64,000 bases of DNA from an uncultured Cohaesibacter sp. (GTDB lineage: Bacteria > Pseudomonadota > Alphaproteobacteria > Rhizobiales > Cohaesibacteraceae): assembly GCF_963664735.1 (NCBI RefSeq), contig NZ_OY761553.1, forward strand, positions 4,585,001 through 4,649,000, given 5' to 3'. Made by a program: the position numbers and the translations under genes. The notes beneath the pieces are model-generated. The model ran no database searches and had not been told where the DNA came from. It worked only from the letters and a program-made list of their open reading frames with translations. This document shows positions 1 through 64,000 of the stretch, piece after piece (positions within the stretch are counted from its first letter, which is position 1; the number at the start of each line of letters is the position of its first letter).

Positions 1-2
1 TT

Positions 3-1733
3 CAGGACATACTTGATCGTCAGACGCAATTAGCATCTGATCGGATGCCGTGGGAGAGTGAGTGGGATGCTGTTATTCGCTTCGCTCTGCCCTATGAGAA
101 GGGCGTCTCTGGCATGAACCGGCTTGGCAGTGCCGAGAGTTTTTTGACGCAAGGGCCCCGTTCTAAAAAAGCCGGAACACAATTGCTTGACGGCACAGCA
201 ATCTATTCGATTGAACGATTGGCTGCTGGCATTCTAAGCCTGACAATGCCGCAGTCCTCTAAGTGGCATGGGTTGGGGTCTGTTGATCCCCTAGCGCCTG
301 ACCTTGATGAGGCTGCAGAAAACTGGTGTAGCCGAGTGACCGACTATCTGTTTGCTGTGCGCTACACGCCAAGGGCGGGATTTGCATCGGTTAATGAAAT
401 GGCGGTCAAGGCAGCATGTGGGCTTGGGACAGGTGTCATTTTCTTGGAAGAAAGCTTCGGAGATGCCCATGCAAGTGAAGCGCAGATGCCATTCAAATAC
501 AGCTATGCGCCGTTGGCTGAATGCTTTCTCGGGCAGAATGCGCAAGGAATTCATGACACCAATTATCGGCGGGTCAATTACAAGGCGCGGCAGGCTGTCC
601 AGAAGTTCGGGGAGAAGAATGTCTCTTCCAAATTGCTCGATGCTGCCAATGATCCACGGCACAAAGACACACCATTTCAGTTTATCCATGCGGCAATGCC
701 AAGGGCAGAAGCCGGAAGCCGTGCTTCAAGCAATCGGGACAGCTCTGTTGCGTCCTATTGGGTCGAGGTGGGAGAAAAGAAGCTGGTCAAGGAAAGTGGC
801 TATTTCACCTTTCCTTATGTGGTTCATCGTTGGGTAAGACGGGCAGATAGCCCTTATGGGGAAAGCCCGGTTATGCTGGCTATGCGGGAAATCGTCCGCT
901 CCCAGATCATAGAAGAAGATATTGCGCGCGGGGTTTCCCAACAAGGAAGACCTCCTATTGCCACGGTTGCCGGAAAGATCAATGGCAAGCAAGCCCCTTT
1001 ACGTCCTCCCAGTTTTGCACCCGGAGCCAACAACAAGGGCTACCTTGATCCTTCAGGGGCGCTCTATGTCAAGCCGATGTTGGAGAGCAACGGGCAGGCT
1101 CTGAGCTTTATGTTGTCCATTCAGGAGGCAAAGCGCCGCCAGATACAGGACATGCTTTACATCAACCTGTTCCAGATCCTCGTAGACAATCCGCAGATGA
1201 CCGCAACTGAGGTTTTACAGCGAGCGCAGGAGAAGGGGGATCTTCTCGGCCCTGTCGGTACGAGTTTTCAGCAATCGTCATCGCTTCAGGTGGATCGGGA
1301 GCTTGAAATACTGGAGCGCAAGGACGCTTTCACTCCCGGCTCTGCTCTGGAAGCGCCAGACAGCATTTATGATCATGACATTCGGGCGTCTTCAACCTCT
1401 CCGATGGATCGCTTGCGCCGAACCGAAGAACTGATCGGGGCGAACGATGTTGTCGATACGGCTTTGAAGTTTGCGCAGGCAGGCAAAACCAAGCTGCTTG
1501 AGCGGATCAATGAAGACGAAGTTGGTGATCTGGTTGCCGATGTTCGCGGTGCTTCTCGCAAGATCTTCTACAGCGAAGAAGAAATGGAAGCCCAACGCCA
1601 GCAGAAGGAGCAAATGGCCCAAATGCAGCAGATGCAAGCTGGTCTTGATATGGCCGGTCAGGCGGCTGATGTGGTAAACAAGGGCGCCCCTGCAATGGAG
1701 CAATTGAATGCGCTTATGGAACAGAGCCAGTAA
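3..1733 (+). CDS. Phage portal (head-tail connector) protein, 5'-truncated by window edge
   Basis: The reading frame is open to the left edge of the window (frame of base 3). The family normally has residues before the segment that begins here with QDILDRQTQLASDRMPWESEW, so the true start is upstream and the ATG at 45 is internal. The visible 576 codons match T7-type head-tail connector proteins: an early 'E-W-D...R-x-A-L-P' segment, a central beta-rich region, and a Gln/Met-rich helical C-terminus near residues 510-545 of the visible part. The protein would form the dodecameric ring at the capsid vertex, the DNA gate and the docking site of the terminase. It is the first gene of the visible structural operon, and the next gene starts inside its 3' end. 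Confidence 0.88.
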   Translation, partial: QDILDRQTQLASDRMPWESEWDAVIRFALPYEKGVSGMNRLGSAESFLTQGPRSKKAGTQLLDGTAIYSIERLAAGILSLTMPQSSKWHGLGSVDPLAPDLDEAAENWCSRVTDYLFAVRYTPRAGFASVNEMAVKAACGLGTGVIFLEESFGDAHASEAQMPFKYSYAPLAECFLGQNAQGIHDTNYRRVNYKARQAVQKFGEKNVSSKLLDAANDPRHKDTPFQFIHAAMPRAEAGSRASSNRDSSVASYWVEVGEKKLVKESGYFTFPYVVHRWVRRADSPYGESPVMLAMREIVRSQIIEEDIARGVSQQGRPPIATVAGKINGKQAPLRPPSFAPGANNKGYLDPSGALYVKPMLESNGQALSFMLSIQEAKRRQIQDMLYINLFQILVDNPQMTATEVLQRAQEKGDLLGPVGTSFQQSSSLQVDRELEILERKDAFTPGSALEAPDSIYDHDIRASSTSPMDRLRRTEELIGANDVVDTALKFAQAGKTKLLERINEDEVGDLVADVRGASRKIFYSEEEMEAQRQQKEQMAQMQQMQAGLDMAGQAADVVNKGAPAMEQLNALMEQSQ

Positions 1734-2013
1734 GGGCCGCAAAGCGCGGCACTCGAGGCAAAGGCTGATCGATGCTTGGCACCGTTTCAGCAACGGCAAG
1801 GCAACCAAGGACGATTTTGAAATCATCATGGTTGATCTGGCCAATTTTAGCGGATGGGACCGATTTAGTGATCACCCGCCAGATAATGCGGAAGCACAGT
1901 TTAATGAGGGAAAAAGGTCTGTCTTCGGGCGGGCCTTTTCCTTTTTGACCATGACGCAGGCTGATCGGGTTGGCCTTGCACAAGCTGCCTTGGAAGAGGC
2001 GAGAGCAGAATAA
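1708..2013 (+). CDS. Small phage protein, Bbp19-like
   Basis: This 101-residue protein starts at ATG 1708, 26 bp inside the portal gene, with GGAG seven bases upstream of the start. The first 20 residues are very basic (RLWNRASKGRKARHSRQR). A central helical part includes 'DFEIIMVDLANFSGW', followed by 'FNEGKRSVFGRAFSFLTMTQAD'. The layout (a short helical protein between portal and scaffold, with a conserved NEGxRxxxxR segment) resembles the Bbp19 family of podovirus proteins, whose role is unknown. The assignment rests on position and pattern, not on a distinctive motif. The overlap suggests translational coupling to the portal. Confidence 0.55.
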   Translation: MRLWNRASKGRKARHSRQRLIDAWHRFSNGKATKDDFEIIMVDLANFSGWDRFSDHPPDNAEAQFNEGKRSVFGRAFSFLTMTQADRVGLAQAALEEARAE

Positions 2014-2024
2014 GGGATTGAGGA

Positions 2025-2924
2025 ATGAACAGAGGGCTTTGGGCTTTGATTTCGGGTGGCATGATTGCCCATGCGCCGGAAGATGGTGGCACCGGTGGTG
2101 GTGATACGGGGACGGGAGATGCGGGGGCAGGTGAAGAGAATGCCTTTGCATCCAGTTTGACCGGCGAAGGGTATTCAGACTTTGCCAAAGAACAAGGTTG
2201 GAAGAGCGCTGATGATGCTGTGAAGGCTTATCAGGATCAGCGGTCTGGACTGGAGGGTATGATCAAGGTGCCCGGTAAAGATGCGAGTGATGAAGACCGC
2301 GCCGCGTTTGCCAAAGCGCTTGGTGTGCCAGACACCGCAGACGGCTATCAGTTTTCTTTGCCGGAAAAGATGCCGGAGAATGTCCAATATGACGAGAAGC
2401 TGGCAACATCCTTTAAAGCAAAAGCCAAAGAGATCGGTTTGACACCAATGCAGGCGCAAGCCCTGCACGATTTCCAGATGGAAGCGGTTGGTTCGCAAGC
2501 TTCCTCGATGATGGAAGGCCAGAAACAGGCTGAGGCGGAGAAGACTGCCAAGGCCGAGGCCTCCCATGATGCCCTTGTCAAAGCGTGGGGCAAAGAGGGA
2601 AGCGAAAGCTATACCAAAAATCTGGCTCTAGCCAATCGGGCGCTGAACAAAATGGTGCCTGATGGCAAGCTCATGGAAGAGTTCAAGAGCAACGGGGTCT
2701 TTGCCGAAGATGGGGCTGTGCTGATGCCGCATTTTGCGCAGGCGCTCGCTGCCATTGGACAGACCCTTTACTCGGAAGATGGTGATTTGAACGGCGACAT
2801 CCTAACGGATGAAAACCCATGGGATGCCAACACATTCAATCTCACCAAACAGGGTGAGATTTACAAGGCGAACCCTGAAAAGGCGGAACGATTGAAAGCC
2901 GCCGCCAAAGCCAAGCGCAAATAG
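2025..2924 (+). CDS. Phage scaffolding (capsid assembly) protein
   Basis: 299 residues, directly upstream of the major capsid gene, which is the usual place for scaffold. It is acidic at the N-terminus with a Gly/Thr-rich low-complexity segment (residues about 20-37). Next comes a 'GY.DFA...GWKSADDAVKAYQ' segment and a 'PDTADGYQFSLPEKMP' segment that recur in podovirus capsid assembly proteins. A long charged helix spans about residues 105-200 and the C-terminus is very basic (AAAKAKRK). Scaffold proteins use a basic C-terminus to hold the capsid protein in the procapsid and leave before maturation. The start is supported by AAGGG upstream of ATG 2025. Confidence 0.8.
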   Translation: MNRGLWALISGGMIAHAPEDGGTGGGDTGTGDAGAGEENAFASSLTGEGYSDFAKEQGWKSADDAVKAYQDQRSGLEGMIKVPGKDASDEDRAAFAKALGVPDTADGYQFSLPEKMPENVQYDEKLATSFKAKAKEIGLTPMQAQALHDFQMEAVGSQASSMMEGQKQAEAEKTAKAEASHDALVKAWGKEGSESYTKNLALANRALNKMVPDGKLMEEFKSNGVFAEDGAVLMPHFAQALAAIGQTLYSEDGDLNGDILTDENPWDANTFNLTKQGEIYKANPEKAERLKAAAKAKRK

Positions 2925-2976
2925 TCGCAAGGCAATAAACCAACCTTAGCAACGTCAATAGCGGGAGATAGAAGTT

Positions 2977-3954
2977 ATGGCGAAGGTGAAAATTAGTGAT
3001 GTGATCGTTCCAGAGGTATTCAATCCTTATGTTCTGGAGCAGTCGGTAAAACTGGATACGCTGATTGCCAGTGGTATTGTCTCGAACGGGATCGACGGGC
3101 TCAATCTGTCTGGCGGCGGCTTTCTTTTCAAAATGCCGTTCTGGCTGAACTTGCGTAACAGCGGCATGACCGCACAACGCCTTTCTGACACTGATCCTCT
3201 TGTTCCTCGTAAGATCGGTTCCGGTAAAGATATGGCGCGACTGCATATGCTTGGTGATGCCTGGTCTTCTAACGATCTCTCCAAGTATCTGGCCGGTGAT
3301 GATCCAATGAAGGCGATTGCAACGGAAGTGGCCGGATACTGGGTTGACCAGCGCCAGAATATTCTTGTGCAGACTATCAAGGGTATTTTTGCGGCCGCCT
3401 CGATGGCTGTGCTGACCCATGATATCTCGGCTCTTGCTGCTGGGGCGTCTATTATTGACTTTGCATCAAGCGTTGACGCTGGGCAGAAACTGGGTGACCA
3501 AAAGAGCAACGTCTCGGGCTATCTGATGCACTCGGCTGTTGAAGCCAAATTGGCCAAGGACAAGGCTATTGAATATGAGACCGTTGAAGGCAAGACAGAT
3601 CGGGTGCCTTTCTATATGGGTAAGCGTGTGATTGTCACTGATGCGCTTCAGCCGGTAGGCGGTGTTTATACCTCTCTGCTTTTCGGAGAAGGGGCATTCG
3701 GTTATCAGGAACGATCTCTTGAAGATGATGAAGCGCTCGAGACTGATCGCGACAAGCTTGCTGGCGATGATCTGCTGATCAGCCGCAGTCACTTCGTGAT
3801 GCATCCGCGTGGTGTTGCCTGGACTGAAACCAATGTTCCAGACGATGACACCAGCCCGACTGATGAGCAGATTGCGGACGGAGCCAACTGGAACCGCGTC
3901 TATGAGCCCAAGAACATTCGCATGGTTGCGCTGAAACACAAGATCGCCGCCTAA
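2977..3954 (+). CDS. Phage major capsid protein
   Basis: 325 residues, following scaffold at a 52-bp gap with a GGGAGA ribosome site. The N-terminus (AKVKISDVIVPEVFNPYVLEQ) and the following 'LDTLIASGIVSNGIDGLNLSGGG' are typical of the gp13-like group of HK97-fold major capsid proteins found in podoviruses. The middle has 'GYWVDQRQNILVQTIKGIFAAA' and the C-terminal third is rich in Asp/Glu. It builds the icosahedral shell. A terminator-like hairpin immediately follows the gene, as expected for a highly expressed structural gene whose output is set apart from the downstream genes. Confidence 0.88.
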   Translation: MAKVKISDVIVPEVFNPYVLEQSVKLDTLIASGIVSNGIDGLNLSGGGFLFKMPFWLNLRNSGMTAQRLSDTDPLVPRKIGSGKDMARLHMLGDAWSSNDLSKYLAGDDPMKAIATEVAGYWVDQRQNILVQTIKGIFAAASMAVLTHDISALAAGASIIDFASSVDAGQKLGDQKSNVSGYLMHSAVEAKLAKDKAIEYETVEGKTDRVPFYMGKRVIVTDALQPVGGVYTSLLFGEGAFGYQERSLEDDEALETDRDKLAGDDLLISRSHFVMHPRGVAWTETNVPDDDTSPTDEQIADGANWNRVYEPKNIRMVALKHKIAA

Positions 3955-3979
3955 GCTGCGATTTTCTTCCATCTAAACC

Positions 3980-4012
3980 CGACAAATGGCCGCCTCAGAG
4001 CGGCCTTTGTCG
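3980..4012 (+). terminator. Hairpin after capsid gene
   Basis: CGACAAA (3980-3986) pairs with TTTGTCG (4006-4012), and inside it GGCCGC pairs with GCGGCC around a short CTCAGA-type loop. The T-run is short (TTTG), so it is probably a partial terminator or an mRNA-end stabiliser between the capsid gene and the downstream tail genes. Confidence 0.6.
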
Positions 4013-4029
4013 TATCTGGAGACATGCAG

Positions 4030-4497
4030 ATGAGTGCAACAGCCCATCAGGCCCGCCGCCGTAAGGCTCTGGCTGCAAGAAAACGCGATGAAGCGCGTGA
4101 AGAACAGGTTGCTCTGGCCGGTAAGGAACTGAAAGCAGCCTATGACAGCGTTGGAGAGAATGGAGCTTTACCCTCCGAGGCTCTGAATGCTGCCGTGACA
4201 CTTGAGCAAATCATGGAGAACCCCACGCTTAAGGGGGATGATATTGAACAAGCCCGCAAGGTGTTCGCTGTCGTTATGGCTGAAACCGAATTGGCAGGAG
4301 CTCTGGAGCCCAAACATTTGTTTCCCGATCTAACCGATATCAACGGCATTGGTCCGGCCAAAGCAAGCAAGCTTAAGGAAAATGGGATTGCTGATCTGGA
4401 AGCCCTTGCCAATGCCAGCTCTGAACAGATCGAAGTGCTTTCGATCGATGATGGCTGGATTGCCGAGGCCAAAGCCCTGATCGAAGGGGGCGAATAA
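4030..4497 (+). CDS. Phage helix-hairpin-helix protein
   Basis: 155 residues from ATG 4030. The in-frame ATG at 4024 sits too close to GGAG (4018-4021), so 4030 with an 8-base spacing is preferred. The N-terminal third is a very basic helix (HQARRRKALAARKRDEAREEQ). The C-terminal third contains a clear helix-hairpin-helix motif, 'DINGIGPAKASKLKENGI.DLEALAN', of the type used for non-specific DNA backbone contacts. It lies between the major capsid and adaptor genes, so it is probably a virion or head-completion protein touching the packaged DNA. No closer family is recognised. Confidence 0.65.
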   Translation: MSATAHQARRRKALAARKRDEAREEQVALAGKELKAAYDSVGENGALPSEALNAAVTLEQIMENPTLKGDDIEQARKVFAVVMAETELAGALEPKHLFPDLTDINGIGPAKASKLKENGIADLEALANASSEQIEVLSIDDGWIAEAKALIEGGE

Positions 4498-4500
4498 GTC

Positions 4501-5058
4501 ATGGCGAGCGGGTACACTGATACTGCTATTGCCAATCTGGCTTTGGGGCACCTCAATGAGAAGACGATTGCTGACTTTGATCAGACCGGTAATAGTAACG
4601 CGCGGTGGTTCAAGACCAATTACGCTTACTATCGCAATGAGCTGCTGAGCCTTTATCCGTGGAACTGTGCCCGTTCGCGTGTGCTATTGCCTGAGGCTGC
4701 CGAGAAACCTGCATTCGATTGGGACTTTGCCTACCGGCTTCCTGAAGATTTCTTGTCTGGGATACCAATCTATGATGATGACGGCGCTGAAATAAAGGTC
4801 GAGTATGAAGGTGATGAAGTCCTGACCAATCATGCTGGACCGCTGAAGTTCCGATACATCAAGCGGCTGGATGATCCGGCTAAGTTCAACCAGTATTTTA
4901 TCAACTGTCTGGTGCCTTATCTAGCCCTTGGTATGGCGCATAAAGTGACGGGTAAAAATTCTTATGCGCAAACAATGCAGTTGCTCTTTGACGACGCTTT
5001 CGAGAGGAATACCACTCTTGAAGATCAGCAGAGTACGCCCTTGGAGGCTCTCTACTGA
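4501..5058 (+). CDS. Tail tubular protein A-like adaptor (T7 gp11 type)
   Basis: 185 residues, four bases after the previous stop. The N-terminal helices 'DTAIANLALGHLNEKTIADF' and 'YYRNELLSLYPWNCARSRVLL' are hallmarks of the gp11/tail tubular A family, which attaches below the portal ring and forms the upper tail ring. The conserved 'W.FAYRLPEDFLSGIPI' segment and C-terminal 'NCLVPYLALGMAHKVTG' are also seen. The length is near that of T7 gp11. Its stop overlaps the start of the nozzle gene (TGATG), which indicates coupled translation of the two tail-tube parts. Confidence 0.82.
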   Translation: MASGYTDTAIANLALGHLNEKTIADFDQTGNSNARWFKTNYAYYRNELLSLYPWNCARSRVLLPEAAEKPAFDWDFAYRLPEDFLSGIPIYDDDGAEIKVEYEGDEVLTNHAGPLKFRYIKRLDDPAKFNQYFINCLVPYLALGMAHKVTGKNSYAQTMQLLFDDAFERNTTLEDQQSTPLEALY

Positions 5059-6833
5059 TGACTGTCAAATTTCTTCAAGTCACCATGTCTCAAGGGGAGA
5101 TATCCCCTTATCTGCATTCCAGATCTGATCTTGAGCAATTCCGCAAGGGGCTTGAGGTTTGCCGGAATTATCTTCTGATGCGTCATGGCGGGATCTACAA
5201 GCGATCGGGTACGCGCTTTATCGATCTGGCTAAAAACCAGAATGCTCCATGCCGATTGGTGCCTTTTGTTTTCTCGATGAAACAGCACTACATGTTGGAG
5301 TTCGGAACGGGCTTCATTCGTTTCTATTCTGAAAAAGCACAACTGCAAGCTTCTGACGGATCTGGCGCTTATGAGATTGCCAATAGCTTTGCGCAGAGCC
5401 AATTGAACGAGTTTGATTATACCCAATCGAGCGATGTGTTGACGCTTGTTCACGGGGCGCACAAACCATCTGAATTGAGACGCGCAGGCGACGTTGACTG
5501 GCATCTCGATACTATCACTTTTGATAGTCAGTTGGACGGGTGGGGCGAAGAGAGCTGGCCACAACATGTTTGCTATTTCAACGAGCGGATTACCTTTGCC
5601 AATTGGAAAGCCGATCCCCAAGGCATTGCCTATTCAAAATCAGGCGCTTTCAAAGTTTTGAAATATACGGGTGAAGCGGGCGAGCTGGCTGCTGATGACG
5701 CGATGTATCTCTCGATCCTTGCCGGGCAGGTCAATGAAATCAACTGGATCGCAGAAGGGGATGAAATGCTGGTTGGCACTGCGTCGAGTGCCCGGATTGT
5801 CGGTCCTTCTGATAGCTCTGAGGTGTTCGGGCCAACCAATAGCCGCCAGAAGCGCCAAGCGACCTACGGTTCAAGAGCGGTGAGGCCGGTGCAAGTGGGT
5901 GACGCTCTACTCTATGTCGGGTTCTATGGCCGAAACCTGCATGAATATATTTATGATTCCAGCGCCTATAAATTCATTGCCCCTGATCTGACGGTGGTCA
6001 ATGAGCATTTCTTCCGCTCGGGGATTGCGGAACAGGCTTTCCAGCAGTTGCCGGATTCTATCGACTGGATCAGGATGGAAAACGGCTCTATTGCAGCGTT
6101 GACCTATGAGAGAGACCAACAGATTGTTGGCGCCGTCGGGGTAGAGCTTGGTGGTGGTGGCAAGGTTGAGGCCGTAGCCACCAAACCGGGCAAGACTGGC
6201 GATGAAGTCTGGTTGCAAGTTGTGCGCACCCTCAACGGGCAAGAGGTTCGGACGATAGAAATCCTCGATCCGCCTTTTGAAGATCAAACGGTCGAAGATG
6301 GCTTCTTTATGGATTGTGGCATGACCTATGAAGGCAACCCGATCAACGAAGTCACCAATCTACCTGATTTCTTTGAAGGGCAAGAAGTTGCGATCCTTGC
6401 TGATGGTGTTGTTATGCCTCGGCAAATGGTGGTCGCAAACAAGTTTTCGCTTCCGAACAATCAGGTCGCCTCAAAAATTCATTTCGGCTTTCCATTCCGA
6501 GCGCACGGCAAGACTTTGCAGATTGTTGATGGTCGGGCGGATGGCACTTCAATGGGCGAGCTAAAGCGTGTCCAGCAGATCGGTATGGATGTGATCCGGA
6601 CAGCGGATTTGCAAGTCTCGCAAAATGAGCCTGATGAGGCATTGGAAACAGGTGATTTTGAAGATCTGACACCCATGGAAGGTGATGAGCTGGTTTCAAA
6701 CTCGGTGCGGCTCCAAACCGGCTTGCTCTCTGTCAGTCAGGACGGTTGGAGCGATACCGGATCTTTCCATTTCTGGTCTGAAAAGCCTTTGCCTTGCCGG
6801 ATCAGGGCAATCAAAACAACGGTGGATCTGTAA
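5058..6833 (+). CDS. Tail tubular protein B-like nozzle (T7 gp12 type)
   Basis: 591 residues, starting in a TGATG overlap with the adaptor gene and preceded by GGAGG. The N-terminus (MSQGEISPYLHSRSDLEQFRKGLEVCRN, then 'GGIYKRSGTRFI') is the signature of podovirus nozzle proteins, including the 'M.QGE.SP.l..R.Dl..y..gl..c.N' pattern. The remainder is beta-rich, as expected for the propeller-like nozzle, and the C-terminus 'GSFHFWSEKPLPCRIRAIKTTVDL' ends in a typical beta strand. With the adaptor it forms the tail tube through which DNA leaves. Confidence 0.85.
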   Translation: MTVKFLQVTMSQGEISPYLHSRSDLEQFRKGLEVCRNYLLMRHGGIYKRSGTRFIDLAKNQNAPCRLVPFVFSMKQHYMLEFGTGFIRFYSEKAQLQASDGSGAYEIANSFAQSQLNEFDYTQSSDVLTLVHGAHKPSELRRAGDVDWHLDTITFDSQLDGWGEESWPQHVCYFNERITFANWKADPQGIAYSKSGAFKVLKYTGEAGELAADDAMYLSILAGQVNEINWIAEGDEMLVGTASSARIVGPSDSSEVFGPTNSRQKRQATYGSRAVRPVQVGDALLYVGFYGRNLHEYIYDSSAYKFIAPDLTVVNEHFFRSGIAEQAFQQLPDSIDWIRMENGSIAALTYERDQQIVGAVGVELGGGGKVEAVATKPGKTGDEVWLQVVRTLNGQEVRTIEILDPPFEDQTVEDGFFMDCGMTYEGNPINEVTNLPDFFEGQEVAILADGVVMPRQMVVANKFSLPNNQVASKIHFGFPFRAHGKTLQIVDGRADGTSMGELKRVQQIGMDVIRTADLQVSQNEPDEALETGDFEDLTPMEGDELVSNSVRLQTGLLSVSQDGWSDTGSFHFWSEKPLPCRIRAIKTTVDL

Positions 6834-6835
6834 AG

Positions 6836-7276
6836 ATGTGTGCGATTGTTGGTGCAATCGTCGGGGCAGTTGCTTCGGTGATGCAAGGGGCTATGGCGGC
6901 ACAGTCGGCCAATGCCCAGGCTGCGGTATATGAGCGACAAGCCCAGATGGAGCGTGACAGGGGAGAATATGAGGCTGGTCTGCAAGACAAGGCTCTTACC
7001 CGGACACTTGGTAAGAATAGAGCGACAGCTTTAGCCAACGGCCTGGCACTGACCGGCACGCCCGCAGATGTGATTGATGATAACGCGGTAGAGGGGGCGC
7101 TTGATGTTCAAGCGATCCGATACGGCGCTGAGGTCAAGGCTACAAACTATGAAATGCAAGCCGACGTGAGCCGCATGCAGGGAAGGCAAGCCATGGCTGG
7201 AGGAATCTTTGGTGCAATCTCTCCCATCATCAAAGGGGTTAGTCAGACATATTTCGGTAGGGGTGCCTACGCATGA
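6836..7276 (+). CDS. Small internal virion protein, T7 gp14-like
   Basis: The start is taken at ATG 6836, two bases after the nozzle stop; an upstream in-frame TTG at 6794 is possible but lies inside the nozzle gene. The 146-residue product has a hydrophobic Ala-rich start (CAIVGAIVGAVASVMQGAMAA), a coiled 'AQAAVYERQAQMERDRGEYEAGL' segment, then 'GLALTGTPADVIDDNA', and a Gly-rich hydrophobic end. This is the usual plan of the small ejection protein of podoviruses, which forms a pore in the outer membrane during DNA delivery. It overlaps the next ejection gene by 4 bp (ATGA). Confidence 0.7.
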   Translation: MCAIVGAIVGAVASVMQGAMAAQSANAQAAVYERQAQMERDRGEYEAGLQDKALTRTLGKNRATALANGLALTGTPADVIDDNAVEGALDVQAIRYGAEVKATNYEMQADVSRMQGRQAMAGGIFGAISPIIKGVSQTYFGRGAYA

Positions 7277-9960
7277 AGCTTGAGAAAGTAAATGCCGGTC
7301 GCGGGCTTGATACCGGTGCAGGCACAATGCCCCGTATCAGTAACTCACCTATGTTGGCACAAGGGCTCAACAGTCTTGCGGATGCGGTCGGCGATGTTTC
7401 TAGCATGTATGAGCAACAGAAAACCAAGTTAGCGGGCTTTAAGGCACAGCAGGGTTTTATAAAGCTTGGTAATGACCTCAACATGTCGATGCTGGAGGCC
7501 GAACAAAGCATGCCCGCAGATGGTGGCAAGTTTGCCGAGGAGCGATTGGCTGACTTCGGTGCACAATCGAAGAAGTTTCTCGATACTCTGCCGCCAGCTA
7601 TGCAGGCCGCATACGCTCCAAAGCTTGAGGCGCTGCGCGGTGATGTGGCTGAAAAAGCCTCTCGCACACAATTTGCCCGGCGCAATCAGTTCTATGTTGA
7701 TGGTATCAACGACATGGCTGATCGGCTCAAAAATGGCGTTCTGCAAAATCCTGACAGCTATGATGAGACAGAAAGCCTTTTGGTTTCCAGCATCAATCAA
7801 ACTGGTTTGCCCAAATGGAAAAAAAGCGAAGCCTTGAAGAATGTGCGCAAGGTGTTGCGTGGTCAAGCTCTGCAGGGTCTAGCCTTGGCGGGACGGGATG
7901 ACGAAGCCCGCACGCTCGCCCGGAAATGGGATGCTGAAGATACTCCGGTTGGCAATATAGCGGTGACCGCAAAGGACTTGCCGAGTGAAGCGCAAAAGCT
8001 GCTGGGTGCTATTTCATCTCCCGGTATTGAAGGGGCTGGTTATAATACACTCTATGGAGGAGGTTCCTTTGATGGTTATGGGGATCATCCGCGCAAGGCT
8101 ATTCCCATTGAAAGCGGTCGCAATGCCGGGAAAACCAGCTCTGCGGCTGGCCGATATCAGTTTCTTGCGGGGACTTGGGATGAAGCAGCCAAAGCGCTTG
8201 GTCTCAATGATTTCAGCCCTGAAAATCAGGACCGGGCGGCATGGTGGCTTGCTCAACGCGATTACAAAGCGCGGACAGGTGGAGACTTGTTGGCTGATCT
8301 GAAGGCCGAGGCTTATGACAAGGTTCGCGCTGGTCTTGGTGGCTCTGGCAACGATACGACTTGGGAAGGCCTGCAAAAGATTTCGGATGCCTCCTTTGCC
8401 AATGCTATGAATGCAGCCGGTGTGGCGAGTGCTGGTGATGGTCGCCAGATCGTGACCGATGGTGTGGGGTTACGCAAGGCCGAAGGGGCTCCTGTTCTTG
8501 CTGATCCTGTCTCGGGTATGGGGCAGTGGGGGCAGCTTACCGAAAAGGCAATTTCAACGGCAGAGAGCAAGAAAACAGAAGAAGGGCTTAAACAGTTCAA
8601 TGCTCTGGACCTCAAGGTCGCCAATGGTGATGTGGTGAGCATTGCGGATATCAATGCAGACAAGGTGATGACGGACAGCCAGAAAGCAACGCTGATCCGG
8701 CGTGTCACTGCCGATAACAAGAAACAGATTGCGCTTAACGCAACTATCAAAAGGCTTGAGGATCCGGACGGAACACCATTCAATCCCTTCCTGAGTGATG
8801 ATCAGAAGGCAATTGACGACCTTTACGAGTATCAGACCAAGGTTTCCGGCGGCATGAACGGCAAGGATAGTGAGAAGCGTAATGCTTCTATGGCCTTCGT
8901 TCTGTCTTTAGCCGAACAGACCGGTATGGTTCCAAAAGGAGCTATCGCTGAGATGCGCCAGATGTTGGCTTCCGATGATGCCTCAAAGGTGCAAGGTGGT
9001 TTGGAAATAGCTGCCTATATTGCTCGTGACCGCGAAGTCGAATTGAAGGCACGAGAAGGCGGCTCGCCTCTCGCTCAAGCCGGACGGGAATATGATTATT
9101 ACGTCAATCACCTTGGCATGTCTGGCGAAAAGGCAACGGCTCGATACATGGCGCGGCTAACGCCCGAATTTCAGCATGAGCGGGATCGTAGAGAAAAGCT
9201 GCTGAATGGGAAAACCGGCTATCTCGCAACTTTGGGAAAAAAGGAGGTTGCCAGCGAGTTCGGTGGTTTCTTCGGCAATCCCGATGTTGGTTTTACCGAA
9301 GGGCAGCGACAGTCGATTGAAGGTGACTATAAGGATGCAGTTACCGAGCATTTTCTCGACACTGGAGACTGGGAGCTTTCAAAGTATCTCGCCAAACAGG
9401 ATTTGACCGGACCTACCGGCATTTACGGGGTGACTGAAATCAATGGCACGAAGACCGTCATGAGATTTCCGCCCGAGAAAGTCTATGCGCAGTTCATCGC
9501 TCACGGTGGCAACATTGAAGAGATTGCAGAGCAAGCGGCCTCGGAAGCGTCAGAAGTTTTTGGAACAGGCATCAAGCGCGAAGACATAGGCTTCGTGGTG
9601 GACAGTGAAGCAGAAACGGCAATCCGGGCAGGGAAGCCGAAATATCGGCTTGTCGTTCGGCTCAAGGGTAAAGACGGTCAGGACTATATCCAGACAACTC
9701 CGGCCTATTTCCGGTTTGATGAACAGGCTGCCAAGAAGAAACAAGAAGCGGGTTGGCTTGAAAAACTGAACGACCAAGATGCTACGCGCAAAGAAATCAA
9801 ACGGCGTGTTGACGCCGTTCAGGCTGCGCCTTTGGCAGATATCGCACCAGACGCAGCAATCACGCAACAGCCAGAGGAAGCAACTAAGGAGCCAGCAGGT
9901 GCGCCGACCAGATCGCGCTATGAGCGCCGCAAAAAACGCTCCGGGAAACAGGACAAGTAA
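7273..9960 (+). CDS. Internal virion (ejection) protein with GH104 lambda-R-type muramidase domain
   Basis: 895 residues, overlapping the previous gene by ATGA. Residues about 1-235 are helical and probably form the virion core part. Residues about 245-365 match the phage lambda R transglycosylase fold (GH104): an 'IEGAGYNTLYGGGSF' segment with candidate catalytic Glu253, 'YGDHPRKAIPI', 'SSAAGRYQFLAGTWDEAAKALGL' and 'DFSPENQDRAAWWL'. The remaining 500 residues are helical and charged, ending in a Lys/Arg-rich tail (RSRYERRKKRSGKQDK). The muramidase would open a local hole in peptidoglycan as ejection proteins cross the periplasm. T7 puts a different lytic transglycosylase into gp16, so here the wall-cutting role sits in the middle-sized ejection protein. 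Confidence 0.8.
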   Translation: MKLEKVNAGRGLDTGAGTMPRISNSPMLAQGLNSLADAVGDVSSMYEQQKTKLAGFKAQQGFIKLGNDLNMSMLEAEQSMPADGGKFAEERLADFGAQSKKFLDTLPPAMQAAYAPKLEALRGDVAEKASRTQFARRNQFYVDGINDMADRLKNGVLQNPDSYDETESLLVSSINQTGLPKWKKSEALKNVRKVLRGQALQGLALAGRDDEARTLARKWDAEDTPVGNIAVTAKDLPSEAQKLLGAISSPGIEGAGYNTLYGGGSFDGYGDHPRKAIPIESGRNAGKTSSAAGRYQFLAGTWDEAAKALGLNDFSPENQDRAAWWLAQRDYKARTGGDLLADLKAEAYDKVRAGLGGSGNDTTWEGLQKISDASFANAMNAAGVASAGDGRQIVTDGVGLRKAEGAPVLADPVSGMGQWGQLTEKAISTAESKKTEEGLKQFNALDLKVANGDVVSIADINADKVMTDSQKATLIRRVTADNKKQIALNATIKRLEDPDGTPFNPFLSDDQKAIDDLYEYQTKVSGGMNGKDSEKRNASMAFVLSLAEQTGMVPKGAIAEMRQMLASDDASKVQGGLEIAAYIARDREVELKAREGGSPLAQAGREYDYYVNHLGMSGEKATARYMARLTPEFQHERDRREKLLNGKTGYLATLGKKEVASEFGGFFGNPDVGFTEGQRQSIEGDYKDAVTEHFLDTGDWELSKYLAKQDLTGPTGIYGVTEINGTKTVMRFPPEKVYAQFIAHGGNIEEIAEQAASEASEVFGTGIKREDIGFVVDSEAETAIRAGKPKYRLVVRLKGKDGQDYIQTTPAYFRFDEQAAKKKQEAGWLEKLNDQDATRKEIKRRVDAVQAAPLADIAPDAAITQQPEEATKEPAGAPTRSRYERRKKRSGKQDK

Positions 9961-9962
9961 GC

Positions 9963-12900
9963 ATGGCAATTGAATTGCAGAATGGAACGGTCCTGAAGGC
10001 CGGAGAAGGGCAATCACTGGTTAGTATGTCTGATGATACTAGTAAAGAAGAAAACCCTTCCTATGCGGCGATTGGAGGCGCTGCGATCAGGTCTGAAAGC
10101 CCGATTGGTGCTTTCATAACGGATGTCAGCTTCCAAAATGGCTATGAACCAGATCGTGTCGAGGATGGCTTCGATATCGTTGAGGCCACAAGACAAGCCG
10201 GTGTTGAAGATCACTTTGACGATGTGATGCATATCCACAATCAGAAGAGCTTTGATATCTGGATGAACCGATATGAGCAGGAGCAAAGAGACGAGCGTAC
10301 CCTAGCGGCTGGCGGGATTCCCGCCTTCATTGCCCAGTTTGGTGCCGGGCTTATATCGCCCACTTCATTTCTTCCAGGCGGGGCTTTGGTGAAGACAGGT
10401 AAACTTGGTTTGTCTGTTGGCAAGTCGGCCCTCTCGGTTGGCGCTTGGGCTGGTACAGCTGCCGCAATCGATGAAGTGGCGCTCAATCAGTTCCAGATTG
10501 ATCGGAGCACAGGTGAAAGTGCCGCTGCAATTGGAGGGTCTGTCTTGTTGGGTGCCTTGCTCGGTGGCGGGATGGCAAAATATCTCAACAACCATCAAAT
10601 CAATTCTCTCGCGATGGAATTGCAGGATCATGTTTACAGGAAAGGCGAGCCGGTTTCCCGCGAAGTCACTGACAAGATGGCTGCCCGGTTGCTGGAGGCT
10701 GGAGTTGGGGAGGACGAAGCAAAAGCGAATAGCATCATCTATGGAGCATTTTACAACGCAATGAGCCAGCGGGCGGGCAAGTCCGTCGATGAGATGATTG
10801 AAGCTTACCCCTTGCCGGATGTGCGCAGAGAAACGGGCGCGCAGGTGCGCGGTTCAATCGAGCTGTCCACACATCGCGAAGGCGGGGTGCTTATCAGTCT
10901 TTTTGAGACTGCCGACAAATCCACCTTCATGCATGAGAGCGGGCATTTCTTTCTGTCTGTTCTGGATGATCTGGCCGCGAATGCGGATGATGCTTCTGAT
11001 TTTGTGCAGATGCGTTCTAGTCTGCGCGATTGGTGGCGGCAGGAAGCCTCCGCTGTGGCAAAGGATGCCCACCATGGCGGTTTGTCTCGGTCTGTGCTGG
11101 AACAATCCCAGATCGATAAGGGAGGGCGTACTGCACCCGTCACGGTGAATGGTGATGCTGAATTGCAGACTGTTTGGCTCAATGACCTTCCACCAATTGC
11201 CAATCATGCAGATGCACGGTCAGCGGTTGTGCGCGGTGAGGTCACCAATGCTTCTGGCCAGACCGTCAGTATTTCGAAAAACAATGTCGGCAAGTGGTTT
11301 TCAAAGAATGCAGATGAAACCAAGCGAGCGCTAGCACCACATTTGTCTGATCTGTTTAAACAATCAGTGATCTACAATCAGGGCAATCCGAATTTCGAAT
11401 ATTCGGTTGCTCACCTCAATCTGGACGGTAAAGACATTGCCGTCAGGTTTGTCATCAGAAAAACGCCAGGTCTAAAGGATGGGCTTCATCAGATTGAGGG
11501 GATTGAAGTGGCCCCTATTTCTGTGAGTACGCCCAAGGGGCAACCTTCAACAGGGAGCGCGGGGGCCACGGCTGCGCACGGCTACAGTGTAGCAGATCTT
11601 GTGAAGTACATCAATGATTACCCCGAGGGTGCGCGTCCGTATTTTCAGGATGGGTTTGAGGCGGGCGCAAAGGTTTCTGACGTCGATGTTATGAAATGGC
11701 TGGATGATGGCACAACAGGCAGTAGGGCCAAAGACGAGGCCATTGATCGAGCTACTCACGAACAATTTGCCCGGAGTTTTGAACACTATCTGGCGTCTGG
11801 TGAAGCTCCAAACGAGGCTTTGAGGGGTGTCTTCGAGCGGTTTGCCGATTGGCTGAGGCAGATTTACCACAGCCTGAAGGAGCTCGGTGTCAATCCTACG
11901 CCAGAGGTCAAGAAGGTTTTTGACGACATGTTGTCGGTTCCGATGGATGAAGATATCGGTGAGCAGATTTCACGCTATGTGAATGGTAATCAATCTGTTG
12001 GCGCTGCGGCCAACAGCATCGAGACTATCGAGAACAACACCATTGCCGGGAGGGCTGCGCAGAAGCTTGCAAAGTTGACCCTTTCCAATCCGCTTTTGCG
12101 CGGTCTTCAATCTCCAAGTCCGGTGGTTCGGGACGCCGTTACCAAGTTGGTTGAAAACCCGATCTATCTGAAAAAGAATCTGGATGGTCACGCTTCTGTT
12201 TTGGCGGTCGAGACTGCAATCAAAGAATGGGATCGTGGTGCGCTGGCCCAAGGGATGGAAGGATATCAGGGGGCCTATAAGGCGCACCGTCAAGCCGGAG
12301 GGAAACTAAATCAGGCTGACTTTGCCGAGCGGGTGGCAAAGGCCATGCGGCGCGGTGATGTTGACCCCGGAGGAGATCCTCACGTCGAGCAGGCAGCCAA
12401 GATCTGGCGAGAGAAAGTTTTTGATCCTCTGAAAGATATGGCTATTCAGGCAGGTCTTTTGCCCGAAGATGTTCAGCCAGCAAACGCGATTTCCTATCTA
12501 TCGCGGGTCTATAACAAACCACTGATAGAGGCCGATGAAGCTGGCTTCAAGAAGATGGTACGTGATTGGGCCAATGGTGCTGTGCGGGAAGATATCAGAA
12601 GAGCTCGCGCAGCAGGAGACAGGCGTCTTGGCGATGTTGACCGTGAAATACAGGAACTCAAGGTCAATCAGTTGCGCGAAGAAGAGGCTTTCAACAGACG
12701 TAAGCAGCGCAAACCGGACAGTTTGCCGGACGGGCTGGAGCCTGATGACATTCAAGGCATGGTCAATGTGGTTCAAGGCCCGAGACCGCAACAGCCTGAA
12801 ACGCTCATGCAATTCTTACGGCGACGGGGTGGCCTTTATGATCCTGATGGTGAGTTGGTAGCGCTCGGTATCAACCACAAAAGCCAGCCGGGATTTTTGC

Positions 12901-14999
12901 GAAAAGCGCGTCGAGGAGCCATGAGTAAGGAAGGCGGTTGGGATCTTGATACCGCTGCCCGTATGGCTTGGGAAGAGGGCTTCATCCGGTCTCCTGATCG
13001 TCCGACCGTGGCCGAGTTCCTGGACGCTTTGTCAGATGATTTTTCCGGAATGCGTCGTGTGGTACGACAAGCTGATGATGAATTGGCTGAGGCGGCGGAC
13101 AATTATGATGAATTGATCCGTGCTCTGGATGAGTTGGGCATTGATGCCGGCGAAACAGATCCCCTCAAGCGCTTTCGGAACGTCAAAAAGGATCTGGCAA
13201 CAGAGAACGTTTTGCGTCGGTTTGTCGATGCGCGAAAGCATCAAATGCAAATGCGGATTAATAAGCTTCAAGAGCGCTTGGCCCGGATTGAGGGAACGCT
13301 TGGCCAGCGGCCCCGGATCGAAGACGATATCGATTTTGACGACCTTTCCAAGATGGAATTGGAGGAAGAGGTCGAACATGTCGTGGAAAGCATTTGGCGC
13401 AAGGTAACCGGTCGACCTGATCTGGAAGAAGAAACCGCTCTTACGGCCTTCAGAAAGCGATTGCCGGAAAGCAGACGCGGGCCGATGAAGTCCCGAACCT
13501 TTGATATTGATGATATTACGCTTGAACCTTGGCTCGAAAATAACGTTGAAGCTGTGGCTCGGCGCTATGTGCGAATGATGTCTGCCGATATCGAGCTGAC
13601 GCGGAATTTCGGAAGCTCCAACATGGAGGGATTGGTCAAGAAAATTTCGGATGACTATGAAAAGCTCCGGGCCTTAGAACCTGATTTGAAGAAAAGACAG
13701 GCTTTGAGCAAGCGTGAGAAGAGCGATATTGATGATATCAATGCGATGCGGGATCTGTTGCGAGGTCAGTTCGAGCCAGAAAAGCAAGCAACAATGTTCG
13801 CCCGGATCGTGAACCTGGCAAACATCTTCAACTACATGCGCACGCTCGGTGGCGTAACCATTTCGAGCTTACCGGATATTGCTCGCCCCATGATGGTGCA
13901 TGGCCTTTCCCGTTATATGAAAGACGGGGTAAAGCCGCTCATGGCACATAGCAAGGCTTGGAAGATGTCCGTTAAGGAGGCTCACCTTGCCGGGACCGTA
14001 GTAGAAAAGACGCTTCAGTCGAGATTGGCGAACTGGAGTGAGATCGCCGACCCTTACGCACAGTTTTCGCCCTTTGAGAATTTTATGCAGAATGCGGCGA
14101 GTGTCTTTTCCAAGGTCAATGGCTTGACCTATTGGGATGACTTCATGAAATCGGTGGCCTCGGTGATGACGCAAAATCGTCTGATCGAGAATATGCAAAC
14201 TATCTCTAGGCTGGACGGCAAGGAGCGGTCTTATATGGCCTATCTGGGGATAGATGATGCGACCAGTTCTGCCTTGAAAAAGGAACTTAACCGCCACGCT
14301 GAAGAGATCGACGGGGTTTGGGTGGCTAACACTGAAAAGTGGGAAGACAAGCATGCTGTTCGTATGTTTCGGGCGGCGCTGAACAAGGATGTTGATTCCA
14401 TCATTGTGACCAAAGGTATTGGGGACGTGCCTGTGTTTGCTCACACGCCAACCGGACGCCTGTTGCTTCAGTTCAAGAGCTTCGGGCTTGCTTCACATCA
14501 AAGGGTTTTGATGCGGGGAATGCAGGAAGACGCGAAGAGTCTGACTGCGGGCATGGTGTTTGCCACCACTATTGGTGCGGCTGTATCTGCATTAAAGAAC
14601 ATCGAGAGCAATCGGGAGCTTTCAGATAACCCTGGTACCTGGATTGCCGAGGGCATCGACCGATCTGGCTTGCTGACAGTCTTTTTCGAGATGAACAATA
14701 TCTATGAAAAGGTGGGCGGTACCGGGATCTATGGCGGGCTGCAAAAGGCGTTCCCGGATTTGGATCAGACAGGCAGGGCGTCCCGCTATGCTTCACGCAA
14801 CGTAGTCTCTTCGATGCTCGGCCCTTCGATGGGACCGGCTGAAGACTTTGCTCGTCTTCTCTATGCAATGAATAAGGGCGATTTGACACCGGGGGACATA
14901 ACTGCAATCCGGCGTCTTGTTCCTTACAGCACTTTACCGGGGATCAGATCAGTCCTTGAATATGGCGTGATGCCTTCGCTCAAGGATGCTGTTCGTTGA
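9963..14999 (+). CDS. Giant polyvalent internal virion protein with HExxH metalloprotease
   Basis: 1678 residues, the largest gene of the phage, two bases after the previous stop. Residues about 100-200 are Gly/Ala-rich and hydrophobic. Residues 324-328 are HESGH, a zinc-protease motif ([13 protein letters not shown]). A possible third metal ligand lies at Glu600 in '[11 protein letters not shown]', typical of polyvalent-protein metallopeptidases. The approximately 270 residues between carry a beta-rich insert (about 430-520, '[30 protein letters not shown]...') resembling an LPD3-type domain. Long charged coiled helices follow (about 860-1290). The C-terminal 380 residues ('[22 protein letters not shown]...') look like an LPD38-type module. 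Its size and place match T7 gp16, the DNA-ejection motor. Domain names are from pattern memory. Confidence 0.72.
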
Positions 15000-15022
15000 G
15001 ATTACAAATTCAATTTTGTCTA

Positions 15023-15050
15023 ACGGGCTCGCTTCGGCGGGCTTTTTTTA
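15023..15050 (+). terminator. Terminator after ejection protein gene
   Basis: GCTCGC (15027-15032) pairs with GCGGGC (15037-15042) around TTCG, followed by a run of seven T. It is a compact rho-independent terminator with a UUCG tetraloop. It separates the capsid/ejection block from the tail fibre gene, which therefore probably has its own promoter or relies on read-through. Confidence 0.8.
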
Positions 15051-15063
15051 TGGGAACCGAAGA

Positions 15064-17193
15064 ATGGCAGTAACCAACGAAGAAAACAGATGGGAAGCCA
15101 TTGGCAACGGGGTGACAAAACGGTTTGTCGTCAAAGCCAAGTTTGACCAGATTGCTGACATCTCCGTTTATCTTGATGGAGAGAAGGTGACAAACGGTTT
15201 CACCGTGGAAGGGGCAGGGAGCCTCACGGGGGGCACTGTCGTGTTTGAGCAACCGCCCGGAGATGGAGTTAGCGTCATACGTGAGATTGATCCGGCTGTT
15301 GTGCAATTGCTGGACTTGCCGAATGCTGGCGGTGGAGCGGCTGCGCTTAACCTGATCGAGCGTGGTCTTGATCGCCTGACGCTCATCGCCCAAGTACTTA
15401 AGAATAAGGTTGAGCGTGCGCTCATTATTCCTGATGGGGTTAGTGATGATGTAGCAGCTTTCGATGCACGAGGATTTCGGCTTGAAAATGTTGCAGCTCC
15501 GGTAGCGGGGACGGACGCCACAAATAAGGCTTGGGTTGAACAAGAGGTATCTAGCCAGATCGACGGAAAGACGTTGCATGAAGCCGCAGATGGTCAGTTT
15601 GATGCTGCCGGTCGGTCCATCCGCAATTTGCCTGAACCTACCCAGGAAGATGAAGCGGCAACACTGGGGTGGGTTCTGAAACGCTCTGCTATTGCCGGTC
15701 CTCAGGGCGAAAAAGGCCCTGATGGAGATCAAGGGCCGGAAGGCCCAACAGGCCCCGTCGGTCCGCAAGGCCCCATCGGGCCAAAGGGGCCGCAAGGTGA
15801 TCAGGGCGAACAAGGACCGGTAGGTATTCAGGGACCACAAGGGGAACGCGGGCCAATCGGCCCCACTGGTCCAGACGGTCCTGTCGGGCCTCAGGGTATC
15901 GTCGGTCCTCAAGGGCCGACCGGTCCTCGTGGTCCGGAAGGCGTTCAAGGACCAATTGGCATCCAAGGCCCTCAGGGGCCGCAAGGTGCTGAAGGTCCAA
16001 TGGGGGAAAGCTATGAAGTCGATAGCATGGGGCTCATTTCCAATCGTGCCGAGTATGACACCAAGCCTTACATGTGGTCCTATCTGGCCATTGATGAAGG
16101 TAAGATCTACTGGAAACGGTCCAACGAAATCGCCCATTGGACCGATGGCATCCCGTTTGGACGTGGCCCGACCGGTTCCCAAGGCCCCCAAGGTCCACAA
16201 GGTGTAAAGGGCGAGAAAGGCGATATCGGCCCTGAAGGGATTGCCGGACCACAAGGCCCTCAAGGGGTAAAAGGTGAGACCGGAGCAACAGGGCCAAGGG
16301 GGCCTGAAGGCCCTCAGGGACCAGATGGGGTGCAAGGTGTTGTTGGCCCGAGAGGGCCTCAAGGCATTCAGGGAGTTAAAGGCGAGACCGGTATTCAAGG
16401 TCCAATTGGTCCGGCTGGACCGACAGGGCCACAGGGGCCGAAAGGGGATCGCGGTGCCGTCTGGCGCGGAGCATGGTCTGCAGCAACCGCCTATGTGGTC
16501 AATGATCTGGCCGAGTATGACGGATCCACTTACATTGCGCTTTCTTCTTCTTCGAATATCGCGCCTCCCGGATCTCTTGGTACTAAATGGTCGCTTTTTG
16601 CAGAAGCCGGATCGGCAAACAATCATACCCACGATGACCGCTACTACACCAAGTCAATCTCGGACGGGCGGTTCTTGGGTAAGACTTCTAAGGCTGTTGA
16701 CAGTAACAAGCTGAATGGCCAGCTAGCGAGCTATTACGCGATCGCAGCAAACTATTACAACAAGACCACCTCGGATGGTCGATACCTTGGAAAGTCTTCA
16801 AAGGCTGCTGACAGTGACAAGCTCGATGGCAAGCATTTGTCTGAGTTGGGTATAGTCGACAAGTATGTAAGCAATGAAATTAGCATCGTACTTGGTGGCT
16901 CTTTTACTCTGACGCATAGCCTCGGCGGGGTGCCGACCATCGCCAATATCTTCATCAAGTGCAAAGTTGCAGATGCAGGGTATGCCGTGGGCGACGTTGT
17001 CCCTCTACATCACAATTATCGTCATGACACCAACTGGGGTCAGACGGGTGTTGCGCTCGCTCTCACCTCGACCAAGGCTGCCGGACGTTTCGCAAATGGC
17101 ACCCATGCCTTCACCATCATTAACAAAGCCACTGGCAATAAAACAGCGATTACCGAAAGCAGCTGGAAGCTGCTGGTAACTTTGCATCGATGA
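15064..17193 (+). CDS. Tail fibre with two collagen-like blocks
   Basis: 709 residues from ATG 15064; an upstream in-frame ATG at 14986 lies within the previous gene and before its terminator. Residues 1-140 resemble the T7-type fibre N-terminus that plugs into the tail ('[28 protein letters not shown]', 'VSVIREIDP', '[18 protein letters not shown]'). Gly-X-Y repeats follow in two blocks (about residues 212-315 and 366-463), split by an approximately 50-residue globular insert. After them come a chitin-binding-like '[27 protein letters not shown]' element, two copies of a '(D/S)DGRYLGK(T/S)SKA.DS.KL(N/D)G' fibre repeat, and a beta-rich tip. The collagen part probably forms a long trimeric shaft and the tip binds the host surface. 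Confidence 0.85.
15697..16008 (+). repeat. Collagen-like Gly-X-Y coding repeat, block 1
   Basis: In-frame triplet repeat with Gly at every third residue, dominated by GPQ, GPT and GP-(I/V/E) triplets. At DNA level it is a degenerate 9-bp-type repeat, so slippage or recombination could change the fibre length. Confidence 0.85.
16159..16455 (+). repeat. Collagen-like Gly-X-Y coding repeat, block 2
   Basis: Second in-frame Gly-X-Y run of about 97 residues. It is richer than block 1 in charged triplets such as GVKGEKGD and GVKGETG, which favour inter-chain salt bridges in bacterial collagens. It resumes after a non-collagen insert that begins '[17 protein letters not shown]'. Confidence 0.85.
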
Positions 17194-17203
17194 GGAGAGA
17201 ATA

Positions 17204-17602
17204 ATGGAAGAAACAATCTACGTTGATGTTAATGGTGTTTATATTGGTGCCTTTATTGGTTTTCATCAGCCTGAAGCGGGATGGATAGAGGTTCCATTTC
17301 CGCCAGAGGATGCACACCAGATTTGGTCGGGAGACCATTGGGGGCAGATCCCGCTTCCAGCCCTTCAACCGCTCACTCCACGCCAGCTTCGACTAACACT
17401 CAGCCGCCATGGCTACTTATCTCAAGTGAAGCCTGCTTTGGAGGCAATCGAAGATGTTCAGGCTCGTGAAGAGGCCCTGATCGAGTGGGGCTTTGCTACT
17501 CAGTATGATCCGGAGAATCCACTAATCGACCAACTCAGGGTTACCCTTGGTATTTCTAAAGGTCAAATGGACGCTATGTGGCGTACAGGCGAAACTCTGT
17601 AG
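17204..17602 (+). CDS. Tail-fibre-associated phage protein of unknown function
   Basis: 132 residues, ten bases after the fibre gene, with a strong GAGGAGAG ribosome site. The N-terminal 60 residues are beta-type and aromatic ('VYIGAFIGFHQPEAGWIEVPFPPEDAHQIW..DHW'). The C-terminal half, 'LTPRQLRLTLSRHGY...VKPALEAIEDVQAREEALIEWGFATQYDPENPLIDQL', is a helical module common in small genes just after tail fibres of alphaproteobacterial phages. By position it may be a fibre assembly chaperone or a virion accessory protein. No family name is claimed. Confidence 0.6.
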   Translation: MEETIYVDVNGVYIGAFIGFHQPEAGWIEVPFPPEDAHQIWSGDHWGQIPLPALQPLTPRQLRLTLSRHGYLSQVKPALEAIEDVQAREEALIEWGFATQYDPENPLIDQLRVTLGISKGQMDAMWRTGETL

Positions 17603-17659
17603 CAACCGGTTCCTGCGGTCCGGTTTATGAGTGACCTGGTTTGTAATTAAATTTGTTCG

Positions 17660-17683
17660 AGCTGCCGTAAGGCGGCTTTTTTT
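17660..17683 (+). terminator. Terminator before lysis cassette
   Basis: AGCTGCC (17660-17666) pairs with GGCGGCT (17671-17677) around GTAA, followed by a T-run to 17683. A second, weaker hairpin (AACCGG 17604-17609 with CCGGTT 17620-17625) precedes it. The lysis gene ribosome site GGAG follows at once, so the lysis cassette is downstream of a terminator. Any promoter for it would have to overlap or precede this element. Confidence 0.72.
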
Positions 17684-17696
17684 ATGGAGTAAGCAA

Positions 17697-18449
17697 ATGC
17701 AACTCGTAAATGATTGGCGGCGCGTGGTCGTTACTTCACTTTCCTTCTGGATGCAAATACTGGGCTTATTGATCCTCGTTGCTCCGGAGATGCGGTTTTA
17801 TGTGACGGGACAGGACTATGACCCCGTCCTTGCTTGGTGGCTCGGTGTGCTGTTTCTGGTCGCTGGCCTTGTTGGCCGTGTCTACAGGCAGAAGCTTTCC
17901 ATGGTGCGCGAGTGGCTCCGGATTAGCGCCATTGCGTTGATTGTTGTCCTGCTAGCCTGTCTGCTGGCTGGCCGCGCTTTTGCCGCTCCGGCGAGCGAAG
18001 AGGACACCTTGGCCATTGCAGTTCCTTTCATTGCCCAGGAGGAAGGGGAGAAGCTTGTTGCTTATAAAGACATCGTTGGTGTCTGGACCATCTGCAGTGG
18101 ATCGACGCGTGGTGTTCACAAAGGCATGCGCAAAACAGTTGCTGAATGTCGGGAGTTGCTGCGGGCTGAAGTGGCTGAATATCGCGGCAAACTTCACCGT
18201 TATTTTACAAGCACGACCAAGGAAAGGCGGCTGACTGCCAAGCGTGACACGGCCTATGTTAGCCTTGCCTATAACGCGGGTGTCTCAGCGATCGGAAAGA
18301 GCACAGCAACGCGAAGGCTTAACGCTGGCAACATCAAAGGGGGGTGTCAGGCGCTTACATGGTGGAACAAAGCCGGGGGCAGGGTGATCCGTGGACTTGT
18401 CGCTCGACGTGCTCGTGAGAAGGCATACTGCATGGAGGGGATCCGATGA
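17697..18449 (+). CDS. Holin-like/GH24 lysozyme fusion endolysin
   Basis: 250 residues from ATG 17697 with GGAG ten bases upstream; an earlier in-frame ATG (17631) precedes the terminator and is unlikely. Residues 1-65 look like a small alphaproteobacterial phage holin: 'NDWRRVVVTSLSFWMQ', then two membrane spans at about 12-30 and 44-61. Residues 76-95 are a third hydrophobic span ending in a signal-peptidase-like 'RAFA-AP' site. The rest is a GH24 lysozyme with the canonical E-x8-D-x5-T triad (Glu116, Asp125, Thr131) and 'AYNAGVSAIGKSTATRRLN'. An internal ATG at 17901 (residue 69) could yield a separately secreted lysozyme. A joined holin and endolysin is unusual. Confidence 0.78.
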   Translation: MQLVNDWRRVVVTSLSFWMQILGLLILVAPEMRFYVTGQDYDPVLAWWLGVLFLVAGLVGRVYRQKLSMVREWLRISAIALIVVLLACLLAGRAFAAPASEEDTLAIAVPFIAQEEGEKLVAYKDIVGVWTICSGSTRGVHKGMRKTVAECRELLRAEVAEYRGKLHRYFTSTTKERRLTAKRDTAYVSLAYNAGVSAIGKSTATRRLNAGNIKGGCQALTWWNKAGGRVIRGLVARRAREKAYCMEGIR

Positions 18450-18787
18450 GCTTCATTCTTTCTCTATTCAAAAACTGGCGCGTTGCAATCGGTTTGGGCT
18501 GCATCCTAGCCCTCATAGGCTCCCATACCTTCGCTTACTGGAAAGGCCATTCGAGTGCTTCTCAGGCTTGCCAGACCGCCGCACTGAAAGCTGAAATCGG
18601 CAATCTGAAGCGGACCATCCAGATAAGTGAAACCGCTCTTGATGCGTCTGTGCAAAGGGCACAGGCGCGGGACGCAGAAGCAACCACCCTTGAACAGAAG
18701 GTCGAGGCCTATGAAGCCCAATTGGAAAATGCTGGCAGTTGTATTCTGTCTGCCTCTGATGCTCGGCGGCTGTCAGAGATCAGGTAA
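18446..18787 (+). CDS. i-spanin (Rz-like inner membrane lysis protein)
   Basis: 113 residues, overlapping the lysozyme gene by ATGA. There is one N-terminal membrane span (about residues 10-30, 'WRVAIGLGCILALIGSHTFAYW'). A periplasmic coiled coil follows (about 40-93, 'LKAEIGNLKRTIQISETALDASVQRAQARDAEATTLEQKVEAYEAQL'). This is the i-spanin plan: the coiled coil bridges the periplasm to the o-spanin and fuses the membranes in the last step of lysis. The o-spanin gene starts inside its 3' part in another frame, as in lambda Rz/Rz1. Confidence 0.82.
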   Translation: MSFILSLFKNWRVAIGLGCILALIGSHTFAYWKGHSSASQACQTAALKAEIGNLKRTIQISETALDASVQRAQARDAEATTLEQKVEAYEAQLENAGSCILSASDARRLSEIR

Positions 18788-18989
18788 GCCGCTCGATCCA
18801 TCCTTGCCGGTTATCCCTGCTGATCTTGCCATGCTCTGCGAAGATCCCGGCGTCAAAGCCGGTCGTGATATGCGAGCGGAACTGGCGATACAAAGGAAGT
18901 TTCTGGCGCTCTGCCGCAACAGACATCGCGACACTGTGGCTTTCTATAATCAGGTTAGACAGCTCTATGCGGAGGTCAAAAGCAGATGA
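18711..18989 (+). CDS. o-spanin (Rz1-like outer membrane lipoprotein)
   Basis: 92 residues from ATG 18711, overlapping the i-spanin gene by 77 bp in a different frame. It has a lipoprotein signal 'MLAVVFCLPLMLGGC' with a lipobox (LGGC) and a Pro-containing stretch just after the cysteine ('SGKPLDPSLPVIPADL'). It then has a longer helical C-terminus than lambda Rz1. The start codon could also be ATG 18729. It is expected to be sorted to the outer membrane and pair with the i-spanin. Confidence 0.78.
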   Translation: MKPNWKMLAVVFCLPLMLGGCQRSGKPLDPSLPVIPADLAMLCEDPGVKAGRDMRAELAIQRKFLALCRNRHRDTVAFYNQVRQLYAEVKSR

Positions 18990-19222
18990 CCCTCGTGCCT
19001 TCGGAAATGGTTTCAAAAGCTAATAGCTTCTGGGTATGGATCCGGGCGACATTGGGGTGGACCGTGAGTGGCTTTTCAATCTACTGGGAAAACTACATCA
19101 ACCCGATACTGATCGGCGCTGCGCTTATCGCCTCGCTTTGGGCTACGGTCCTGCTTATCAAGCAAAGGAGGCTCGATATCAAGATTAAGCAGAAGCAGTT
19201 GGATGACTGGAATAGACGGTAA
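18986..19222 (+). CDS. Small membrane protein ending the prophage lysis cassette
   Basis: 78 residues, overlapping the o-spanin stop by ATGA. An aromatic amphipathic N-terminus (SFWVWIRATLGWTVSGFSIYW) precedes one clear membrane span (about residues 39-60, 'NPILIGAALIASLWATVLLIK') and a basic C-terminal tail. It is the last gene before the right prophage boundary. Its size, single span, charged tail and lysis location would fit a holin, pinholin or antiholin, but no family signature is recognised. Confidence 0.6.
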   Translation: MTLVPSEMVSKANSFWVWIRATLGWTVSGFSIYWENYINPILIGAALIASLWATVLLIKQRRLDIKIKQKQLDDWNRR

Positions 19223-19231
19223 TTCAAAATC

Positions 19232-19265
19232 AAACTGTAAAACTTTTGCAGAAAAACTGTAAAAC
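19232..19265. repeat. 12-bp direct repeat near prophage right end
   Basis: AAACTGTAAAAC occurs at 19,232-19,243 and again at 19,254-19,265, a 22-bp period (about two helical turns). It lies between the last phage gene and the tRNA 3' end. Two evenly phased copies beside an attachment site are what arm-type sites of a tyrosine integrase look like, though the repeat could be chance in AT-rich DNA. Confidence 0.4.
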
Positions 19266-19321
19266 CAATTTATATTCATAAAGTGGAATGTTCTTAGCTT
19301 TTTGATTTTAATGGGAAATCT

Positions 19322-19398
19322 TGGTAGCGGAGGAGGGACTTGAACCCCCGACACGCGGATTATGATTCCGCTGCTCTAACCAACTGAGCTACTCCGCC
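19322..19398 (-). tRNA. tRNA-Met (CAT)
   Basis: On the minus strand the 77-nt sequence folds into a full cloverleaf. The acceptor arm is GGCGGAG/CTCCGCT and the D arm contains AGCTCAGTTGGTTAGAGC. The anticodon stem is GCGGA/TCCGC around loop ATCATAA, giving anticodon CAT. The T arm is GGGGGTTCAAGTCCCTC and the 3' CCA is encoded. The body matches alphaproteobacterial elongator tRNA-Met; tRNA-Ile2 shares the CAT anticodon but usually has a different acceptor stem. The 3' end faces the prophage, as at many integrase target tRNAs. Confidence 0.93.
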
Positions 19399-19436
19399 AT
19401 ACCGTCCGTCAGCCCGTTTGGGCGCGGTGTGTGAGG

Positions 19437-19465
19437 CTTATAGGCATCGTGAGTTTGGCTGTCAA
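19437..19465 (-). promoter_or_regulatory. Promoter of tRNA-Met
   Basis: On the minus strand, TTGACA (19,460-19,465) and TATAAG (19,437-19,442) are separated by exactly 17 bp, 38 bp upstream of the mature tRNA 5' end. A perfect -35 and good -10 fit a strong constitutive tRNA promoter. Confidence 0.8.
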
Positions 19466-19847
19466 GCTGGCTTTGCTGCAAGTGGACAGAAAAATTGCCG
19501 TTGTGAATAAAGATGTTGGCAATGATTGGCCGTTGGGAGGGGCATCAGAATGGTTGCGCTGCAGTTTCACAATAAATGTATTGACCATGAGCGCTTCTCT
19601 TAGGGGGAAATGGCTGTTCGTTGCTGCCTGGGGGCACTGCAGCTTCTTGTTTGAGATGGCACTGGCAAGGCTCGCGCGGGCAATGGATATGCAATCTTAT
19701 TGCCTAATGTGAATTGTAGCTTCTCGCTTGATAGAGTGTTTCAACTGCGCCATAGTCGCGCAAATTCCAGGAGTGTGAGGCATTCGTCTTGGGTGCCATT
19801 TTTGATGGGTTGCCCCTTCTTCGGGTAAAATATTCTGGCTTAACATC
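19466..19847. other. Intergenic region, no gene recognised
   Basis: About 380 bp between the tRNA promoter and the alpha/beta hydrolase gene. A 93-codon frame at 19,431-19,712 crosses the tRNA promoter, lacks a ribosome site and has no recognisable composition. I see no RNA gene or repeat here; the hydrolase promoter is presumably in the right half. Confidence 0.5.
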
Positions 19848-20654
19848 ATGGCGAATCCTTCAACCTTATCGGGAGACTTGGCAGTGCAAAGCAGATTGAA
19901 CTTTGTTTCAATGGGAGAGGTGGATGGTTTCCCCGTGGTTTTTCTGCATGGGTTTGGCGGAGATGCAAGCAGCTGGCTGAATTTTCAGGTCGGGCTCTCG
20001 GGAACCTGGCGGTCCATTGCGTTTGATCTGCCCGGCCATGGAGGGTCTCTTGACTATCCTGACACTTGCAACGCGGTGGTGGCGGCCAAGGCTGTGCTGC
20101 ATGAGTTGGAGCAGATGGGCGTTGAACGGTTTCATCTGGTTGGTCACTCCATGGGGGGCGCGACGGCAGCCGTAATTGCGTTGCGACGACCTGAACTTGT
20201 CGCCTCCATGAGCCTTATTGCTCCGGGTGGGTTTGGATCTGAAATCAATCAGGCTTTGCTACGCCGGTATGCCGAACAGAAAGACGAAGAGAGTTTGAAG
20301 ATTGTGCTTGAGCAGTTTTTCGGTTCGGAGTTTCGTTTGCCGCGCGCCATGGCGAAGTATGCTGCTCTGCAACGACAAGATCCCCGGGTCTGCGAGAGCC
20401 TGAAAATGACTGCAGAGGCCATTCTTGATGGCAAAACCCAAAAGACGTTGCCAATTGAAGATCTCGCGAGTTTGTCTATTCCCATAAAGGTCATTTGGGG
20501 GCGGCAGGATCGTGTTATTCCGGTCAGCCAATGCGTTGGCTTGCCGGCAATGATGGCGGTCCATATCTTCGAGAAAGCTGGTCATATGGTTCATTTGGAG
20601 GCCAGTCGCGAAGTATTGTTTCTCATTCGCCAGTGTATCCGCTCTGCCCGCTAG
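19848..20654 (+). CDS. Alpha/beta hydrolase
   Basis: 268 residues. It shows a classic alpha/beta hydrolase core: oxyanion 'FLHGFGGDASSW' (about residues 31-42), a strand and turn 'AFDLPGHGGS', the nucleophile elbow 'GHSMGG' (Ser at about residue 102), an acid Asp in 'WGRQDRVIP', and the catalytic His in 'EKAGHMVHLE'. The arrangement is closest to small esterase-type members, including the hydrolase-like C-terminal domain of acetoin dehydrogenase E2 proteins, but without a lipoyl domain. It is probably a cytoplasmic esterase or C-C hydrolase of unknown substrate. It stands alone between the tRNA and the next gene. Confidence 0.8.
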   Translation: MANPSTLSGDLAVQSRLNFVSMGEVDGFPVVFLHGFGGDASSWLNFQVGLSGTWRSIAFDLPGHGGSLDYPDTCNAVVAAKAVLHELEQMGVERFHLVGHSMGGATAAVIALRRPELVASMSLIAPGGFGSEINQALLRRYAEQKDEESLKIVLEQFFGSEFRLPRAMAKYAALQRQDPRVCESLKMTAEAILDGKTQKTLPIEDLASLSIPIKVIWGRQDRVIPVSQCVGLPAMMAVHIFEKAGHMVHLEASREVLFLIRQCIRSAR

Positions 20655-20715
20655 GGGCTGAGGGTCTTGGGTTGTGCTTTCTTGGCGCTTAACCATGATT
20701 TGCGGAAGTGACTTC

Positions 20716-20738
20716 TTAACAATTGCTTAACGTTAAGC
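20716..20738 (+). promoter_or_regulatory. CtrA-type box and palindrome upstream of 20928 gene
   Basis: TTAAC-AATTGC-TTAAC (20,716-20,731) fits the CtrA consensus TTAA-N7-TTAAC. It runs into a perfect 14-bp palindrome GCTTAACGTTAAGC (20,725-20,738). A TATATT-like -10 follows at about 20,746. Both half-sites carry the extra C, which makes chance less likely. It would put the following membrane protein under the cell-cycle regulator. Confidence 0.5.
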
Positions 20739-20927
20739 GAGAGCTTATATTGATAGGGTGAATTCGGGAGATGACAGAAGTCTTTATTTGCGATCTTTAG
20801 ATGTATGGCAATCGTCATTTCTTTAGTCGATTCGCTCGGTGGGCTCATTTGAACTTGTAATAAGAGATATGCGTTGCCGCTGTAGTGCTGGTGATGGCGA
20901 CTTCAATTTTACGAACGGAAAGCGGAC

Positions 20928-21500
20928 ATGGAAGAGCAAGAACCTGTTAACAAGAAACGTAGTCTTGACCGTGCCATTCGTGATGTCAGAATAGCTGATG
21001 TCGAGCAGAACAGTGTTGTTGTTGAACTTGGCGATACGGAGCGTGCGCGACTGGAAATTCTTAACGATGCGCTTGAAGATGTCTCCAAAGAGCTGCCGGA
21101 AGATATGGAAATGCTTACTTTTCAGATCGTTCCCGGCCGTAAGCCGCGTTTCTGGATCGATATTACCAGTTTTGTCGAAATGGCTCGTGACAAGCGGACC
21201 TATCGCTTCTTGAAAGATACGCGGTTGGGGCGTGTTGTGCTTGCCGAGAGCCAAGATGTAGATGATGTGGCCGATGCGGTGACCCATTATCTGGCTGAGC
21301 GCATTATCGAGCGGGAGAAGGCAATCGAGTCCGACCATTTGCTTGCCAAGATGTCTGAAAAGGCAATCAATCCTGAAACCGCTGCCATGGCCAAACGCAA
21401 GCGAGGGGGCTCCAATGCCATTTGGTGGTTTCTTTGCGGTATTCTGGCAGGGGCAATTGGACTGGTCCTCTATGCCTGGTATTTGCCGACCAATTTCTAG
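20928..21500 (+). CDS. Conserved-type alphaproteobacterial membrane protein of unknown function
   Basis: 190 residues from ATG 20,928 (GGAC ribosome region). Residues 1-145 are soluble: 'SLDRAIRDVRIADVEQNSVVVELGDTERARLEILNDALEDV', 'FQIVPGRKPRFWIDITSFVEMARDKRTYRFLKDTRLGRVVLAES', and a helix 'VADAVTHYLAERIIEREKAIES'. A single C-terminal membrane anchor follows ('SNAIWWFLCGILAGAIGLVLYAWYL', about 162-187). The soluble domain faces the cytoplasm if the positive-inside rule holds (MAKRKRGG before the span). I recognise the overall type from Rhizobiales genomes but no function. The upstream CtrA-like box suggests cell-cycle-linked expression. Confidence 0.7.
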   Translation: MEEQEPVNKKRSLDRAIRDVRIADVEQNSVVVELGDTERARLEILNDALEDVSKELPEDMEMLTFQIVPGRKPRFWIDITSFVEMARDKRTYRFLKDTRLGRVVLAESQDVDDVADAVTHYLAERIIEREKAIESDHLLAKMSEKAINPETAAMAKRKRGGSNAIWWFLCGILAGAIGLVLYAWYLPTNF

Positions 21501-21577
21501 TTATTGATAGCAGAAGTGTGTTGCCTTGGCGTGTGGACAGCGTGCCGGGGTTGGTGTGCTGCGTCTGCTCTTAGCCA

Positions 21578-22486
21578 TTAGCCATTGGGAATGGAGAGCA
21601 TCTGGTTGCCCAGTTCGCCAATGACTCTGTCTTCCGAGGAGTAGCCTCGCTCAATGAGCCTGCAACGCCAGTTGTTCGCGCTTCCCTCAATCTCAAACAG
21701 ATTAAAGCGTGCTGGTGGCTTGCGTTCACTGCCGAGGCCTTGCGAGGCGCTCGGGACGCAAATGACAGGGATTGGTCCGTGAGGGCCGTTCGTTGCTTCC
21801 TTGGTCAACAGATGGGTGTGGCCATGCAACACCAGCTCTGCGCCATGCTGGGCGAGGGTTTTGCGAAAAAGGGAAGCGCCAATCAATCTCTTGTGCCAAT
21901 GGGTTGATTTTTTCAGCGGGGGATGATGGATCATCACAACGCGAAAGAGGCCCAGGCTCTTGCAGTCTTCAAGAATCTTGGCGAGGCTTTTGGCCTGACG
22001 CTTGCGAAAATACCCTGTAGCCAAGAGGGGCAGCGTTGCCCGGGCGGAATTGACGCCGATGATGGCCACATTCTCGCGAATTCTGAGATAGGGAAAGGTG
22101 AGGGGGCCGGAGTGCACGATGTCGCCGCTCATGAAGGGGCGCCAGGCTTCTTCGGCTCGCATGCGGGCATTGGGAACATAGGCGTCGTGATTGCCCGGAA
22201 TGACGGAAACATCTTCAGGTGTGCCTAGCGTGGTCAGCCATCGTTTCGCGTTGGCTATTTCGGCAGGCAGGGCCAGATTGACCAAGTCACCGGTAACCGC
22301 CAGATGGTCTGGTTGCTGGGCTTGCAGATCCTTGATGAGATTATCGAGTATATCTGTTGTCAGGACGCCTTTGCGATTGCGGCGCCAGTTGACGTAGCCG
22401 AAGATGCGTTTGTTCGCCAGCTGCCAAGCAGTTGCTTCGGGGAGAGGACCCAGGTGGGGGTCGGATATGTGCGCCAATCTAAACAT
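21578..22486 (-). CDS. Metallophosphoesterase (calcineurin-like)
   Basis: 302 residues. All five dinuclear-metal motifs of the calcineurin-like superfamily are present in order: 'SDPHLG' (8-13), 'TGDLVN', 'GNHD', 'MIHHPP' and 'HGHTH'. The plan is that of class III cyclic-nucleotide phosphodiesterases (CpdA/Icc-like), though substrates in this family vary and include phospholipid derivatives. The start ATG gives the family-typical 'MFRLAHISDPHLG'. It is monocistronic, convergent with the membrane protein gene and followed upstream by the 36-codon gene on the same strand. Confidence 0.85.
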   Translation of the reverse strand: MFRLAHISDPHLGPLPEATAWQLANKRIFGYVNWRRNRKGVLTTDILDNLIKDLQAQQPDHLAVTGDLVNLALPAEIANAKRWLTTLGTPEDVSVIPGNHDAYVPNARMRAEEAWRPFMSGDIVHSGPLTFPYLRIRENVAIIGVNSARATLPLLATGYFRKRQAKSLAKILEDCKSLGLFRVVMIHHPPLKKSTHWHKRLIGASLFRKTLAQHGAELVLHGHTHLLTKEATNGPHGPIPVICVPSASQGLGSERKPPARFNLFEIEGSANNWRCRLIERGYSSEDRVIGELGNQMLSIPNG

Positions 22487-22578
22487 AAGATAGCGCTTAA
22501 TTGTTTTTGCGCTTTGCGTCCAGATTCTTTTTGCGCTTCACCCAAAGAACTCCGTATTCTTGGCTGCTGAAAAACAAA

Positions 22579-22613
22579 AACGGCAGGAGCCTTGCGCAAG
22601 CTCTTGCCGTTTT
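22579..22613 (-). terminator. Bidirectional terminator
   Basis: AACGGCAGGAGC and GCTCTTGCCGTT form a 12-bp stem (one G-T pair) around a CTTGCGCAAG centre that pairs with itself. T-rich runs lie on both sides (TTTTTGTTTTT on the minus strand). It ends the 36-codon gene upstream of the phosphoesterase on the same strand. Confidence 0.85.
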
Positions 22614-22667
22614 GTTACCGCATTTCATTGTCTTTCGACCGACTAGGTGTCAGTCAACAAGAATGCC

Positions 22668-22778
22668 TCAGCCCATCGGGTTGATGAGGGTGTTGACCAC
22701 TTTACGGTCAGACATATTGACAGCTGGACGCCAGTGATAACGTGCAGTCTTCTTGCTTTTCTTCAGAAACTTCATCAT
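22668..22778 (-). CDS. Small basic protein of 36 residues, unknown function
   Basis: The short frame reads MMKFLKKSKKTARYHWRPA followed by VNMSDRKVVNTLINPMG. It begins at a double ATG preceded by CCGGAGTAGGGCC, a strong Shine-Dalgarno at good spacing, and is closed 55 bp later by a strong terminator. That gives it the full outline of a stand-alone gene. The N-terminal half is highly basic (eight Lys/Arg in 17) and the C-terminal half is neutral, suggesting nucleic-acid or ribosome contact. I do not recognise a named family. An 8-bp inverted repeat (22,853-22,879) lies upstream. Confidence 0.6.
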   Translation of the reverse strand: MMKFLKKSKKTARYHWRPAVNMSDRKVVNTLINPMG

Positions 22779-23217
22779 GGCCCTACTCCGGTTTGATGAA
22801 TATTTAGACATTCACTGCTGAAAAAAGCAGCACATATTTGGAATTTGCGCTCATATTCCTTATAAACCAATAGGAATATAGTCGAAATTTTGCATGGCTG
22901 ATATGCGTTGCGTTAAATTTCTGAAAAATATCTTAATATCAAATTGTTAAGAAAGAATATGGGCTGTGTCCAGATTCTTCCTTTGGTTGATAAGTCCTGC
23001 CGTTTTGAATGTGTAATTTGGGTGGCTCTGATGACTATAAAACCGTCATGCATATATTTTGTGCAAATATCGATTGTGTTTTGATTAACATTTGAACTGT
23101 GTGTTCGAGCGCTTTGGGAACTCTTATGTTGCACTTATCAGCACGATTGCAAGCTTGTTTCAATTATCGTGCTCAAGCGGTTCAAAGATTGCGTTGGAGC
23201 CTCTGTGATTTGGCAAA
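22779..23217. other. AT-rich intergenic region with inverted repeats
   Basis: Nothing coding is seen. ATATTCCT (22,853-22,860) and AGGAATAT (22,872-22,879) form a perfect inverted repeat with an 11-bp loop in the promoter region of the 36-codon gene. AGCACGAT (23,140-23,147) and ATCGTGCT (23,166-23,173) form another with an 18-bp loop. The strip is much more AT-rich than its neighbours. A small RNA is possible but not shown. Confidence 0.4.
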
Positions 23218-23475
23218 ATGAACCTTGTTGTTTTTGTCGCTATGGCGAAGTTGAGGGGAAGGGCAGAAGCGCAATGTGCCTATTATGGATGGTTTGGCCG
23301 GTTAGTTGACCCGTTGGGGCGGCATTGTCGATTCCATAGGCTGTTGCGACTGTTGGTGTTTGCTTCGGTGATGCTTGCTTTGAACTTCGTATTTCGACTT
23401 ATAATTTCAATTTTATCCGCATTAATAGTACAATATGCTGTTATTTTATTGTTTGAAAAAGAAAATGATGTATAG
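23218..23475 (+). CDS. Possible small membrane protein (doubtful)
   Basis: 85 codons from ATG 23,218. The C-terminal half is strongly hydrophobic ('LLVFASVMLALNFVFRLIISILSALIVQYAVILLF'), with a basic N-terminal half. There is no convincing ribosome site and no recognisable family, and the DNA is AT-rich, which by itself yields hydrophobic frames. It could be a real small membrane protein or a chance frame. Confidence 0.2.
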   Translation: MNLVVFVAMAKLRGRAEAQCAYYGWFGRLVDPLGRHCRFHRLLRLLVFASVMLALNFVFRLIISILSALIVQYAVILLFEKENDV

Positions 23476-23680
23476 ACAGCCTTTGTAGACTGTGTTAGCT
23501 GAAGGCCTGACGATGAGGAGAGAGCCTTGATGATGCTTCGACGACGAACCTGATAATGCATGGGCGGATGAGTGCCAGTTTTGGGCTCTGTAATCAAAGA
23601 GACCGGGCAAGCTTTTCGTCACAGGAAACGAACATCAGACAAGACCTGCCCGTATGTGCGGCTAAAAACGGAAATTCCCA
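23476..23680. other. Intergenic region upstream of acetyltransferase
   Basis: About 200 bp with no supported gene, RNA or clear promoter. Confidence 0.4.
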
Positions 23681-24181
23681 ATGTGTCAGCTAGACTTCAC
23701 TCTGGAGCGTGAGCTACCGCTTCATGTCAGCGCTATTGAGCAACTGCATCGTGATGCATTCGGTCCCGGGCGCTTTGCCAGAACCGCGTTTCGCGTGCGT
23801 GAAGCTGTTGATCCTGAGCCATCCTTGAGTTTTGTTGCGACATCTCATGGTCATCTGGCAGGTTCCGTCCGGCTGTCGCCGATCAAGATCGGGGCGTGCA
23901 GGGCCTTGTTATTGGGGCCTCTGGCGGTGCATCCTGATTTCAAGAACAAGGGGGCTGGCAAGCTGTTGATGGAACGTGCGATTGGCGACGCCAAAATGCT
24001 CGACTATTGCGCTATCCTGCTTGTTGGCGATTATGACTATTATTCTCGCTTCGGTTTCGAACGTGTTCCCATGGGTAAAATTGCGATGCCCGGGCCGGTC
24101 AATCCGCTGCGTCTGCTTCTGCTGCCCTTCAGTGAAGAGGCTGCCAGTCAATGTATGGGGCCGGTCAAACCGGGCGCCTAG
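23681..24181 (+). CDS. GNAT family N-acetyltransferase (YhbS-like)
   Basis: 166 residues. It has the GNAT core: the strand 'LSFVATSHGHLAGSVRLSPIKI', then 'LLLGPLAVHPDFKNKGAGKLLMERAI', where the Q/RxxGxG/A acetyl-CoA pyrophosphate loop is K-N-K-G-A-G. It ends with 'ILLVGDYDYYSRFGFERV', characteristic of the YhbS group (COG3153). Substrate unknown; candidates are small amines or a protein N-terminus. It stands alone, 135 bp before the DUF1285 operon. Confidence 0.82.
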   Translation: MCQLDFTLERELPLHVSAIEQLHRDAFGPGRFARTAFRVREAVDPEPSLSFVATSHGHLAGSVRLSPIKIGACRALLLGPLAVHPDFKNKGAGKLLMERAIGDAKMLDYCAILLVGDYDYYSRFGFERVPMGKIAMPGPVNPLRLLLLPFSEEAASQCMGPVKPGA

Positions 24182-24316
24182 AGCCTGATCGGGCTATCTG
24201 TTTGGAATAACTTTTCCATTGCGCTTGCTGACTGGAGACCTATATTCATACCGGTTTCCATGTGCTGACGGCGGGCTTTGCCCGTCCGATCACGCTCGGT
24301 CCGGATTGAAGGCGTA

Positions 24317-24988
24317 ATGAACAGCAAGCAACATCAACAAGATAAGCAAGGCATTCAAAAGCGTGAAGAGCGTCGCAATGCTCGGCTCTCTGCTATGCCT
24401 GCTGGGCTTGCCGCTCTTGTAGAGCGTGCCGGGGAGAAGCGTTCTTTGCCGCCGGTTGATCTCTGGCATCCTGACTTTTGTGGCGATCTGGATATGCGCA
24501 TTGCGCGCGATGGTACCTGGTTCTACATGGGCTCGCCGATTGGACGCGAAGCGTTGGTTCGCCTGTTTGCTTCCGTGTTGCGCAAGGACGAGGACGGGAA
24601 AACCTATCTTGTTACGCCTGTCGAAAAGGTTGGTATTACGGTTGATGATGCCCCCTTTCTGGCAGTTGAAATGGCCGATGAAGCCGCCAATGAGGCTGGG
24701 GCTGACAGATGCCTGATATTCCGTACCAATATCGGCGATCTCGTTCCGCTTGACGCTGACCATCCCATGCGCTTTGAGGTGGAGGCAGAAACCGACGGGC
24801 TTAAAGCTTATCTTCTGGTGCGGGGGCGGCTTGAAGCTCTGGTCACACGGTCGCTGATGTATGATCTTGTTGCTCTGGCCGAGGAAGGCAAGGGCGAGGA
24901 GGTCGGTTACTTTGGCATTGTAAGTGGAGGGATCTTCTTTCCTATCTGCAAGATGGATGCGCTTTGCCGATTAGGGGAGGTGGAATGA
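24317..24988 (+). CDS. DUF1285 domain protein
   Basis: 223 residues from ATG 24,317; an upstream in-frame TTG (24,278) is less likely. The hallmark of DUF1285 is clear: 'DLWHPDFCGDLDMRIARDGTWFYMGSPIGREALVRLFASVLRKDEDGKTYLVTPVEKVGITVDDAPF' (split by me here; residues about 50-115). The N-terminal 35 residues are charged and probably disordered (KQHQQDKQGIQKREERR). Function unknown; the beta-rich fold has been likened to small-molecule binding domains. It is the first gene of a four-gene operon whose members overlap by 4 bp: DUF1285, Nudix, DUF6111, cca. Confidence 0.85.
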   Translation: MNSKQHQQDKQGIQKREERRNARLSAMPAGLAALVERAGEKRSLPPVDLWHPDFCGDLDMRIARDGTWFYMGSPIGREALVRLFASVLRKDEDGKTYLVTPVEKVGITVDDAPFLAVEMADEAANEAGADRCLIFRTNIGDLVPLDADHPMRFEVEAETDGLKAYLLVRGRLEALVTRSLMYDLVALAEEGKGEEVGYFGIVSGGIFFPICKMDALCRLGEVE

Positions 24989-25614
24989 CAGATTTTTCAG
25001 CTTTGCAGTTTCGCCAACTGGTTGTTGATGCGTTGGCGCGGGATGCCGAGAGCCATCGCTCTGCAACAGAGAAGACACCGATCAAGGATCTTGCCTGGCA
25101 TGAAGGAGAGGTTACTGCGCTCAGGGATGCCGCTGTTCTCATTCCCATTGTCGACCGGGGGCATGACGCGACGATTATTCTGACCCAACGCACCGGCCAT
25201 TTGCCTTCCCACGCGGGGCAAATCTCTTTTCCCGGTGGCAAACTGGACGAAGGTGACGCCTCTCCGGAAGGGGCTGCCCTGAGGGAAGCGCATGAAGAGA
25301 TCGGCCTTTCGTCTCATTTCGTTGATACTTTCGGATTGCTCAGGCCGTATATTTCGTCGACGGGCTATCGGATCTTTCCTGTTCTATCCACTGTTCGTCA
25401 AGGCTTCAGTTTGGAGCCAAATCCTTGTGAAGTCGAAGAAATTTTCGAAGTTCCATTGCGTTTTCTGATGGATCCTGCCAATCATCAAAGAAAGAGTGGC
25501 CAATGGCGGGGTAAAACACGACACTACTTTGCAATGCCCTACAAGGATCACTATATCTGGGGTGTTACCGCAGGAATTCTCCGAAACCTTTACGAGACGG
25601 TCTATCATTCATGA
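24985..25614 (+). CDS. Nudix hydrolase, CoA pyrophosphatase type
   Basis: 209 residues from ATG 24,985, overlapping the previous stop (ATGA) with AGGGGAGG upstream. It has the Nudix box 'GGKLDEGDASPEGAALREAHEEIGL' (residues about 91-115). Just before it is the accessory 'LTQRTGHLPSHAGQISFPGG' motif, which marks the NudL/CoA diphosphatase subgroup (UPF0035). It is predicted to cleave CoA into 3',5'-ADP and phosphopantetheine with Mg2+ or Mn2+. Translational coupling to DUF1285 and cca suggests constitutive housekeeping expression. Confidence 0.87.
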   Translation: MTDFSALQFRQLVVDALARDAESHRSATEKTPIKDLAWHEGEVTALRDAAVLIPIVDRGHDATIILTQRTGHLPSHAGQISFPGGKLDEGDASPEGAALREAHEEIGLSSHFVDTFGLLRPYISSTGYRIFPVLSTVRQGFSLEPNPCEVEEIFEVPLRFLMDPANHQRKSGQWRGKTRHYFAMPYKDHYIWGVTAGILRNLYETVYHS

Positions 25615-25877
25615 TTCGGGTACTCATAACGCAAATCATTCTGTTTTTGCTGCCGTTCGTCCTTTATGCGGCCTATCTTTTTCTGACCCGAAAGATACAC
25701 AAGAAGGCATGGATTGATGCGCCCCGATACTGGCTCGTCTTGGCGGGTATCGTTTTCTGCCTTGTCGGCTTCATCACCATGTCGGTGGTCAACAACAATC
25801 CGCTGAGCGGAACGTATGTTCCAGCCCATTTCGATGGCGACAAGGTGGTGCCTGGACAGATCAAGAGTGGGCAATGA
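25611..25877 (+). CDS. DUF6111 family membrane protein
   Basis: 88 residues, overlapping the Nudix stop by ATGA. There are two membrane spans (about residues 3-25 and 42-61) separated by 'RKIHKKAWIDAPRYWLVLAG'. The C-terminus is 'NPLSGTYVPAHFDGDKVVPGQIKSG', where 'G.YVPA..dG.vvPG' is the conserved part of this small alphaproteobacterial family. It is nearly always found between the Nudix gene and cca in Rhizobiales; function unknown. Confidence 0.8.
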   Translation: MIRVLITQIILFLLPFVLYAAYLFLTRKIHKKAWIDAPRYWLVLAGIVFCLVGFITMSVVNNNPLSGTYVPAHFDGDKVVPGQIKSGQ

Positions 25878-27130
25878 ATACGCAAGAGCCAAGCCGTCTT
25901 CTGGTGAATGATGCGGCTTTCGAATGGCGGAACGATCCCGCTCTGCAAACCGTTTTCTCCCTCATAAATCGCGATGGCGAAGAGGTGCGTGTGGTCGGTG
26001 GAGCTGTGCGCAATTCGTTGCTCGGCGCTGCCGTGTCCGATATCGATTGCGCGACCACAGCGGAGCCCTCAAAGGTTATGGCTTGGGCCAGCGAGGCCGG
26101 TATCAAGGCAATTCCAACCGGGATCGAGCATGGCACCGTGACGCTGGTCGTCGAGGGGCGGCCATTTGAGATAACAACCCTGCGGACAGATGTCTCAACC
26201 GACGGGCGTCACGCCGAGGTCGCATTTGGGCGAGACTGGGATATGGATGCGCATCGTCGCGACTTCACCATGAATGCGCTCTATATGGATGCTGAAGGGC
26301 GCCTATTTGATCCGGTTGGCAATGGTGTTGAAGATGCGCAGAATCGCCATGTGCGTTTTATCGGAAATGCGCATAAGCGGATTGCTGAGGACTATCTTCG
26401 GGTGTTGCGGTTCTTTCGCTTTTTTGCCCAGTATGGCAAGGGGTTCGAGCCGACTGATTATGCCGCATGTATTGCGGCTCAGGGCATGCTCTCTACGCTT
26501 TCACCCGAACGGGTTGGCGCAGAAATGTCCAAGCTTATACAGGGACCTTTTGCCTTTAGGGCCATTGATGCGATGCATAAGGGGGGCATGCTCACAGGAC
26601 TGCTTTCTTGCGTGCCGCATCTGACGCGCTTTGCTCGCATCAAGGCGTTGGCCGAGGAGCTTTACCTGAAGCCCGATCTCAATCTATTGCTGACAGCGCT
26701 TTGTGTTGATGTGCGAGAAGACGCTCTTCGGCTCGCCAAAAGCCTCCGCTTGCCAAACCATAATCGCGACGCGATGGCGCGAATGGCTCCGGCTGTTCGG
26801 ACTATTACAAAGGTTGATGAAACGGTTTTGGAACGGCTCGCCTATGTGCACGGTCAGGACAATGCGCGGGATCTTGTTCTATTGGCGATTGTTCGGCGTC
26901 AGTTCGATCTTGATCTCACTGAGCTTTCCATGTTGCTCAGGGATATGGCGCTTTGGACCGTTCCTGCCTTTCCCCTTAACGGGCGTGATCTCATCAACAA
27001 GGGTATGAAACCGGGGCCTGAATTGGGTGAGCGTTTGATTGAACTTGAAAAGGCTTGGGTTTCTAGTGGTTTTGCACTAAGCAAGACACAATTGCTTTCC
27101 ATGGCAAAGCGGCTCGGTAAGCTTTCTTGA
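25874..27130 (+). CDS. cca: CCA tRNA nucleotidyltransferase
   Basis: 418 residues, overlapping DUF6111 by ATGA. Class II nucleotidyltransferase motifs are present: 'VVGGAVRNSLLG' (about 36-47), the catalytic 'DIDCAT' Asp pair, 'RRDFTMNALYMD', and the 'RIAEDYLRVLRFFRFFAQYG' ERxxxE-like neck region. A helical body and tail follow. The enzyme repairs or adds the 3' CCA of tRNAs from CTP and ATP without a template. The tRNA-Met nearby already encodes CCA, so here its role would be repair and completion of other tRNAs. Confidence 0.92.
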   Translation: MNTQEPSRLLVNDAAFEWRNDPALQTVFSLINRDGEEVRVVGGAVRNSLLGAAVSDIDCATTAEPSKVMAWASEAGIKAIPTGIEHGTVTLVVEGRPFEITTLRTDVSTDGRHAEVAFGRDWDMDAHRRDFTMNALYMDAEGRLFDPVGNGVEDAQNRHVRFIGNAHKRIAEDYLRVLRFFRFFAQYGKGFEPTDYAACIAAQGMLSTLSPERVGAEMSKLIQGPFAFRAIDAMHKGGMLTGLLSCVPHLTRFARIKALAEELYLKPDLNLLLTALCVDVREDALRLAKSLRLPNHNRDAMARMAPAVRTITKVDETVLERLAYVHGQDNARDLVLLAIVRRQFDLDLTELSMLLRDMALWTVPAFPLNGRDLINKGMKPGPELGERLIELEKAWVSSGFALSKTQLLSMAKRLGKLS

Positions 27131-27186
27131 ATTTTCCTGTCTTTTGACTTGGTATCAAATTCCATAAACCGCAAGGAGTGAAGCCT

Positions 27187-27840
27187 GTGTCCCCTGCGCT
27201 GGTGATTTTCGATTGTGATGGTGTGCTTGTTGATAGCGAGACACCCGCCAATGAGGTGCTGGTGGCCAATCTGGCGCGGCACGGGATGGTGATATCCATC
27301 GAATATGCCGAGCAGAATTTTGTTGGAGGGACCTTGCAGACCGAGTTTGAAAAACTCAAGGCCATGGGGGCTCAACTGCCCGATGACTGGTGCATGGAAT
27401 ATCGCAAGGAGCTGCACAACAGATTACGCGAAGGGATTGAATCCATTGATGGCGTGATCGATGTCCTCGATCTGCTTGATGGAAAGAATGTGCCCTATTG
27501 TGTGGCCTCTAATGGCTCTGACGAGAAGATGTCTATCACTTTGGGACAGACAGGGTTGTGGGACAGGTTCGTGGGGCGGCGCTTTTCAGCCAAGACAATA
27601 GGAATTGCCAAACCAGAACCCGGCCTCTATCTGGCGGCCGCAGAGACGTTGGGTTTTTCTCCTGAGCAATGTGTGGTCGTGGAAGACAGTGCTAGCGGGG
27701 CCTTGGCCGCAAAGCGGGCAGGCATGCGCTGTTTTGGTTTTGCCCAGAAGGGGGACGGCGAGGTGCTATCCGCCCATGGGGCGCATATTTTTCATGATAT
27801 GCGACAGCTGCCTTATTTGTTGGAGCTGAGCCAAGCATAA
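27187..27840 (+). CDS. HAD-superfamily phosphatase
   Basis: 217 residues from GTG 27,187, eight bases after GGAG; a GTG at 27,178 overlaps the ribosome site itself and is rejected. HAD motifs are in order: I 'FDCDGVLVDSE' with nucleophile and acid Asp, II 'VASNGS', III Lys in 'GIAKPEPGLYLAAAETLG', IV 'VVEDSASG'. The cap is the small helical type (subfamily IA). This group contains phosphoglycolate phosphatase, beta-phosphoglucomutase and sugar-phosphate phosphatases; the substrate cannot be told from sequence. It stands convergent with hemF. Confidence 0.85.
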   Translation: MSPALVIFDCDGVLVDSETPANEVLVANLARHGMVISIEYAEQNFVGGTLQTEFEKLKAMGAQLPDDWCMEYRKELHNRLREGIESIDGVIDVLDLLDGKNVPYCVASNGSDEKMSITLGQTGLWDRFVGRRFSAKTIGIAKPEPGLYLAAAETLGFSPEQCVVVEDSASGALAAKRAGMRCFGFAQKGDGEVLSAHGAHIFHDMRQLPYLLELSQA

Positions 27841-27865
27841 GCTGTTGCGCTTCAAGGACGTGACC

Positions 27866-28783
27866 TTATGGCCATTTGACTTCTGGCGGCATGGACGAAA
27901 GGATTGAGTCCACATTGCCCCCTGTCTTTAGGCCGAAAATCGTTCCTCTGTCATAAAGTAGGTTGAACTCAACATAGCGTCCGCGCTGGATCAATTGTTC
28001 CTCGCGCTCTGCGTCAGTCCATGGTTCTTCCATTTGATGGCGGACGAGTTTTGGGTAGATGTTGAGGAACGCCATGCCGACATCCTGAGTGAAGGCAAAA
28101 TCTGCTTCCCAGTCGCCGCTATTGTGGCGATCATAGAATATGCCGCCGATGCCGCGTGGCTCATTGCGATGAGGGAGATAGAAATAGCGGTCGCACCAGT
28201 CTTTATAGGCCTGGTAATCGGCAACCGAATGTTTGTCGCAGGCTTCTTTCATGGCACTGTGGAACGCTATGCTGTCGGGATCCTGTTGTGTGCGACGGCT
28301 GGCCAGAACCGGAGTCAGGTCCGCTCCGCCGCCAAACCACTGGCGGGTCGTGACGATCATTCGCGTGTTCATGTGCACCGCTGGCACATGGGGATTGTGC
28401 ATGTGAGCGATGAGTGAAATGCCGGATGCCCAAAAGCGGGGATCCTCGGAGGCTCCGGGAATCTGGTCGCGAAATTGTGGGGCGAATTCTCCATGCACTG
28501 TGGAGACATGGACGCCGACTTTCTCGAACACTCTGCCTTTCATGATGGACATGGTGCCACCACCACCCTTCGCTCCGGAATGATCGGTGCGCTGCCATGG
28601 CTTTCGAGTGAAGCTGCCCGGTTCCAAATTCGCGTTCTGCCCTTTGATTTCTTGCTCTATGGCCTCGAATTCGGTGCAGATGCGATCGCGCAAGGTGCTG
28701 AACCATTTTGTCGCGCGGCGCTTTTTGTCTTCGATATCGGCTGGAAGATCCTCGGGGATGGTGGCGTTCACAGATTCACTCAT
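27866..28783 (-). CDS. hemF: Oxygen-dependent coproporphyrinogen-III oxidase
   Basis: 305 residues from ATG 28,783; a TTG six bases upstream is an alternative with a nearer AGG. Family motifs: '[28 protein letters not shown]', '[20 protein letters not shown]', '[12 protein letters not shown]', '[20 protein letters not shown]' and '[33 protein letters not shown]'. It oxidatively decarboxylates two propionates of coproporphyrinogen III to protoporphyrinogen IX using O2, in the cytoplasm. It follows trmL by only two bases, so the two are co-transcribed. Confidence 0.95.
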
Positions 28784-28785
28784 CG

Positions 28786-29265
28786 TCAATAAGACCTCAC
28801 TTGCCGCAGGGCTTCGGTGGTTATCATGGCGGTCGACATCGCCAGATTCAGCGAGCGCTCGCCTTCTCGCATGGGGATCGTGATTCGTTCGTCTGCATAG
28901 TCATGCACGTCTTGCGGAACCCCAGCCGACTCTCTTCCGAACAGGATAATGTCTCCCGCCCTGAAGGTCATGTCGTAAAAGGAGGCACTTGATTTGGTTG
29001 TTGCCAGCAATAGCCTTTTACCGCTTTCCTTGTGCCAGTCCATGAAATGGTGCCAAGAGATGTGCTTTGTGAAGCTCGATCGCTCCAGATAGTCCATTCC
29101 CGCCCGACGCAGAGTGCGGTCGTTCAGGGTGAAGCCACATGGCTCGATGATATGGACGTGCAGGTCCAGACAGGTTGCCATTCTCAGAATGGTTCCCGTG
29201 TTCTGCGGTATGTCCGGCTGAAAAAGGGCGATATCTATCGTATTATTGCTGGTGATCATGGCCAT
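28786..29265 (-). CDS. trmL: tRNA (cytidine(34)-2'-O)-methyltransferase
   Basis: 159 residues, the usual size for this minimal SPOUT methyltransferase. Signatures: '[19 protein letters not shown]' at the N-terminus, '[13 protein letters not shown]', and the knot motifs '[12 protein letters not shown]' and '[18 protein letters not shown]'. It methylates the wobble ribose of tRNA-Leu isoacceptors. Upstream of hemF in one transcript. Confidence 0.93.
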
Positions 29266-29590
29266 GGTTTTACAATCTTCAACGTGAATGACAATGAAAA
29301 TATTTTGTCTTTTGCAGGAAATGGAAAAGGCTACGACTAAGGCTCAATGGGGCGGGCGTAAATAAAGTCTCGAGGATTTGAGTAACTGGTCACGCGTGTG
29401 AAAAATATCACAAAGCAGTTCATAACTGTATATAGAATTATTCATGCTTAGTTTGTCATCAAAGCTGCTATAAGGTGCTCTCAACATTCTTCAATGCTTG
29501 CATATTGCGTGCTGCTGGTCTGGTTGATCGCGTGCGCGGTTTTTCAACCTTTCACCGTCGTAACAGGACCGGTTTGCCGGGGGCCACGTG
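29266..29590. other. Divergent intergenic region between trmL and the ABC transporter
   Basis: About 325 bp of moderately AT-rich DNA that must hold the promoters of the trmL-hemF operon (left) and the exporter (right). I see no RNA gene, and no -10/-35 pair with good spacing that I would defend. Confidence 0.4.
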
Positions 29591-31414
29591 ATGTTTTCCT
29601 TTTTCGAAAAGCTCGTTGATCCATTTGCCGACTATAGTCTGGAGCAGCCACCGCGCGGCTTTTGGGCTTTCATGTGGTATTACACACGGCCCGTTGCTCC
29701 CTATATGGTGATTGTTTCAATCATCACTGCGCTCATTTCCATTATCGAGGTGAGCCTGTTCGGATTTGTGGGCGATCTGGTGAACTGGTTTGCGCAAAGC
29801 GAGCGGGCAACCTTTTTTGCTGACCATGGTGGCGAGCTGATCTGGATGGGGCTTTTGTTGCTCGTCATCATGCCGGGCCTTGAGGCAATCTGGCAGGTGC
29901 TCTTCCATCAGACGGTGATGGGTAACTATCCGATGTCCATTCGGTGGCGGCTGCATCGCTATTTGCTGCGCCAGTCGATGGAATTTTATCAGGACGAATT
30001 TGCCGGCAGAGTGGCGCAGAAGGTCATGCAAACGGCGCTGGCTGTGCGCGAGGTAGTTTCTCGGCTGGCCGATGTCTTTGTTTATGTCTGCGTCTATTTC
30101 GTATCTGCGCTCTATCTGATCGGTTCGGCCAAATGGCAGTTGGCAGTGCCGTTGCTGCTTTGGATCATTGGCTATTTGGCTGCCCTGATCTTTTTTGTTC
30201 CCAAGATGCGCGACATCTCCAAGGCGCAGGCTGATGCTCGCTCCGAGATGGTTGGCAAGGTTGTCGATGCCTATTCGAATATTTCCGTGGTGAAGCTGTT
30301 TTCTCATGCGGCCCGCGAAGACGCTTACGCAAAGCAGTCTATGACCGGCTTCATGGACAATGTCTATACCATGATGCGTCTGGTCACGATCATGGAGATC
30401 ACCCTGAAGACGCTGAACAATCTGCTTTTGTTCAGTTCTGTGGCAGTTGGAATCTATTTCTGGCAGGAGGGCGTGGTGCAGCCCGGCGACATCGCTTTGG
30501 TGGCTGGTCTTGTCATGCGCTTGCGCGGCATGTCCGAATGGATCCTTTGGGAAGTTAGCGGCATGTTCGAGAATATCGGCACCGTGCAGGACGGTATAGG
30601 CACGATTTCTCAGCCGCAACGGGTTCAGGACAAAGCGGATGCCAAGCAGTTGGTCGTGAGCCGGGGCGAGATCGTTTTTGATAATGCCTGCTTTGACTAT
30701 GGTAAGGACGAACCGGTGATCGATGGCCTCGATCTGACCATTCGTCCGGGGGAAAAAATCGGTCTGGTCGGCAGATCAGGCGCTGGCAAGTCGACCATGA
30801 TCAATCTGCTCTTGCGCTTTTATGACCTTAATTCGGGTGCTATCCGCATCGACGGACAGGATATTGCGTACGCGAGACAGGATAGTTTGCGGGCGCAGAT
30901 CGGCGTTGTGACGCAGGATACCTCCTTGCTGCATCGCTCTGTTCTGGAAAACATTATTTATGGTCTTGAAGGTGCGAGCGAGGAGGCTGCCTATAAAGCT
31001 GCCGAGCAGGCGCAGGCTCTTGATTTCATCAAGGGACTTGAAGATAGCAACGGCAGAAAGGGCATGTATGCTGAAGTTGGCGAACGCGGTATCAAGCTCT
31101 CCGGTGGGCAACGCCAGCGTATCGCGATTGCGCGTGTTTTGCTCAAGAATGCTCCTATTCTGGTGCTCGATGAAGCAACCTCTGCTCTTGATTCTGAAGT
31201 GGAAGCGGCCATTCAGGACAGCCTTAATCTTCTGATGAAGGACAAGACCGTGCTTGCCATCGCGCACCGGCTGTCTACGATCGCTTCAATGGACAGGCTG
31301 ATTGTCATGGATAGTGGCCAGATTGTCGAGATGGGGAGCCATGAAGAATTGCTTGCCAAAGGTGGGATTTATGCCTCTTTGTGGGATCGGCAATCAGGCG
31401 GCTTTATCGCCTGA
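29591..31414 (+). CDS. ABC exporter, fused permease-ATPase
   Basis: 607 residues from ATG 29,591; the GTG three bases earlier is in frame but less likely. Residues 1-330 hold six membrane spans of a type-IV (MsbA-like) half-transporter. Residues 360-600 are the nucleotide-binding domain with Walker A 'GRSGAGKST', signature 'LSGGQRQRIAIARVLL', Walker B 'ILVLDEATSALDSE' and switch His in 'IAHRLSTI'. It works as a homodimer in the inner membrane; lipid-like, peptide or drug substrates are possible. Monocistronic. A hairpin (ATCAGGCG/CGCCTGAT, 31,393-31,415) spans the stop codon. Confidence 0.9.
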   Translation: MFSFFEKLVDPFADYSLEQPPRGFWAFMWYYTRPVAPYMVIVSIITALISIIEVSLFGFVGDLVNWFAQSERATFFADHGGELIWMGLLLLVIMPGLEAIWQVLFHQTVMGNYPMSIRWRLHRYLLRQSMEFYQDEFAGRVAQKVMQTALAVREVVSRLADVFVYVCVYFVSALYLIGSAKWQLAVPLLLWIIGYLAALIFFVPKMRDISKAQADARSEMVGKVVDAYSNISVVKLFSHAAREDAYAKQSMTGFMDNVYTMMRLVTIMEITLKTLNNLLLFSSVAVGIYFWQEGVVQPGDIALVAGLVMRLRGMSEWILWEVSGMFENIGTVQDGIGTISQPQRVQDKADAKQLVVSRGEIVFDNACFDYGKDEPVIDGLDLTIRPGEKIGLVGRSGAGKSTMINLLLRFYDLNSGAIRIDGQDIAYARQDSLRAQIGVVTQDTSLLHRSVLENIIYGLEGASEEAAYKAAEQAQALDFIKGLEDSNGRKGMYAEVGERGIKLSGGQRQRIAIARVLLKNAPILVLDEATSALDSEVEAAIQDSLNLLMKDKTVLAIAHRLSTIASMDRLIVMDSGQIVEMGSHEELLAKGGIYASLWDRQSGGFIA

Positions 31415-31415
31415 T

Positions 31416-31835
31416 CACGCCCGTTTCGGGGGCTCTCATTCTCCGGTGGGGGTGATTGATGGATGTTCTCCACTAGAATCATTCTAAGGTATTAGAACTG
31501 TCGTGTATTTCCGATAATTGGTAGAATAAGTGCCACTATTCAGTGGTTTGTATTGTAATAAAGTCTAATTCAATTCTTGAATCCAAGTGGTTTTTCACAA
31601 ACTAAGACCAATTAGTCAGATAGATTTGGTGGCTATTGACTGGCTGCGGCTCTGCTTGCTCTAGACAATACTCGTAATCAATGCAAAAAGTTAAGCGCTG
31701 GGGTGGTGTAACTTTTGGTCACTCCGGTTTAATTGGCTCGCTGCTATCGTGGGACCGTGCTGCCTTTTCCTGTGGTGGCTCTGGTATAGGAGCATGCGGG
31801 CTGCTGTTGGACACTGGCTAGAAGAGGACCTCGTC
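31416..31835. other. Upstream region of the bc1 operon
   Basis: About 420 bp, AT-rich in its first half. It must contain the petABC promoter; TTGACT near 31,637 followed by TAGACAAT has a spacing near 20 bp and is only a weak candidate. An in-frame ATG at 31,749 would extend the Rieske protein by 29 residues of non-family sequence, so this part is taken as untranslated. Confidence 0.45.
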
Positions 31836-32360
31836 TTGGCTACCAGCGAAAGGGAAGAACCAAACCGCCGCGACTTTTTGTATATCGCGACAGGAGCGTT
31901 TGGGGCCGTCGGCGCAGCTGCGCTCGCTTGGCCGTTTATTGACCAGATGAACCCCGATGCCAGCGCTGTGGCGCTATCATCCATCGAAGTGGATATTTCC
32001 TCCATCGAAGAGGGGCAAAGCCTAACCGTCAAATGGCGTGGTAAGCCGGTATTCATCCGGAACAGAACCCAAAGTGAGATTGATGAGGCCCGCGCTGTCG
32101 ATGTGGCAGAGCTCAGGGATCCTCAGACCGATGATGAGCGTGTGAAGCCGGGCAAGGAAAACTGGCTCATCCAGATTGGTATCTGTACCCATCTGGGTTG
32201 CGTACCGGAAGGGGAAAAGGGCGATTATGATGGTTGGTTCTGTCCATGCCATGGATCGCACTATGATTCCGCCGGGCGTATTCGCAAGGGGCCTGCTCCA
32301 CTGAATCTGGAGTTGCCACCCTATGAGTTTGTTAGCGACACCCTGATCAAAATCGGCTGA
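31836..32360 (+). CDS. petA: Ubiquinol-cytochrome c reductase iron-sulfur (Rieske) subunit
   Basis: 174 residues from TTG 31,836, chosen because AGAGGA lies seven bases upstream and the family N-terminus starts here ([21 protein letters not shown]). It has a twin-arginine 'RRDFLY' signal with one membrane anchor (about 17-38). The 2Fe-2S ligands are in 'CTHLGC' and 'CPCHGS'. It shuttles electrons from ubiquinol at the Qo site to cytochrome c1 on the periplasmic side. First gene of petABC, with a ribosome site AAGGAGACC before petB. Confidence 0.93.
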
Positions 32361-32389
32361 CGCCCGCAAATGTCTTAAGGAGACCAGTC

Positions 32390-33643
32390 ATGAGCGGACA
32401 TTCGACCTTCGAGCCGCAGAACGGGTTTTTGAAATGGATGGAAAGCCGCCTGCCAATTGCTGGCTTGGTGCATTCTTCCTTCATCGCATATCCTGTTCCA
32501 AAGAATCTCAACTATTACTATACATTCGGCGCCATTCTCGCCGTCTGCCTCGTGGCGCAGATCGTGACCGGCATCGTGTTGGTTATGCATTATGCACCCA
32601 ACACGGCAATCGCCTTTGCGTCCGTTGAACATATCATGCGTGATGTGAACTGGGGCTGGCTGCTACGCTATATGCACGCCAACGGCGCTTCCATGTTCTT
32701 CATCGCAGTCTATATCCATATCTTCCGTGGCCTCTATTACGGTTCCTACAAGGCACCGCGTGAAGTGGTCTGGATTCTCGGCGTCGTCATCTTTCTTCTG
32801 ATGATGGCTACGGGCTTTATGGGTTATGTTCTGCCTTGGGGACAGATGTCCTTCTGGGGTGCAACGGTTATTACCAACCTGTTCTCGGCATTCCCGGTTA
32901 TCGGTGATCCGATCGTGACCCTGCTCTGGGGGGGCTTCTCGGTTGATAATCCGACGCTGAACCGCTTTTTCTCGCTGCACTATCTGCTGCCGTTCATGCT
33001 GGTTGGTGTGGTCGCCCTGCATATCTGGGCCTTCCATGTGGTTGGCAATAACAACCCGACCGGCGTTGAAGTGAAAGACAGCAACGATACGGTTCCGTTC
33101 ACGCCTTACTACACGGTCAAGGATATCTTCGCGATTGTTGTGTTTCTTGTGTTTTTTGCATGGATGATGTTCATGGTACCCAACTTCATGGGGCATCCGG
33201 ACAACTATATTCCGGCAGATCCGCTGGTGACACCGCCGCACATCGTGCCTGAATGGTACTTCCTGCCATTCTATGCCATTCTGCGCGCCATCCCGGACAA
33301 GCTGGGTGGAGTTCTGGCAATGTTCGGTGCAATTGCCGTGTTGTTCGTGCTGCCATGGCTCGACACTTCAAAGGTTCGTTCCATGAACTATCGTCCGCTT
33401 GGACGCCAGTTCTTCTGGATCTTTGTTGTCGTCTGCATTGGCCTTGGCTATCTGGGGGGCAAGCCTGCAGAAGGTGGCTACATTCTCTGGGCTCGGATCT
33501 TTACGGTCTACTATTTCGCCTACTTCCTGTTGATCCTGCCAGTGCTCGGCTTTATCGAAAAGCCGAAACCATTGCCAGCATCGATCAACGAGGCGGTCTT
33601 GGCCAAACATGCTGACTCTGCTGCGGCAGAGGCAAAAGCCTGA
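32390..33643 (+). CDS. petB: Cytochrome b of the bc1 complex
   Basis: 417 residues with the eight-helix plan of non-fused cytochrome b. The haem ligand histidines lie in '[22 protein letters not shown]' and '[22 protein letters not shown]'. The Qo-site motif '[13 protein letters not shown]' (about residues 285-297) is present. It carries haems bL and bH and both quinone sites. The length is typical for alphaproteobacteria. Confidence 0.95.
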
Positions 33644-33666
33644 ACGAGCGAGGAAAGGGTAGACAC

Positions 33667-34548
33667 ATGATTACGCTTACCAAAAATGCGGTTCGCGCGC
33701 TCGTTGTTGCTGGTGCTCTGGCGGTTACATCCGCCGGCGCCATGGCTTCTGGCGAAAGCGGCTATCACTATGAAAAGCAGGACTGGACCTTCTCTGGTCC
33801 GTTCGGAAAGTTCGATAAGGCACAGTTGCAACGTGGCTTCAAGATTTATCGGGAAGTGTGCTCGAGCTGCCATTCCATGGACTATATTGCTTTTCGCAAT
33901 CTAGGTCAGGACGGGGCTTTGGGTTTTACCGAAGAGGAAGTCAAGGCGATTGCTGCTGAATATGAAGTGGAAGACGGCCCGAATGCCGACGGGGACATGT
34001 TCACCCGTGCGGGCAAGCCGTTCGACCATATACCATCTCCGTTCCCCAATGTGGAAGCGGCTGCGGCTGCCAATGGCGGCAAGGCTCCGCCTGATCTTTC
34101 CCTGATTGCCAAGGCGCGTGCTGCCTCGGTTGGTCCGGATGTGGGCATCGAAGTCTTCAATGACATCCTGCGCCTGATCTGGCATCCGATAACGGCCTAT
34201 CAGGAATATGGTCCGGACTATATCTATGCGCTGCTGACGGCCTATGAAGAAACGCCCGAAGAGCTGGCTGAGACGGTCGGGGATAAATATTACAACCCGG
34301 CCTTCAACTCCGGTGTGGCAATCGGTATGGCACCGCCACTTTCTGATGAGTTGGTTGAATATACCGATGGTACTCCAATGACGACCGAGCAGTATTCCAA
34401 GGACGTTACTGCTTTCCTGATGTGGGCTGCTGAGCCAAAGCTTGAAGAGCGCAAGAAAGTCGGCATCAATGCCCTGATCTTCCTTGTTGTCTTCTCTTTG
34501 CTGATGTTCTTCACCAAGCGCAAGCTGTGGTCCAAGGTCAAGCATTGA
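33667..34548 (+). CDS. petC: Cytochrome c1
   Basis: 293 residues, 23 bp after petB, so here the cytochrome b and c1 genes are separate rather than fused as in Bradyrhizobium fbcH. It has an N-terminal Sec signal ending near 'AGAMA-SG', haem attachment 'CSSCH' in 'YREVCSSCHSMDY', a probable axial Met in 'VAIGMAPPLSD', and a C-terminal anchor 'VGINALIFLVVFSLLMFF' followed by basic residues. It passes electrons to a soluble or membrane cytochrome c. A strong terminator follows. Confidence 0.94.
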   Translation: MITLTKNAVRALVVAGALAVTSAGAMASGESGYHYEKQDWTFSGPFGKFDKAQLQRGFKIYREVCSSCHSMDYIAFRNLGQDGALGFTEEEVKAIAAEYEVEDGPNADGDMFTRAGKPFDHIPSPFPNVEAAAAANGGKAPPDLSLIAKARAASVGPDVGIEVFNDILRLIWHPITAYQEYGPDYIYALLTAYEETPEELAETVGDKYYNPAFNSGVAIGMAPPLSDELVEYTDGTPMTTEQYSKDVTAFLMWAAEPKLEERKKVGINALIFLVVFSLLMFFTKRKLWSKVKH

Positions 34549-34577
34549 TCGGGACGATGCAATGGAATGTAAACGAA

Positions 34578-34606
34578 AAAGGCCCCCAAATCGGGGGCCT
34601 TTTTTG
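34578..34606 (+). terminator. Terminator of petABC
   Basis: AAAGGCCCCC and GGGGGCCTTT pair around a short AAAT loop, followed by TTTTTTG. A textbook rho-independent terminator 30 bp after petC. Confidence 0.92.
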
Positions 34607-34736
34607 TATTTGGGCACTTTTGTGCCAAAGAGACTTAGGTTTTGTGACGGTTGTGCAAGGGAAAGATGCTTGGGAGACTTGTAGTAATACGGAATAGAAT
34701 ATATGAATTTATAGATTCTAGCTATAGAAAGACAGA

Positions 34737-35792
34737 ATGTCCTTTGATAATGACAAAAAAATGAAATTCAAGAAAAGTGGAAGAGTGTCTCTTGCAATGG
34801 TTGCAGCTGATGCTGGTGTTTCTATTGCAACAGCTTCCCGCATCGTCAATGGAATAACCAACAAGGCATCAGAAGACACAATTATCCGCGTCAAGGCCTC
34901 GGTTGAAAGGCTCAATTATCGCCCCGCCAGTATTGGCAGGGCATTGCGGTGTCAGGAAAGCCGTATCGTTGGTTTGTTGGCGGCTGCCATTGAAAATCCG
35001 ACAATGGCCGCTATCGCAGCCTCGATTGAATTGGCCTTGCGCGATGAAGGCTATGTGTTATCGCTTTGCGACACCCATGATCGTGCTGATGTTCAGGATG
35101 AATATTTGCTCGAGATGCAGTCTCAGTTAGCACGCGCTGTCATCATTGTTGGTGCGGTAAGCAGTCCTGTGCTGGATAGAATGCGAGAAAGCGGGTCGCC
35201 GATGCTGTTTGTCAACCGGCCAGACCCCGGTGACCGGTCCAGCCCGTATTTGGGGCTCGATAATTATAAGGCAGGGCAGGATGTTGCCGAGCTACTCATC
35301 TCTCGTGGTTTGCATGACATTGCGCTTATCCACGCCTCTTTGAAGGGAACGTCTGCGTTCTACAGACGCATGGGGGTGCTTGATGGTCTGGCGCGCATAG
35401 GAATTTCCGAGGGGGATGTTTTTCATGCCCATGTCGAAGGATTAAATCATCTGGAAGTGGGCTATCTGGCGATGCAGCAAGTTCTGCGCCGTAAAAATCC
35501 GCCGCGCATTATAATTTGTATGAGCGATATGCTCGCTTATGGCGCTTATCGGAGCGTGATCGAGGCTGGGTTTGATCCTGTCAAAGACTTCGGCTTTATC
35601 GGGTTTGATGAAAATCCGCTCAATCCATGGATTGGCTGGTGGTTGAATTCCATTGGAGTGCCTGCCGAGAGATATGGTCAGGCGACGGTCGTGACATTGA
35701 AGAAGATCTGGGACGGGCAGGGGATTGCCGGCCCTGTTTATCTGCCTCATACATTCCGATTGAACGGGCATGCGCTTCCAGGAGAGTGTTAA
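34737..35792 (+). CDS. LacI-family transcriptional regulator
   Basis: 351 residues. The N-terminal LacI helix-turn-helix 'VSLAMVAADAGVSIATASRIVNG' and hinge 'RVKASVERLNYRPASIGRAL' are followed by a periplasmic-binding-like sugar sensor with 'VGLLAAAIENPTMAAIAASIE', 'GLDNYKAGQDVAELLISRG' and 'FGFIGFDENPLNPW'. The start may be ATG 34,737 or the in-frame ATG 34,761. No carbohydrate genes flank it, so it is an orphan between petABC and apt and its target must be elsewhere or itself. A short TATAG...CTATA inverted repeat lies just upstream (about 34,711-34,727). Confidence 0.85.
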   Translation: MSFDNDKKMKFKKSGRVSLAMVAADAGVSIATASRIVNGITNKASEDTIIRVKASVERLNYRPASIGRALRCQESRIVGLLAAAIENPTMAAIAASIELALRDEGYVLSLCDTHDRADVQDEYLLEMQSQLARAVIIVGAVSSPVLDRMRESGSPMLFVNRPDPGDRSSPYLGLDNYKAGQDVAELLISRGLHDIALIHASLKGTSAFYRRMGVLDGLARIGISEGDVFHAHVEGLNHLEVGYLAMQQVLRRKNPPRIIICMSDMLAYGAYRSVIEAGFDPVKDFGFIGFDENPLNPWIGWWLNSIGVPAERYGQATVVTLKKIWDGQGIAGPVYLPHTFRLNGHALPGEC

Positions 35793-35966
35793 GCGCTGTT
35801 TCATGTCTCCTATTTGCTTGAAACGGTTCAATATTCAAAATGAGGTTGGTCCAGAGGGTGACTCCGGCTTGCTTTGTCGCTTATATAGATCTGCTGGCGA
35901 CGTGAAGCTCAGTTGCCCAAACAAGACCCTCTTTCGACCTGATGCAGAATAAGCGGAGCCGAATCA

Positions 35967-36512
35967 ATGCAAACTAGTGAACCACTCGATCTGAAGAGCC
36001 TCATCAGATCCATTCCAGATTATCCCAAGCACGGGATTATTTTCAGGGATATTACAACCCTGATTTCGCATGCAGATGGCTTTCGTCAATCTATTCGCGA
36101 ACTGGCAACTCCCTATGTGGATAAGGGGATTGACAAGATCGTCGGGATCGAGGCCCGAGGGTTCATTTTTGGTGGCGCCATGGCCGATTTTCTGGGCGTT
36201 GGCTTTGTGCCGGTGCGCAAGCCGGGCAAGCTTCCCGGCGAAGTCATCTCGCAGGATTATTCTCTCGAATATGGAACCGATTGCATCGAGATGCACGCTG
36301 ATGCCATCTCGGCCGGGGAGAAGATTCTCGTTGTTGATGATCTGATCGCCACTGGAGGGACTGCTATTGCTGCGATCGAGCTGCTACAGCGCGTTGAGGC
36401 TGTGGTGGAAGGGGCCGCTTTCGTGATCGATTTGCCCGATATCGGAGGGGCAGACCTTTTGAGAGCGCGCGGAATCGATGTCCACACGCTAATCTGTTTT
36501 GAAGGTCACTAG
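35967..36512 (+). CDS. apt: Adenine phosphoribosyltransferase
   Basis: 181 residues, typical size. 'SIPDYPKHGIIFRDITTL' at the N-terminus, 'GIEARGFIFGGAMADFLGVGFVPVRKPGKLPGEV', and the PRPP loop 'ILVVDDLIATGGTAIAA' (about 116-132) identify the enzyme. It salvages adenine plus PRPP to AMP in the cytoplasm. Monocistronic, 175 bp after the LacI gene. The intervening strip holds no supported gene. Confidence 0.94.
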   Translation: MQTSEPLDLKSLIRSIPDYPKHGIIFRDITTLISHADGFRQSIRELATPYVDKGIDKIVGIEARGFIFGGAMADFLGVGFVPVRKPGKLPGEVISQDYSLEYGTDCIEMHADAISAGEKILVVDDLIATGGTAIAAIELLQRVEAVVEGAAFVIDLPDIGGADLLRARGIDVHTLICFEGH

Positions 36513-36627
36513 TTTTTGTGAGCGGGCTACTTTCCTGCTGCGACCTGATGGCGCATATAGGTGTTTCACCTAAGAACTGGTTCTATATTAGGGTAATATA
36601 GAACCGTTTAGCCTAGGGAGTTTTGTT

Positions 36628-36831
36628 ATGACTGTTAATGTTGGAAAACTTGATCGCGTACTCAGAGTTATTGTTGGTATCGTGTTGCTGGCTATTGTTT
36701 TTATCGGGCCCAAGACGTTGTGGGGCTTGATTGGTATTGTGCCACTGGCTACGGGCCTGTTCCGTTTCTGCCCGCTTTACACGATCATCGGTATCAATAC
36801 CTGTGATGTATCCGAAAAATCGGATGTCTGA
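36628..36831 (+). CDS. DUF2892 (YgaP-like) membrane protein
   Basis: 67 residues. 'NVGKLDRVLRVIVGIVLLAIVFIG', then 'WGLIGIVPLATGLFRFCPLYTIIGINTC', is the DUF2892 signature: two membrane spans and a conserved FCPLY...GINTC segment with two cysteines. In YgaP this module is joined to a rhodanese domain; here it stands alone. A role in sulfur or thiol handling is guessed from the family only. A terminator follows 40 bp later. Confidence 0.85.
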   Translation: MTVNVGKLDRVLRVIVGIVLLAIVFIGPKTLWGLIGIVPLATGLFRFCPLYTIIGINTCDVSEKSDV

Positions 36832-36870
36832 TGACGTCTGCCCGCAAGGGAATTAATTGGACTAAAAAGA

Positions 36871-36900
36871 AAAGCCACACTGGGGGACAGTGTGGCTTTT
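36871..36900. terminator. Bidirectional terminator between DUF2892 gene and RraA-like gene
   Basis: AAAGCCACACTG (36,871-36,882) and CAGTGTGGCTTT (36,888-36,899) form a perfect 12-bp stem around GGGGA, with A-run and T-run on the two sides. It serves both convergent genes. Confidence 0.9.
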
Positions 36901-36925
36901 CCGCTTTTGCTCGGGAGGATTGGAG

Positions 36926-37585
36926 CTATACCGGCCAGATTTGCTGGAGCTTTTCGCCTGCAAGAATGCGGTCGCGTGCTGCAGCTTCCTGTTTGCCAAG
37001 TTCATCAGCCTGATCGGCAACTGCTTTGACATGCTCTTTCGGGATGACAACAACGCCATCAATGTCGCCGAAAATAACATCGCCGGGTTTCACGGTTGCT
37101 TTGCCGATGGTTACTGGAACCTGATTTTTATAAGGTTCTTTCTTACCGGTTACGCCGATCGGGCTTGGAGCCGTACCGAAAAGTGGGTAACCAAGTGCAC
37201 GAACCTGAGCCAGATCGCGAACTGTGCCGTTTACCACGGTGGCAACTGCACCAGAGGTTTTTGCACCGGTGCTCATCAGCTCGCCAGAGCAGGAGCCAGG
37301 GGTGCAAGATGCTTCACAAACAAGGATTGATCCTTTTGGAGCGTTGTCTATGGCGTTGTGATAGACATCCTGCGGCTGGCCTTTGCGATGCGATGGCGCA
37401 AACTGCACGGTTACTGCGGGGCCACAAACAATTTGTCCCGGTTCCAGTGCACCCAGCAGAGAGATGCCTTCAAGGCAACCCCAAAGCCCGAGGGCTTCCA
37501 TGCTGTCGTGAATGTCGCCAGAATACCATTTTTTCAGACGTTCGATTGCCTCCCAATCAGTATCTGAATAATCGAAGTCAGCCAT
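36926..37585 (-). CDS. RraA-like family protein (class II pyruvate aldolase-like)
   Basis: 219 residues. The RraA/HMG-aldolase fold is shown by 'GDIHDSMEALG', 'GPAVTVQF', 'GSILVCEASCTPGSCSGELMSTGAKTSGAVATVVNGTVRDLAQVRALGYPLF' (G-E-L...G..G.VVNG..RD core, catalytic Arg/Asp) and 'VKPGDVIFGDIDGVVVIP'. Aldolase members cleave 4-hydroxy-4-methyl-2-oxoglutarate or decarboxylate oxaloacetate with a divalent metal; others only regulate RNase E. Given the regulator beside it and the sugar-acid-like operon opposite, an aldolase or decarboxylase role is more likely than RNase control. Confidence 0.82.
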   Translation of the reverse strand: MADFDYSDTDWEAIERLKKWYSGDIHDSMEALGLWGCLEGISLLGALEPGQIVCGPAVTVQFAPSHRKGQPQDVYHNAIDNAPKGSILVCEASCTPGSCSGELMSTGAKTSGAVATVVNGTVRDLAQVRALGYPLFGTAPSPIGVTGKKEPYKNQVPVTIGKATVKPGDVIFGDIDGVVVIPKEHVKAVADQADELGKQEAAARDRILAGEKLQQIWPV

Positions 37586-37586
37586 G

Positions 37587-38351
37587 TTAATCCTCTTTCT
37601 TGGCCTGTTTCATGTTTGATTTTTCAATAGCCTGACGAAGATAATTGGCGCTTTTGTCGATTTGCGCGCGAATAAGCTCCTTGGCTCCGACATCATCATT
37701 GTTGCGGATCTTGTCAAAAATCTCGGCATGTTCATCATAAGCATTGCTGAGAGATTTGATCGGAACCCGGCTGGTAACGTGAATGACGTCGTTGATCAGG
37801 CCAGAGAAATTGTCATAGATCCGCATAAGCACCTGATTGTCCGTTGCATGGACCATGGCCAGATGGAATGCCGCGTCGGCATTGACAAATGCGGGGAAAT
37901 CCTTGGTATCGCGGGCGGTTTTCATCGCTGCGAGTGCCTCTTCAATCTTGGAATAGTCCGGCTTGTCGAGGTTGGTCAGGATTACCAGAGATTCCGTTTC
38001 GATCATGCGTCGAACGGTCATTAACTGCAGGAGATAGTTGGAATCGGAGTAGAATTGTTGGCGAACGGTGACTGCAAGAGCGTCAAGATAGTTATTGACG
38101 TCGTCGCGAACAACTTCGGTTCTTTCTCCATGTCTGCGTTGGACAAGTCCCTTCACTTCCAGTTCTTGCACAGCTTCGCGGACCGCTCTTGTAGAGACGC
38201 CAAATTCGCGCGCAATGGCACTTTCAGATTCAAGGCGGTCTCCAACCTTGAGTTCCCCATTCAAAATGCGGCTCTCAAGGACGGATGAAACCACTGAATG
38301 CAGCCGACCGCGCTTAATTGGTGTCTGGAGTGTTTCGCCTATATCAACCAT
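37587..38351 (-). CDS. GntR/FadR-family transcriptional regulator
   Basis: 254 residues, one base upstream of the RraA-like gene. A winged helix spans about residues 15-80 ('VLESRILNGELKVGDRLESESAIAREFGVSTRAVREAVQELEVKGLVQRR'). The C-terminal FCD effector domain has metal-ligand-like 'ADAAFHLAMVHATDN' and 'YDEHAEIFDKI'. The usual third His region reads 'ELIRAQIDKSANYL', so one ligand seems replaced. It faces the transporter operon, with a perfect inverted repeat in that promoter, so it probably represses the operon until the imported substrate or a product binds. Confidence 0.88.
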   Translation of the reverse strand: MVDIGETLQTPIKRGRLHSVVSSVLESRILNGELKVGDRLESESAIAREFGVSTRAVREAVQELEVKGLVQRRHGERTEVVRDDVNNYLDALAVTVRQQFYSDSNYLLQLMTVRRMIETESLVILTNLDKPDYSKIEEALAAMKTARDTKDFPAFVNADAAFHLAMVHATDNQVLMRIYDNFSGLINDVIHVTSRVPIKSLSNAYDEHAEIFDKIRNNDDVGAKELIRAQIDKSANYLRQAIEKSNMKQAKKED

Positions 38352-38392
38352 GCCAGCTATCTGGCCTCCGTGAATCTCATCTTTTGGTTATG

Positions 38393-38420
38393 TTGACAAT
38401 ACTCATGACATGAGTCATAA
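38393..38420 (+). promoter_or_regulatory. Promoter of the transporter operon with embedded FadR-type operator
   Basis: TTGACA (38,393-38,398) and TCATAA (38,415-38,420) are 16 bp apart. Between them lies the perfect inverted repeat ACTCATG-A-CATGAGT (38,401-38,415). An operator between -35 and -10 lets the bound regulator block RNA polymerase. The divergently read FadR-type gene is the obvious ligand. Confidence 0.7.
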
Positions 38421-38434
38421 GTCAAGTGTTATCT

Positions 38435-38465
38435 ATACGTGTCGCGTCTTGGTTGCGACATGTAT
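38435..38465 (+). promoter_or_regulatory. Stem-loop in the leader of the transporter operon
   Basis: ATACGTGTCGC (38,435-38,445) pairs with GCGACATGTAT (38,455-38,465), 11 bp with one G-U pair and a 9-base loop. It lies in the expected 5' UTR just before the GGGAGG ribosome site. It could stabilise the mRNA, influence translation, or at DNA level be a second operator. Confidence 0.5.
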
Positions 38466-38493
38466 GGGAGGATACTTATGGGAGGTTAATTAT

Positions 38494-39471
38494 ATGAGCC
38501 TACAATTCAACCACGTCGTTCGTACATCTGTTGCCGCATTGGCTTTGTGCACCATGGCAGGCAGTGCATTCGCTGCTTGGCCAGAACGTGCCGTTACCAT
38601 TATCGTGCCATGGTCTGCTGGTGGTGGCACCGACGCTACGGCCCGTATGGTCGCTGCAGATCTGCAGGAACATTTCGGACAGCCATTCAACGTTGTGAAC
38701 CGCACCGGTGGTGGTGGTCTGGTTGGTCATGCAGCAATCGCCAATGCCAAGCCTGATGGCTATACGCTCGGCGTTGTTACCATTGAGCACACCATGTATG
38801 AGAGCCAGGGGCTGCCTGGTGTCACACCAAAAGATTACGACTATATTGGCCGTTACAATGCTGATGCTATCGGCATCAACGTATCAACCAAGGCTGATTA
38901 CAAATCCGCCAAGGATCTGATCGATGCAGTGAAGGCAAAACCTGGCAAAATTACCGCATCTGGTGCAAACCGTGGTGGTCTTTCCCACTTGGCTTGGGCT
39001 GGCCTGCTGAACACCCTCGGCATTGCTCCTGATGCAAGTGTCTGGGTTGCTTCTGCCGGTTCTGCTCCTGCAATGCAGCAGATTGCTGCCGGTGCGATTG
39101 ATGTCGTCTCCACGTCTCCTGCTGAAGCCCGCTCTCTGGTAGAAGCTGGTGAAGTCAAGACTTTGGCCCTGATTTCTGGTGAACGCAGCGAGTTGTTCCC
39201 GGACATCCCGACCACAGACGAAGTCTTTGGCATCAAATGGTCTCCAATGCCGTTCCGCGGTCTTGCCGGTCCTGATGGTATGCCAAAAGAAGTCATTGAA
39301 GAGCTGTCCAGCGCTCTTAAAGGCATCACCGAAGATCCTAAATTCAAGGAATTTATGAAATCCCGTGGTTTCTCGGTTGCTTATCAGGATGCTGATACAT
39401 TCAAAGCAACCGCTATGGCTGACTACACAGGTCTTGGTGAAACCATGAAAGCTGTCGGTTTGGCTAAATAA
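38494..39471 (+). CDS. Tripartite tricarboxylate transporter substrate-binding protein (TctC family)
   Basis: 325 residues from ATG 38,494 with GGGAGG upstream; upstream in-frame codons lie in the leader and are rejected. It has a Sec signal ending 'GSAFA-AW'. The mature start 'WPERAVTIIVPWSAGGGTDATARMVAADLQEHFGQPFNVVNRTGGGGLVG' is diagnostic of TctC/Bug proteins, as is 'NAKPDGYTLGVVT'. These periplasmic proteins bind carboxylates (citrate, dicarboxylates, aromatic and sugar acids) through two loops. First gene of tctCBA-SDR-isomerase. Confidence 0.9.
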   Translation: MSLQFNHVVRTSVAALALCTMAGSAFAAWPERAVTIIVPWSAGGGTDATARMVAADLQEHFGQPFNVVNRTGGGGLVGHAAIANAKPDGYTLGVVTIEHTMYESQGLPGVTPKDYDYIGRYNADAIGINVSTKADYKSAKDLIDAVKAKPGKITASGANRGGLSHLAWAGLLNTLGIAPDASVWVASAGSAPAMQQIAAGAIDVVSTSPAEARSLVEAGEVKTLALISGERSELFPDIPTTDEVFGIKWSPMPFRGLAGPDGMPKEVIEELSSALKGITEDPKFKEFMKSRGFSVAYQDADTFKATAMADYTGLGETMKAVGLAK

Positions 39472-39492
39472 TGCCGCTCGTGGAGTTATCTC

Positions 39493-39966
39493 ATGAGAAT
39501 TAGCGACCGGGTCGTTGGACCTGTGTTACTACTCTTCGGAGTAGTGGTGATTTGGGGGGCGCTTCAGCTCCCCACTATCCCCGGAGTGCGATTTGGGGCG
39601 GACCTTATGCCGTCTCTTATCGGTTTCTGCCTGATCGGGCTTGGCCTTTCCATTGCCATTGGCGGGTTCACTTCTAAAGATCAAATCAAGCTTCTTGATG
39701 TGTCCGAATGGAGTGTGCCGCTTCGCAACAAGCTTGCTGCGATTTGGAGCTTGGGTGGTCTCATTATTGGTGGCCTGTTTTTCGAAGTGATTGGCTTTCC
39801 TCTGCTGGGCGTCATCTATATGGCCGTCTTGATGACCCTTATGGGTACGCGCTTTCGCACGACAGCTGCAGTTTCCATTCTGGTGGTGGCCGTGCTCTAT
39901 ATCGGCTTTTCTAAAGGACTGCTGGTGCCTCTGCCCGCAGGCCTGCTGGGAGGCATCCTTCCATGA
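39493..39966 (+). CDS. Tripartite tricarboxylate transporter small membrane subunit (TctB family)
   Basis: 157 residues, 21 bp after the binding protein. There are four predicted membrane spans (about 10-28, 39-58, 79-100, 107-150). The N-terminal 'GAxQLPTIPGVRFGADLMPSLIGFCLIGLGLSIAIGG' pattern is typical of TctB. It overlaps the next gene by ATGA, as is usual for the two membrane parts of one transporter. Confidence 0.85.
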   Translation: MRISDRVVGPVLLLFGVVVIWGALQLPTIPGVRFGADLMPSLIGFCLIGLGLSIAIGGFTSKDQIKLLDVSEWSVPLRNKLAAIWSLGGLIIGGLFFEVIGFPLLGVIYMAVLMTLMGTRFRTTAAVSILVVAVLYIGFSKGLLVPLPAGLLGGILP

Positions 39967-41531
39967 TGAGTTTAAGCATTCTCGGGTCGGCTTTGCTGAT
40001 CGTAATACAGCCAACTGTGCTGTTGTCCATTCTTTGTGGTTCCATTTATGGGCTGTTCATCGGGGCATTGCCCGGCCTGACGGCGACCATGTCGACGGCT
40101 CTGCTGGTGCCGATCACCTTCTATATGGACCCGCTTCCGGCAATCGCACTGATTGTCTCCAGTACGGCAATGGCCATTTCTGCCGGTGATATTCCGGGCA
40201 CCTTGCTGCGCATTCCCGGTACGCCAGCTTCTGCCGCCTATACCGATGAATCCCACCAGATGACGGTTCACGGCAAGGCTGGTCTTGCGCTGTCGCTCGG
40301 TTTTTTCTTTTCTGCCATGGGCGGGCTGTTCGGGGCGATTGTCCTATTGTTCACAGGCCCTCTGTTGGCTCAGATTTCGCTCAATTTCTCCAGTTTTGAA
40401 TTTTTCTGGCTCGCGGTGCTTGGTCTCCTGACCTGTGCTTTGGTGAGTGGCAGTAACATGGCTCGCGGATTTGTCTCGCTGATGTTTGGCCTGCTGATCG
40501 CTACCGTCGGACTTGATGTGACCACAGGTGCCCCCCGCTTCACCTTTGGCCAAATCGAATTGATGGGCGGTGTGTCCTTCATTCCCGTGATGATTGGCAT
40601 GTTTGCCTTCTCCGAAATATTGCGTGGGTTCACCACCAACAAGACCGGTGAGAGCGCGATGCCCGATCTCGGCAAGATTGTTCCCTTCAAGGGTATCGGA
40701 GGATTGCTGCGCAAATATCCGTTTTCCCCGCTGCGCGGCGCAACTCTTGGTACGATCGTTGGTGCTCTGCCCGGCGTTGGTGGCGACCTTGCCGCATGGA
40801 TTGCCTATGGCATGAGCAAGCGCTTCACCAAGACGCCTGAGAAATATGGCACGGGCCATCCTGAAGGCTTGATGGAAGCTACATCATCCAACAATGCTGG
40901 CCTGTCCAGCGCATGGATTCCTGCTCTCGTGTTCGGTATTCCCGGCGATGCGGTGACGGCGATTGCTGTTGGTGTTCTGTTCATGAAGGGCGTGGCTCCC
41001 GGACCGCGGCTGTTCGTTGAGAACCCGACCATGCCGACAGCCATTATCATGACATTCTTCGTCTCGAACTTGCTGCTGTTTCCGCTCGGGTTTGTGGCCA
41101 TCAAGATTGCCCGGCATGTGCTTTCCATCCCCCGGTCCGTGATCGTACCGATCATCCTGATCTGCTGCTTCCTTGGTTCATATGCGGTCAACAACACCAT
41201 GTTTGGTGTCTGGATCATGCTGATTGCCGGGATCGTCGGTTATCTGATGGAGCGCAATGGTTTTCCGATTGCTCCCGTCATTCTGGGCCTTGTGCTTGGG
41301 CCTGTTCTGGAACGGAACTTCATCATGTCCATGCAAATCTCCAATGGCAATTTGCTGGGCTTCTTCTCTCGTCCCATCGCCTGCGGGCTGGGCATTCTCA
41401 TCTGCTGTATCTTCCTGTTTGCAGTGATCAAGTCGGTAAAGCGTTGGCTGAGTGGTGACTCGCAGCGCAGGCGGTCCAAGTTGCTGGAAGATGCAAAGGA
41501 CGTTGCACAATCACGCTCCGGCGGCGCGTGA
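39963..41531 (+). CDS. Tripartite tricarboxylate transporter large membrane subunit (TctA family)
   Basis: 522 residues with about 11-12 membrane spans. The repeated TctA signature is present twice: 'GLFIGALPGLTATMSTALLVPITFYMDPLPAIALI' near the N-terminus and 'GTIVGALPGVGGDLAAWIAYGMSKR' in the middle. So are 'GDIPGTLLRIPGTPASAAYTDESHQM' and 'GIPGDAVTAIAVGVLFMKGVAPGP'. It is the cation-coupled channel of the transporter in the inner membrane. Confidence 0.92.
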   Translation: MMSLSILGSALLIVIQPTVLLSILCGSIYGLFIGALPGLTATMSTALLVPITFYMDPLPAIALIVSSTAMAISAGDIPGTLLRIPGTPASAAYTDESHQMTVHGKAGLALSLGFFFSAMGGLFGAIVLLFTGPLLAQISLNFSSFEFFWLAVLGLLTCALVSGSNMARGFVSLMFGLLIATVGLDVTTGAPRFTFGQIELMGGVSFIPVMIGMFAFSEILRGFTTNKTGESAMPDLGKIVPFKGIGGLLRKYPFSPLRGATLGTIVGALPGVGGDLAAWIAYGMSKRFTKTPEKYGTGHPEGLMEATSSNNAGLSSAWIPALVFGIPGDAVTAIAVGVLFMKGVAPGPRLFVENPTMPTAIIMTFFVSNLLLFPLGFVAIKIARHVLSIPRSVIVPIILICCFLGSYAVNNTMFGVWIMLIAGIVGYLMERNGFPIAPVILGLVLGPVLERNFIMSMQISNGNLLGFFSRPIACGLGILICCIFLFAVIKSVKRWLSGDSQRRRSKLLEDAKDVAQSRSGGA

Positions 41532-41589
41532 AACCAAAAGAACACGGGCTGGATTACCGCCCGGACATCAATATCGAAAGGACATCCCA

Positions 41590-42408
41590 ATGTATAATCC
41601 ATTCTCCGTTGAAGGACGCGTCGCCATCGTGACCGGCGGCCTTGGTCAGATCGGAACCCAGCTTTGCACTTCCCTGGCTCAGGCCGGTGCCAAAGTGGCC
41701 ATCTTTTCTCGTCGTCCATTTAGTAAGGAACAGATTGCAGAGAAATTTCCGGGCCTTGAAGACAGTATCAAGGTCTATGAAGCCAGCGTGAAAGACAAGG
41801 GCGCTCTGGAAGCTGCAACCGAACAGCTGATCAAGGATTGGGGCGTGCCTGATATTCTGGTCAACAATGCCGGTATAGACTCCAAGCCCGATGGCGATGC
41901 AGATCAGAACGCTCCGTTCGAAGTTTATCCGAAAAAATATTGGGACGATATCATCGAAACCAACCTGACCGGTGTCATGCTTACCTCACAGGTCGTTGGC
42001 TCGAAGATGGCTGAAGCAGGCAAAGGCTCGATCATCAATATCGGTTCCATGTATGGCATGGTTTCCCCGAACCAGGCTCTTTATGCCTATCGTGAGGAAC
42101 GTGATGGGAAGCCTTTCATCAAGGCCATTTCCTACGCCGCTTCCAAATCCGGCCTGATCAACATGACCCGTTATCTGGCCACCTATTGGGCTAAAAAGGG
42201 CGTTCGTGTGAACCTTGTGACCTATGGTGGCGTGAAAACCGGTTCGTTCGACAAGGAATTCATTGATGCTTTCCTTGAACGCGTACCTATGGGCCGTCAG
42301 GCCAATCTGGAAGAATTCAGCCCGATCATTCACTTCCTCGGTTCTGATGCATCTTCCTACATGACCGGTGCAAATCTTGTACTGGATGGTGGCTTTACCA
42401 GCTGGTGA
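41590..42408 (+). CDS. SDR-family oxidoreductase
   Basis: 272 residues from ATG 41,590 with AAAGGAC upstream; an in-frame upstream start lies inside tctA. Classical SDR features: nucleotide loop 'VTGGLGQIGTQL' (about 14-25), 'NNAG', catalytic Ser in 'IINIGSMYGMV', and the Tyr/Lys pair in 'SYAASKSG'. The C-terminus 'YMTGANLVLDGGFTSW' is typical. It probably oxidises a hydroxy group of the imported compound with NAD(P)+. It sits between the transporter and the isomerase gene, about 58 bp after the transporter. Confidence 0.88.
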   Translation: MYNPFSVEGRVAIVTGGLGQIGTQLCTSLAQAGAKVAIFSRRPFSKEQIAEKFPGLEDSIKVYEASVKDKGALEAATEQLIKDWGVPDILVNNAGIDSKPDGDADQNAPFEVYPKKYWDDIIETNLTGVMLTSQVVGSKMAEAGKGSIINIGSMYGMVSPNQALYAYREERDGKPFIKAISYAASKSGLINMTRYLATYWAKKGVRVNLVTYGGVKTGSFDKEFIDAFLERVPMGRQANLEEFSPIIHFLGSDASSYMTGANLVLDGGFTSW

Positions 42409-42451
42409 TAATAAGCTGGAAAGACCGGCTATTTACAAGGGTGGATAAAAC

Positions 42452-42483
42452 AGACGCTCGGCGATTTTGCTCGCCGGGTGTCT
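42452..42483 (+). promoter_or_regulatory. Intercistronic stem-loop between SDR and isomerase genes
   Basis: AGACGCTCGGCGA (42,452-42,464) pairs with TCGCCGGGTGTCT (42,471-42,483), 13 bp with two G-U pairs around a TTTTGC loop. There is no T-run after it, and the next ribosome site (GGAGAGG) follows at once. It looks like an mRNA processing or stability element rather than a terminator. Confidence 0.5.
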
Positions 42484-42507
42484 TAGCTATTGGAGAGGAG
42501 TGTTTAG

Positions 42508-44100
42508 ATGACCAAGATAGCGCTCGTAGTGAGCGGTGACTTGCGCGAAAGCGCCAATACGACCTGCTGGGCAGCTCAGAAGGCCATGGAAGACAAGTTG
42601 ACGGCGGTTCTTGCCGGTATGGGGCATGAGCTGTGGCGGGCACATCCGGTAAAGCCGGAAGGGCATGGGTTCATTTCGTCTCAACGCGAGGGTATGGATG
42701 TCTTTGCTGGCATTGATCCGGATATGCCTTTGATCGTTGCGGAAGCCGTCTGGCAATATTCTCACCATGTGCTGCCGGGCTTGACGACCCACAAGGGGCC
42801 TATCCTGACGGTTGCCAACTGGTCTGGCCAGTATCCCGGCCTTGTCGGCATGCTCAACCTCAATGGCTCACTGACCAAGGCAGGCATCAAATATTCTTCG
42901 CTCTGGAGTAAGGATTTCGAAGACAGCTTCTTCCTTGATGGCCTCAAGAGCTGGCTTGAAACCGGTGAAGTCAAACATGACCAGTCTCATGTGAAGCCGT
43001 ACGATGGTTCCGTCGTTGCCGCAGAAGACAAAGCTCTCGCTGGCAAGATTGCTGCCGAGTGGCGCAAAGACAAGGTGATCATGGGTGTCTTCGATGAAGG
43101 CTGCATGGGCATGTATAATGCGCTCATCCCGGATGAATTGTTGATGCCGATGGGCATTTTCAAGGAACGCATGTCCCAGTCTGCGCTCTATTTTGCTGCC
43201 ACTCAGGTGCCTGTCGAAGAAGGCAAGGCTGCCTATCAGTGGATGGTTGACAAGGGAATGACATTCCATCTTGGCACAGATCCGAAAACGGAATTGACCG
43301 AAGATCAGGTTGTCGACCAGTGCCGCATGTATATCGCTGCTGTTCGTTTGGCCGATCAGTTCGGCTGTGCCGCTCTTGGCATTCAGTACCAGCAAGGCCT
43401 CAAGGATTTGTGGCCAGCTTCCGACCTCGTCGAAGGCATGCTGAACAATGGTGATCGTCCTCCGGTCGCTCGTGCCGATGGTTCCATCATTCGTGATGGT
43501 GAGCCGATTGTGCACTTCAACGAAGTGGACGAGTGCGTTGCTCTTGATGCGATGATGATCAATCGTCTCCATAAGGAACTGGGACAGCCGATTGAAACAA
43601 CGCTGCATGACATCCGCTGGGGCGACAAGGACGAAGGCGGCACCGTGGATGAGTTTGTCTGGGTGTTCGAGATTTCCGGCGCAGTCCCTCCTGCTCACAA
43701 CAAGGGCGGTTGGGCTGGCTCGGAAAGCTATCGTCAGACCCCGATGTTCTTCCCTGCCGGTGGTGGCACCATTAAGGGCTATTCCAAGGCCGGAGATATT
43801 ATCTGGAGCCGTGTGTTTGTCGAAGACAACAAGCTGCATCTGGATATTGGTCGCGGCAAGGCTCATGAATTGAGTGCTGAGGAATGTGAACGTCGTAGTC
43901 GTGCGACCGACTATCCATGGCCGATCATGAATGCCACATTGAGTGGTGTTACCCGCGACACCATGATGGGGCGCCACAAGGCCAACCATATTCAGGTTGT
44001 TTATGCTGACGACGAAGCCGCAGCAAAGCGCGCCATTCTGGCCCGTGCGGCTCTTGCTGAAGAACTTGGTATCAGTGTTTGCCTATGCGGTGACATCTGA
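42508..44100 (+). CDS. L-fucose/L-arabinose isomerase family protein
   Basis: 530 residues with GGAGAGG upstream of ATG 42,508. The fold of the fucose-isomerase-like group is indicated by 'PLIVAEAVWQYSHHVLPGL', 'GPILTVANWSGQYPGLVGMLNLNGSL', 'VFDEGCMGMYNALIPDELLMPMGIFKERMSQSALYF' and the C-terminal 'HIQVVYADD'. Metal-site candidates are Glu and Asp in 'FDEGCMGMY' and 'NEVDEC', and the His near the end. True L-fucose isomerases are about 590 residues, so this is a shorter branch. With a carboxylate transporter, SDR and RraA-like aldolase nearby, the substrate may be a sugar acid or deoxy-sugar. Last gene of the operon. Confidence 0.7.
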   Translation: MTKIALVVSGDLRESANTTCWAAQKAMEDKLTAVLAGMGHELWRAHPVKPEGHGFISSQREGMDVFAGIDPDMPLIVAEAVWQYSHHVLPGLTTHKGPILTVANWSGQYPGLVGMLNLNGSLTKAGIKYSSLWSKDFEDSFFLDGLKSWLETGEVKHDQSHVKPYDGSVVAAEDKALAGKIAAEWRKDKVIMGVFDEGCMGMYNALIPDELLMPMGIFKERMSQSALYFAATQVPVEEGKAAYQWMVDKGMTFHLGTDPKTELTEDQVVDQCRMYIAAVRLADQFGCAALGIQYQQGLKDLWPASDLVEGMLNNGDRPPVARADGSIIRDGEPIVHFNEVDECVALDAMMINRLHKELGQPIETTLHDIRWGDKDEGGTVDEFVWVFEISGAVPPAHNKGGWAGSESYRQTPMFFPAGGGTIKGYSKAGDIIWSRVFVEDNKLHLDIGRGKAHELSAEECERRSRATDYPWPIMNATLSGVTRDTMMGRHKANHIQVVYADDEAAAKRAILARAALAEELGISVCLCGDI

Positions 44101-44126
44101 TCAAGTCTGATAGCTTGATAAAATTT

Positions 44127-44169
44127 AGCCCGTCCCGATCTGTTTTTTGTTTTTCGGGGCGGGCTTTTC
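44127..44169 (+). terminator. Terminator of the catabolic operon
   Basis: AGCCCGTCCCGA (44,127-44,138) pairs with TCGGGGCGGGCT (44,154-44,165), 12 bp with one G-U, followed by TTTTCC. The loop is T-rich. Confidence 0.82.
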
Positions 44170-44194
44170 CTTGCTGGTTTGGAAGGGGGAATTA

Positions 44195-45712
44195 TCAGTG
44201 CGGGACGATGTGAACCCTTGGCGATAACCATGGCAGAAGGGCTGCAAATCCGAACACGATGGTAATGATCCCGAACATCTCCAAGGTGGAGAGCAGCACG
44301 CTCTGCGAATAGATCGTATAGCTGAGGCTGCCGATGGCTGCGTCATGGGACATGCCGCTTTGCATCATGTCGTTGATGACCCTGTCCGTGTTCGGCATCA
44401 TGTTTACCAGCTCGTTCTGCTTGATGCGGGCGGTATTCTGCCATGCAGTCTGAACGAGCGAGGTGGCAAAGGCCCCAGCGAGGGTTCTCATGAAGTTGGA
44501 AAGCCCTGCGGCATTGGCCTGTTCATGCGGCTCTACGGTGGCAAGCGCCAGACCCGTTACCGGGACAAAGAACATCACCATGAAGGGGCCGGTGAAGAGT
44601 GTCGGCCAAGCCATCTGCATGAAGGTAACGTCACCGTTGAAGGTCATGCGCCAAGCCATCATTGCACCAAGCCCCAGCAGTCCGGTCGAGAGGATGATGC
44701 GGGGATCAACAACCTCGACCACCTTGCCGACAATTGGGGCCGAGACCATCGCCAGAATTCCCATGATGCCTGTAGCATATCCTGCCCATGTGGCGGTGTA
44801 GCCCATATTTTGCTGTAGCCACAAAGGCAGGATCACGACCGAGGCGAAGAAGGCTGCAAAGCCCCCGGCAAAGGTCACGGATGCGGCTGTAAAGCCCCTG
44901 TGCCGGAAGATGCGCAGATCGACAATCGGGTTATCGTCCGTCAGCTCCCAAATGAGGAAGGCGAGGAAACCGACAACAGCGACGGCTCCGAGGATGCAGA
45001 TTTCCGGCGATGAGAACCAGTCTTTGTCACGTCCCTCTTCGAGCATGACTTCAAGCGAACCGACCCAGACAATCAGCAAGCCAAGGCCAACAGCATCGAT
45101 GCGGGCCTTTTGCTTCGGGTCTGGCTGGGTGCGCAGGAAGAACCAGACGACCAGTCCGCCAATGATGGCGAGTGGCACCTTGATATGGAAGATCCATTGC
45201 CAGCCATAGCTGTCGCAGATGATGCCGCCCAGAATCGGGCCTGCAATTGGTCCGATGAGGGTCGTCATGGCCCAAAGCACAGAGGCAGCTGTTGCCTTCT
45301 CCTTGGGGAAGATGCGCATTAGCAGCATTTGGGAAAGCGGCATGATGGGGCCGCCGACGAGGCCAAGCATAACGCGCCCGAGAATGAGCGAGTTAAGAGA
45401 ATTGGCCATGCCGCAATAAAGCGAGACTGCCGCGAAGGCAAAGAAGCAGAAAATGAAGGTGCGTGCAGCACCAAATTTCATTGCCAGCCAGCCAGTAAGA
45501 GGCACTGTAATGGCTTCAGCCACCGCATAGGAGGTGATGACCCACGTTCCTTGCGACATGGACACGCCCAATGATCCGGCGATTGTGGGCACGGATACGT
45601 TCGCAATCGTGCTGTCAAGCACGACAAGAAAGTTGCCCGTCCCGATCGCCAGAGCAGCAATAAGGAGGCTGGCCCCGGTGAGGGGCCCGCTTTTGCTGTC
45701 ATCCATTGTCAT
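44195..45712 (-). CDS. emrB: DHA2-family MFS drug efflux permease (EmrB/QacA type)
   Basis: 505 residues from ATG 45,712 (AAAGGA eight bases upstream). It shows the 14-span DHA2 plan. Motif C-like 'GGPIMPLSQMLLMRIFP' and 'IGPIAGPILGGIICDSYGWQWIF' are diagnostic of drug:H+ antiporters, and the first span carries 'VVLDSTIANVSVPTIAGSLG'. It pumps hydrophobic drugs or fatty-acid-like compounds with the EmrA adaptor and an outer membrane channel, both upstream in the same operon. Confidence 0.9.
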   Translation of the reverse strand: MTMDDSKSGPLTGASLLIAALAIGTGNFLVVLDSTIANVSVPTIAGSLGVSMSQGTWVITSYAVAEAITVPLTGWLAMKFGAARTFIFCFFAFAAVSLYCGMANSLNSLILGRVMLGLVGGPIMPLSQMLLMRIFPKEKATAASVLWAMTTLIGPIAGPILGGIICDSYGWQWIFHIKVPLAIIGGLVVWFFLRTQPDPKQKARIDAVGLGLLIVWVGSLEVMLEEGRDKDWFSSPEICILGAVAVVGFLAFLIWELTDDNPIVDLRIFRHRGFTAASVTFAGGFAAFFASVVILPLWLQQNMGYTATWAGYATGIMGILAMVSAPIVGKVVEVVDPRIILSTGLLGLGAMMAWRMTFNGDVTFMQMAWPTLFTGPFMVMFFVPVTGLALATVEPHEQANAAGLSNFMRTLAGAFATSLVQTAWQNTARIKQNELVNMMPNTDRVINDMMQSGMSHDAAIGSLSYTIYSQSVLLSTLEMFGIITIVFGFAALLPWLSPRVHIVPH

Positions 45713-45733
45713 TTTATTGTCCTTTACGTCCAA

Positions 45734-46912
45734 TTACTCGGCGACACGAATGTCTGCTTCCATGGACAGACCGACTTCCAGAGGGTGGTCTTTGAGTTGT
45801 TCTGGATCGAGAGCAACACGAACCGGCAAGCGCTGAACAACCTTGATCCAGTTGCCGGTTGCGTTCTGGGCGGGAACCGCGGAGAAGGCCGCGCCTGTGC
45901 CGCCAGAGAAGCCGACGACGGTGCCGTGAAACTCAACATCATCCCCATAAAGGTCCGAATGCAAGGTTACTGGCTGGCCAGCTTTTACTTTCTCAAGCTG
46001 GACTTCCTTGAAGTTGGCGTCGACATAAACCTCATCAAGAGGCACGATGACCATCAAGCGCATTCCGGGCTGAACCCGTTCGCCAACCTGAACACGGCGC
46101 ATGGAGACCACGCCGTCAACCGGTGCCCGAATGATCGTGCGGTCCAGTTCGACCTGTGCCTGATCGCGCTGCGCCTTGGCGACGAGAACCTGCGGGTTAT
46201 TCTCGACGGATGCGCCCTCGATCATGGCGGCGTTGGCTTGCTGCTGACCTTGAGCGGCTTCCAGTCCTGCCTTGGCTGCGGTGAGGGCTGCTTCTGCAGC
46301 ACCCAGATTGGCCTCGGCATTCTTGAAGGCTGTTTCTGCCATGGTCAGCTCATCGCCGGAAACAGAACCATTTTCAACCAGCGTCTGACGACGTTCGAGG
46401 TCGATCTTGGCTTTGGCAAAGTTAGCCTCGGCCATTGTATATTGTGCTTCGACGCGCAACTGGTCGGCTTTACGACCTGCAATCTGGGCCAGCAGAGTCT
46501 TGTCCGTTGCATTGAGGGCTTTCACTGCCCGCAATGCCTGCTGATAGCCAGCTTCCGCCTGAGCCAGATGCAGCTTGGCGTCCGTATCATCTAGCACCAC
46601 CAGAATATCGCCTTTTGCAACATGTTCGGTGTCGCTTACGCGGACTTCAGATACGGGAGCTGCAATGAGCGGCGTGATGCCTGCAATGTCTGCCCCAACA
46701 TAAGCGTTGTCCGTGATGGCATGCTTTGATGCATAGAGCGTGTCATAGGCATAGTAAGCTCCGGATACTGCTGCGACGGCAACGAAGAGGCCGAAGAACA
46801 GAGGCCCGCGCTTGCTTTTCTTTTCTGGCGCGCTTGTTTCGCGGTCACTATAGATTTTTTCGACCTTAGAATCGTGTTTTGCGTCGGATGAAATTTTACT
46901 CATATCGTTCAC
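45734..46912 (-). CDS. emrA: EmrA/HlyD-family membrane fusion protein
   Basis: 392 residues from GTG 46,912, which overlaps the previous stop (GTGA) and has GGAG eight bases upstream. It has a basic cytoplasmic N-terminus, one membrane span (about 38-56), and a barrel-sandwich half 'YVGADIAGITPLIAAPVSEVRVSDTEHVAKGDILVVLDD'. A long Ala/Gln-rich alpha-hairpin follows (about 110-235), then the second half 'TIIRAPVDGVVSMRRVQVGERVQPGMRLMVIV'. It bridges EmrB to the outer membrane channel. Confidence 0.9.
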   Translation of the reverse strand: MNDMSKISSDAKHDSKVEKIYSDRETSAPEKKSKRGPLFFGLFVAVAAVSGAYYAYDTLYASKHAITDNAYVGADIAGITPLIAAPVSEVRVSDTEHVAKGDILVVLDDTDAKLHLAQAEAGYQQALRAVKALNATDKTLLAQIAGRKADQLRVEAQYTMAEANFAKAKIDLERRQTLVENGSVSGDELTMAETAFKNAEANLGAAEAALTAAKAGLEAAQGQQQANAAMIEGASVENNPQVLVAKAQRDQAQVELDRTIIRAPVDGVVSMRRVQVGERVQPGMRLMVIVPLDEVYVDANFKEVQLEKVKAGQPVTLHSDLYGDDVEFHGTVVGFSGGTGAAFSAVPAQNATGNWIKVVQRLPVRVALDPEQLKDHPLEVGLSMEADIRVAE

Positions 46913-48354
46913 TTGGTTTTCTCCATTTCGCGAAAGCCTCCACCAAGAGCACGGACCAGCTGTACATCGAGAGCAAAACTACGCGCTCTCAGAGCTGCCG
47001 CCTCGCCTCGGGCGCCGATCATGGCGTCCTCTGCGGCTAGGACTTCAAGATAGGTTGCAAGGCCGCCTTCATAGCGGTTCTTGACAATGTCATATGCATT
47101 TTGGGCCGCTTTCACGGCGTTACTTGTTGCGTTCAAACGCACAGAGAGCTGGCGTTTGCTGACAACCGCGTCAGCCACATCCTTAAGCGCTCTGACCAGC
47201 GTCTGGTCGTAGGTCGCGACAGCCATTTCCTGGCTGGCTTTGGTTCGGCTCAGGCCTGCGCGAAGACGTCCGCCGTCCAGAATGGGCAAGGATACAGCCG
47301 GCCCGACAGAGCCAAGCGTTGCGTCTGGTTTGTGCAGAAGGTCCAACCCGAGAGCCTGGCGTCCGATCATGGCCGTGATGTTCACATTCGGATAGAATGC
47401 GGCTTTTGCCTCATCGACGTGCTTGACAGCAGCTTCTGCTCTCAAGCGGGCGGCAACGATGTCTGGTCGGCGTCCAAGCAGATCAAGCGGCAATTGGTTT
47501 GGCAGACCGTAATAGTGACCACCACTGACGCGCGGGCGTTTGATGGAGAGACCCCGGTCTGGCCCTTTGCCCAACAGGGCGGCCATCTGATTCTTGGCCA
47601 GTGCGATTTGTTCATCGATGGCAGCAAGGCGTGCAATGGTGCTCTGCTGGTTGGACTTGGCCCGCTCCAGCGCGCTTTCATTTTCAAGTTGCTGGTTAAA
47701 GCGTGATTGCATGAGCTTCAGGCTATCATTGCGAACACGCAAAGCGCTGGCTGCAGCATCTCGGCTGGCATATAGTGTTGCCAAGCCCGCATAGGCTTGG
47801 GCAATGCTGGAAGAGACCGCGAGGCGTGCTGCTGCTGCTTCAGCCTCTGCGGCCTTTTGCTCTCCTTTGGCAGCAGCCAAAGCCGCGCGGTTTTTACCCC
47901 AGAAATCAATTTCCCAGTTGAGGTTGAGGGTTGCTATCCCGCCGTCATTCCAGCCTTGGGGCACGAATGCCTCATCCATCAGATAGTGATAACTCTGACG
48001 TTCCTGATCAACGGATGCATTGACTCCCAGATTCGGAAAGAGAGTCGATTTGGACATGCTTGTTGCTGCCTGAGCCAATTTCAGACGAGCATTGGCAAGG
48101 CGAATATCGTTCGCTTCAGCCAGCCCTTCCTTCATGAGATTGTTCAGCTGCTGATCCTTGTATGACTCCCACCAATGATCAGAAGGCCATTGTGCTCTGT
48201 TAGCCAATAAGGACTTGCCGGTCTGATAGCTGCTGACAGGCTTCATTTCGGCGAGCGGGGTGTCTTTTGGTGGTATTGCGCAACCTGCTAAAAGGAACAG
48301 GATGCCAAGAGCAACGGGCGTGGCGCGCTTTGCTTTCTGAGTTTGATGCGACAT
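46909..48354 (-). CDS. NodT-type outer membrane efflux lipoprotein
   Basis: 481 residues. The lipoprotein signal ends in lipobox 'LLAGC' (about residue 25). It then has two TolC-type repeats, with 'LNLNWEIDFWGKNRAALAAAKGEQKAAEAEAAAARLAVSSSIAQAYAGLA' and 'LPLDLLGRRPDIVAARLRAEAAVKHVDEAKAAFYPNVNITAMIG', signatures of the RND/NodT outer membrane factor family. It is the first gene of the efflux operon, divergent from the TetR gene. Confidence 0.9.
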   Translation of the reverse strand: MSHQTQKAKRATPVALGILFLLAGCAIPPKDTPLAEMKPVSSYQTGKSLLANRAQWPSDHWWESYKDQQLNNLMKEGLAEANDIRLANARLKLAQAATSMSKSTLFPNLGVNASVDQERQSYHYLMDEAFVPQGWNDGGIATLNLNWEIDFWGKNRAALAAAKGEQKAAEAEAAAARLAVSSSIAQAYAGLATLYASRDAAASALRVRNDSLKLMQSRFNQQLENESALERAKSNQQSTIARLAAIDEQIALAKNQMAALLGKGPDRGLSIKRPRVSGGHYYGLPNQLPLDLLGRRPDIVAARLRAEAAVKHVDEAKAAFYPNVNITAMIGRQALGLDLLHKPDATLGSVGPAVSLPILDGGRLRAGLSRTKASQEMAVATYDQTLVRALKDVADAVVSKRQLSVRLNATSNAVKAAQNAYDIVKNRYEGGLATYLEVLAAEDAMIGARGEAAALRARSFALDVQLVRALGGGFREMEKTK

Positions 48355-48388
48355 GGCTTGGAAGGTCCATAACTTGGGATATAGGTAA

Positions 48389-48450
48389 ACCGTACAGTTC
48401 GTTTTAGTTATATTCTTCTCTTGCGTTCGTCAAGTCAAAACTGTACGATT
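48389..48450. promoter_or_regulatory. Paired TetR-type operator boxes
   Basis: ACCGTACAGTT (48,389-48,399) and AACTGTACGATT (48,439-48,450) are the same box in inverted orientation, 39 bp apart, in the 120-bp divergent region between the efflux operon and the TetR gene. Each box is itself built on a GTAC centre. One copy near each start is what an autoregulating repressor of a divergent operon needs. Confidence 0.6.
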
Positions 48451-48474
48451 GGGTTCACTTATGAGAGGTGTCGC

Positions 48475-49086
48475 ATGCGTGTTAAAACAGATGAAAAACG
48501 ACTTGAGATTCTGCAGGTAGCCGCCAAAGTCTTTGGTCAAAACGGCTATCACGGGGCCAGTATGTCGGCCATTTCAGCGGAGTTGGGGGGATCAAAAGCC
48601 ACTCTTTATGGTTACTACAGTTCTAAGGAAGAGCTGTTTGCTGCGGTCCTGATGCAATCTCTTGATGATCGCGGGACTGCGGTCTTTGAATTCTTTGTCG
48701 ATCATGAAAACAAGGATATTGATGGGCTGTTGCGTCAGTTCGGTCGTGTTTATCTGAAATTCATTACAGAGCCGGATACGCTTGCCTTATATCGCAGCGC
48801 TGTTTCGGAGGAATTTTCCGGCAAGCTCTCTCAGGAACTCTACAAGAATGGCCAGGTGAGAGGCTGGGGGGAAGTTGAAGACTTCATGGCGGCCAAGATG
48901 GCGCAGGGGCTTTTGTCCGGGCCATCAGCAAAAATTATCAGTTTGCATCTAAAGGGATTGCTTGAATGTGGTATCGCAGAGCCGATCATGTATCGCTGTC
49001 CTCCGCATATGCCTTTTGATGAAGCTGTAGATTCTGCGGTGGACACTTTCATGAAGGCTTACGGTCAGGCTTCTTTCGATGCATGA
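48475..49086 (+). CDS. TetR/AcrR-family transcriptional regulator
   Basis: 203 residues from ATG 48,475 with AGAGGTG upstream. The N-terminal helix-turn-helix 'RLEILQVAAKVFGQNGYHGASMSAISAELGGSKATLYGYYSSKEELFAAVL' is unmistakable. The C-terminal part matches the AefR-like ligand-binding group ('LLRQFGRVYLKFITEPDTLALYRSAVSEEF'). It is divergent from the efflux operon and presumably represses it and itself until a pump substrate binds. Confidence 0.88.
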   Translation: MRVKTDEKRLEILQVAAKVFGQNGYHGASMSAISAELGGSKATLYGYYSSKEELFAAVLMQSLDDRGTAVFEFFVDHENKDIDGLLRQFGRVYLKFITEPDTLALYRSAVSEEFSGKLSQELYKNGQVRGWGEVEDFMAAKMAQGLLSGPSAKIISLHLKGLLECGIAEPIMYRCPPHMPFDEAVDSAVDTFMKAYGQASFDA

Positions 49087-49319
49087 GTGGGCAAGCTTCT
49101 GGCTTGGTCAAGCATGGTGCTCACTTTTGTTTTGCAAGGAGACAAATCTCCTCAAATCATGATTCTTTTTCATGTAAACCATGCTGCGCGTGGAACCTGC
49201 AAGCGTTTGAAACGTTGACCTCCTGACACCACATAAGTGGACAGAACAGAGACTTCCTCCTCCTGATATGGAAAGACAAGGAGGATCGCTTTTTGACTAT
49301 ATGATTTCAGGAGATTCAA

Positions 49320-49883
49320 ATGAAAGAACAATATGATATCGCGGTGATTGTCGGCAGCTTGAGAAAAGACTCCATCAACCGCAAGGTTGCCAATGCCATT
49401 GTCGCTCTGGCACCTGAAAACCTGTCATTCCGTTTTGTTGAAGTGGGCAATTTACCCTTTTACAATCCCGATCTTGATGATGCCTCTGCACCAGAGGCAT
49501 GGAAATCCTTCCGGACTTCCATGGCATCTGCTGATGGCGTTCTGTTTGTAACGCCAGAATATAACCGCTCGGTGCCAGCTCCGTTGAAAAACGCTCTTGA
49601 TGTTGGCTCGCGTCCTTACGGTGAAAGTGTTTGGGATGGCAAGCCGGCGGGCGTTGTTACGGGCTCTCTGGGCGGGATCGGCGGGTTCGGTGCGAACCAC
49701 CATCTGCGTCAGTCATTGACGTTCCTCAATATGCCAGCAATGCAACAGCCTGAAGCTTATATTGGGGCGTTTGGGGATCTGTTTGATGACAATGACAAGA
49801 TTACCAATGAGGGAACGGAAGGGTTCCTGAAGAAGTTTGCAGCAGCCTTCGCTGACTGGGTTGCCCTGCATGCCAAGGCTTAA
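49320..49883 (+). CDS. NADPH-dependent FMN reductase (quinone/chromate reductase-like)
   Basis: 187 residues with CAGGAG upstream. It shows a flavodoxin-like FMN site, 'VGSLRKDSINRKVANAI' (phosphate loop), the characteristic 'FVTPEYNRSVPAPLKNALDVGSRP' and 'GSLGGIGGFGANHHLRQSL'. This is the ChrR/YieF-type azo-, quinone- and chromate-reductase group, cytoplasmic and usually tetrameric. It probably protects against quinones and related electrophiles, fitting the efflux system next to it, though it is a separate transcript with its own terminator. Confidence 0.87.
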   Translation: MKEQYDIAVIVGSLRKDSINRKVANAIVALAPENLSFRFVEVGNLPFYNPDLDDASAPEAWKSFRTSMASADGVLFVTPEYNRSVPAPLKNALDVGSRPYGESVWDGKPAGVVTGSLGGIGGFGANHHLRQSLTFLNMPAMQQPEAYIGAFGDLFDDNDKITNEGTEGFLKKFAAAFADWVALHAKA

Positions 49884-49899
49884 GTGAATTCTGACCGTC

Positions 49900-49933
49900 A
49901 AAAGCCTGTCTGAAATTCAGACAGGCTTTTCTC
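49900..49933 (+). terminator. Terminator of FMN reductase gene
   Basis: AAAAGCCTGTCTGA (49,900-49,913) pairs perfectly with TCAGACAGGCTTTT (49,917-49,930) around AAT. Confidence 0.88.
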
Positions 49934-50029
49934 TATATGAAACCGGGTTTCCGAAGCACGAATGGGTTTCGGCCTTAGTCTGCCCATTTTTGCCGATGCC
50001 TGAATTTAGCGGCTTCCTGTTGTTCAGTT

Positions 50030-51130
50030 CTAGGTGTTGAACTTGAAGAGCATCACGTCGCCGTCCTGAACGACATATTCCTTGCCTTCGTCTCTGGCTT
50101 TGCCTGCTTCCTTGGCTGCCGTTTCACCGCCCAGAGTTACATAATCGTTATAGGCGATTGTCTGGGCGCGAATGAAGCCGCGCTCGAAGTCGGTGTGAAT
50201 GACACCTGCGGCCTGTGGTGCCTTGCAGCCTTTGGTGACCGTCCATGCGCGGGTTTCTTTTGGTCCGGCGGTGAAATAGGTGATCAGTTGCAAGAGGTCG
50301 TATCCGGCGCGGATCATGCGATCAAGGCCCGGTTCTTCAAGGCCGAGGGTTTCCAGAAACTCTTCCTGCTCTTCAGCATCAAGCTGGGAGATTTCAGCTT
50401 CGATTGCAGCTGAGATCACAACAGCACCGGCACCCTGCTTTTCGGCCATTTCTTCAACGGCTTTGGAAAATTCGTTGCCGGTGGCTGCGCTTTCTTCATC
50501 CACATTGCAGATGTAAAGAACGGGTTTGGTCGTCAAAAGATTGAGGCCATCGATTGCCTTACGCTCTTCCTCGTCTGCGGCTTCGAGCATCCGGCCGGGT
50601 TTGCCATCGTGTAGCAACTCGAGCAGGCGATCCATCAGGGCAGCCTGAAGCTTGGCTTCCTTGTCGCCGGTCTGACCGCGCTTGCGCAGATTGACAACTC
50701 GGCGTTCAAGGCTTTCCATGTCCGAGATCATCAATTCCGTTTCCACGGTTTCCGCGTCGGTTACCGGATCAATCTTGCCTTCAACATGGGTAATGTCATC
50801 ATCTTCGAAGCAGCGCAGAACGTGAACGATTGCATCAACTTCACGGATGTTTGCTAGAAACTGGTTGCCAAGCCCTTCGCCTTTGGATGCGCCGCGCACG
50901 AGGCCTGCGATATCAACGAAGGTCAGGCGTGTTGGAATGATTTCCTTGGATGTGGCGATCTTGGCGATGGCATCCATACGAGGATCCGGAACGGCAACGT
51001 CGCCTGTGTTTGGTTCGATGGTGCAAAATGGATAGTTGGCTGCCTGTGCCGCAGCTGTTTTGGTCAGCGCGTTGAACAGGGTGGACTTGCCGACGTTGGG
51101 CAGCCCTACAATACCGCATTTAAAACCCAT
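50030..51130 (-). CDS. ychF: Ribosome-binding ATPase YchF (OLA1-type)
   Basis: 366 residues. It has an Obg-type G domain with 'GLPNVGKSTLFNALT', 'NYPFCTIEPNTG', 'DIAGLVRGASKGEGLGNQFLANIREVDAIVHVLRCF' and 'NVDE' in place of NKxD, which is why this family prefers ATP. The C-terminal TGS domain has 'LITYFTAGPKETRAWTVTKGCKAPQAAGVIHTDFERGFIRAQ'. The start is two bases after the pth stop, so it is co-transcribed with pth as in many proteobacteria. Confidence 0.96.
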   Translation of the reverse strand: MGFKCGIVGLPNVGKSTLFNALTKTAAAQAANYPFCTIEPNTGDVAVPDPRMDAIAKIATSKEIIPTRLTFVDIAGLVRGASKGEGLGNQFLANIREVDAIVHVLRCFEDDDITHVEGKIDPVTDAETVETELMISDMESLERRVVNLRKRGQTGDKEAKLQAALMDRLLELLHDGKPGRMLEAADEEERKAIDGLNLLTTKPVLYICNVDEESAATGNEFSKAVEEMAEKQGAGAVVISAAIEAEISQLDAEEQEEFLETLGLEEPGLDRMIRAGYDLLQLITYFTAGPKETRAWTVTKGCKAPQAAGVIHTDFERGFIRAQTIAYNDYVTLGGETAAKEAGKARDEGKEYVVQDGDVMLFKFNT

Positions 51131-51132
51131 TG

Positions 51133-51882
51133 CTATTGATCCTTGTTTCTGGTGACCAACTGCATAAGCGCTTCGGCCATCGCATTTTTTGGTGGCTCTG
51201 ATGGTTGGTCAGAGCGGGCGCTGTTGCTGCCCGTTTGGGGCTTTGGGGCGTCAGATGTCTCTTGCTTCTGTTCTGCGCTTGCCGATTGTTGACGGGATTT
51301 CTTGTGGCCATTGACCGGAGGGGCCAGTCGTTGGTTGAAATCCGTCATGAAGCGTCCCAGGTCATGTTCAATGAGGCTTGGGGCCGTGTAGGCCAGCGCA
51401 TCCAGAATTGGTTCCAGCCATTCCTTGTCCGCTTTTGCAAAATCGCCAAGAACCCATTGGGTTACGCGCTCCCGGCCCGGATGGCCGATGCCGATGCGGA
51501 CCCGATGGAACTCGTTGCCGATATGGGCCCCGGTTGAGCGCAATCCGTTGTGCCCGGCGACGCCTCCGCCCAGCTTTGCTTTGACTTTGCCGGGGTTAAG
51601 GTCCAGCTCGTCATGAAAGACATAGACATCTGCTGGTGCGATCTTATAGAAGCGGCAGGCTTCAGAGATCGAACGGCCAGATTCATTCATGTATGTGGCT
51701 GGTTTGAGCAGCAGGACTTTATTTCGGCCGATTTGGCCTTCGCTGACTTCACCCTGAAATTTGCGGCGCCAAGGGCCGAAATTATGCTGGCGGGCGATTT
51801 CGTCAATTGCCATGAACCCGACGTTATGGCGATTGCCTGCATATTGGGGTCCGGGGTTTCCAAGTCCGACGAGCAGATACAT
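51133..51882 (-). CDS. pth: Peptidyl-tRNA hydrolase with C-terminal extension
   Basis: 249 residues. The N-terminal 190 are a normal Pth: '[20 protein letters not shown]' with the catalytic Asn10 and His20 positions, '[12 protein letters not shown]', '[14 protein letters not shown]' with the catalytic Asp, and '[12 protein letters not shown]'. The last 55 residues are a polar tail (Lys/Gln/Ser/Pro-rich) ending '[17 protein letters not shown]', seen in many Rhizobiales and absent from E. coli. It releases tRNA from prematurely dropped peptidyl-tRNA. Order rplY-pth-ychF is standard. Confidence 0.95.
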
Positions 51883-51933
51883 GGTTTAATCTCCCGAACC
51901 CTGAATTTGTGCGATTTGCATCAACAGATCTGA

Positions 51934-52551
51934 TTACTCAGCTTCTGCGGCTGCTTCGCCTTCGCCTTCACCTTCAACTGGCTCGTTGAAGCCTGCTGGT
52001 GCTGCGATGGTTGCGATGGTGAAGTCGCGGTCTGTAATGGTTGGATGCACGCCTGCTGGCAGGGTGATTGCCGAAATGTGGATAGAATCGCCGAGATCTG
52101 CTTCTTTCAGATCGAATACGAAGGATTCCGGAATTTCGGTTGCCGGGCATTCGACTTCAACGTCACGACGAACGATGTTCAGTGCGCCACCGCGTTTCAG
52201 ACCTGGGCAAGCTTCTTCATTGATGAACTCAACAGGAACACCAACGGTGATCCGGGTGCTGCGGGAAACGCGCAGGAAGTCAACGTGAATAGGGAAGTCG
52301 CGGACAACGTCGAGCTGGTAGTCGCGAGGGATCACCTGAACTTTTTCACCATCTACGTCAACAGTGACGATGTGGGTCAGAAAACCGCCTTTAAGGATCT
52401 GCAGGTTGGTTTCCTTGAAAGGAATAGCGATGGAGATAGGGTCTTTTTTGTCACCATAGATGACAGCAGGGATCTTGCCTTCACGACGCAATGCACGAGC
52501 GGACCCCTTACCGGCTCGGTCACGACGTTCTGCTTTGAATTCAAATGCCAT
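51934..52551 (-). CDS. rplY: 50S ribosomal protein L25 (CTC-type long form)
   Basis: 205 residues from ATG 52,551 with AGGAG upstream; the in-frame TTG at 52,617 would start within the leader hairpins. The N-terminal L25 domain ('FEFKAERRDRAGKGSARALRREGKIPAVIYG') is followed by the C-terminal TL5/CTC domain ('VPVEFINEEACPGLKRGGALNIVRRDVEVECPATEIPESFVFDL'). It ends in an acidic Glu/Ala tail. It binds 5S rRNA. A promoter and a terminator-like hairpin lie in its leader. Confidence 0.95.
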   Translation of the reverse strand: MAFEFKAERRDRAGKGSARALRREGKIPAVIYGDKKDPISIAIPFKETNLQILKGGFLTHIVTVDVDGEKVQVIPRDYQLDVVRDFPIHVDFLRVSRSTRITVGVPVEFINEEACPGLKRGGALNIVRRDVEVECPATEIPESFVFDLKEADLGDSIHISAITLPAGVHPTITDRDFTIATIAAPAGFNEPVEGEGEGEAAAEAE

Positions 52552-52574
52552 TGGAATTACTCCTGAGAAAATAG

Positions 52575-52597
52575 AAAAAAGGCCGAATTTTCGGCCC
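52575..52597 (-). terminator. Terminator-like hairpin in rplY leader (candidate attenuator)
   Basis: On the minus strand GGGGCCGAA-AATT-CGGCC is followed by TTTTTTC, a good rho-independent terminator. It ends only about 24 bases before the rplY start codon, so there is no room for a promoter between them and rplY transcription must read through it. Confidence 0.7.
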
Positions 52598-52601
52598 CGG
52601 T

Positions 52602-52668
52602 GCTGCAACTCCTCCAAGGGTGTAGAGGCAGCTGGAGGGCTTATAAGACATCACAGGGCTATTGGCAA
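52602..52668 (-). promoter_or_regulatory. rplY promoter and leader stem-loop
   Basis: On the minus strand TTGCCA (52,663-52,668) and TATAAG (52,640-52,645) are exactly 17 bp apart. A transcript starting near 52,633 would begin with a stem-loop (GCTGC 52,628-52,632 with GCAGC 52,602-52,606, plus inner CTC/GAG) and then meet the terminator hairpin. This supports a leader of about 80 nt with attenuation. Confidence 0.65.
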
Positions 52669-52730
52669 GCGGGGATAGGGCAGAAATCCGCGAATTTTGC
52701 GAAGGCGCATCCGAGTTCGCCAATATTACA

Positions 52731-53135
52731 TCATTGGCATTTGGGCCAAGCTTTGCGTACTACGTCAAAAACACTCTCGGCAAAATTTTGATCTCGCTTA
52801 TCGGGATGTTCTTCCAGGTAATTCAGGACCATATCCGTTACTTGCTCATTGGTGACACTGTCTGGCGGACAGAACAGAACCCTTTTTTCCTTCATCTCGT
52901 TGGCAGCTATATCCAATGAGGTTTTATCGCTGTTTTGCTCATAAAGGGTTCTAAGCGCGCCAACATTCAGCCCATGAACGGCGCCGATAATAAGGCCCCG
53001 ACAAGCATCTGCAGATCGGGTGTTTGTCTGGCGGTCTTTGCATATTCCCATCAGGGCATTGCCACTCCAGGCCATTGCAGGAATTGGCGAGGCTAAATAT
53101 AGAATGAGTGCCATTGCTGCGATGGAAATGCGCAT
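52731..53135 (-). CDS. Rap1a/Tai-like secreted protein
   Basis: 134 residues with a Sec signal ending 'AMA-WS'. The mature part has the Rap1a layout: 'SGNALMGICKDR', 'DACRGLIIGAVHGLNVG', 'FCPPDSVTNEQVTDMVLNYLEEHPDKRDQNFAESVFDVVRKAWPKC'. Four cysteines are placed to make disulfides. Rap1a-type proteins are periplasmic immunity proteins against type VI amidase effectors, but many relatives occur without effectors. No effector or secretion gene is nearby, so this is an orphan of uncertain role. Confidence 0.7.
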   Translation of the reverse strand: MRISIAAMALILYLASPIPAMAWSGNALMGICKDRQTNTRSADACRGLIIGAVHGLNVGALRTLYEQNSDKTSLDIAANEMKEKRVLFCPPDSVTNEQVTDMVLNYLEEHPDKRDQNFAESVFDVVRKAWPKCQ

Positions 53136-53292
53136 CGTGTTGCTCTCTTAAGTTGTTTTTTCCGTTTTGTAGTATCACAACAACTGCTCTTCAACAATAA
53201 ACAAGCATTTGAGATGGCCGAAGGTTTTTCAACTCCGGTCTGAGAGGTTTGGCTTGAGTGGTTATTGATGCCTTTCCTAAGAGGGTATGAAA

Positions 53293-53328
53293 AAAGCCCG
53301 CAGCAACTTCAAATGCTACGGGCTTTTG
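53293..53328 (-). terminator. Terminator of prs
   Basis: On the minus strand AAAAGCCCGTAGCA pairs with TGCTGCGGGCTTTT (one mismatch) around TTTGAAGT, followed by a T-run. It lies 50 bp after the prs stop. Confidence 0.8.
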
Positions 53329-53377
53329 TTCGGATGGCAATTCATCGTCTTGCGCAGGAACTCTGCGGGGCAATGAC

Positions 53378-54310
53378 TTAGTCGAACAGGGATGAGACCG
53401 ACTGTTCGTTTGCCGTGCGGGAAATGGCTTCGCCGAGCAGGTTGGCGACGCTCAAAACGCGGATGTTATTGGCGTTCAGAACGGCTTCTGTCGGCTCGAT
53501 GGAATCGGTGATTACCAATTCGCGCAGTTTCGATGAGGTAATACGGGCAACTGCACCGCCAGACAAGACGCCGTGTGTGATGTAGGCCGTAACAGAGGCC
53601 GCGCCTTTGTTGATCAGGGCTTCGGCCGCGTTGCAGAGCGTGCCACCGGAATCGATGATGTCGTCAACCAGCACGCAGTTGCGATTGGAGACGTCACCGA
53701 TGATGTTCATCACTTCGGACTCACCTGCGCGTTCACGTCGTTTGTCAACGATAGACAGTGGAGCGCCGATGCGTTTGGCCAATGCGCGAGCGCGAACAAC
53801 GCCGCCAACATCTGGTGAAACGACCATGACGTCTTCGACTTCATTGCGTTCCAGAATGTCACGCGAGAAAACCGGAGCGGCATAAAGGTTATCGGTCGGA
53901 ATGTCGAAGAAGCCCTGAATCTGGGCTGCGTGAAGGTCGAGCGTCAAAACACGGTCAGCACCAGCGTTGGAAATCAGGTTGGAAACCAGTTTGGCCGAGA
54001 TAGGAGTTCTCGGGCCGGGCTTTCTGTCCTGCCTGGCATAGCCGAAATAGGGAACAACAGCGGTGATGCGGCGTGCTGATGCGCGGCGCAGAGCGTCGAT
54101 GAGGATCAACAGTTCCATCAGGTGGTCGTTGGCAGGATAAGAGGTTGGCTGAACCACGAATACATCCTGTCCACGAACATTCTCGTGAACCTCGATGAAG
54201 ATTTCCTGATCCGCAAATCGTCTTACGGAAACGTCGCTGATTTCTATGCCGAGATAATCGGCAATGCGTTTTGTGAGGGTCGGATTGGAATTGCCGGCGA
54301 GGAGTTTCAT
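53378..54310 (-). CDS. prs: Ribose-phosphate pyrophosphokinase
   Basis: 310 residues. Signatures of class I PRPP synthetase: '[23 protein letters not shown]', '[25 protein letters not shown]', the metal-binding '[22 protein letters not shown]', and the PRPP loop '[21 protein letters not shown]'. It makes PRPP from ribose 5-phosphate and ATP for nucleotide, His and Trp synthesis, and supplies the substrate of apt. Monocistronic with a terminator. Confidence 0.96.
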
Positions 54311-54638
54311 GAATCTTATGCCCTGTCGCTTCGCAAGATTGGGGGAGCCGTTGGTCGGGGGATGGCTCCTATGAGCCCCTGATTGACAATCGTCCTTTCA
54401 ACATTTGAACTTGCAAAAGTTGGAAAACCGGTTGACTGAAATCTATTGGATTGGTTGTCGCGTTCCATCAAGGATGCGCAATGTTCAAGGGCCTTGTAAC
54501 CAAGGAATACCCGTCTTGTAAAGTTTATGTGACGTTGAGAAGTGCTTTTTTCTCTAAAAAGTACCGCTAAAAATACCACCCGGCCATTTTCTGGTCGAGT
54601 GGGGTATGAAAGTCTTACGCCTTTGTGTCTTCTGCAAC
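54311..54638. other. Upstream region of prs and end of the Amt-MCP gene
   Basis: About 330 bp. The prs promoter must be here. A 6-bp inverted repeat GGAGCC (54,343-54,348)/GGCTCC (54,363-54,368) lies in the expected prs leader. The Amt-MCP terminator occupies the right end. No gene is supported. Confidence 0.5.
54568..54602 (-). terminator. Terminator of the Amt-MCP gene
   Basis: On the minus strand CCACTCGACC pairs with GGCCGGGTGG (one G-U, one mismatch) around AGAAAAT, followed by TATTTTTA. About 35 bp after the stop. Confidence 0.72.
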
Positions 54639-57125
54639 CTAGACCTTGAATTCTGCGACTGACTTGACGAGGCTTTGTGAAACCGTTTTCAGGGATTGTG
54701 CCCGGTCTCTGGTCTGGCTTGCGTTATTCTCGCCGTTTTTCGCCTTCTGATTAAGAATCGAGCTGGTTTCCGAGAGGCCCTTGGACGCTACAGACATATC
54801 TGTAGCTGCGGTCGAGATTTCACTGATACCCGTGGAGAGCCCCGTTATTCTATTCGTCATCTCCTCGGCCATCGAGCTGATGTGCGTCGTGCTTTGAGCA
54901 ATGTTGGAGGTGGACTGGCTCTGTTGGTGGGTGGTTTCGCGGATGGTGTCAACGCCTTCTCGGATTGCTTCGATGATCTTGGAGACCTCGTCAATTCCGG
55001 TTTGGGCGCTGTTTGAGCCATTCTGGATGCGGCTGACCTTGTCTTTGATCTCTTCAACCGCCTTGGAGGTTTGGATGGCAAGTTGTTTGACTTCGCTGGC
55101 GACCACGGCAAATCCCTTGCCGGCTTCTCCTGCACGAGAGGCCTCGATCGTCGCGTTTAAGGCGAGCAGATTGGTCTGGTTGGCCACATTCATGATGAAT
55201 TGAACGACGATGTCTATTTCTTTTGAAGCCGCGACCAATGCTTCCATCGTCTTGTTGGCATTGCTGGAAAGGTCGGCTGCCTTTAGGGAAATCTCGGAAG
55301 CGTTATCGGCGCTGGATGCAATTTCTTCAACGGAATGAGCCAATTGGCCAACCGTGTTGGAGACCTCGCGGATTTCGTTGGACATGTTTCTGGCTGATGA
55401 AACAATCTCTTCGCCATATCGAGCCATTTGTGAGGACGTGCTCTGAGTTGAGCCAATCCGGTTTTCTACGCCGGAAACGACATTGTGCATGCTCGATGAG
55501 TGGCTCGCCAATAACTGCGAGTTATCAGTGAACTCTTGTGAGATTTCAACCAGATTTTGCGAGGTCTCGTCCACTGCCACTGCCTGCTTGGATATTTCCG
55601 AGACGAGGTGATGGACCTTGCTGACAAAAGGGTTGATCACCTGGGCAAGCTCGCCCATTTCATCCCCGGACCCCTCGTCAAAACGGCTGGTCAAATCGCA
55701 TGTGCCTTCGGTCATTTTCATCAGCTGACGTTGCAGTTCTCCTGTGCCAAGAGTTGCACCATGCTCTGAAATGTTAAGGCCTCGCAGTTCGTCTTCAGCG
55801 CTGACACGCAAGCCAACGGTCATGTCGATCAGTTTGAACATGACAAAGGCAGCCGAAAAGGCCCAGACAAAGCAGAGCACGACGCCTTGCCCTTGCACCA
55901 GGAACTGGTCAAGGCGCGATCCTGCAGCCAATTTGCTTTCAATGGCAAAGGGGGCGACGAGCAATGTGCCCAATGCGCCACCAACGCCATGAACTGAAAC
56001 CGCGCCGACAACGTCATCAAGGCCCAATTTGCTGGCGATAAAATCTTCTGCAAGGCAGGCTGCAAGACCTGCGATGATACCAATCATAACCGCGCCATGG
56101 GGATTGACTGCATCACAGCCTGCGGTAATGGCCACCAATGCACCAAGCATGCCGTTGATGGAGCGGCTAGGCTCGAAGACGTCGTCGTGGATCCAGCCAA
56201 ACAGGAAGCCTACCGTGCCTCCAAAGACAGCGGCTAGCAGCGTGTTGGCGATGATGCGGGCGAAATCTGGCGTGCCAGCTGTTGTGGAGCCGCCATTGAA
56301 ACCGATCCAGCCGAACAGCAGGATAATGGCGCCCGCCGATGCCAGCACGATGGAATAGCCCTGAATTTTGTTCGGGGTGCCATCCTTGTTGAAACGTCCG
56401 ATACGCGGGCCAATGATGATGATACCGGCAAGGGCGACCCATGCGCCGACCGAATGGACAACCGATGAGCCGGCAAAGTCGATGAAGCCCTTGTCTGCGA
56501 GCCAGGCTGTGTTATTGCCGTCGAGCAAGTTCCCCCAGGCCCAATGCCCAAAAACCGGATAAATGATCATGGATATGAGAACCGAGCTGGCCAGATAGCC
56601 GGTAAAGGTCATGCGCTCGGCGACGGCGCCCGATACGATGGTGGCAGAGGTGCCGACAAATACGGCCTGAAATACAAAGAATGTGTAGTTCCAGTCCGGA
56701 AAGGAATCCCATGCAAATAGATCAGTTTGCCATCCAATCCAGCCCCCCAGACTGGTTCCGAACATCAGTCCGAAGCCGAGCAGATAGAACAGCGAAACCG
56801 AGATTAGCAGGTCGAGAATGTTCTTCTGGGCAACGTTGATGGAGTTTTTGGAACGGACCATGCCGCCTTCCAGCAGAAGAAAGCCTACTTGCATAAGCAG
56901 TACCAGGGCAGCGGCCGTCATTGTCCAGATGTGGTCGGAGTTGACTTGCTGGGCCTGAATGCCCTGTGCGATCTGGTTTTCCAGCTCCGTAATTCTCGCT
57001 TCTAGAGTCGGATTTGCAAAGGCAGTATTAATTCCGAATAAAGAAATAAGAAAAGCTGAAGCTGCGATAATTACATTCGAATATCTAAACAATATTTGTC
57101 TGAACAAAAATCGCAAGTTCATCAT
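54639..57125 (-). CDS. Ammonium transporter fused to methyl-accepting chemotaxis signalling domain
   Basis: 828 residues in one uninterrupted frame. A signal peptide ends near 'AFA-NP' (38) and is followed by a short periplasmic coiled segment. Residues about 62-440 are a complete Amt channel with 11 spans. Key AmtB residues are all kept: twin His (His224 in 'VVHSVG', His379 in 'VHGVGG'), Asp216, Phe156 and Phe276 gate, Trp197 and Ser280. The Amt tail '[13 protein letters not shown]' (444-456) leads into a HAMP-like '[25 protein letters not shown]'. The chemoreceptor coiled coil follows, with the CheA/CheW tip around 647-680 ([20 protein letters not shown]). There is no C-terminal CheR-docking pentapeptide. 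Probably an ammonium sensor steering flagella. Confidence 0.93.
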
Positions 57126-57130
57126 TTAAG

Positions 57131-57162
57131 TCCCCTAAGAAATGGATATATTTTTTAGGGGA
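57131..57162 (-). promoter_or_regulatory. Hairpin masking the Shine-Dalgarno of the Amt-MCP gene
   Basis: On the minus strand TCCCCTAA (57,155-57,162) pairs perfectly with TTAGGGGA (57,131-57,138) around a 16-base AU-rich loop. The 3' arm contains AGGGGA, the ribosome site, five bases before ATG 57,125. In RNA this hairpin would hide the ribosome site and so set translation, for instance in answer to temperature, a small RNA or a bound protein. Confidence 0.6.
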
Positions 57163-57439
57163 AATGCTAATTATCTGATTTTTATTCGTGGTTAACAAAA
57201 ATGTAAAAGCAATATTGTGTGGCGATATGTCGCGTATTTTTGGTTTTTCTGATTGATTCTATATTTATTGACCTGTTATTTATACGTATATTTTTGAATT
57301 GATTTGATGAGATAGTTGAGAATTTTTTAAAATATGATTTCTTAATCAATTTTATGCGGTAATAAAATGTATATTTATGTTTGAATTTTGAGGTGTTCTT
57401 CTTCTTGCAAGTAAATGTATTGTTGCAGGCAGGCATAAA
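57163..57439. other. AT-rich promoter region of the Amt-MCP gene
   Basis: About 280 bp, the most AT-rich stretch of the window. An 84-codon minus frame (57,182-57,436) is lysine/asparagine/isoleucine-rich only because of base composition and is not taken as a gene. No sigma-54 site with correct GG/GC spacing was found. Confidence 0.5.
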
Positions 57440-58105
57440 CTAAATGCTGGCATGCCAGGTTTTCAGTTTGGCCGCCGTGTCGGCTGCAACTTGATCCAGA
57501 ACCGGTCCGGTTACACTGTCCCAGGGATCGGAAGAGACCATCTTGGTTTTCTGGGTTCCGTTGATCCGGTTGATGCGCTTTCCCTTGGCGTCGAAAATAT
57601 CCCAGACATAAGAAATGACGCAATCAGAGCCTGACTGGCTTGCTGAGAAATAGCCTTTGATACGATGGGTCACTTTTTTGTCGTTACGAGTAACGACTGG
57701 CAAGGCCTGTTGTGCAACGCGCATGCCCAATGCTTGTGAAAGCTCGCGTGCAACACTGGCGGGGGCGCCGACCATCGGCTCAAATGTCAAGACTGCTTTG
57801 GAAACCGGAGCCTGATATTGCGTTGTTTGTGCCGGTTGGGTGGTTTGTACTGCGCCTGCTGCCGGGAAGCTCGATGCCGGTGGCAAATCTGCATTTTGTC
57901 CGATTACGGGCTCGTTCATGTCGCCGGTATCTGGCAATGTGTCGGTATCTTCTGCTGGCGGAAGACTGTCCAAAATGGATGGCGGCGTTCTACCAATCGC
58001 GCCTGGAGGGGTTGGCGCACCTCCACCTGCACATGCGGCCAGGAACATTACCAGTGGTGTCATCGTGGAAAATTTGACAAATACACTCAAGCGCTGACTA
58101 TGCAT
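57440..58105 (-). CDS. Putative lipoprotein of unknown function
   Basis: 221 residues. The signal contains a lipobox-like 'FLAACAGG' with Cys at about residue 25. A Pro/Gln/Thr-rich linker follows (about 30-100, 'TPPGAIGRTPPSI...QTTQPAQTTQYQAP'). The globular domain is 'LTFEPMVGAPASVARELSQALGMRVAQQALPVVTRNDKKVTHRIKGYFSASQSGSDCVISYVWDIFDAKGKRINRINGTQ' and ends '...DQVAADTAAKLKTWHASI'. The domain type is known from Rhizobiales envelope lipoproteins without assigned role. A TTAA-N7-TTAA motif and TATAGA lie upstream. Confidence 0.7.
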   Translation of the reverse strand: MHSQRLSVFVKFSTMTPLVMFLAACAGGGAPTPPGAIGRTPPSILDSLPPAEDTDTLPDTGDMNEPVIGQNADLPPASSFPAAGAVQTTQPAQTTQYQAPVSKAVLTFEPMVGAPASVARELSQALGMRVAQQALPVVTRNDKKVTHRIKGYFSASQSGSDCVISYVWDIFDAKGKRINRINGTQKTKMVSSDPWDSVTGPVLDQVAADTAAKLKTWHASI

Positions 58106-58224
58106 TCTTCTTACTCCGCATTTTCTTTGCTTTTAATGCCGTTCCTTCCGGCCGGGGACGAATAGACGCCAGAACTGCCGTCGCAAAAGCATACGCCAAG
58201 CGAAAGCAGCCAGCTGCATTGCTC

Positions 58225-58260
58225 CTCTATAAAACAGGATTTGTTTTAACTCTTCTTTAA
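58225..58260 (-). promoter_or_regulatory. Possible promoter with CtrA-like half-sites before the lipoprotein gene
   Basis: TTAA (58,246-58,249), seven bases, TTAA (58,257-58,260). On the minus strand it is followed by TATAGA about 14 bases downstream. It lacks the final C of the CtrA consensus, and one such match is expected by chance in a window this size. Confidence 0.25.
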
Positions 58261-58273
58261 GAACAACAAATTC

Positions 58274-59431
58274 TTACCGAACCAATAGCTCAATAGGCAA
58301 TTTGGAAAGAGCTTCCGGCTCGGAATCCGTCGTCAGATAGGTCTGGCCGAGGGTCATGGCGACATTCTGATCGCTGTCCATGATGATCATATGCACGAAA
58401 AGCGTCATATGAGGGCAAATGGCATATTCATTGCCGCGATAAATCAGAGGCCAATCCATCCAGTTGGGAGCAAATCTTGCTCCAACGCTGTAGCCACAGG
58501 CATTGAGCCGATGGGAATGGGCGCCCATTTCGTCAATCACTTTGGCGTGGGTATCGAAAATGTCGCCTATGACATGGCCCGGTCGCATCACTTCTTCAAC
58601 GGCGGACAGGGCCTCCTTGGCGATGTCGAACAATTCGACATGTCGGGGTGTCGGCTGACCGATGACGAGTGTGCGCATGGCTGGGGCATGATAATGGCGG
58701 AAAACACCTGACCATTCCAGTGTCAGCTGATCCTGCGCATCAAGAGTTCGTCTGCCGGTTTTATAGCGGCATAACAACGCAGACTCAGCCGAACCGATTG
58801 TAAAGTGGTTGGCTGGATAATCGCCGCCATTTTCAAGAACCGCCCCCTGCATTGTTGCCAGTATCTTGCCTTCGTCCGCACCAGCCTTGATCAGCGGCAG
58901 CGCCTCACTGAAGGCAAGGTCTGTCAGCTCGGCGGCCTTGCGCACATAGGCGATTTCAGCTCCGGATTTGATGGAGCGGAGAGGCGGGATGATTCTGGAT
59001 GCATCTTCTGTGTCGGCAAAGGATTTAAGCGAGTCATCGAGGGTTTTGGCGTCTTTCCCCGTCAAGCCATGTGCATCATATTCAATACCGATACGGCAGC
59101 CCAGCAGATCCAACTCTTCCAGAAGCCCGCGTAGCTGTACGGCAGGAGAGGCCTTTTTCTTCTTGCGGTCGGCCCAGATGTGAATCTCGTCGATAATAGA
59201 GGTTTGTTCGGCCTGTCTTACATCGGCGGAGCGGGTCAGAAGATCGGTGCTACCATTCTTTCGCAGGACCAGACACTGAAACAGGTTGAAGCCGGTCGTG
59301 TCATAGCCTGTGAGCCAATACATTGTTTCCTGAGCAAAGATCAGCATGGCGTCCAGTTTGCGATCAGCCATTTTCGCCAGAAGAGAGGCCTTGCGGCTTG
59401 CATATTCATCCGTTGAAAAGTGTAGCGCCAT
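58274..59431 (-). CDS. M24-family (pita-bread fold) hydrolase, ectoine hydrolase/creatinase-like
   Basis: 385 residues from ATG 59,431 with AGGAG upstream; a TTG at 59,458 is in frame but lacks support. The N-terminal creatinase-type domain is 'MYWLTGYDTTGFNLFQCLVLRKNG'. The C-terminal catalytic fold has 'NHFTIGSAESALLCRYKTGRRTLDAQDQLTLEWSGVFRHYHAPAMRTLVIG'. Here the first metal-ligand Asp of true aminopeptidases (DxG...D) is replaced (LEWSGVFRHYHAP), as in DoeA and creatinase-like enzymes that do not need metals. It probably hydrolyses a non-peptide C-N bond such as a ring amide or guanidino compound. Confidence 0.8.
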   Translation of the reverse strand: MALHFSTDEYASRKASLLAKMADRKLDAMLIFAQETMYWLTGYDTTGFNLFQCLVLRKNGSTDLLTRSADVRQAEQTSIIDEIHIWADRKKKKASPAVQLRGLLEELDLLGCRIGIEYDAHGLTGKDAKTLDDSLKSFADTEDASRIIPPLRSIKSGAEIAYVRKAAELTDLAFSEALPLIKAGADEGKILATMQGAVLENGGDYPANHFTIGSAESALLCRYKTGRRTLDAQDQLTLEWSGVFRHYHAPAMRTLVIGQPTPRHVELFDIAKEALSAVEEVMRPGHVIGDIFDTHAKVIDEMGAHSHRLNACGYSVGARFAPNWMDWPLIYRGNEYAICPHMTLFVHMIIMDSDQNVAMTLGQTYLTTDSEPEALSKLPIELLVR

Positions 59432-59479
59432 GTGAAGCTCCTTGCTTGGCTGGCTCAAGGTCAGCCCTAATTGAATTGA

Positions 59480-60247
59480 TCAGACGATTGTAATCGCCGA
59501 AATCTGACGGCCATAGTCAGGTTCATTACGGTGCGTTGTCCGGCGATAGCTGAAAAACATGTCTTCCTCGCCGTAGGTGCAGCGATCAAGATTGAGCGCG
59601 TTGCCGACACCGCTTTGTTGCAAGCGGAATAATATGAAAGCTGGCAGATCAAACTGAACATGTCCATCCCTTTTGCCTGCGCTGAAAAAACGAGCCCAGT
59701 CGGGAGACTTGTCGGAAAAACGGTCCATGAAGGCCTGATCGACCTCATAATTATTCTTTGAAATCGTGGGGCCGAGGATCGCCGTAATGGAGGCAGGCTT
59801 TGCTCCCAGTTCTTCCATTTTGGCAACGGTGTCCGCGATGACCCCTTCGAATGCACCGCGCCAGCCGGCATGGGCAGCAGCGACCACGCCTGCGTTCGGG
59901 TCTGCAAAGAGAAGGGGGCCGCAATCTGCGGTAAGGATAGCGACGGCAAGACCGGGTTTGTTGGTCACAAGGGCGTCCAATTTTGGCACTCCGCCCTCTG
60001 CAAATGGTTCATTGACGATCATTGCCGTGGGAGAGTGGACCTGATAGGCGGTGACAAGCTTGTCGCTTTCAACTCCCAGGCTTTGGGCCACGAGGGTTCT
60101 GTTTTGTTGCACCTGAGCGCGTTCGTCGCCGGAGCCATAGCCGCAATTGAGACTGTGGTAGGTCTCTTTTGAGGTGCCGCCTCTGCGCGTAAAAAATCCG
60201 TGGGCTATACCGTCCATAGCCTGCAATGACGGATGTTGAATGCGCAT
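59480..60247 (-). CDS. pgeF: Peptidoglycan editing factor PgeF (laccase-domain protein)
   Basis: 255 residues from ATG 60,247 with GGGAGAGAG upstream; a longer frame upstream lacks family sequence. The YfiH/PgeF metal site is seen in 'TAYQVHS', 'LTADCGPLLFAD' and 'VAAAHAGWRGAF' (His, Cys, His). The N-terminus 'IAHGFFTRRGGTSKETYHSLNCGYGSGD' is typical. It is thought to remove wrongly placed L-Ser residues from UDP-MurNAc peptides; homologues also deaminate or phosphorolyse nucleosides. It follows the midA-lgt genes on the same strand, a conserved order in alphaproteobacteria. Confidence 0.9.
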   Translation of the reverse strand: MRIQHPSLQAMDGIAHGFFTRRGGTSKETYHSLNCGYGSGDERAQVQQNRTLVAQSLGVESDKLVTAYQVHSPTAMIVNEPFAEGGVPKLDALVTNKPGLAVAILTADCGPLLFADPNAGVVAAAHAGWRGAFEGVIADTVAKMEELGAKPASITAILGPTISKNNYEVDQAFMDRFSDKSPDWARFFSAGKRDGHVQFDLPAFILFRLQQSGVGNALNLDRCTYGEEDMFFSYRRTTHRNEPDYGRQISAITIV

Positions 60248-60402
60248 GCTCTCTCCCAATTGCTTATAAACTGTGTCTGTCGCACAATGCCTGACCGAAG
60301 AGTCTTTGGCTTTGCCCATGAAGTCAACAGGAAAAAGCCTCCAGTGAGACGCCCTGTCACATGTAAATTGCCAGTTTTCCTGTTGCCCGGCCCGAATGCT
60401 CA

Positions 60403-61515
60403 CTATTTGAACGTGAGTGGAGGGAGGGGTAATACTGCTGGCATCAGGGCCAGACACTTGAAAAGCGAGCCCATTTGTTGAGGCGCTGCAAGCCGCTCAA
60501 CTGCTTTGGAAATCTCGTCTTGAACTCGCGGTGTGCAGCCCGCTCCCAATTGTCCTGCGCGTTCCAGAAGCCCCATGGCGAGCAAAAATTCTCCTTGGGA
60601 CATGATGGGTGAGGTGCATATTTTGCTGTCGGATGTATTGGAAATTTCGTCGATGGCGCAAATGCTCAGGGCAGAAAAATTCACATGAGCGGTCAAATCG
60701 CATGCGCCGGGGTCTTGCAAGGGATCCGCATAGGCGTGATTGCGCATGGCCTGGAATGTGTCACCGTAAGATTGAGCATCATAGCCGTAGTCAATGAAAA
60801 GTCCGGCTCCCCCGTGGATGGCCAGATGGGCTGCAATTGTGCTCATCATGGCTTCGCTTGCCGGGGAGTGTTCAAGAATGACACCTTCCTCGGTGCTCTC
60901 TTCAGGGGCTGCAATCGCTCGAACGGGGCCGACGCCGAAACTGAGGCGATCATTGTCATCAAGGCCCACCACACGCTCATGCCAACGGCCATGGTGAAAC
61001 ACCTGCTGATGGATTGGCAGGCAATCGAAAAACTCATTGCCGACAATGAATAGAGGCGCTTTAGGCAGAGTTTCAAAGCTCTGATGCCACTGTTTCGGGA
61101 TCTCAAAAGCACTGAGGGTTGCTTCCTGCTCTTTTCGGAGTGACGGGCTGATTTCCACGAGGTGGAGAATAAGGTTTTCTGTGGCTTCTGGATCAATGGC
61201 AATGGCGCGTACCATGTCGGCCATCAGGGTGCCTCGTCCGGGGCCTAGTTCCACAAGATGGAAGGGTGCAGGGCGGCCTGATTGTTGCCAAATGGCTAGC
61301 ATCCAGATGCCAATCAGCTCGCCGAACAGTTGGCTGACTTCTGGTGCGGTGACAAAATCGCCTTTGGTGCCGATTGGTGCGCGTGTCGTGTAATAGCCTG
61401 CTTGAGGATCGGCAAGGCACAGGCTCATATAGTCCGCCACACTCAAGGGGCCAGTTGCCCTGATCATGCGCTTGATGCGGTCTTCCAATGTGGTTGGGGG
61501 CGAAGCTTCAGCCAT
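60403..61515 (-). CDS. MidA/NDUFAF7-family SAM-dependent methyltransferase
   Basis: 370 residues, overlapping lgt by 8 bp. 'YMSLCLADPQAGYYTTRAPIGTKGDFVTAPEVSQLFGELIGIW' is the family signature. The SAM site is 'LVELGPGRGTLMADMVRA', and 'PLFIVGNEFFDCLPIHQ' and 'GGAGLFIDYGYD' follow. The mitochondrial homologue methylates an arginine of complex I subunit NDUFS2 during assembly, and the bacterial proteins are presumed to do likewise. Order lgt-midA-pgeF is conserved in Rhizobiales. Confidence 0.9.
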   Translation of the reverse strand: MAEASPPTTLEDRIKRMIRATGPLSVADYMSLCLADPQAGYYTTRAPIGTKGDFVTAPEVSQLFGELIGIWMLAIWQQSGRPAPFHLVELGPGRGTLMADMVRAIAIDPEATENLILHLVEISPSLRKEQEATLSAFEIPKQWHQSFETLPKAPLFIVGNEFFDCLPIHQQVFHHGRWHERVVGLDDNDRLSFGVGPVRAIAAPEESTEEGVILEHSPASEAMMSTIAAHLAIHGGAGLFIDYGYDAQSYGDTFQAMRNHAYADPLQDPGACDLTAHVNFSALSICAIDEISNTSDSKICTSPIMSQGEFLLAMGLLERAGQLGAGCTPRVQDEISKAVERLAAPQQMGSLFKCLALMPAVLPLPPLTFK

Positions 61516-62335
61516 CGGACTGCTTTTTGGTCTGAGCGTAGATAATCATGGCAATTCCGGCAAGTATCATCGGAACCGAGAGCCACATCCCCATTGTCGT
61601 GCCGAGGCTGAAATAGCCAAGCTGGCTGTCTGGCACGCGAACCAGCTCAACCAGCGTGCGGAAAATGGCATATAAAATGGCGAAGGTGCCCGCGATGGTG
61701 CCCGGCTTTTTCAATGCGCCGGTTGTGTGGCTGATGATGCGCAGTATGAGGAAAATGAGCAATCCTTCCAGCGCTGCTTCATAAAGCTGGCTCGGGTGGC
61801 GTGGCTCCGGGCCTCCATTTGGAAAGACAACGCCCCAAGGCAGACTGGTCGGCAAACCCCACAGCTCGGAATTGATAAAGTTGGCAATGCGCCCGAAGAA
61901 GAGGCCGATAGGGGCGGCCATCGCGACCAGATCGAACATCGATAAAACCGAGATGCCTTTTGCGCGGGCAAACAGGATCATGGCGATCGTGACCCCAAGG
62001 AAGCCGCCATGAAACGACATGCCTCCGGTCCAAACCGCAAATATTTGCGCCGGATGCTGCAGGTAGACGTCGAGATTGTAAAAGACGACATAGCCAAGAC
62101 GCCCGCCCAAAATGATGCCGATGGTTGCCCACAGGACAAAGTCATCAAGCTCAAGGGTTGAAAGTGGTCCTTCATTTCCTGCCCATAGTTGCGGCTTGGT
62201 AACAAGGCGCTTGGTGTAGAGCCATGCCAGTATGATGCCGACGATATAGGCGATGGCATACCAATGGATCTGAAGAGGCCCGAGGGTGATGAGTACCGGG
62301 TCGATCATAGGGAAGGGAATGGCCAGAAGTGTCAC
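61508..62335 (-). CDS. lgt: Prolipoprotein diacylglyceryl transferase
   Basis: 275 residues from GTG 62,335, chosen because the family N-terminus (LLAIPFPMIDPVLITLGPLQIHWYAIAY) begins here; the longer frame upstream has no family match. It has seven membrane spans. The Lgt signature 'GRIANFINSELWGLPT' with its essential Arg and Asn (about residues 150-165) is present, as are 'GGMSFHGGFLG' and 'HPSQLYEAALEG'. It moves diacylglycerol from phosphatidylglycerol to lipobox cysteines, so it acts on the o-spanin, the NodT protein and the 57,440 lipoprotein in this window. Confidence 0.94.
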   Translation of the reverse strand: MTLLAIPFPMIDPVLITLGPLQIHWYAIAYIVGIILAWLYTKRLVTKPQLWAGNEGPLSTLELDDFVLWATIGIILGGRLGYVVFYNLDVYLQHPAQIFAVWTGGMSFHGGFLGVTIAMILFARAKGISVLSMFDLVAMAAPIGLFFGRIANFINSELWGLPTSLPWGVVFPNGGPEPRHPSQLYEAALEGLLIFLILRIISHTTGALKKPGTIAGTFAILYAIFRTLVELVRVPDSQLGYFSLGTTMGMWLSVPMILAGIAMIIYAQTKKQSDG

Positions 62336-62527
62336 TGTTCTGCCTTTTGCAAATGCTTCGGTTGGTTTGGATTTGTTTGTTTCTTGACCGCAAGTCAAGG
62401 GAAACTGCAAATATACATTGTGAAATATGTTCAGGTGACTATATCTGGAGATAAAGACAGATCTAAGGCAGGAGGGTTGCAAGCTTGTAAATCATGGGCT
62501 TGCCGCACCAAGCGAGGGAAAAGTGTT

Positions 62528-62833
62528 ATGACACAGACGAACAATCGGCTTTTTGATGAATTCGCCAAATTGATGAATGACGCCGCCGGTGTTGCCCAAG
62601 GGGTGCGCGATGAGGCTGAAACCGCGATTCGGGCTCAGCTTGAACGCTTCATGGGGGACATGGATCTGGTAACCCGCGATGAGTTCGAAGCTGTTAAGGC
62701 CATGGCTGTTGCCGCTCGTGATGAAAATGACAAGCTCTCAGCACGGATTTCTGCTTTGGAAGAAAAGCTCGGTACGCTGGATGATTTGTCTGCCATCGAC
62801 GGGGCTGATCTTGACGGTGCAGAAAAAGAGTAG
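62528..62833 (+). CDS. ubiK: UbiK-like (BMFP) accessory factor
   Basis: 101 residues from ATG 62,528 with GAGGGAAAA upstream. 'MNDAAGVAQGVRDEAETAIRAQLERFMGDMDLVTRDEFEAVKAMAVAARDENDKLSARISALEEKL' (in parts) is the BMFP plan: an amphipathic helix followed by a coiled coil that trimerises. An Asp/Glu-rich tail follows. In gammaproteobacteria UbiK helps the ubiquinone-synthesis metabolon and binds membranes. It is divergent from lgt. Confidence 0.82.
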   Translation: MTQTNNRLFDEFAKLMNDAAGVAQGVRDEAETAIRAQLERFMGDMDLVTRDEFEAVKAMAVAARDENDKLSARISALEEKLGTLDDLSAIDGADLDGAEKE

Positions 62834-63015
62834 TGTGCGGCTTTTCTGATTGCCAAAGCCACGCTGCATGGTGAACCATTCGAGCCTGCCGGATTATCGG
62901 CGGGCTTTCGAGTTTGTTTCTGCGAAGGTTTTAAATCAGCTGAGAGCGGGGGCACTTGGAAAAGAGCGAGATCCGCATTTTCGGATCGAATGAAGATTTT
63001 GATGGAACGAATGCA

Positions 63016-63837
63016 ATGAAAATAAATGCGTTGTCGCTGGTTTTGGTTGGTGCTGGCAAAATGGGTGGGGCGATGCTCACCGGTTGGCTGGGTATGGATC
63101 TGGATGCCAAGAATGTAACCGTGATTGATCCGGGCCAGCCTGAAGACATGAAGGCCTTGTCTGAAAAGACCGGGTTCAAGCTTGTCACCTCGCCCGAAGG
63201 TGTGGATCAGCCTGATATTCTCGTGATTGCGATCAAGCCCCAGATGATGGGCAAGGTTCTGCCGGGGCTGGTTGGCCTGGTTGGGCCTAAGACCGTCATT
63301 GTCTCCATCGCAGCCGGTACGCCGATTGCGACCTTCCAATCCTATTTGGGTGCCAATGTCGGCGTGGTTAGGGTTATGCCAAACACTCCGGCTCAGGTTG
63401 GGCGGGGCATGTTTGCAGCCTTTGCTTCTGAAGGCGTGGATGCTGAAATATGCGGCATCATCGCCGAGTTGCTTTCCTCTACGGGCCAATTCACCTGGGT
63501 TGGCGAGGAAGCTCTGATCGATGCTGTTACGGCTGTTTCTGGCTCAGGCCCTGCTTACGTCTTCTATATGGTTGAAGCTTTGGCAAAGGCTGGGGAAGCT
63601 TTGGGGCTGGCGCCCGAGGCTGCCAGTTTGATGGCACGCCAAACGATCGTTGGCGCGGGGGAATTGCTTAATCAATCCCCATTGTCAGCTGCCACTCTGC
63701 GCGAAAATGTTACCTCTCCGGGAGGAACAACCGCTGCAGCGCTTGCGGTTCTGATGGCTGACGAAGGCGGATTGGATGACCTCATGGCCAAGGCAACTGT
63801 TGCCGCAAGAGATCGTTCAGTCGAACTGGCCAAATAG
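63016..63837 (+). CDS. proC: Pyrroline-5-carboxylate reductase
   Basis: 273 residues from ATG 63,016, giving the usual length; a TTG at 62,956 would add 20 atypical residues. It has an N-terminal Rossmann loop 'LVLVGAGKMGGAMLTGWL', then 'ILVIAIKPQMM', 'VVRVMPNTPAQVGRGM', and the catalytic-dimer signature 'VTAVSGSGPAYVFYMVEALAKAGEALGL' and 'LRENVTSPGGTTAAALAVL'. It reduces pyrroline-5-carboxylate to proline with NAD(P)H. Gene order ubiK-proC is common in Rhizobiales. Confidence 0.95.
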   Translation: MKINALSLVLVGAGKMGGAMLTGWLGMDLDAKNVTVIDPGQPEDMKALSEKTGFKLVTSPEGVDQPDILVIAIKPQMMGKVLPGLVGLVGPKTVIVSIAAGTPIATFQSYLGANVGVVRVMPNTPAQVGRGMFAAFASEGVDAEICGIIAELLSSTGQFTWVGEEALIDAVTAVSGSGPAYVFYMVEALAKAGEALGLAPEAASLMARQTIVGAGELLNQSPLSAATLRENVTSPGGTTAAALAVLMADEGGLDDLMAKATVAARDRSVELAK

Positions 63838-63849
63838 GTATAGTCAAAG

Positions 63850-63886
63850 AGCCGCTCGGGGGGGCAATCTCTTTGAGCGGCTTTTG
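63850..63886 (+). terminator. Terminator of proC
   Basis: AGCCGCTC (63,850-63,857) pairs with GAGCGGCT (63,875-63,882), followed by TTTTGTC. Flanking CAAAGAG/CTCTTTG can form an alternative pairing. The last 110 bp of the window show no gene. Confidence 0.8.
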
Positions 63887-64000
63887 TCTTTTTGTGTCAT
63901 TGCCAAACTTGACATGTCCCTCTTGGCGCCACATTTACAAAGTAGAGTATTCAAGGCTGTTCATATGATCGATGGTTCGTTCTGTTTTGCGGTCCATTTG

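Follow-up and report, generated by a model that had tools for sequence, protein, structure and literature searches.

What does a cell read when an ammonium transporter (Amt) domain is joined in one gene to the signalling rod of a chemoreceptor (MCP)? Ammonium is a key nitrogen source, and to our knowledge no chemoreceptor is known to bind it; our literature search for ammonium-binding chemoreceptors gave none in bacteria among the matches listed. A gene of this kind is found in the window analysed here, a 64,000-nt stretch from the genome of an uncultured marine Cohaesibacter. From its sequence and that of its relatives, the product is a candidate ammonium chemoreceptor that is conserved and widespread but patchy in its distribution.

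The Amt-HAMP-MCP gene occupies 54639..57125 on the minus strand. An ORF check gave a single frame of 828 aa from the ATG at 57125 to the end of the stop codon at 54639, and the plus strand at 54639-57125 has stops throughout. AGGGGA directly 5' of the ATG is, by eye, a candidate ribosome-binding site. An earlier reading of the letters and open frames (the sequence-only reading) had described one 828-residue frame with an Amt domain, a HAMP-like stretch and a full MCP domain, its strand unstated, and Pfam bears this out. All features are on the minus strand. Residues 1–60 (56946..57125) comprise, by eye, a signal-like hydrophobic N-terminus and a short pre-Amt stretch. They are followed by the sensor-type Amt domain at residues 61–458 (55752..56945), assigned by Pfam and by its best PDB match, 6eu6. 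Pfam Ammonium_transp covers residues 67–458 (E 7.9e-105; 351.3 bits vs. a cut-off of 23.2), and the NCBIfam subfamily 'amt' TIGR00836 scores 356.9 vs. a cut-off of 343.3, i.e., a full-length match to the Amt/Mep/Rh family. The conserved Amt C-terminal tail lies at residues 439–456 (55758..55811). Immediately 3' of it is a HAMP-type coupling segment at residues 459–512 (55590..55751), assigned from Pfam and spacing, with the Pfam HAMP match at residues 463–498 (E 9.2e-8; 32.7 bits vs. a cut-off of 25). The remaining residues 513–828 (54642..55589) form the MCP coiled-coil hairpin, in which Pfam MCPsignal matches residues 605–778 above its cut-off (E 2.2e-34). The tip at residues 651–679 (55089..55175), a near-match to the consensus of the genome's receptors, is presumably the contact for CheA and CheW, as established for the family.

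Full-length relatives were identified in 8 of 18 Cohaesibacter genomes and in 11 of the 101 genomes of the same search; the genus count, like those for class and phylum below, includes the window's own genome, and one of the ten Cohaesibacter genomes without the gene (G005) is only 64% complete. The seven other carriers have 77–90% identity to the window protein, and six of them share the order lgt-midA-pgeF-pepP-lipoprotein-AmtMCP-prs, with gene names read from Pfam domains and sequence ('lipoprotein' has no Pfam match). The same gene is present in Cohaesibacter marisflavi (NZ_FOVR01000006.1). Over five comparisons dN was 0.033–0.083 for the Amt domain, 0.045–0.161 for tail plus HAMP, 0.055–0.1 for the tip and 0.077–0.316 for the arms of the rod, and residues 1–60 evolve fast (0.39–0.62). 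The low dN shows constraint along the protein beyond residue 60; ratios are rough because dS is near saturation. An assembly artefact, a concern of the sequence-only reading, or a chance joining can be rejected on these grounds: the gene recurs in seven other genomes, six of them with the same gene order, and the Amt and MCP halves alike have low dN.

A PDB search with the Amt half gave 342 bits for 6eu6 (Ks-Amt5), 313 for 8qj3 and 143 for AmtB; judged by these matches, the domain is of the sensor type and nearer to Ks-Amt5 than to AmtB. Ks-Amt5 is an ammonium sensor histidine kinase from Candidatus Kuenenia stuttgartiensis (PDB 6eu6), and the excerpts of its description used here report binding of NH4+ with an apparent Kd of 41 μM and an in-membrane cation site formed by Q24, E31, N47, D50, T51, T109, and T112 (PMC5764959). 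By alignment, five of these seven positions are identical in the window protein, with S165 in place of T112 and L106 in place of T51. The predicted extra NH4+ site thus consists of Q79, E86, N102, D105, T162, and S165 (56631..56891, minus strand). The two proteins also share the full pore set, a C-terminal signalling domain and a gene without glnK nearby. They differ in that Ks-Amt5 has a histidine kinase output and no HAMP, and in that its Y30, F34, and T51 are replaced in the window protein.

The residues at Ks-Amt5 positions 24, 31, 47, 50, and 109 (QENDT) were read across the collected rows. QENDT is found in 41 of 43 Amt-MCP rows, which are all 41 readable ones, the other two being L065, whose ORF is cut at the N-terminus, and L170, which copies the window gene only in part. 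It is likewise found in 54/54 Amt-GGDEF-EAL rows, in 5/5 Amt-GGDEF rows and in 19/22 rows sorted as HK, to which the motif rule wrongly assigned one unfused protein of 447 aa (L228). Only 4 of 44 unfused Amts have QENDT, so the set is near-diagnostic but not exclusive. These counts set aside eight 'other' rows (L058, L129, L194, and L220 with QENDT, and four unfused without) as well as L001, L002, and L004, which are partial copies of window-genome genes. This extra NH4+ site, absent from the account of the sequence-only reading, is a better mark than the pore residues. The four unfused Amts with QENDT (L146, L195, L197, and L208) could be stand-alone sensors or transporters. The long loop 5 of Ks-Amt5 was considered as a sensor marker and rejected, an equal aligned span being present in 15 of 18 unfused Amts.

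A second structural relative is given by the chains of PDB 8qj3, 8qj4, and 8qpf, which are named 'ammonium transporter', are 644–661 aa long and have the Amt domain at 8–415. Since a GGDEF query matches 8qj3 at 461–628, this protein carries a GGDEF segment behind its Amt domain. As in the window protein, a QENDT-bearing Amt is joined to a signalling output, which here differs in being a domain of the diguanylate cyclase type.

The pore residues named in the sequence-only reading (two histidines, the gate phenylalanines and Asp, Trp, and Ser) could all be located by alignment (55989..56660, minus strand). The Phe gate F156/F276, the filter W197/S280 and the His pair H224/H379 are all in place, and D216, which we take to be the binding-site Asp of the Amt family, is invariant in 26 aligned Amt-MCPs. 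Across the Amt-MCP rows the Phe gate and the Trp are kept in 43/43, the Ser in 42/43 and each His in 42/43. The pore residues cannot settle the question of transport, because Ks-Amt5 keeps all known functional motifs and yet, in the same excerpts, does not efficiently translocate NH4+, its pore being blocked by the bulky F27, Y30, and F34 (PMC5764959). At these plug positions the window protein has F82, which is kept, L85 for Y30 and M89 for F34; a Phe equivalent to F82 is also present in 17 of 18 unfused Amts. As two of the three plug residues are absent, we do not claim that the window pore is closed.

The missing plug residues and the pore set preserved in nearly all Amt-MCP rows would suit a true transceptor, with an Amt half that also carries ammonium across the membrane and a receptor that responds to flux or pore occupancy, so that taxis tracks uptake and not the outside concentration. 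Such a protein is nevertheless unlikely here. The non-conducting Ks-Amt5 has the same pore residues, and the host genome (4.94 Mb, one contig, four Amt genes) has elsewhere a separate plain Amt (512 aa; L003/L047) adjoining a P-II gene (PF00543, E 1.6e-30), which would serve uptake. In addition, an Amt-MCP from a Rickettsiales MAG (L076, 624-3080 plus; one MAG row on a long branch in the Amt tree) no longer has the two pore histidines or the filter Ser but keeps the whole extra site, a pattern that fits selection on sensing rather than on conduction. Of the 'transceptor' in the sequence-only reading, the direct passing of an ammonium signal to chemotaxis is well supported by the architecture, the kinship to Ks-Amt5 and the Che match described below, while the transport part is not sustained, the pore residues being indecisive. 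The Rickettsiales protein itself offers a natural test of whether sensing can do without conduction.

The Amt tail had been proposed as the coupling joint, and this can be refined, as the tail leads at a mostly constant spacing into the HAMP-type segment. In the window protein the GLN of the tail and the GDE of the HAMP segment are 38 residues apart. The same spacing is seen in 31 of 43 Amt-MCP rows (37 or 39 in five, 29 or 32 in two, not readable in five) and in 46 of 55 Amt-GGDEF-EAL rows (39 in one, not readable in eight). Tail and HAMP-type segment may therefore be read as one unit common to different outputs. Pfam HAMP had no match in either of the Amt-GGDEF-EAL proteins scanned (L045 and L048), so in these the unit is recognised by spacing and look. 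Among 23 Amt-MCPs run against Pfam, all passed the Amt and MCP cut-offs and only six the HAMP cut-off. Two Amt-MCPs, from Roseobacter sp. GAI101 (L081, 949 aa) and a Rhizobiaceae MAG (L059, 872 aa), have HAMP_2 between the Amt domain and the rod. Ks-Amt5 is without HAMP according to its authors, in the excerpts used (PMC5764959).

The host genome has 30 places with an MCP domain, and a CheW-family search of it returned two proteins, one CheA and one CheW. The CheA (L256, 6255-9071 plus) is a 938-aa hybrid that contains two CheW-like domains and ends in a receiver. The operon of these two genes, ≈226 kb from the Amt-MCP gene, holds CheY-like, CheB, and CheR genes; next in the row come a gene for a FliI-type ATPase and fliJ. 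From the DE of HAMP to the TN of the tip the window protein has 163 residues, and the other receptors of the genome have 163 (n = 10) or 164 (n = 4); these come from 29 other MCP loci, in 25 of which the tip could be recognised and in 14 of those also an accepted HAMP motif, a HAMP-like motif 324 residues from the tip in L177 not being taken as HAMP. Compared with the consensus of 26 genome receptors, the tip has two changes in 29 positions. In both spacing and tip the rod thus suits the common array. Across the Amt-MCP rows the distance is 163 in 21 of the 31 measured, which include near-identical Cohaesibacter rows, and 118–240 in the others, which means that rod length varies from taxon to taxon.

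Beyond its tip the window protein continues for 178 residues, more than is usual; in 25 other receptors this stretch has 154–173 residues in 18, 129–135 in three and 281–578 in four. Glu or Gln is present at 4 of the 9 columns that are >60% Glu/Gln in the 26 genome receptors, although the true methylation sites may differ. Adaptation by CheR and CheB may therefore be weak or use other sites. This partial keeping of the columns, together with relatives that join the same Amt type to c-di-GMP enzymes and kinases, could indicate that the MCP half drives an output other than swimming chemotaxis or mainly modifies the shared array. We consider this very unlikely, given a tip and HAMP-to-tip length that match the other receptors and the finding of one CheA and one CheW, adjoining flagellar genes. 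One c-di-GMP type relative is encoded in the same genome. This Amt-PAS-GGDEF-EAL protein (L045, C1:1599000-1608000; 1299-4550 minus; 1083 aa) has the extra site and the tail spacing of the class, and it probably wires ammonium sensing to c-di-GMP. Proteins of this architecture are like the window protein in Amt type, QENDT and the 38-residue spacing from tail to GDE, and differ in an output of the c-di-GMP turnover type.

The window protein is thus in our judgement probably an ammonium chemoreceptor that has a sensor-type Amt as its sensory part and acts on CheA and CheW of the flagellar che operon; we infer the ligand, which way the response goes, that transport is weak or absent, and placement in the array. 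Extracellular NH4+ would pass the Trp/Ser filter into the Amt vestibule and be held at the in-membrane site formed by Q79, E86, N102, D105, T162, and S165, as in Ks-Amt5. Filling of this site may shift the Amt bundle, and the conserved C-terminal tail would relay the shift to the HAMP segment 38 residues on, which would convert it to on/off switching of the MCP rod. The rod can join the same array as the other measurable receptors because its HAMP-to-tip length equals theirs, and from there it would change the activity of the CheA.

Amt proteins are trimers and MCP rods are dimers. This mismatch is a genuine problem, and one common to Ks-Amt5, whose authors, in the excerpts used, discuss it and hypothesise transient kinase dimers (PMC5764959). 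One could speculate that rods pair between trimers, two adjacent Amt trimers each contributing to an MCP dimer. Taken together with a mobile Amt-HAMP cassette joined repeatedly to chemotaxis, c-di-GMP, and kinase outputs, this is a possible, if doubtful, extension of the chemoreceptor proposed above. If true, trimers that share rods would give membrane-tied arrays that respond to ammonium with strong cooperativity and may read uptake flux. Since the same Amt type occurs with three kinds of output, two questions can be put to the test: by what means a trimeric transporter fold drives dimeric rods, and whether signalling by Amt sensors depends on transport.

AmtB binds GlnK, and Amt family proteins can bind it. 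The sequence-only reading had seen no adjacent glnK, and indeed Pfam gave no P-II match among 13 ORFs scanned around the Amt-MCP gene (≈48.4–63.8 kb). That the receptor reads internal nitrogen status through GlnK docking on the cytoplasmic face of the Amt, instead of outside ammonium, is scarcely credible even with a P-II gene elsewhere in the genome, since none is nearby and the tail enters HAMP directly, with rods under the membrane that would probably hinder docking.

The Amt-MCP gene also shows no promoter or neighbour gene linking it to nitrogen control. A loose sigma-54 pattern matched 105 times in the window vs. 87.8 expected and not at all in 57126-57440, which covers the upstream intergenic stretch (57126..57439, minus strand), and nitrogen control by sigma-54 was rejected on this basis. 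Sigma-70-like sites numbered 5 vs. 3.6 expected, and nothing was seen in an upstream alignment of relatives (n = 3 sequences). The fourth Amt gene of the genome (L046, C1:2179000-2186000; 1519-3705 minus) encodes a degenerate Amt of 728 aa with a sub-threshold HATPase match at its end; it has lost the extra-site residues and the twin His, with Phe at both positions.

The sequence-only reading had suggested mapping the spread of the architecture, which proved wide and uneven. Beyond the genus, Amt-MCPs were found in 5 of 385 genomes of a class sample (one, L157, first listed by a partial match) and in 3 of 398 genomes of a phylum sample. These genome counts, like those for the genus above, are lower bounds, since thresholds were strict and no genome had more than two candidates scored. 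Named genomes gave at least 595 matching stretches in a scan, and the best 80 of these comprise 32 Amt-MCP, 46 Amt-GGDEF or Amt-GGDEF-EAL and two broken or unclear cases (L058 and L129). Carriers among these best 80 include Roseibium, Tritonibacter mobilis, Rhodobium orientis, Terasakiella pusilla, Rhabdochromatium marinum, Neorhodopirellula pilleata (Planctomycetota), and MAGs named Sulfuricurvum (Campylobacterota), Myxococcales, and Spirochaetaceae. By the names on the records, the architecture thus occurs in five phyla within this set.

A tree of 100 Amt domains separates 18 unfused from the fused ones with support 73; only one of the four unfused QENDT Amts (L146) is in it. Most alphaproteobacterial Amt-MCPs and a Rubrivivax MAG form one group of 36 rows (support 91) that stands beside the GGDEF-EAL group, with L089 and L129 outside it. 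The MCP label needs five changes on this tree, at least four of them forced by well supported branches. With the Amt tree, a single origin of all Amt-MCPs could be rejected (AU p 0.0003; 44 rows including L058 and L129, with one very long unfused row left out). Either Amt and MCP were fused on more than one occasion or proteins exchanged their outputs. The tree of the MCP half (61 rows; two without a readable tip left out) was mostly unresolved, and little relied on.

Amt-HK and Amt-GGDEF proteins are already known. In the open-access literature, searched by titles and abstract starts, no Amt-MCP paper was among the matches listed; a match for 'amt-mcp' turned out to be AMT-mcpGFP, an engineered sensor and not an Amt-MCP receptor. 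A review on Amt as sensor by Tremblay and Hallenbeck from 2009 may list Amt-MCP fusions. The architecture is probably visible in domain databases as well, because Pfam matches alone yield it. If the chemoreceptor reading is true, ammonium would be sensed directly by a one-gene chemoreceptor, with a transporter fold recruited for behaviour. Receptors with the 5TMR (S-component fold) fused to MCP domains, as described in excerpts of PMC11109136, likewise combine a transporter-type membrane fold with an MCP signalling domain, and differ in that their fold is not Amt.

Outside the gene order described for Cohaesibacter, the other stretches examined had no tested neighbour in common, except for pth and rplY near the Tritonibacter mobilis gene (L061, 7163-9360), and the Amt-MCP seems to move as a single gene. 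In T. mobilis pth and rplY lie near as in the window, in another orientation, which may be coincidence. At the other end of the window, 45-18449 holds prophage-type genes according to Pfam and PHROGs: a head-tail connector (45-1733), a major capsid protein (2977-3954), a tail fibre with collagen-like repeats (14986-17193), and a phage lysozyme (17631-18449).
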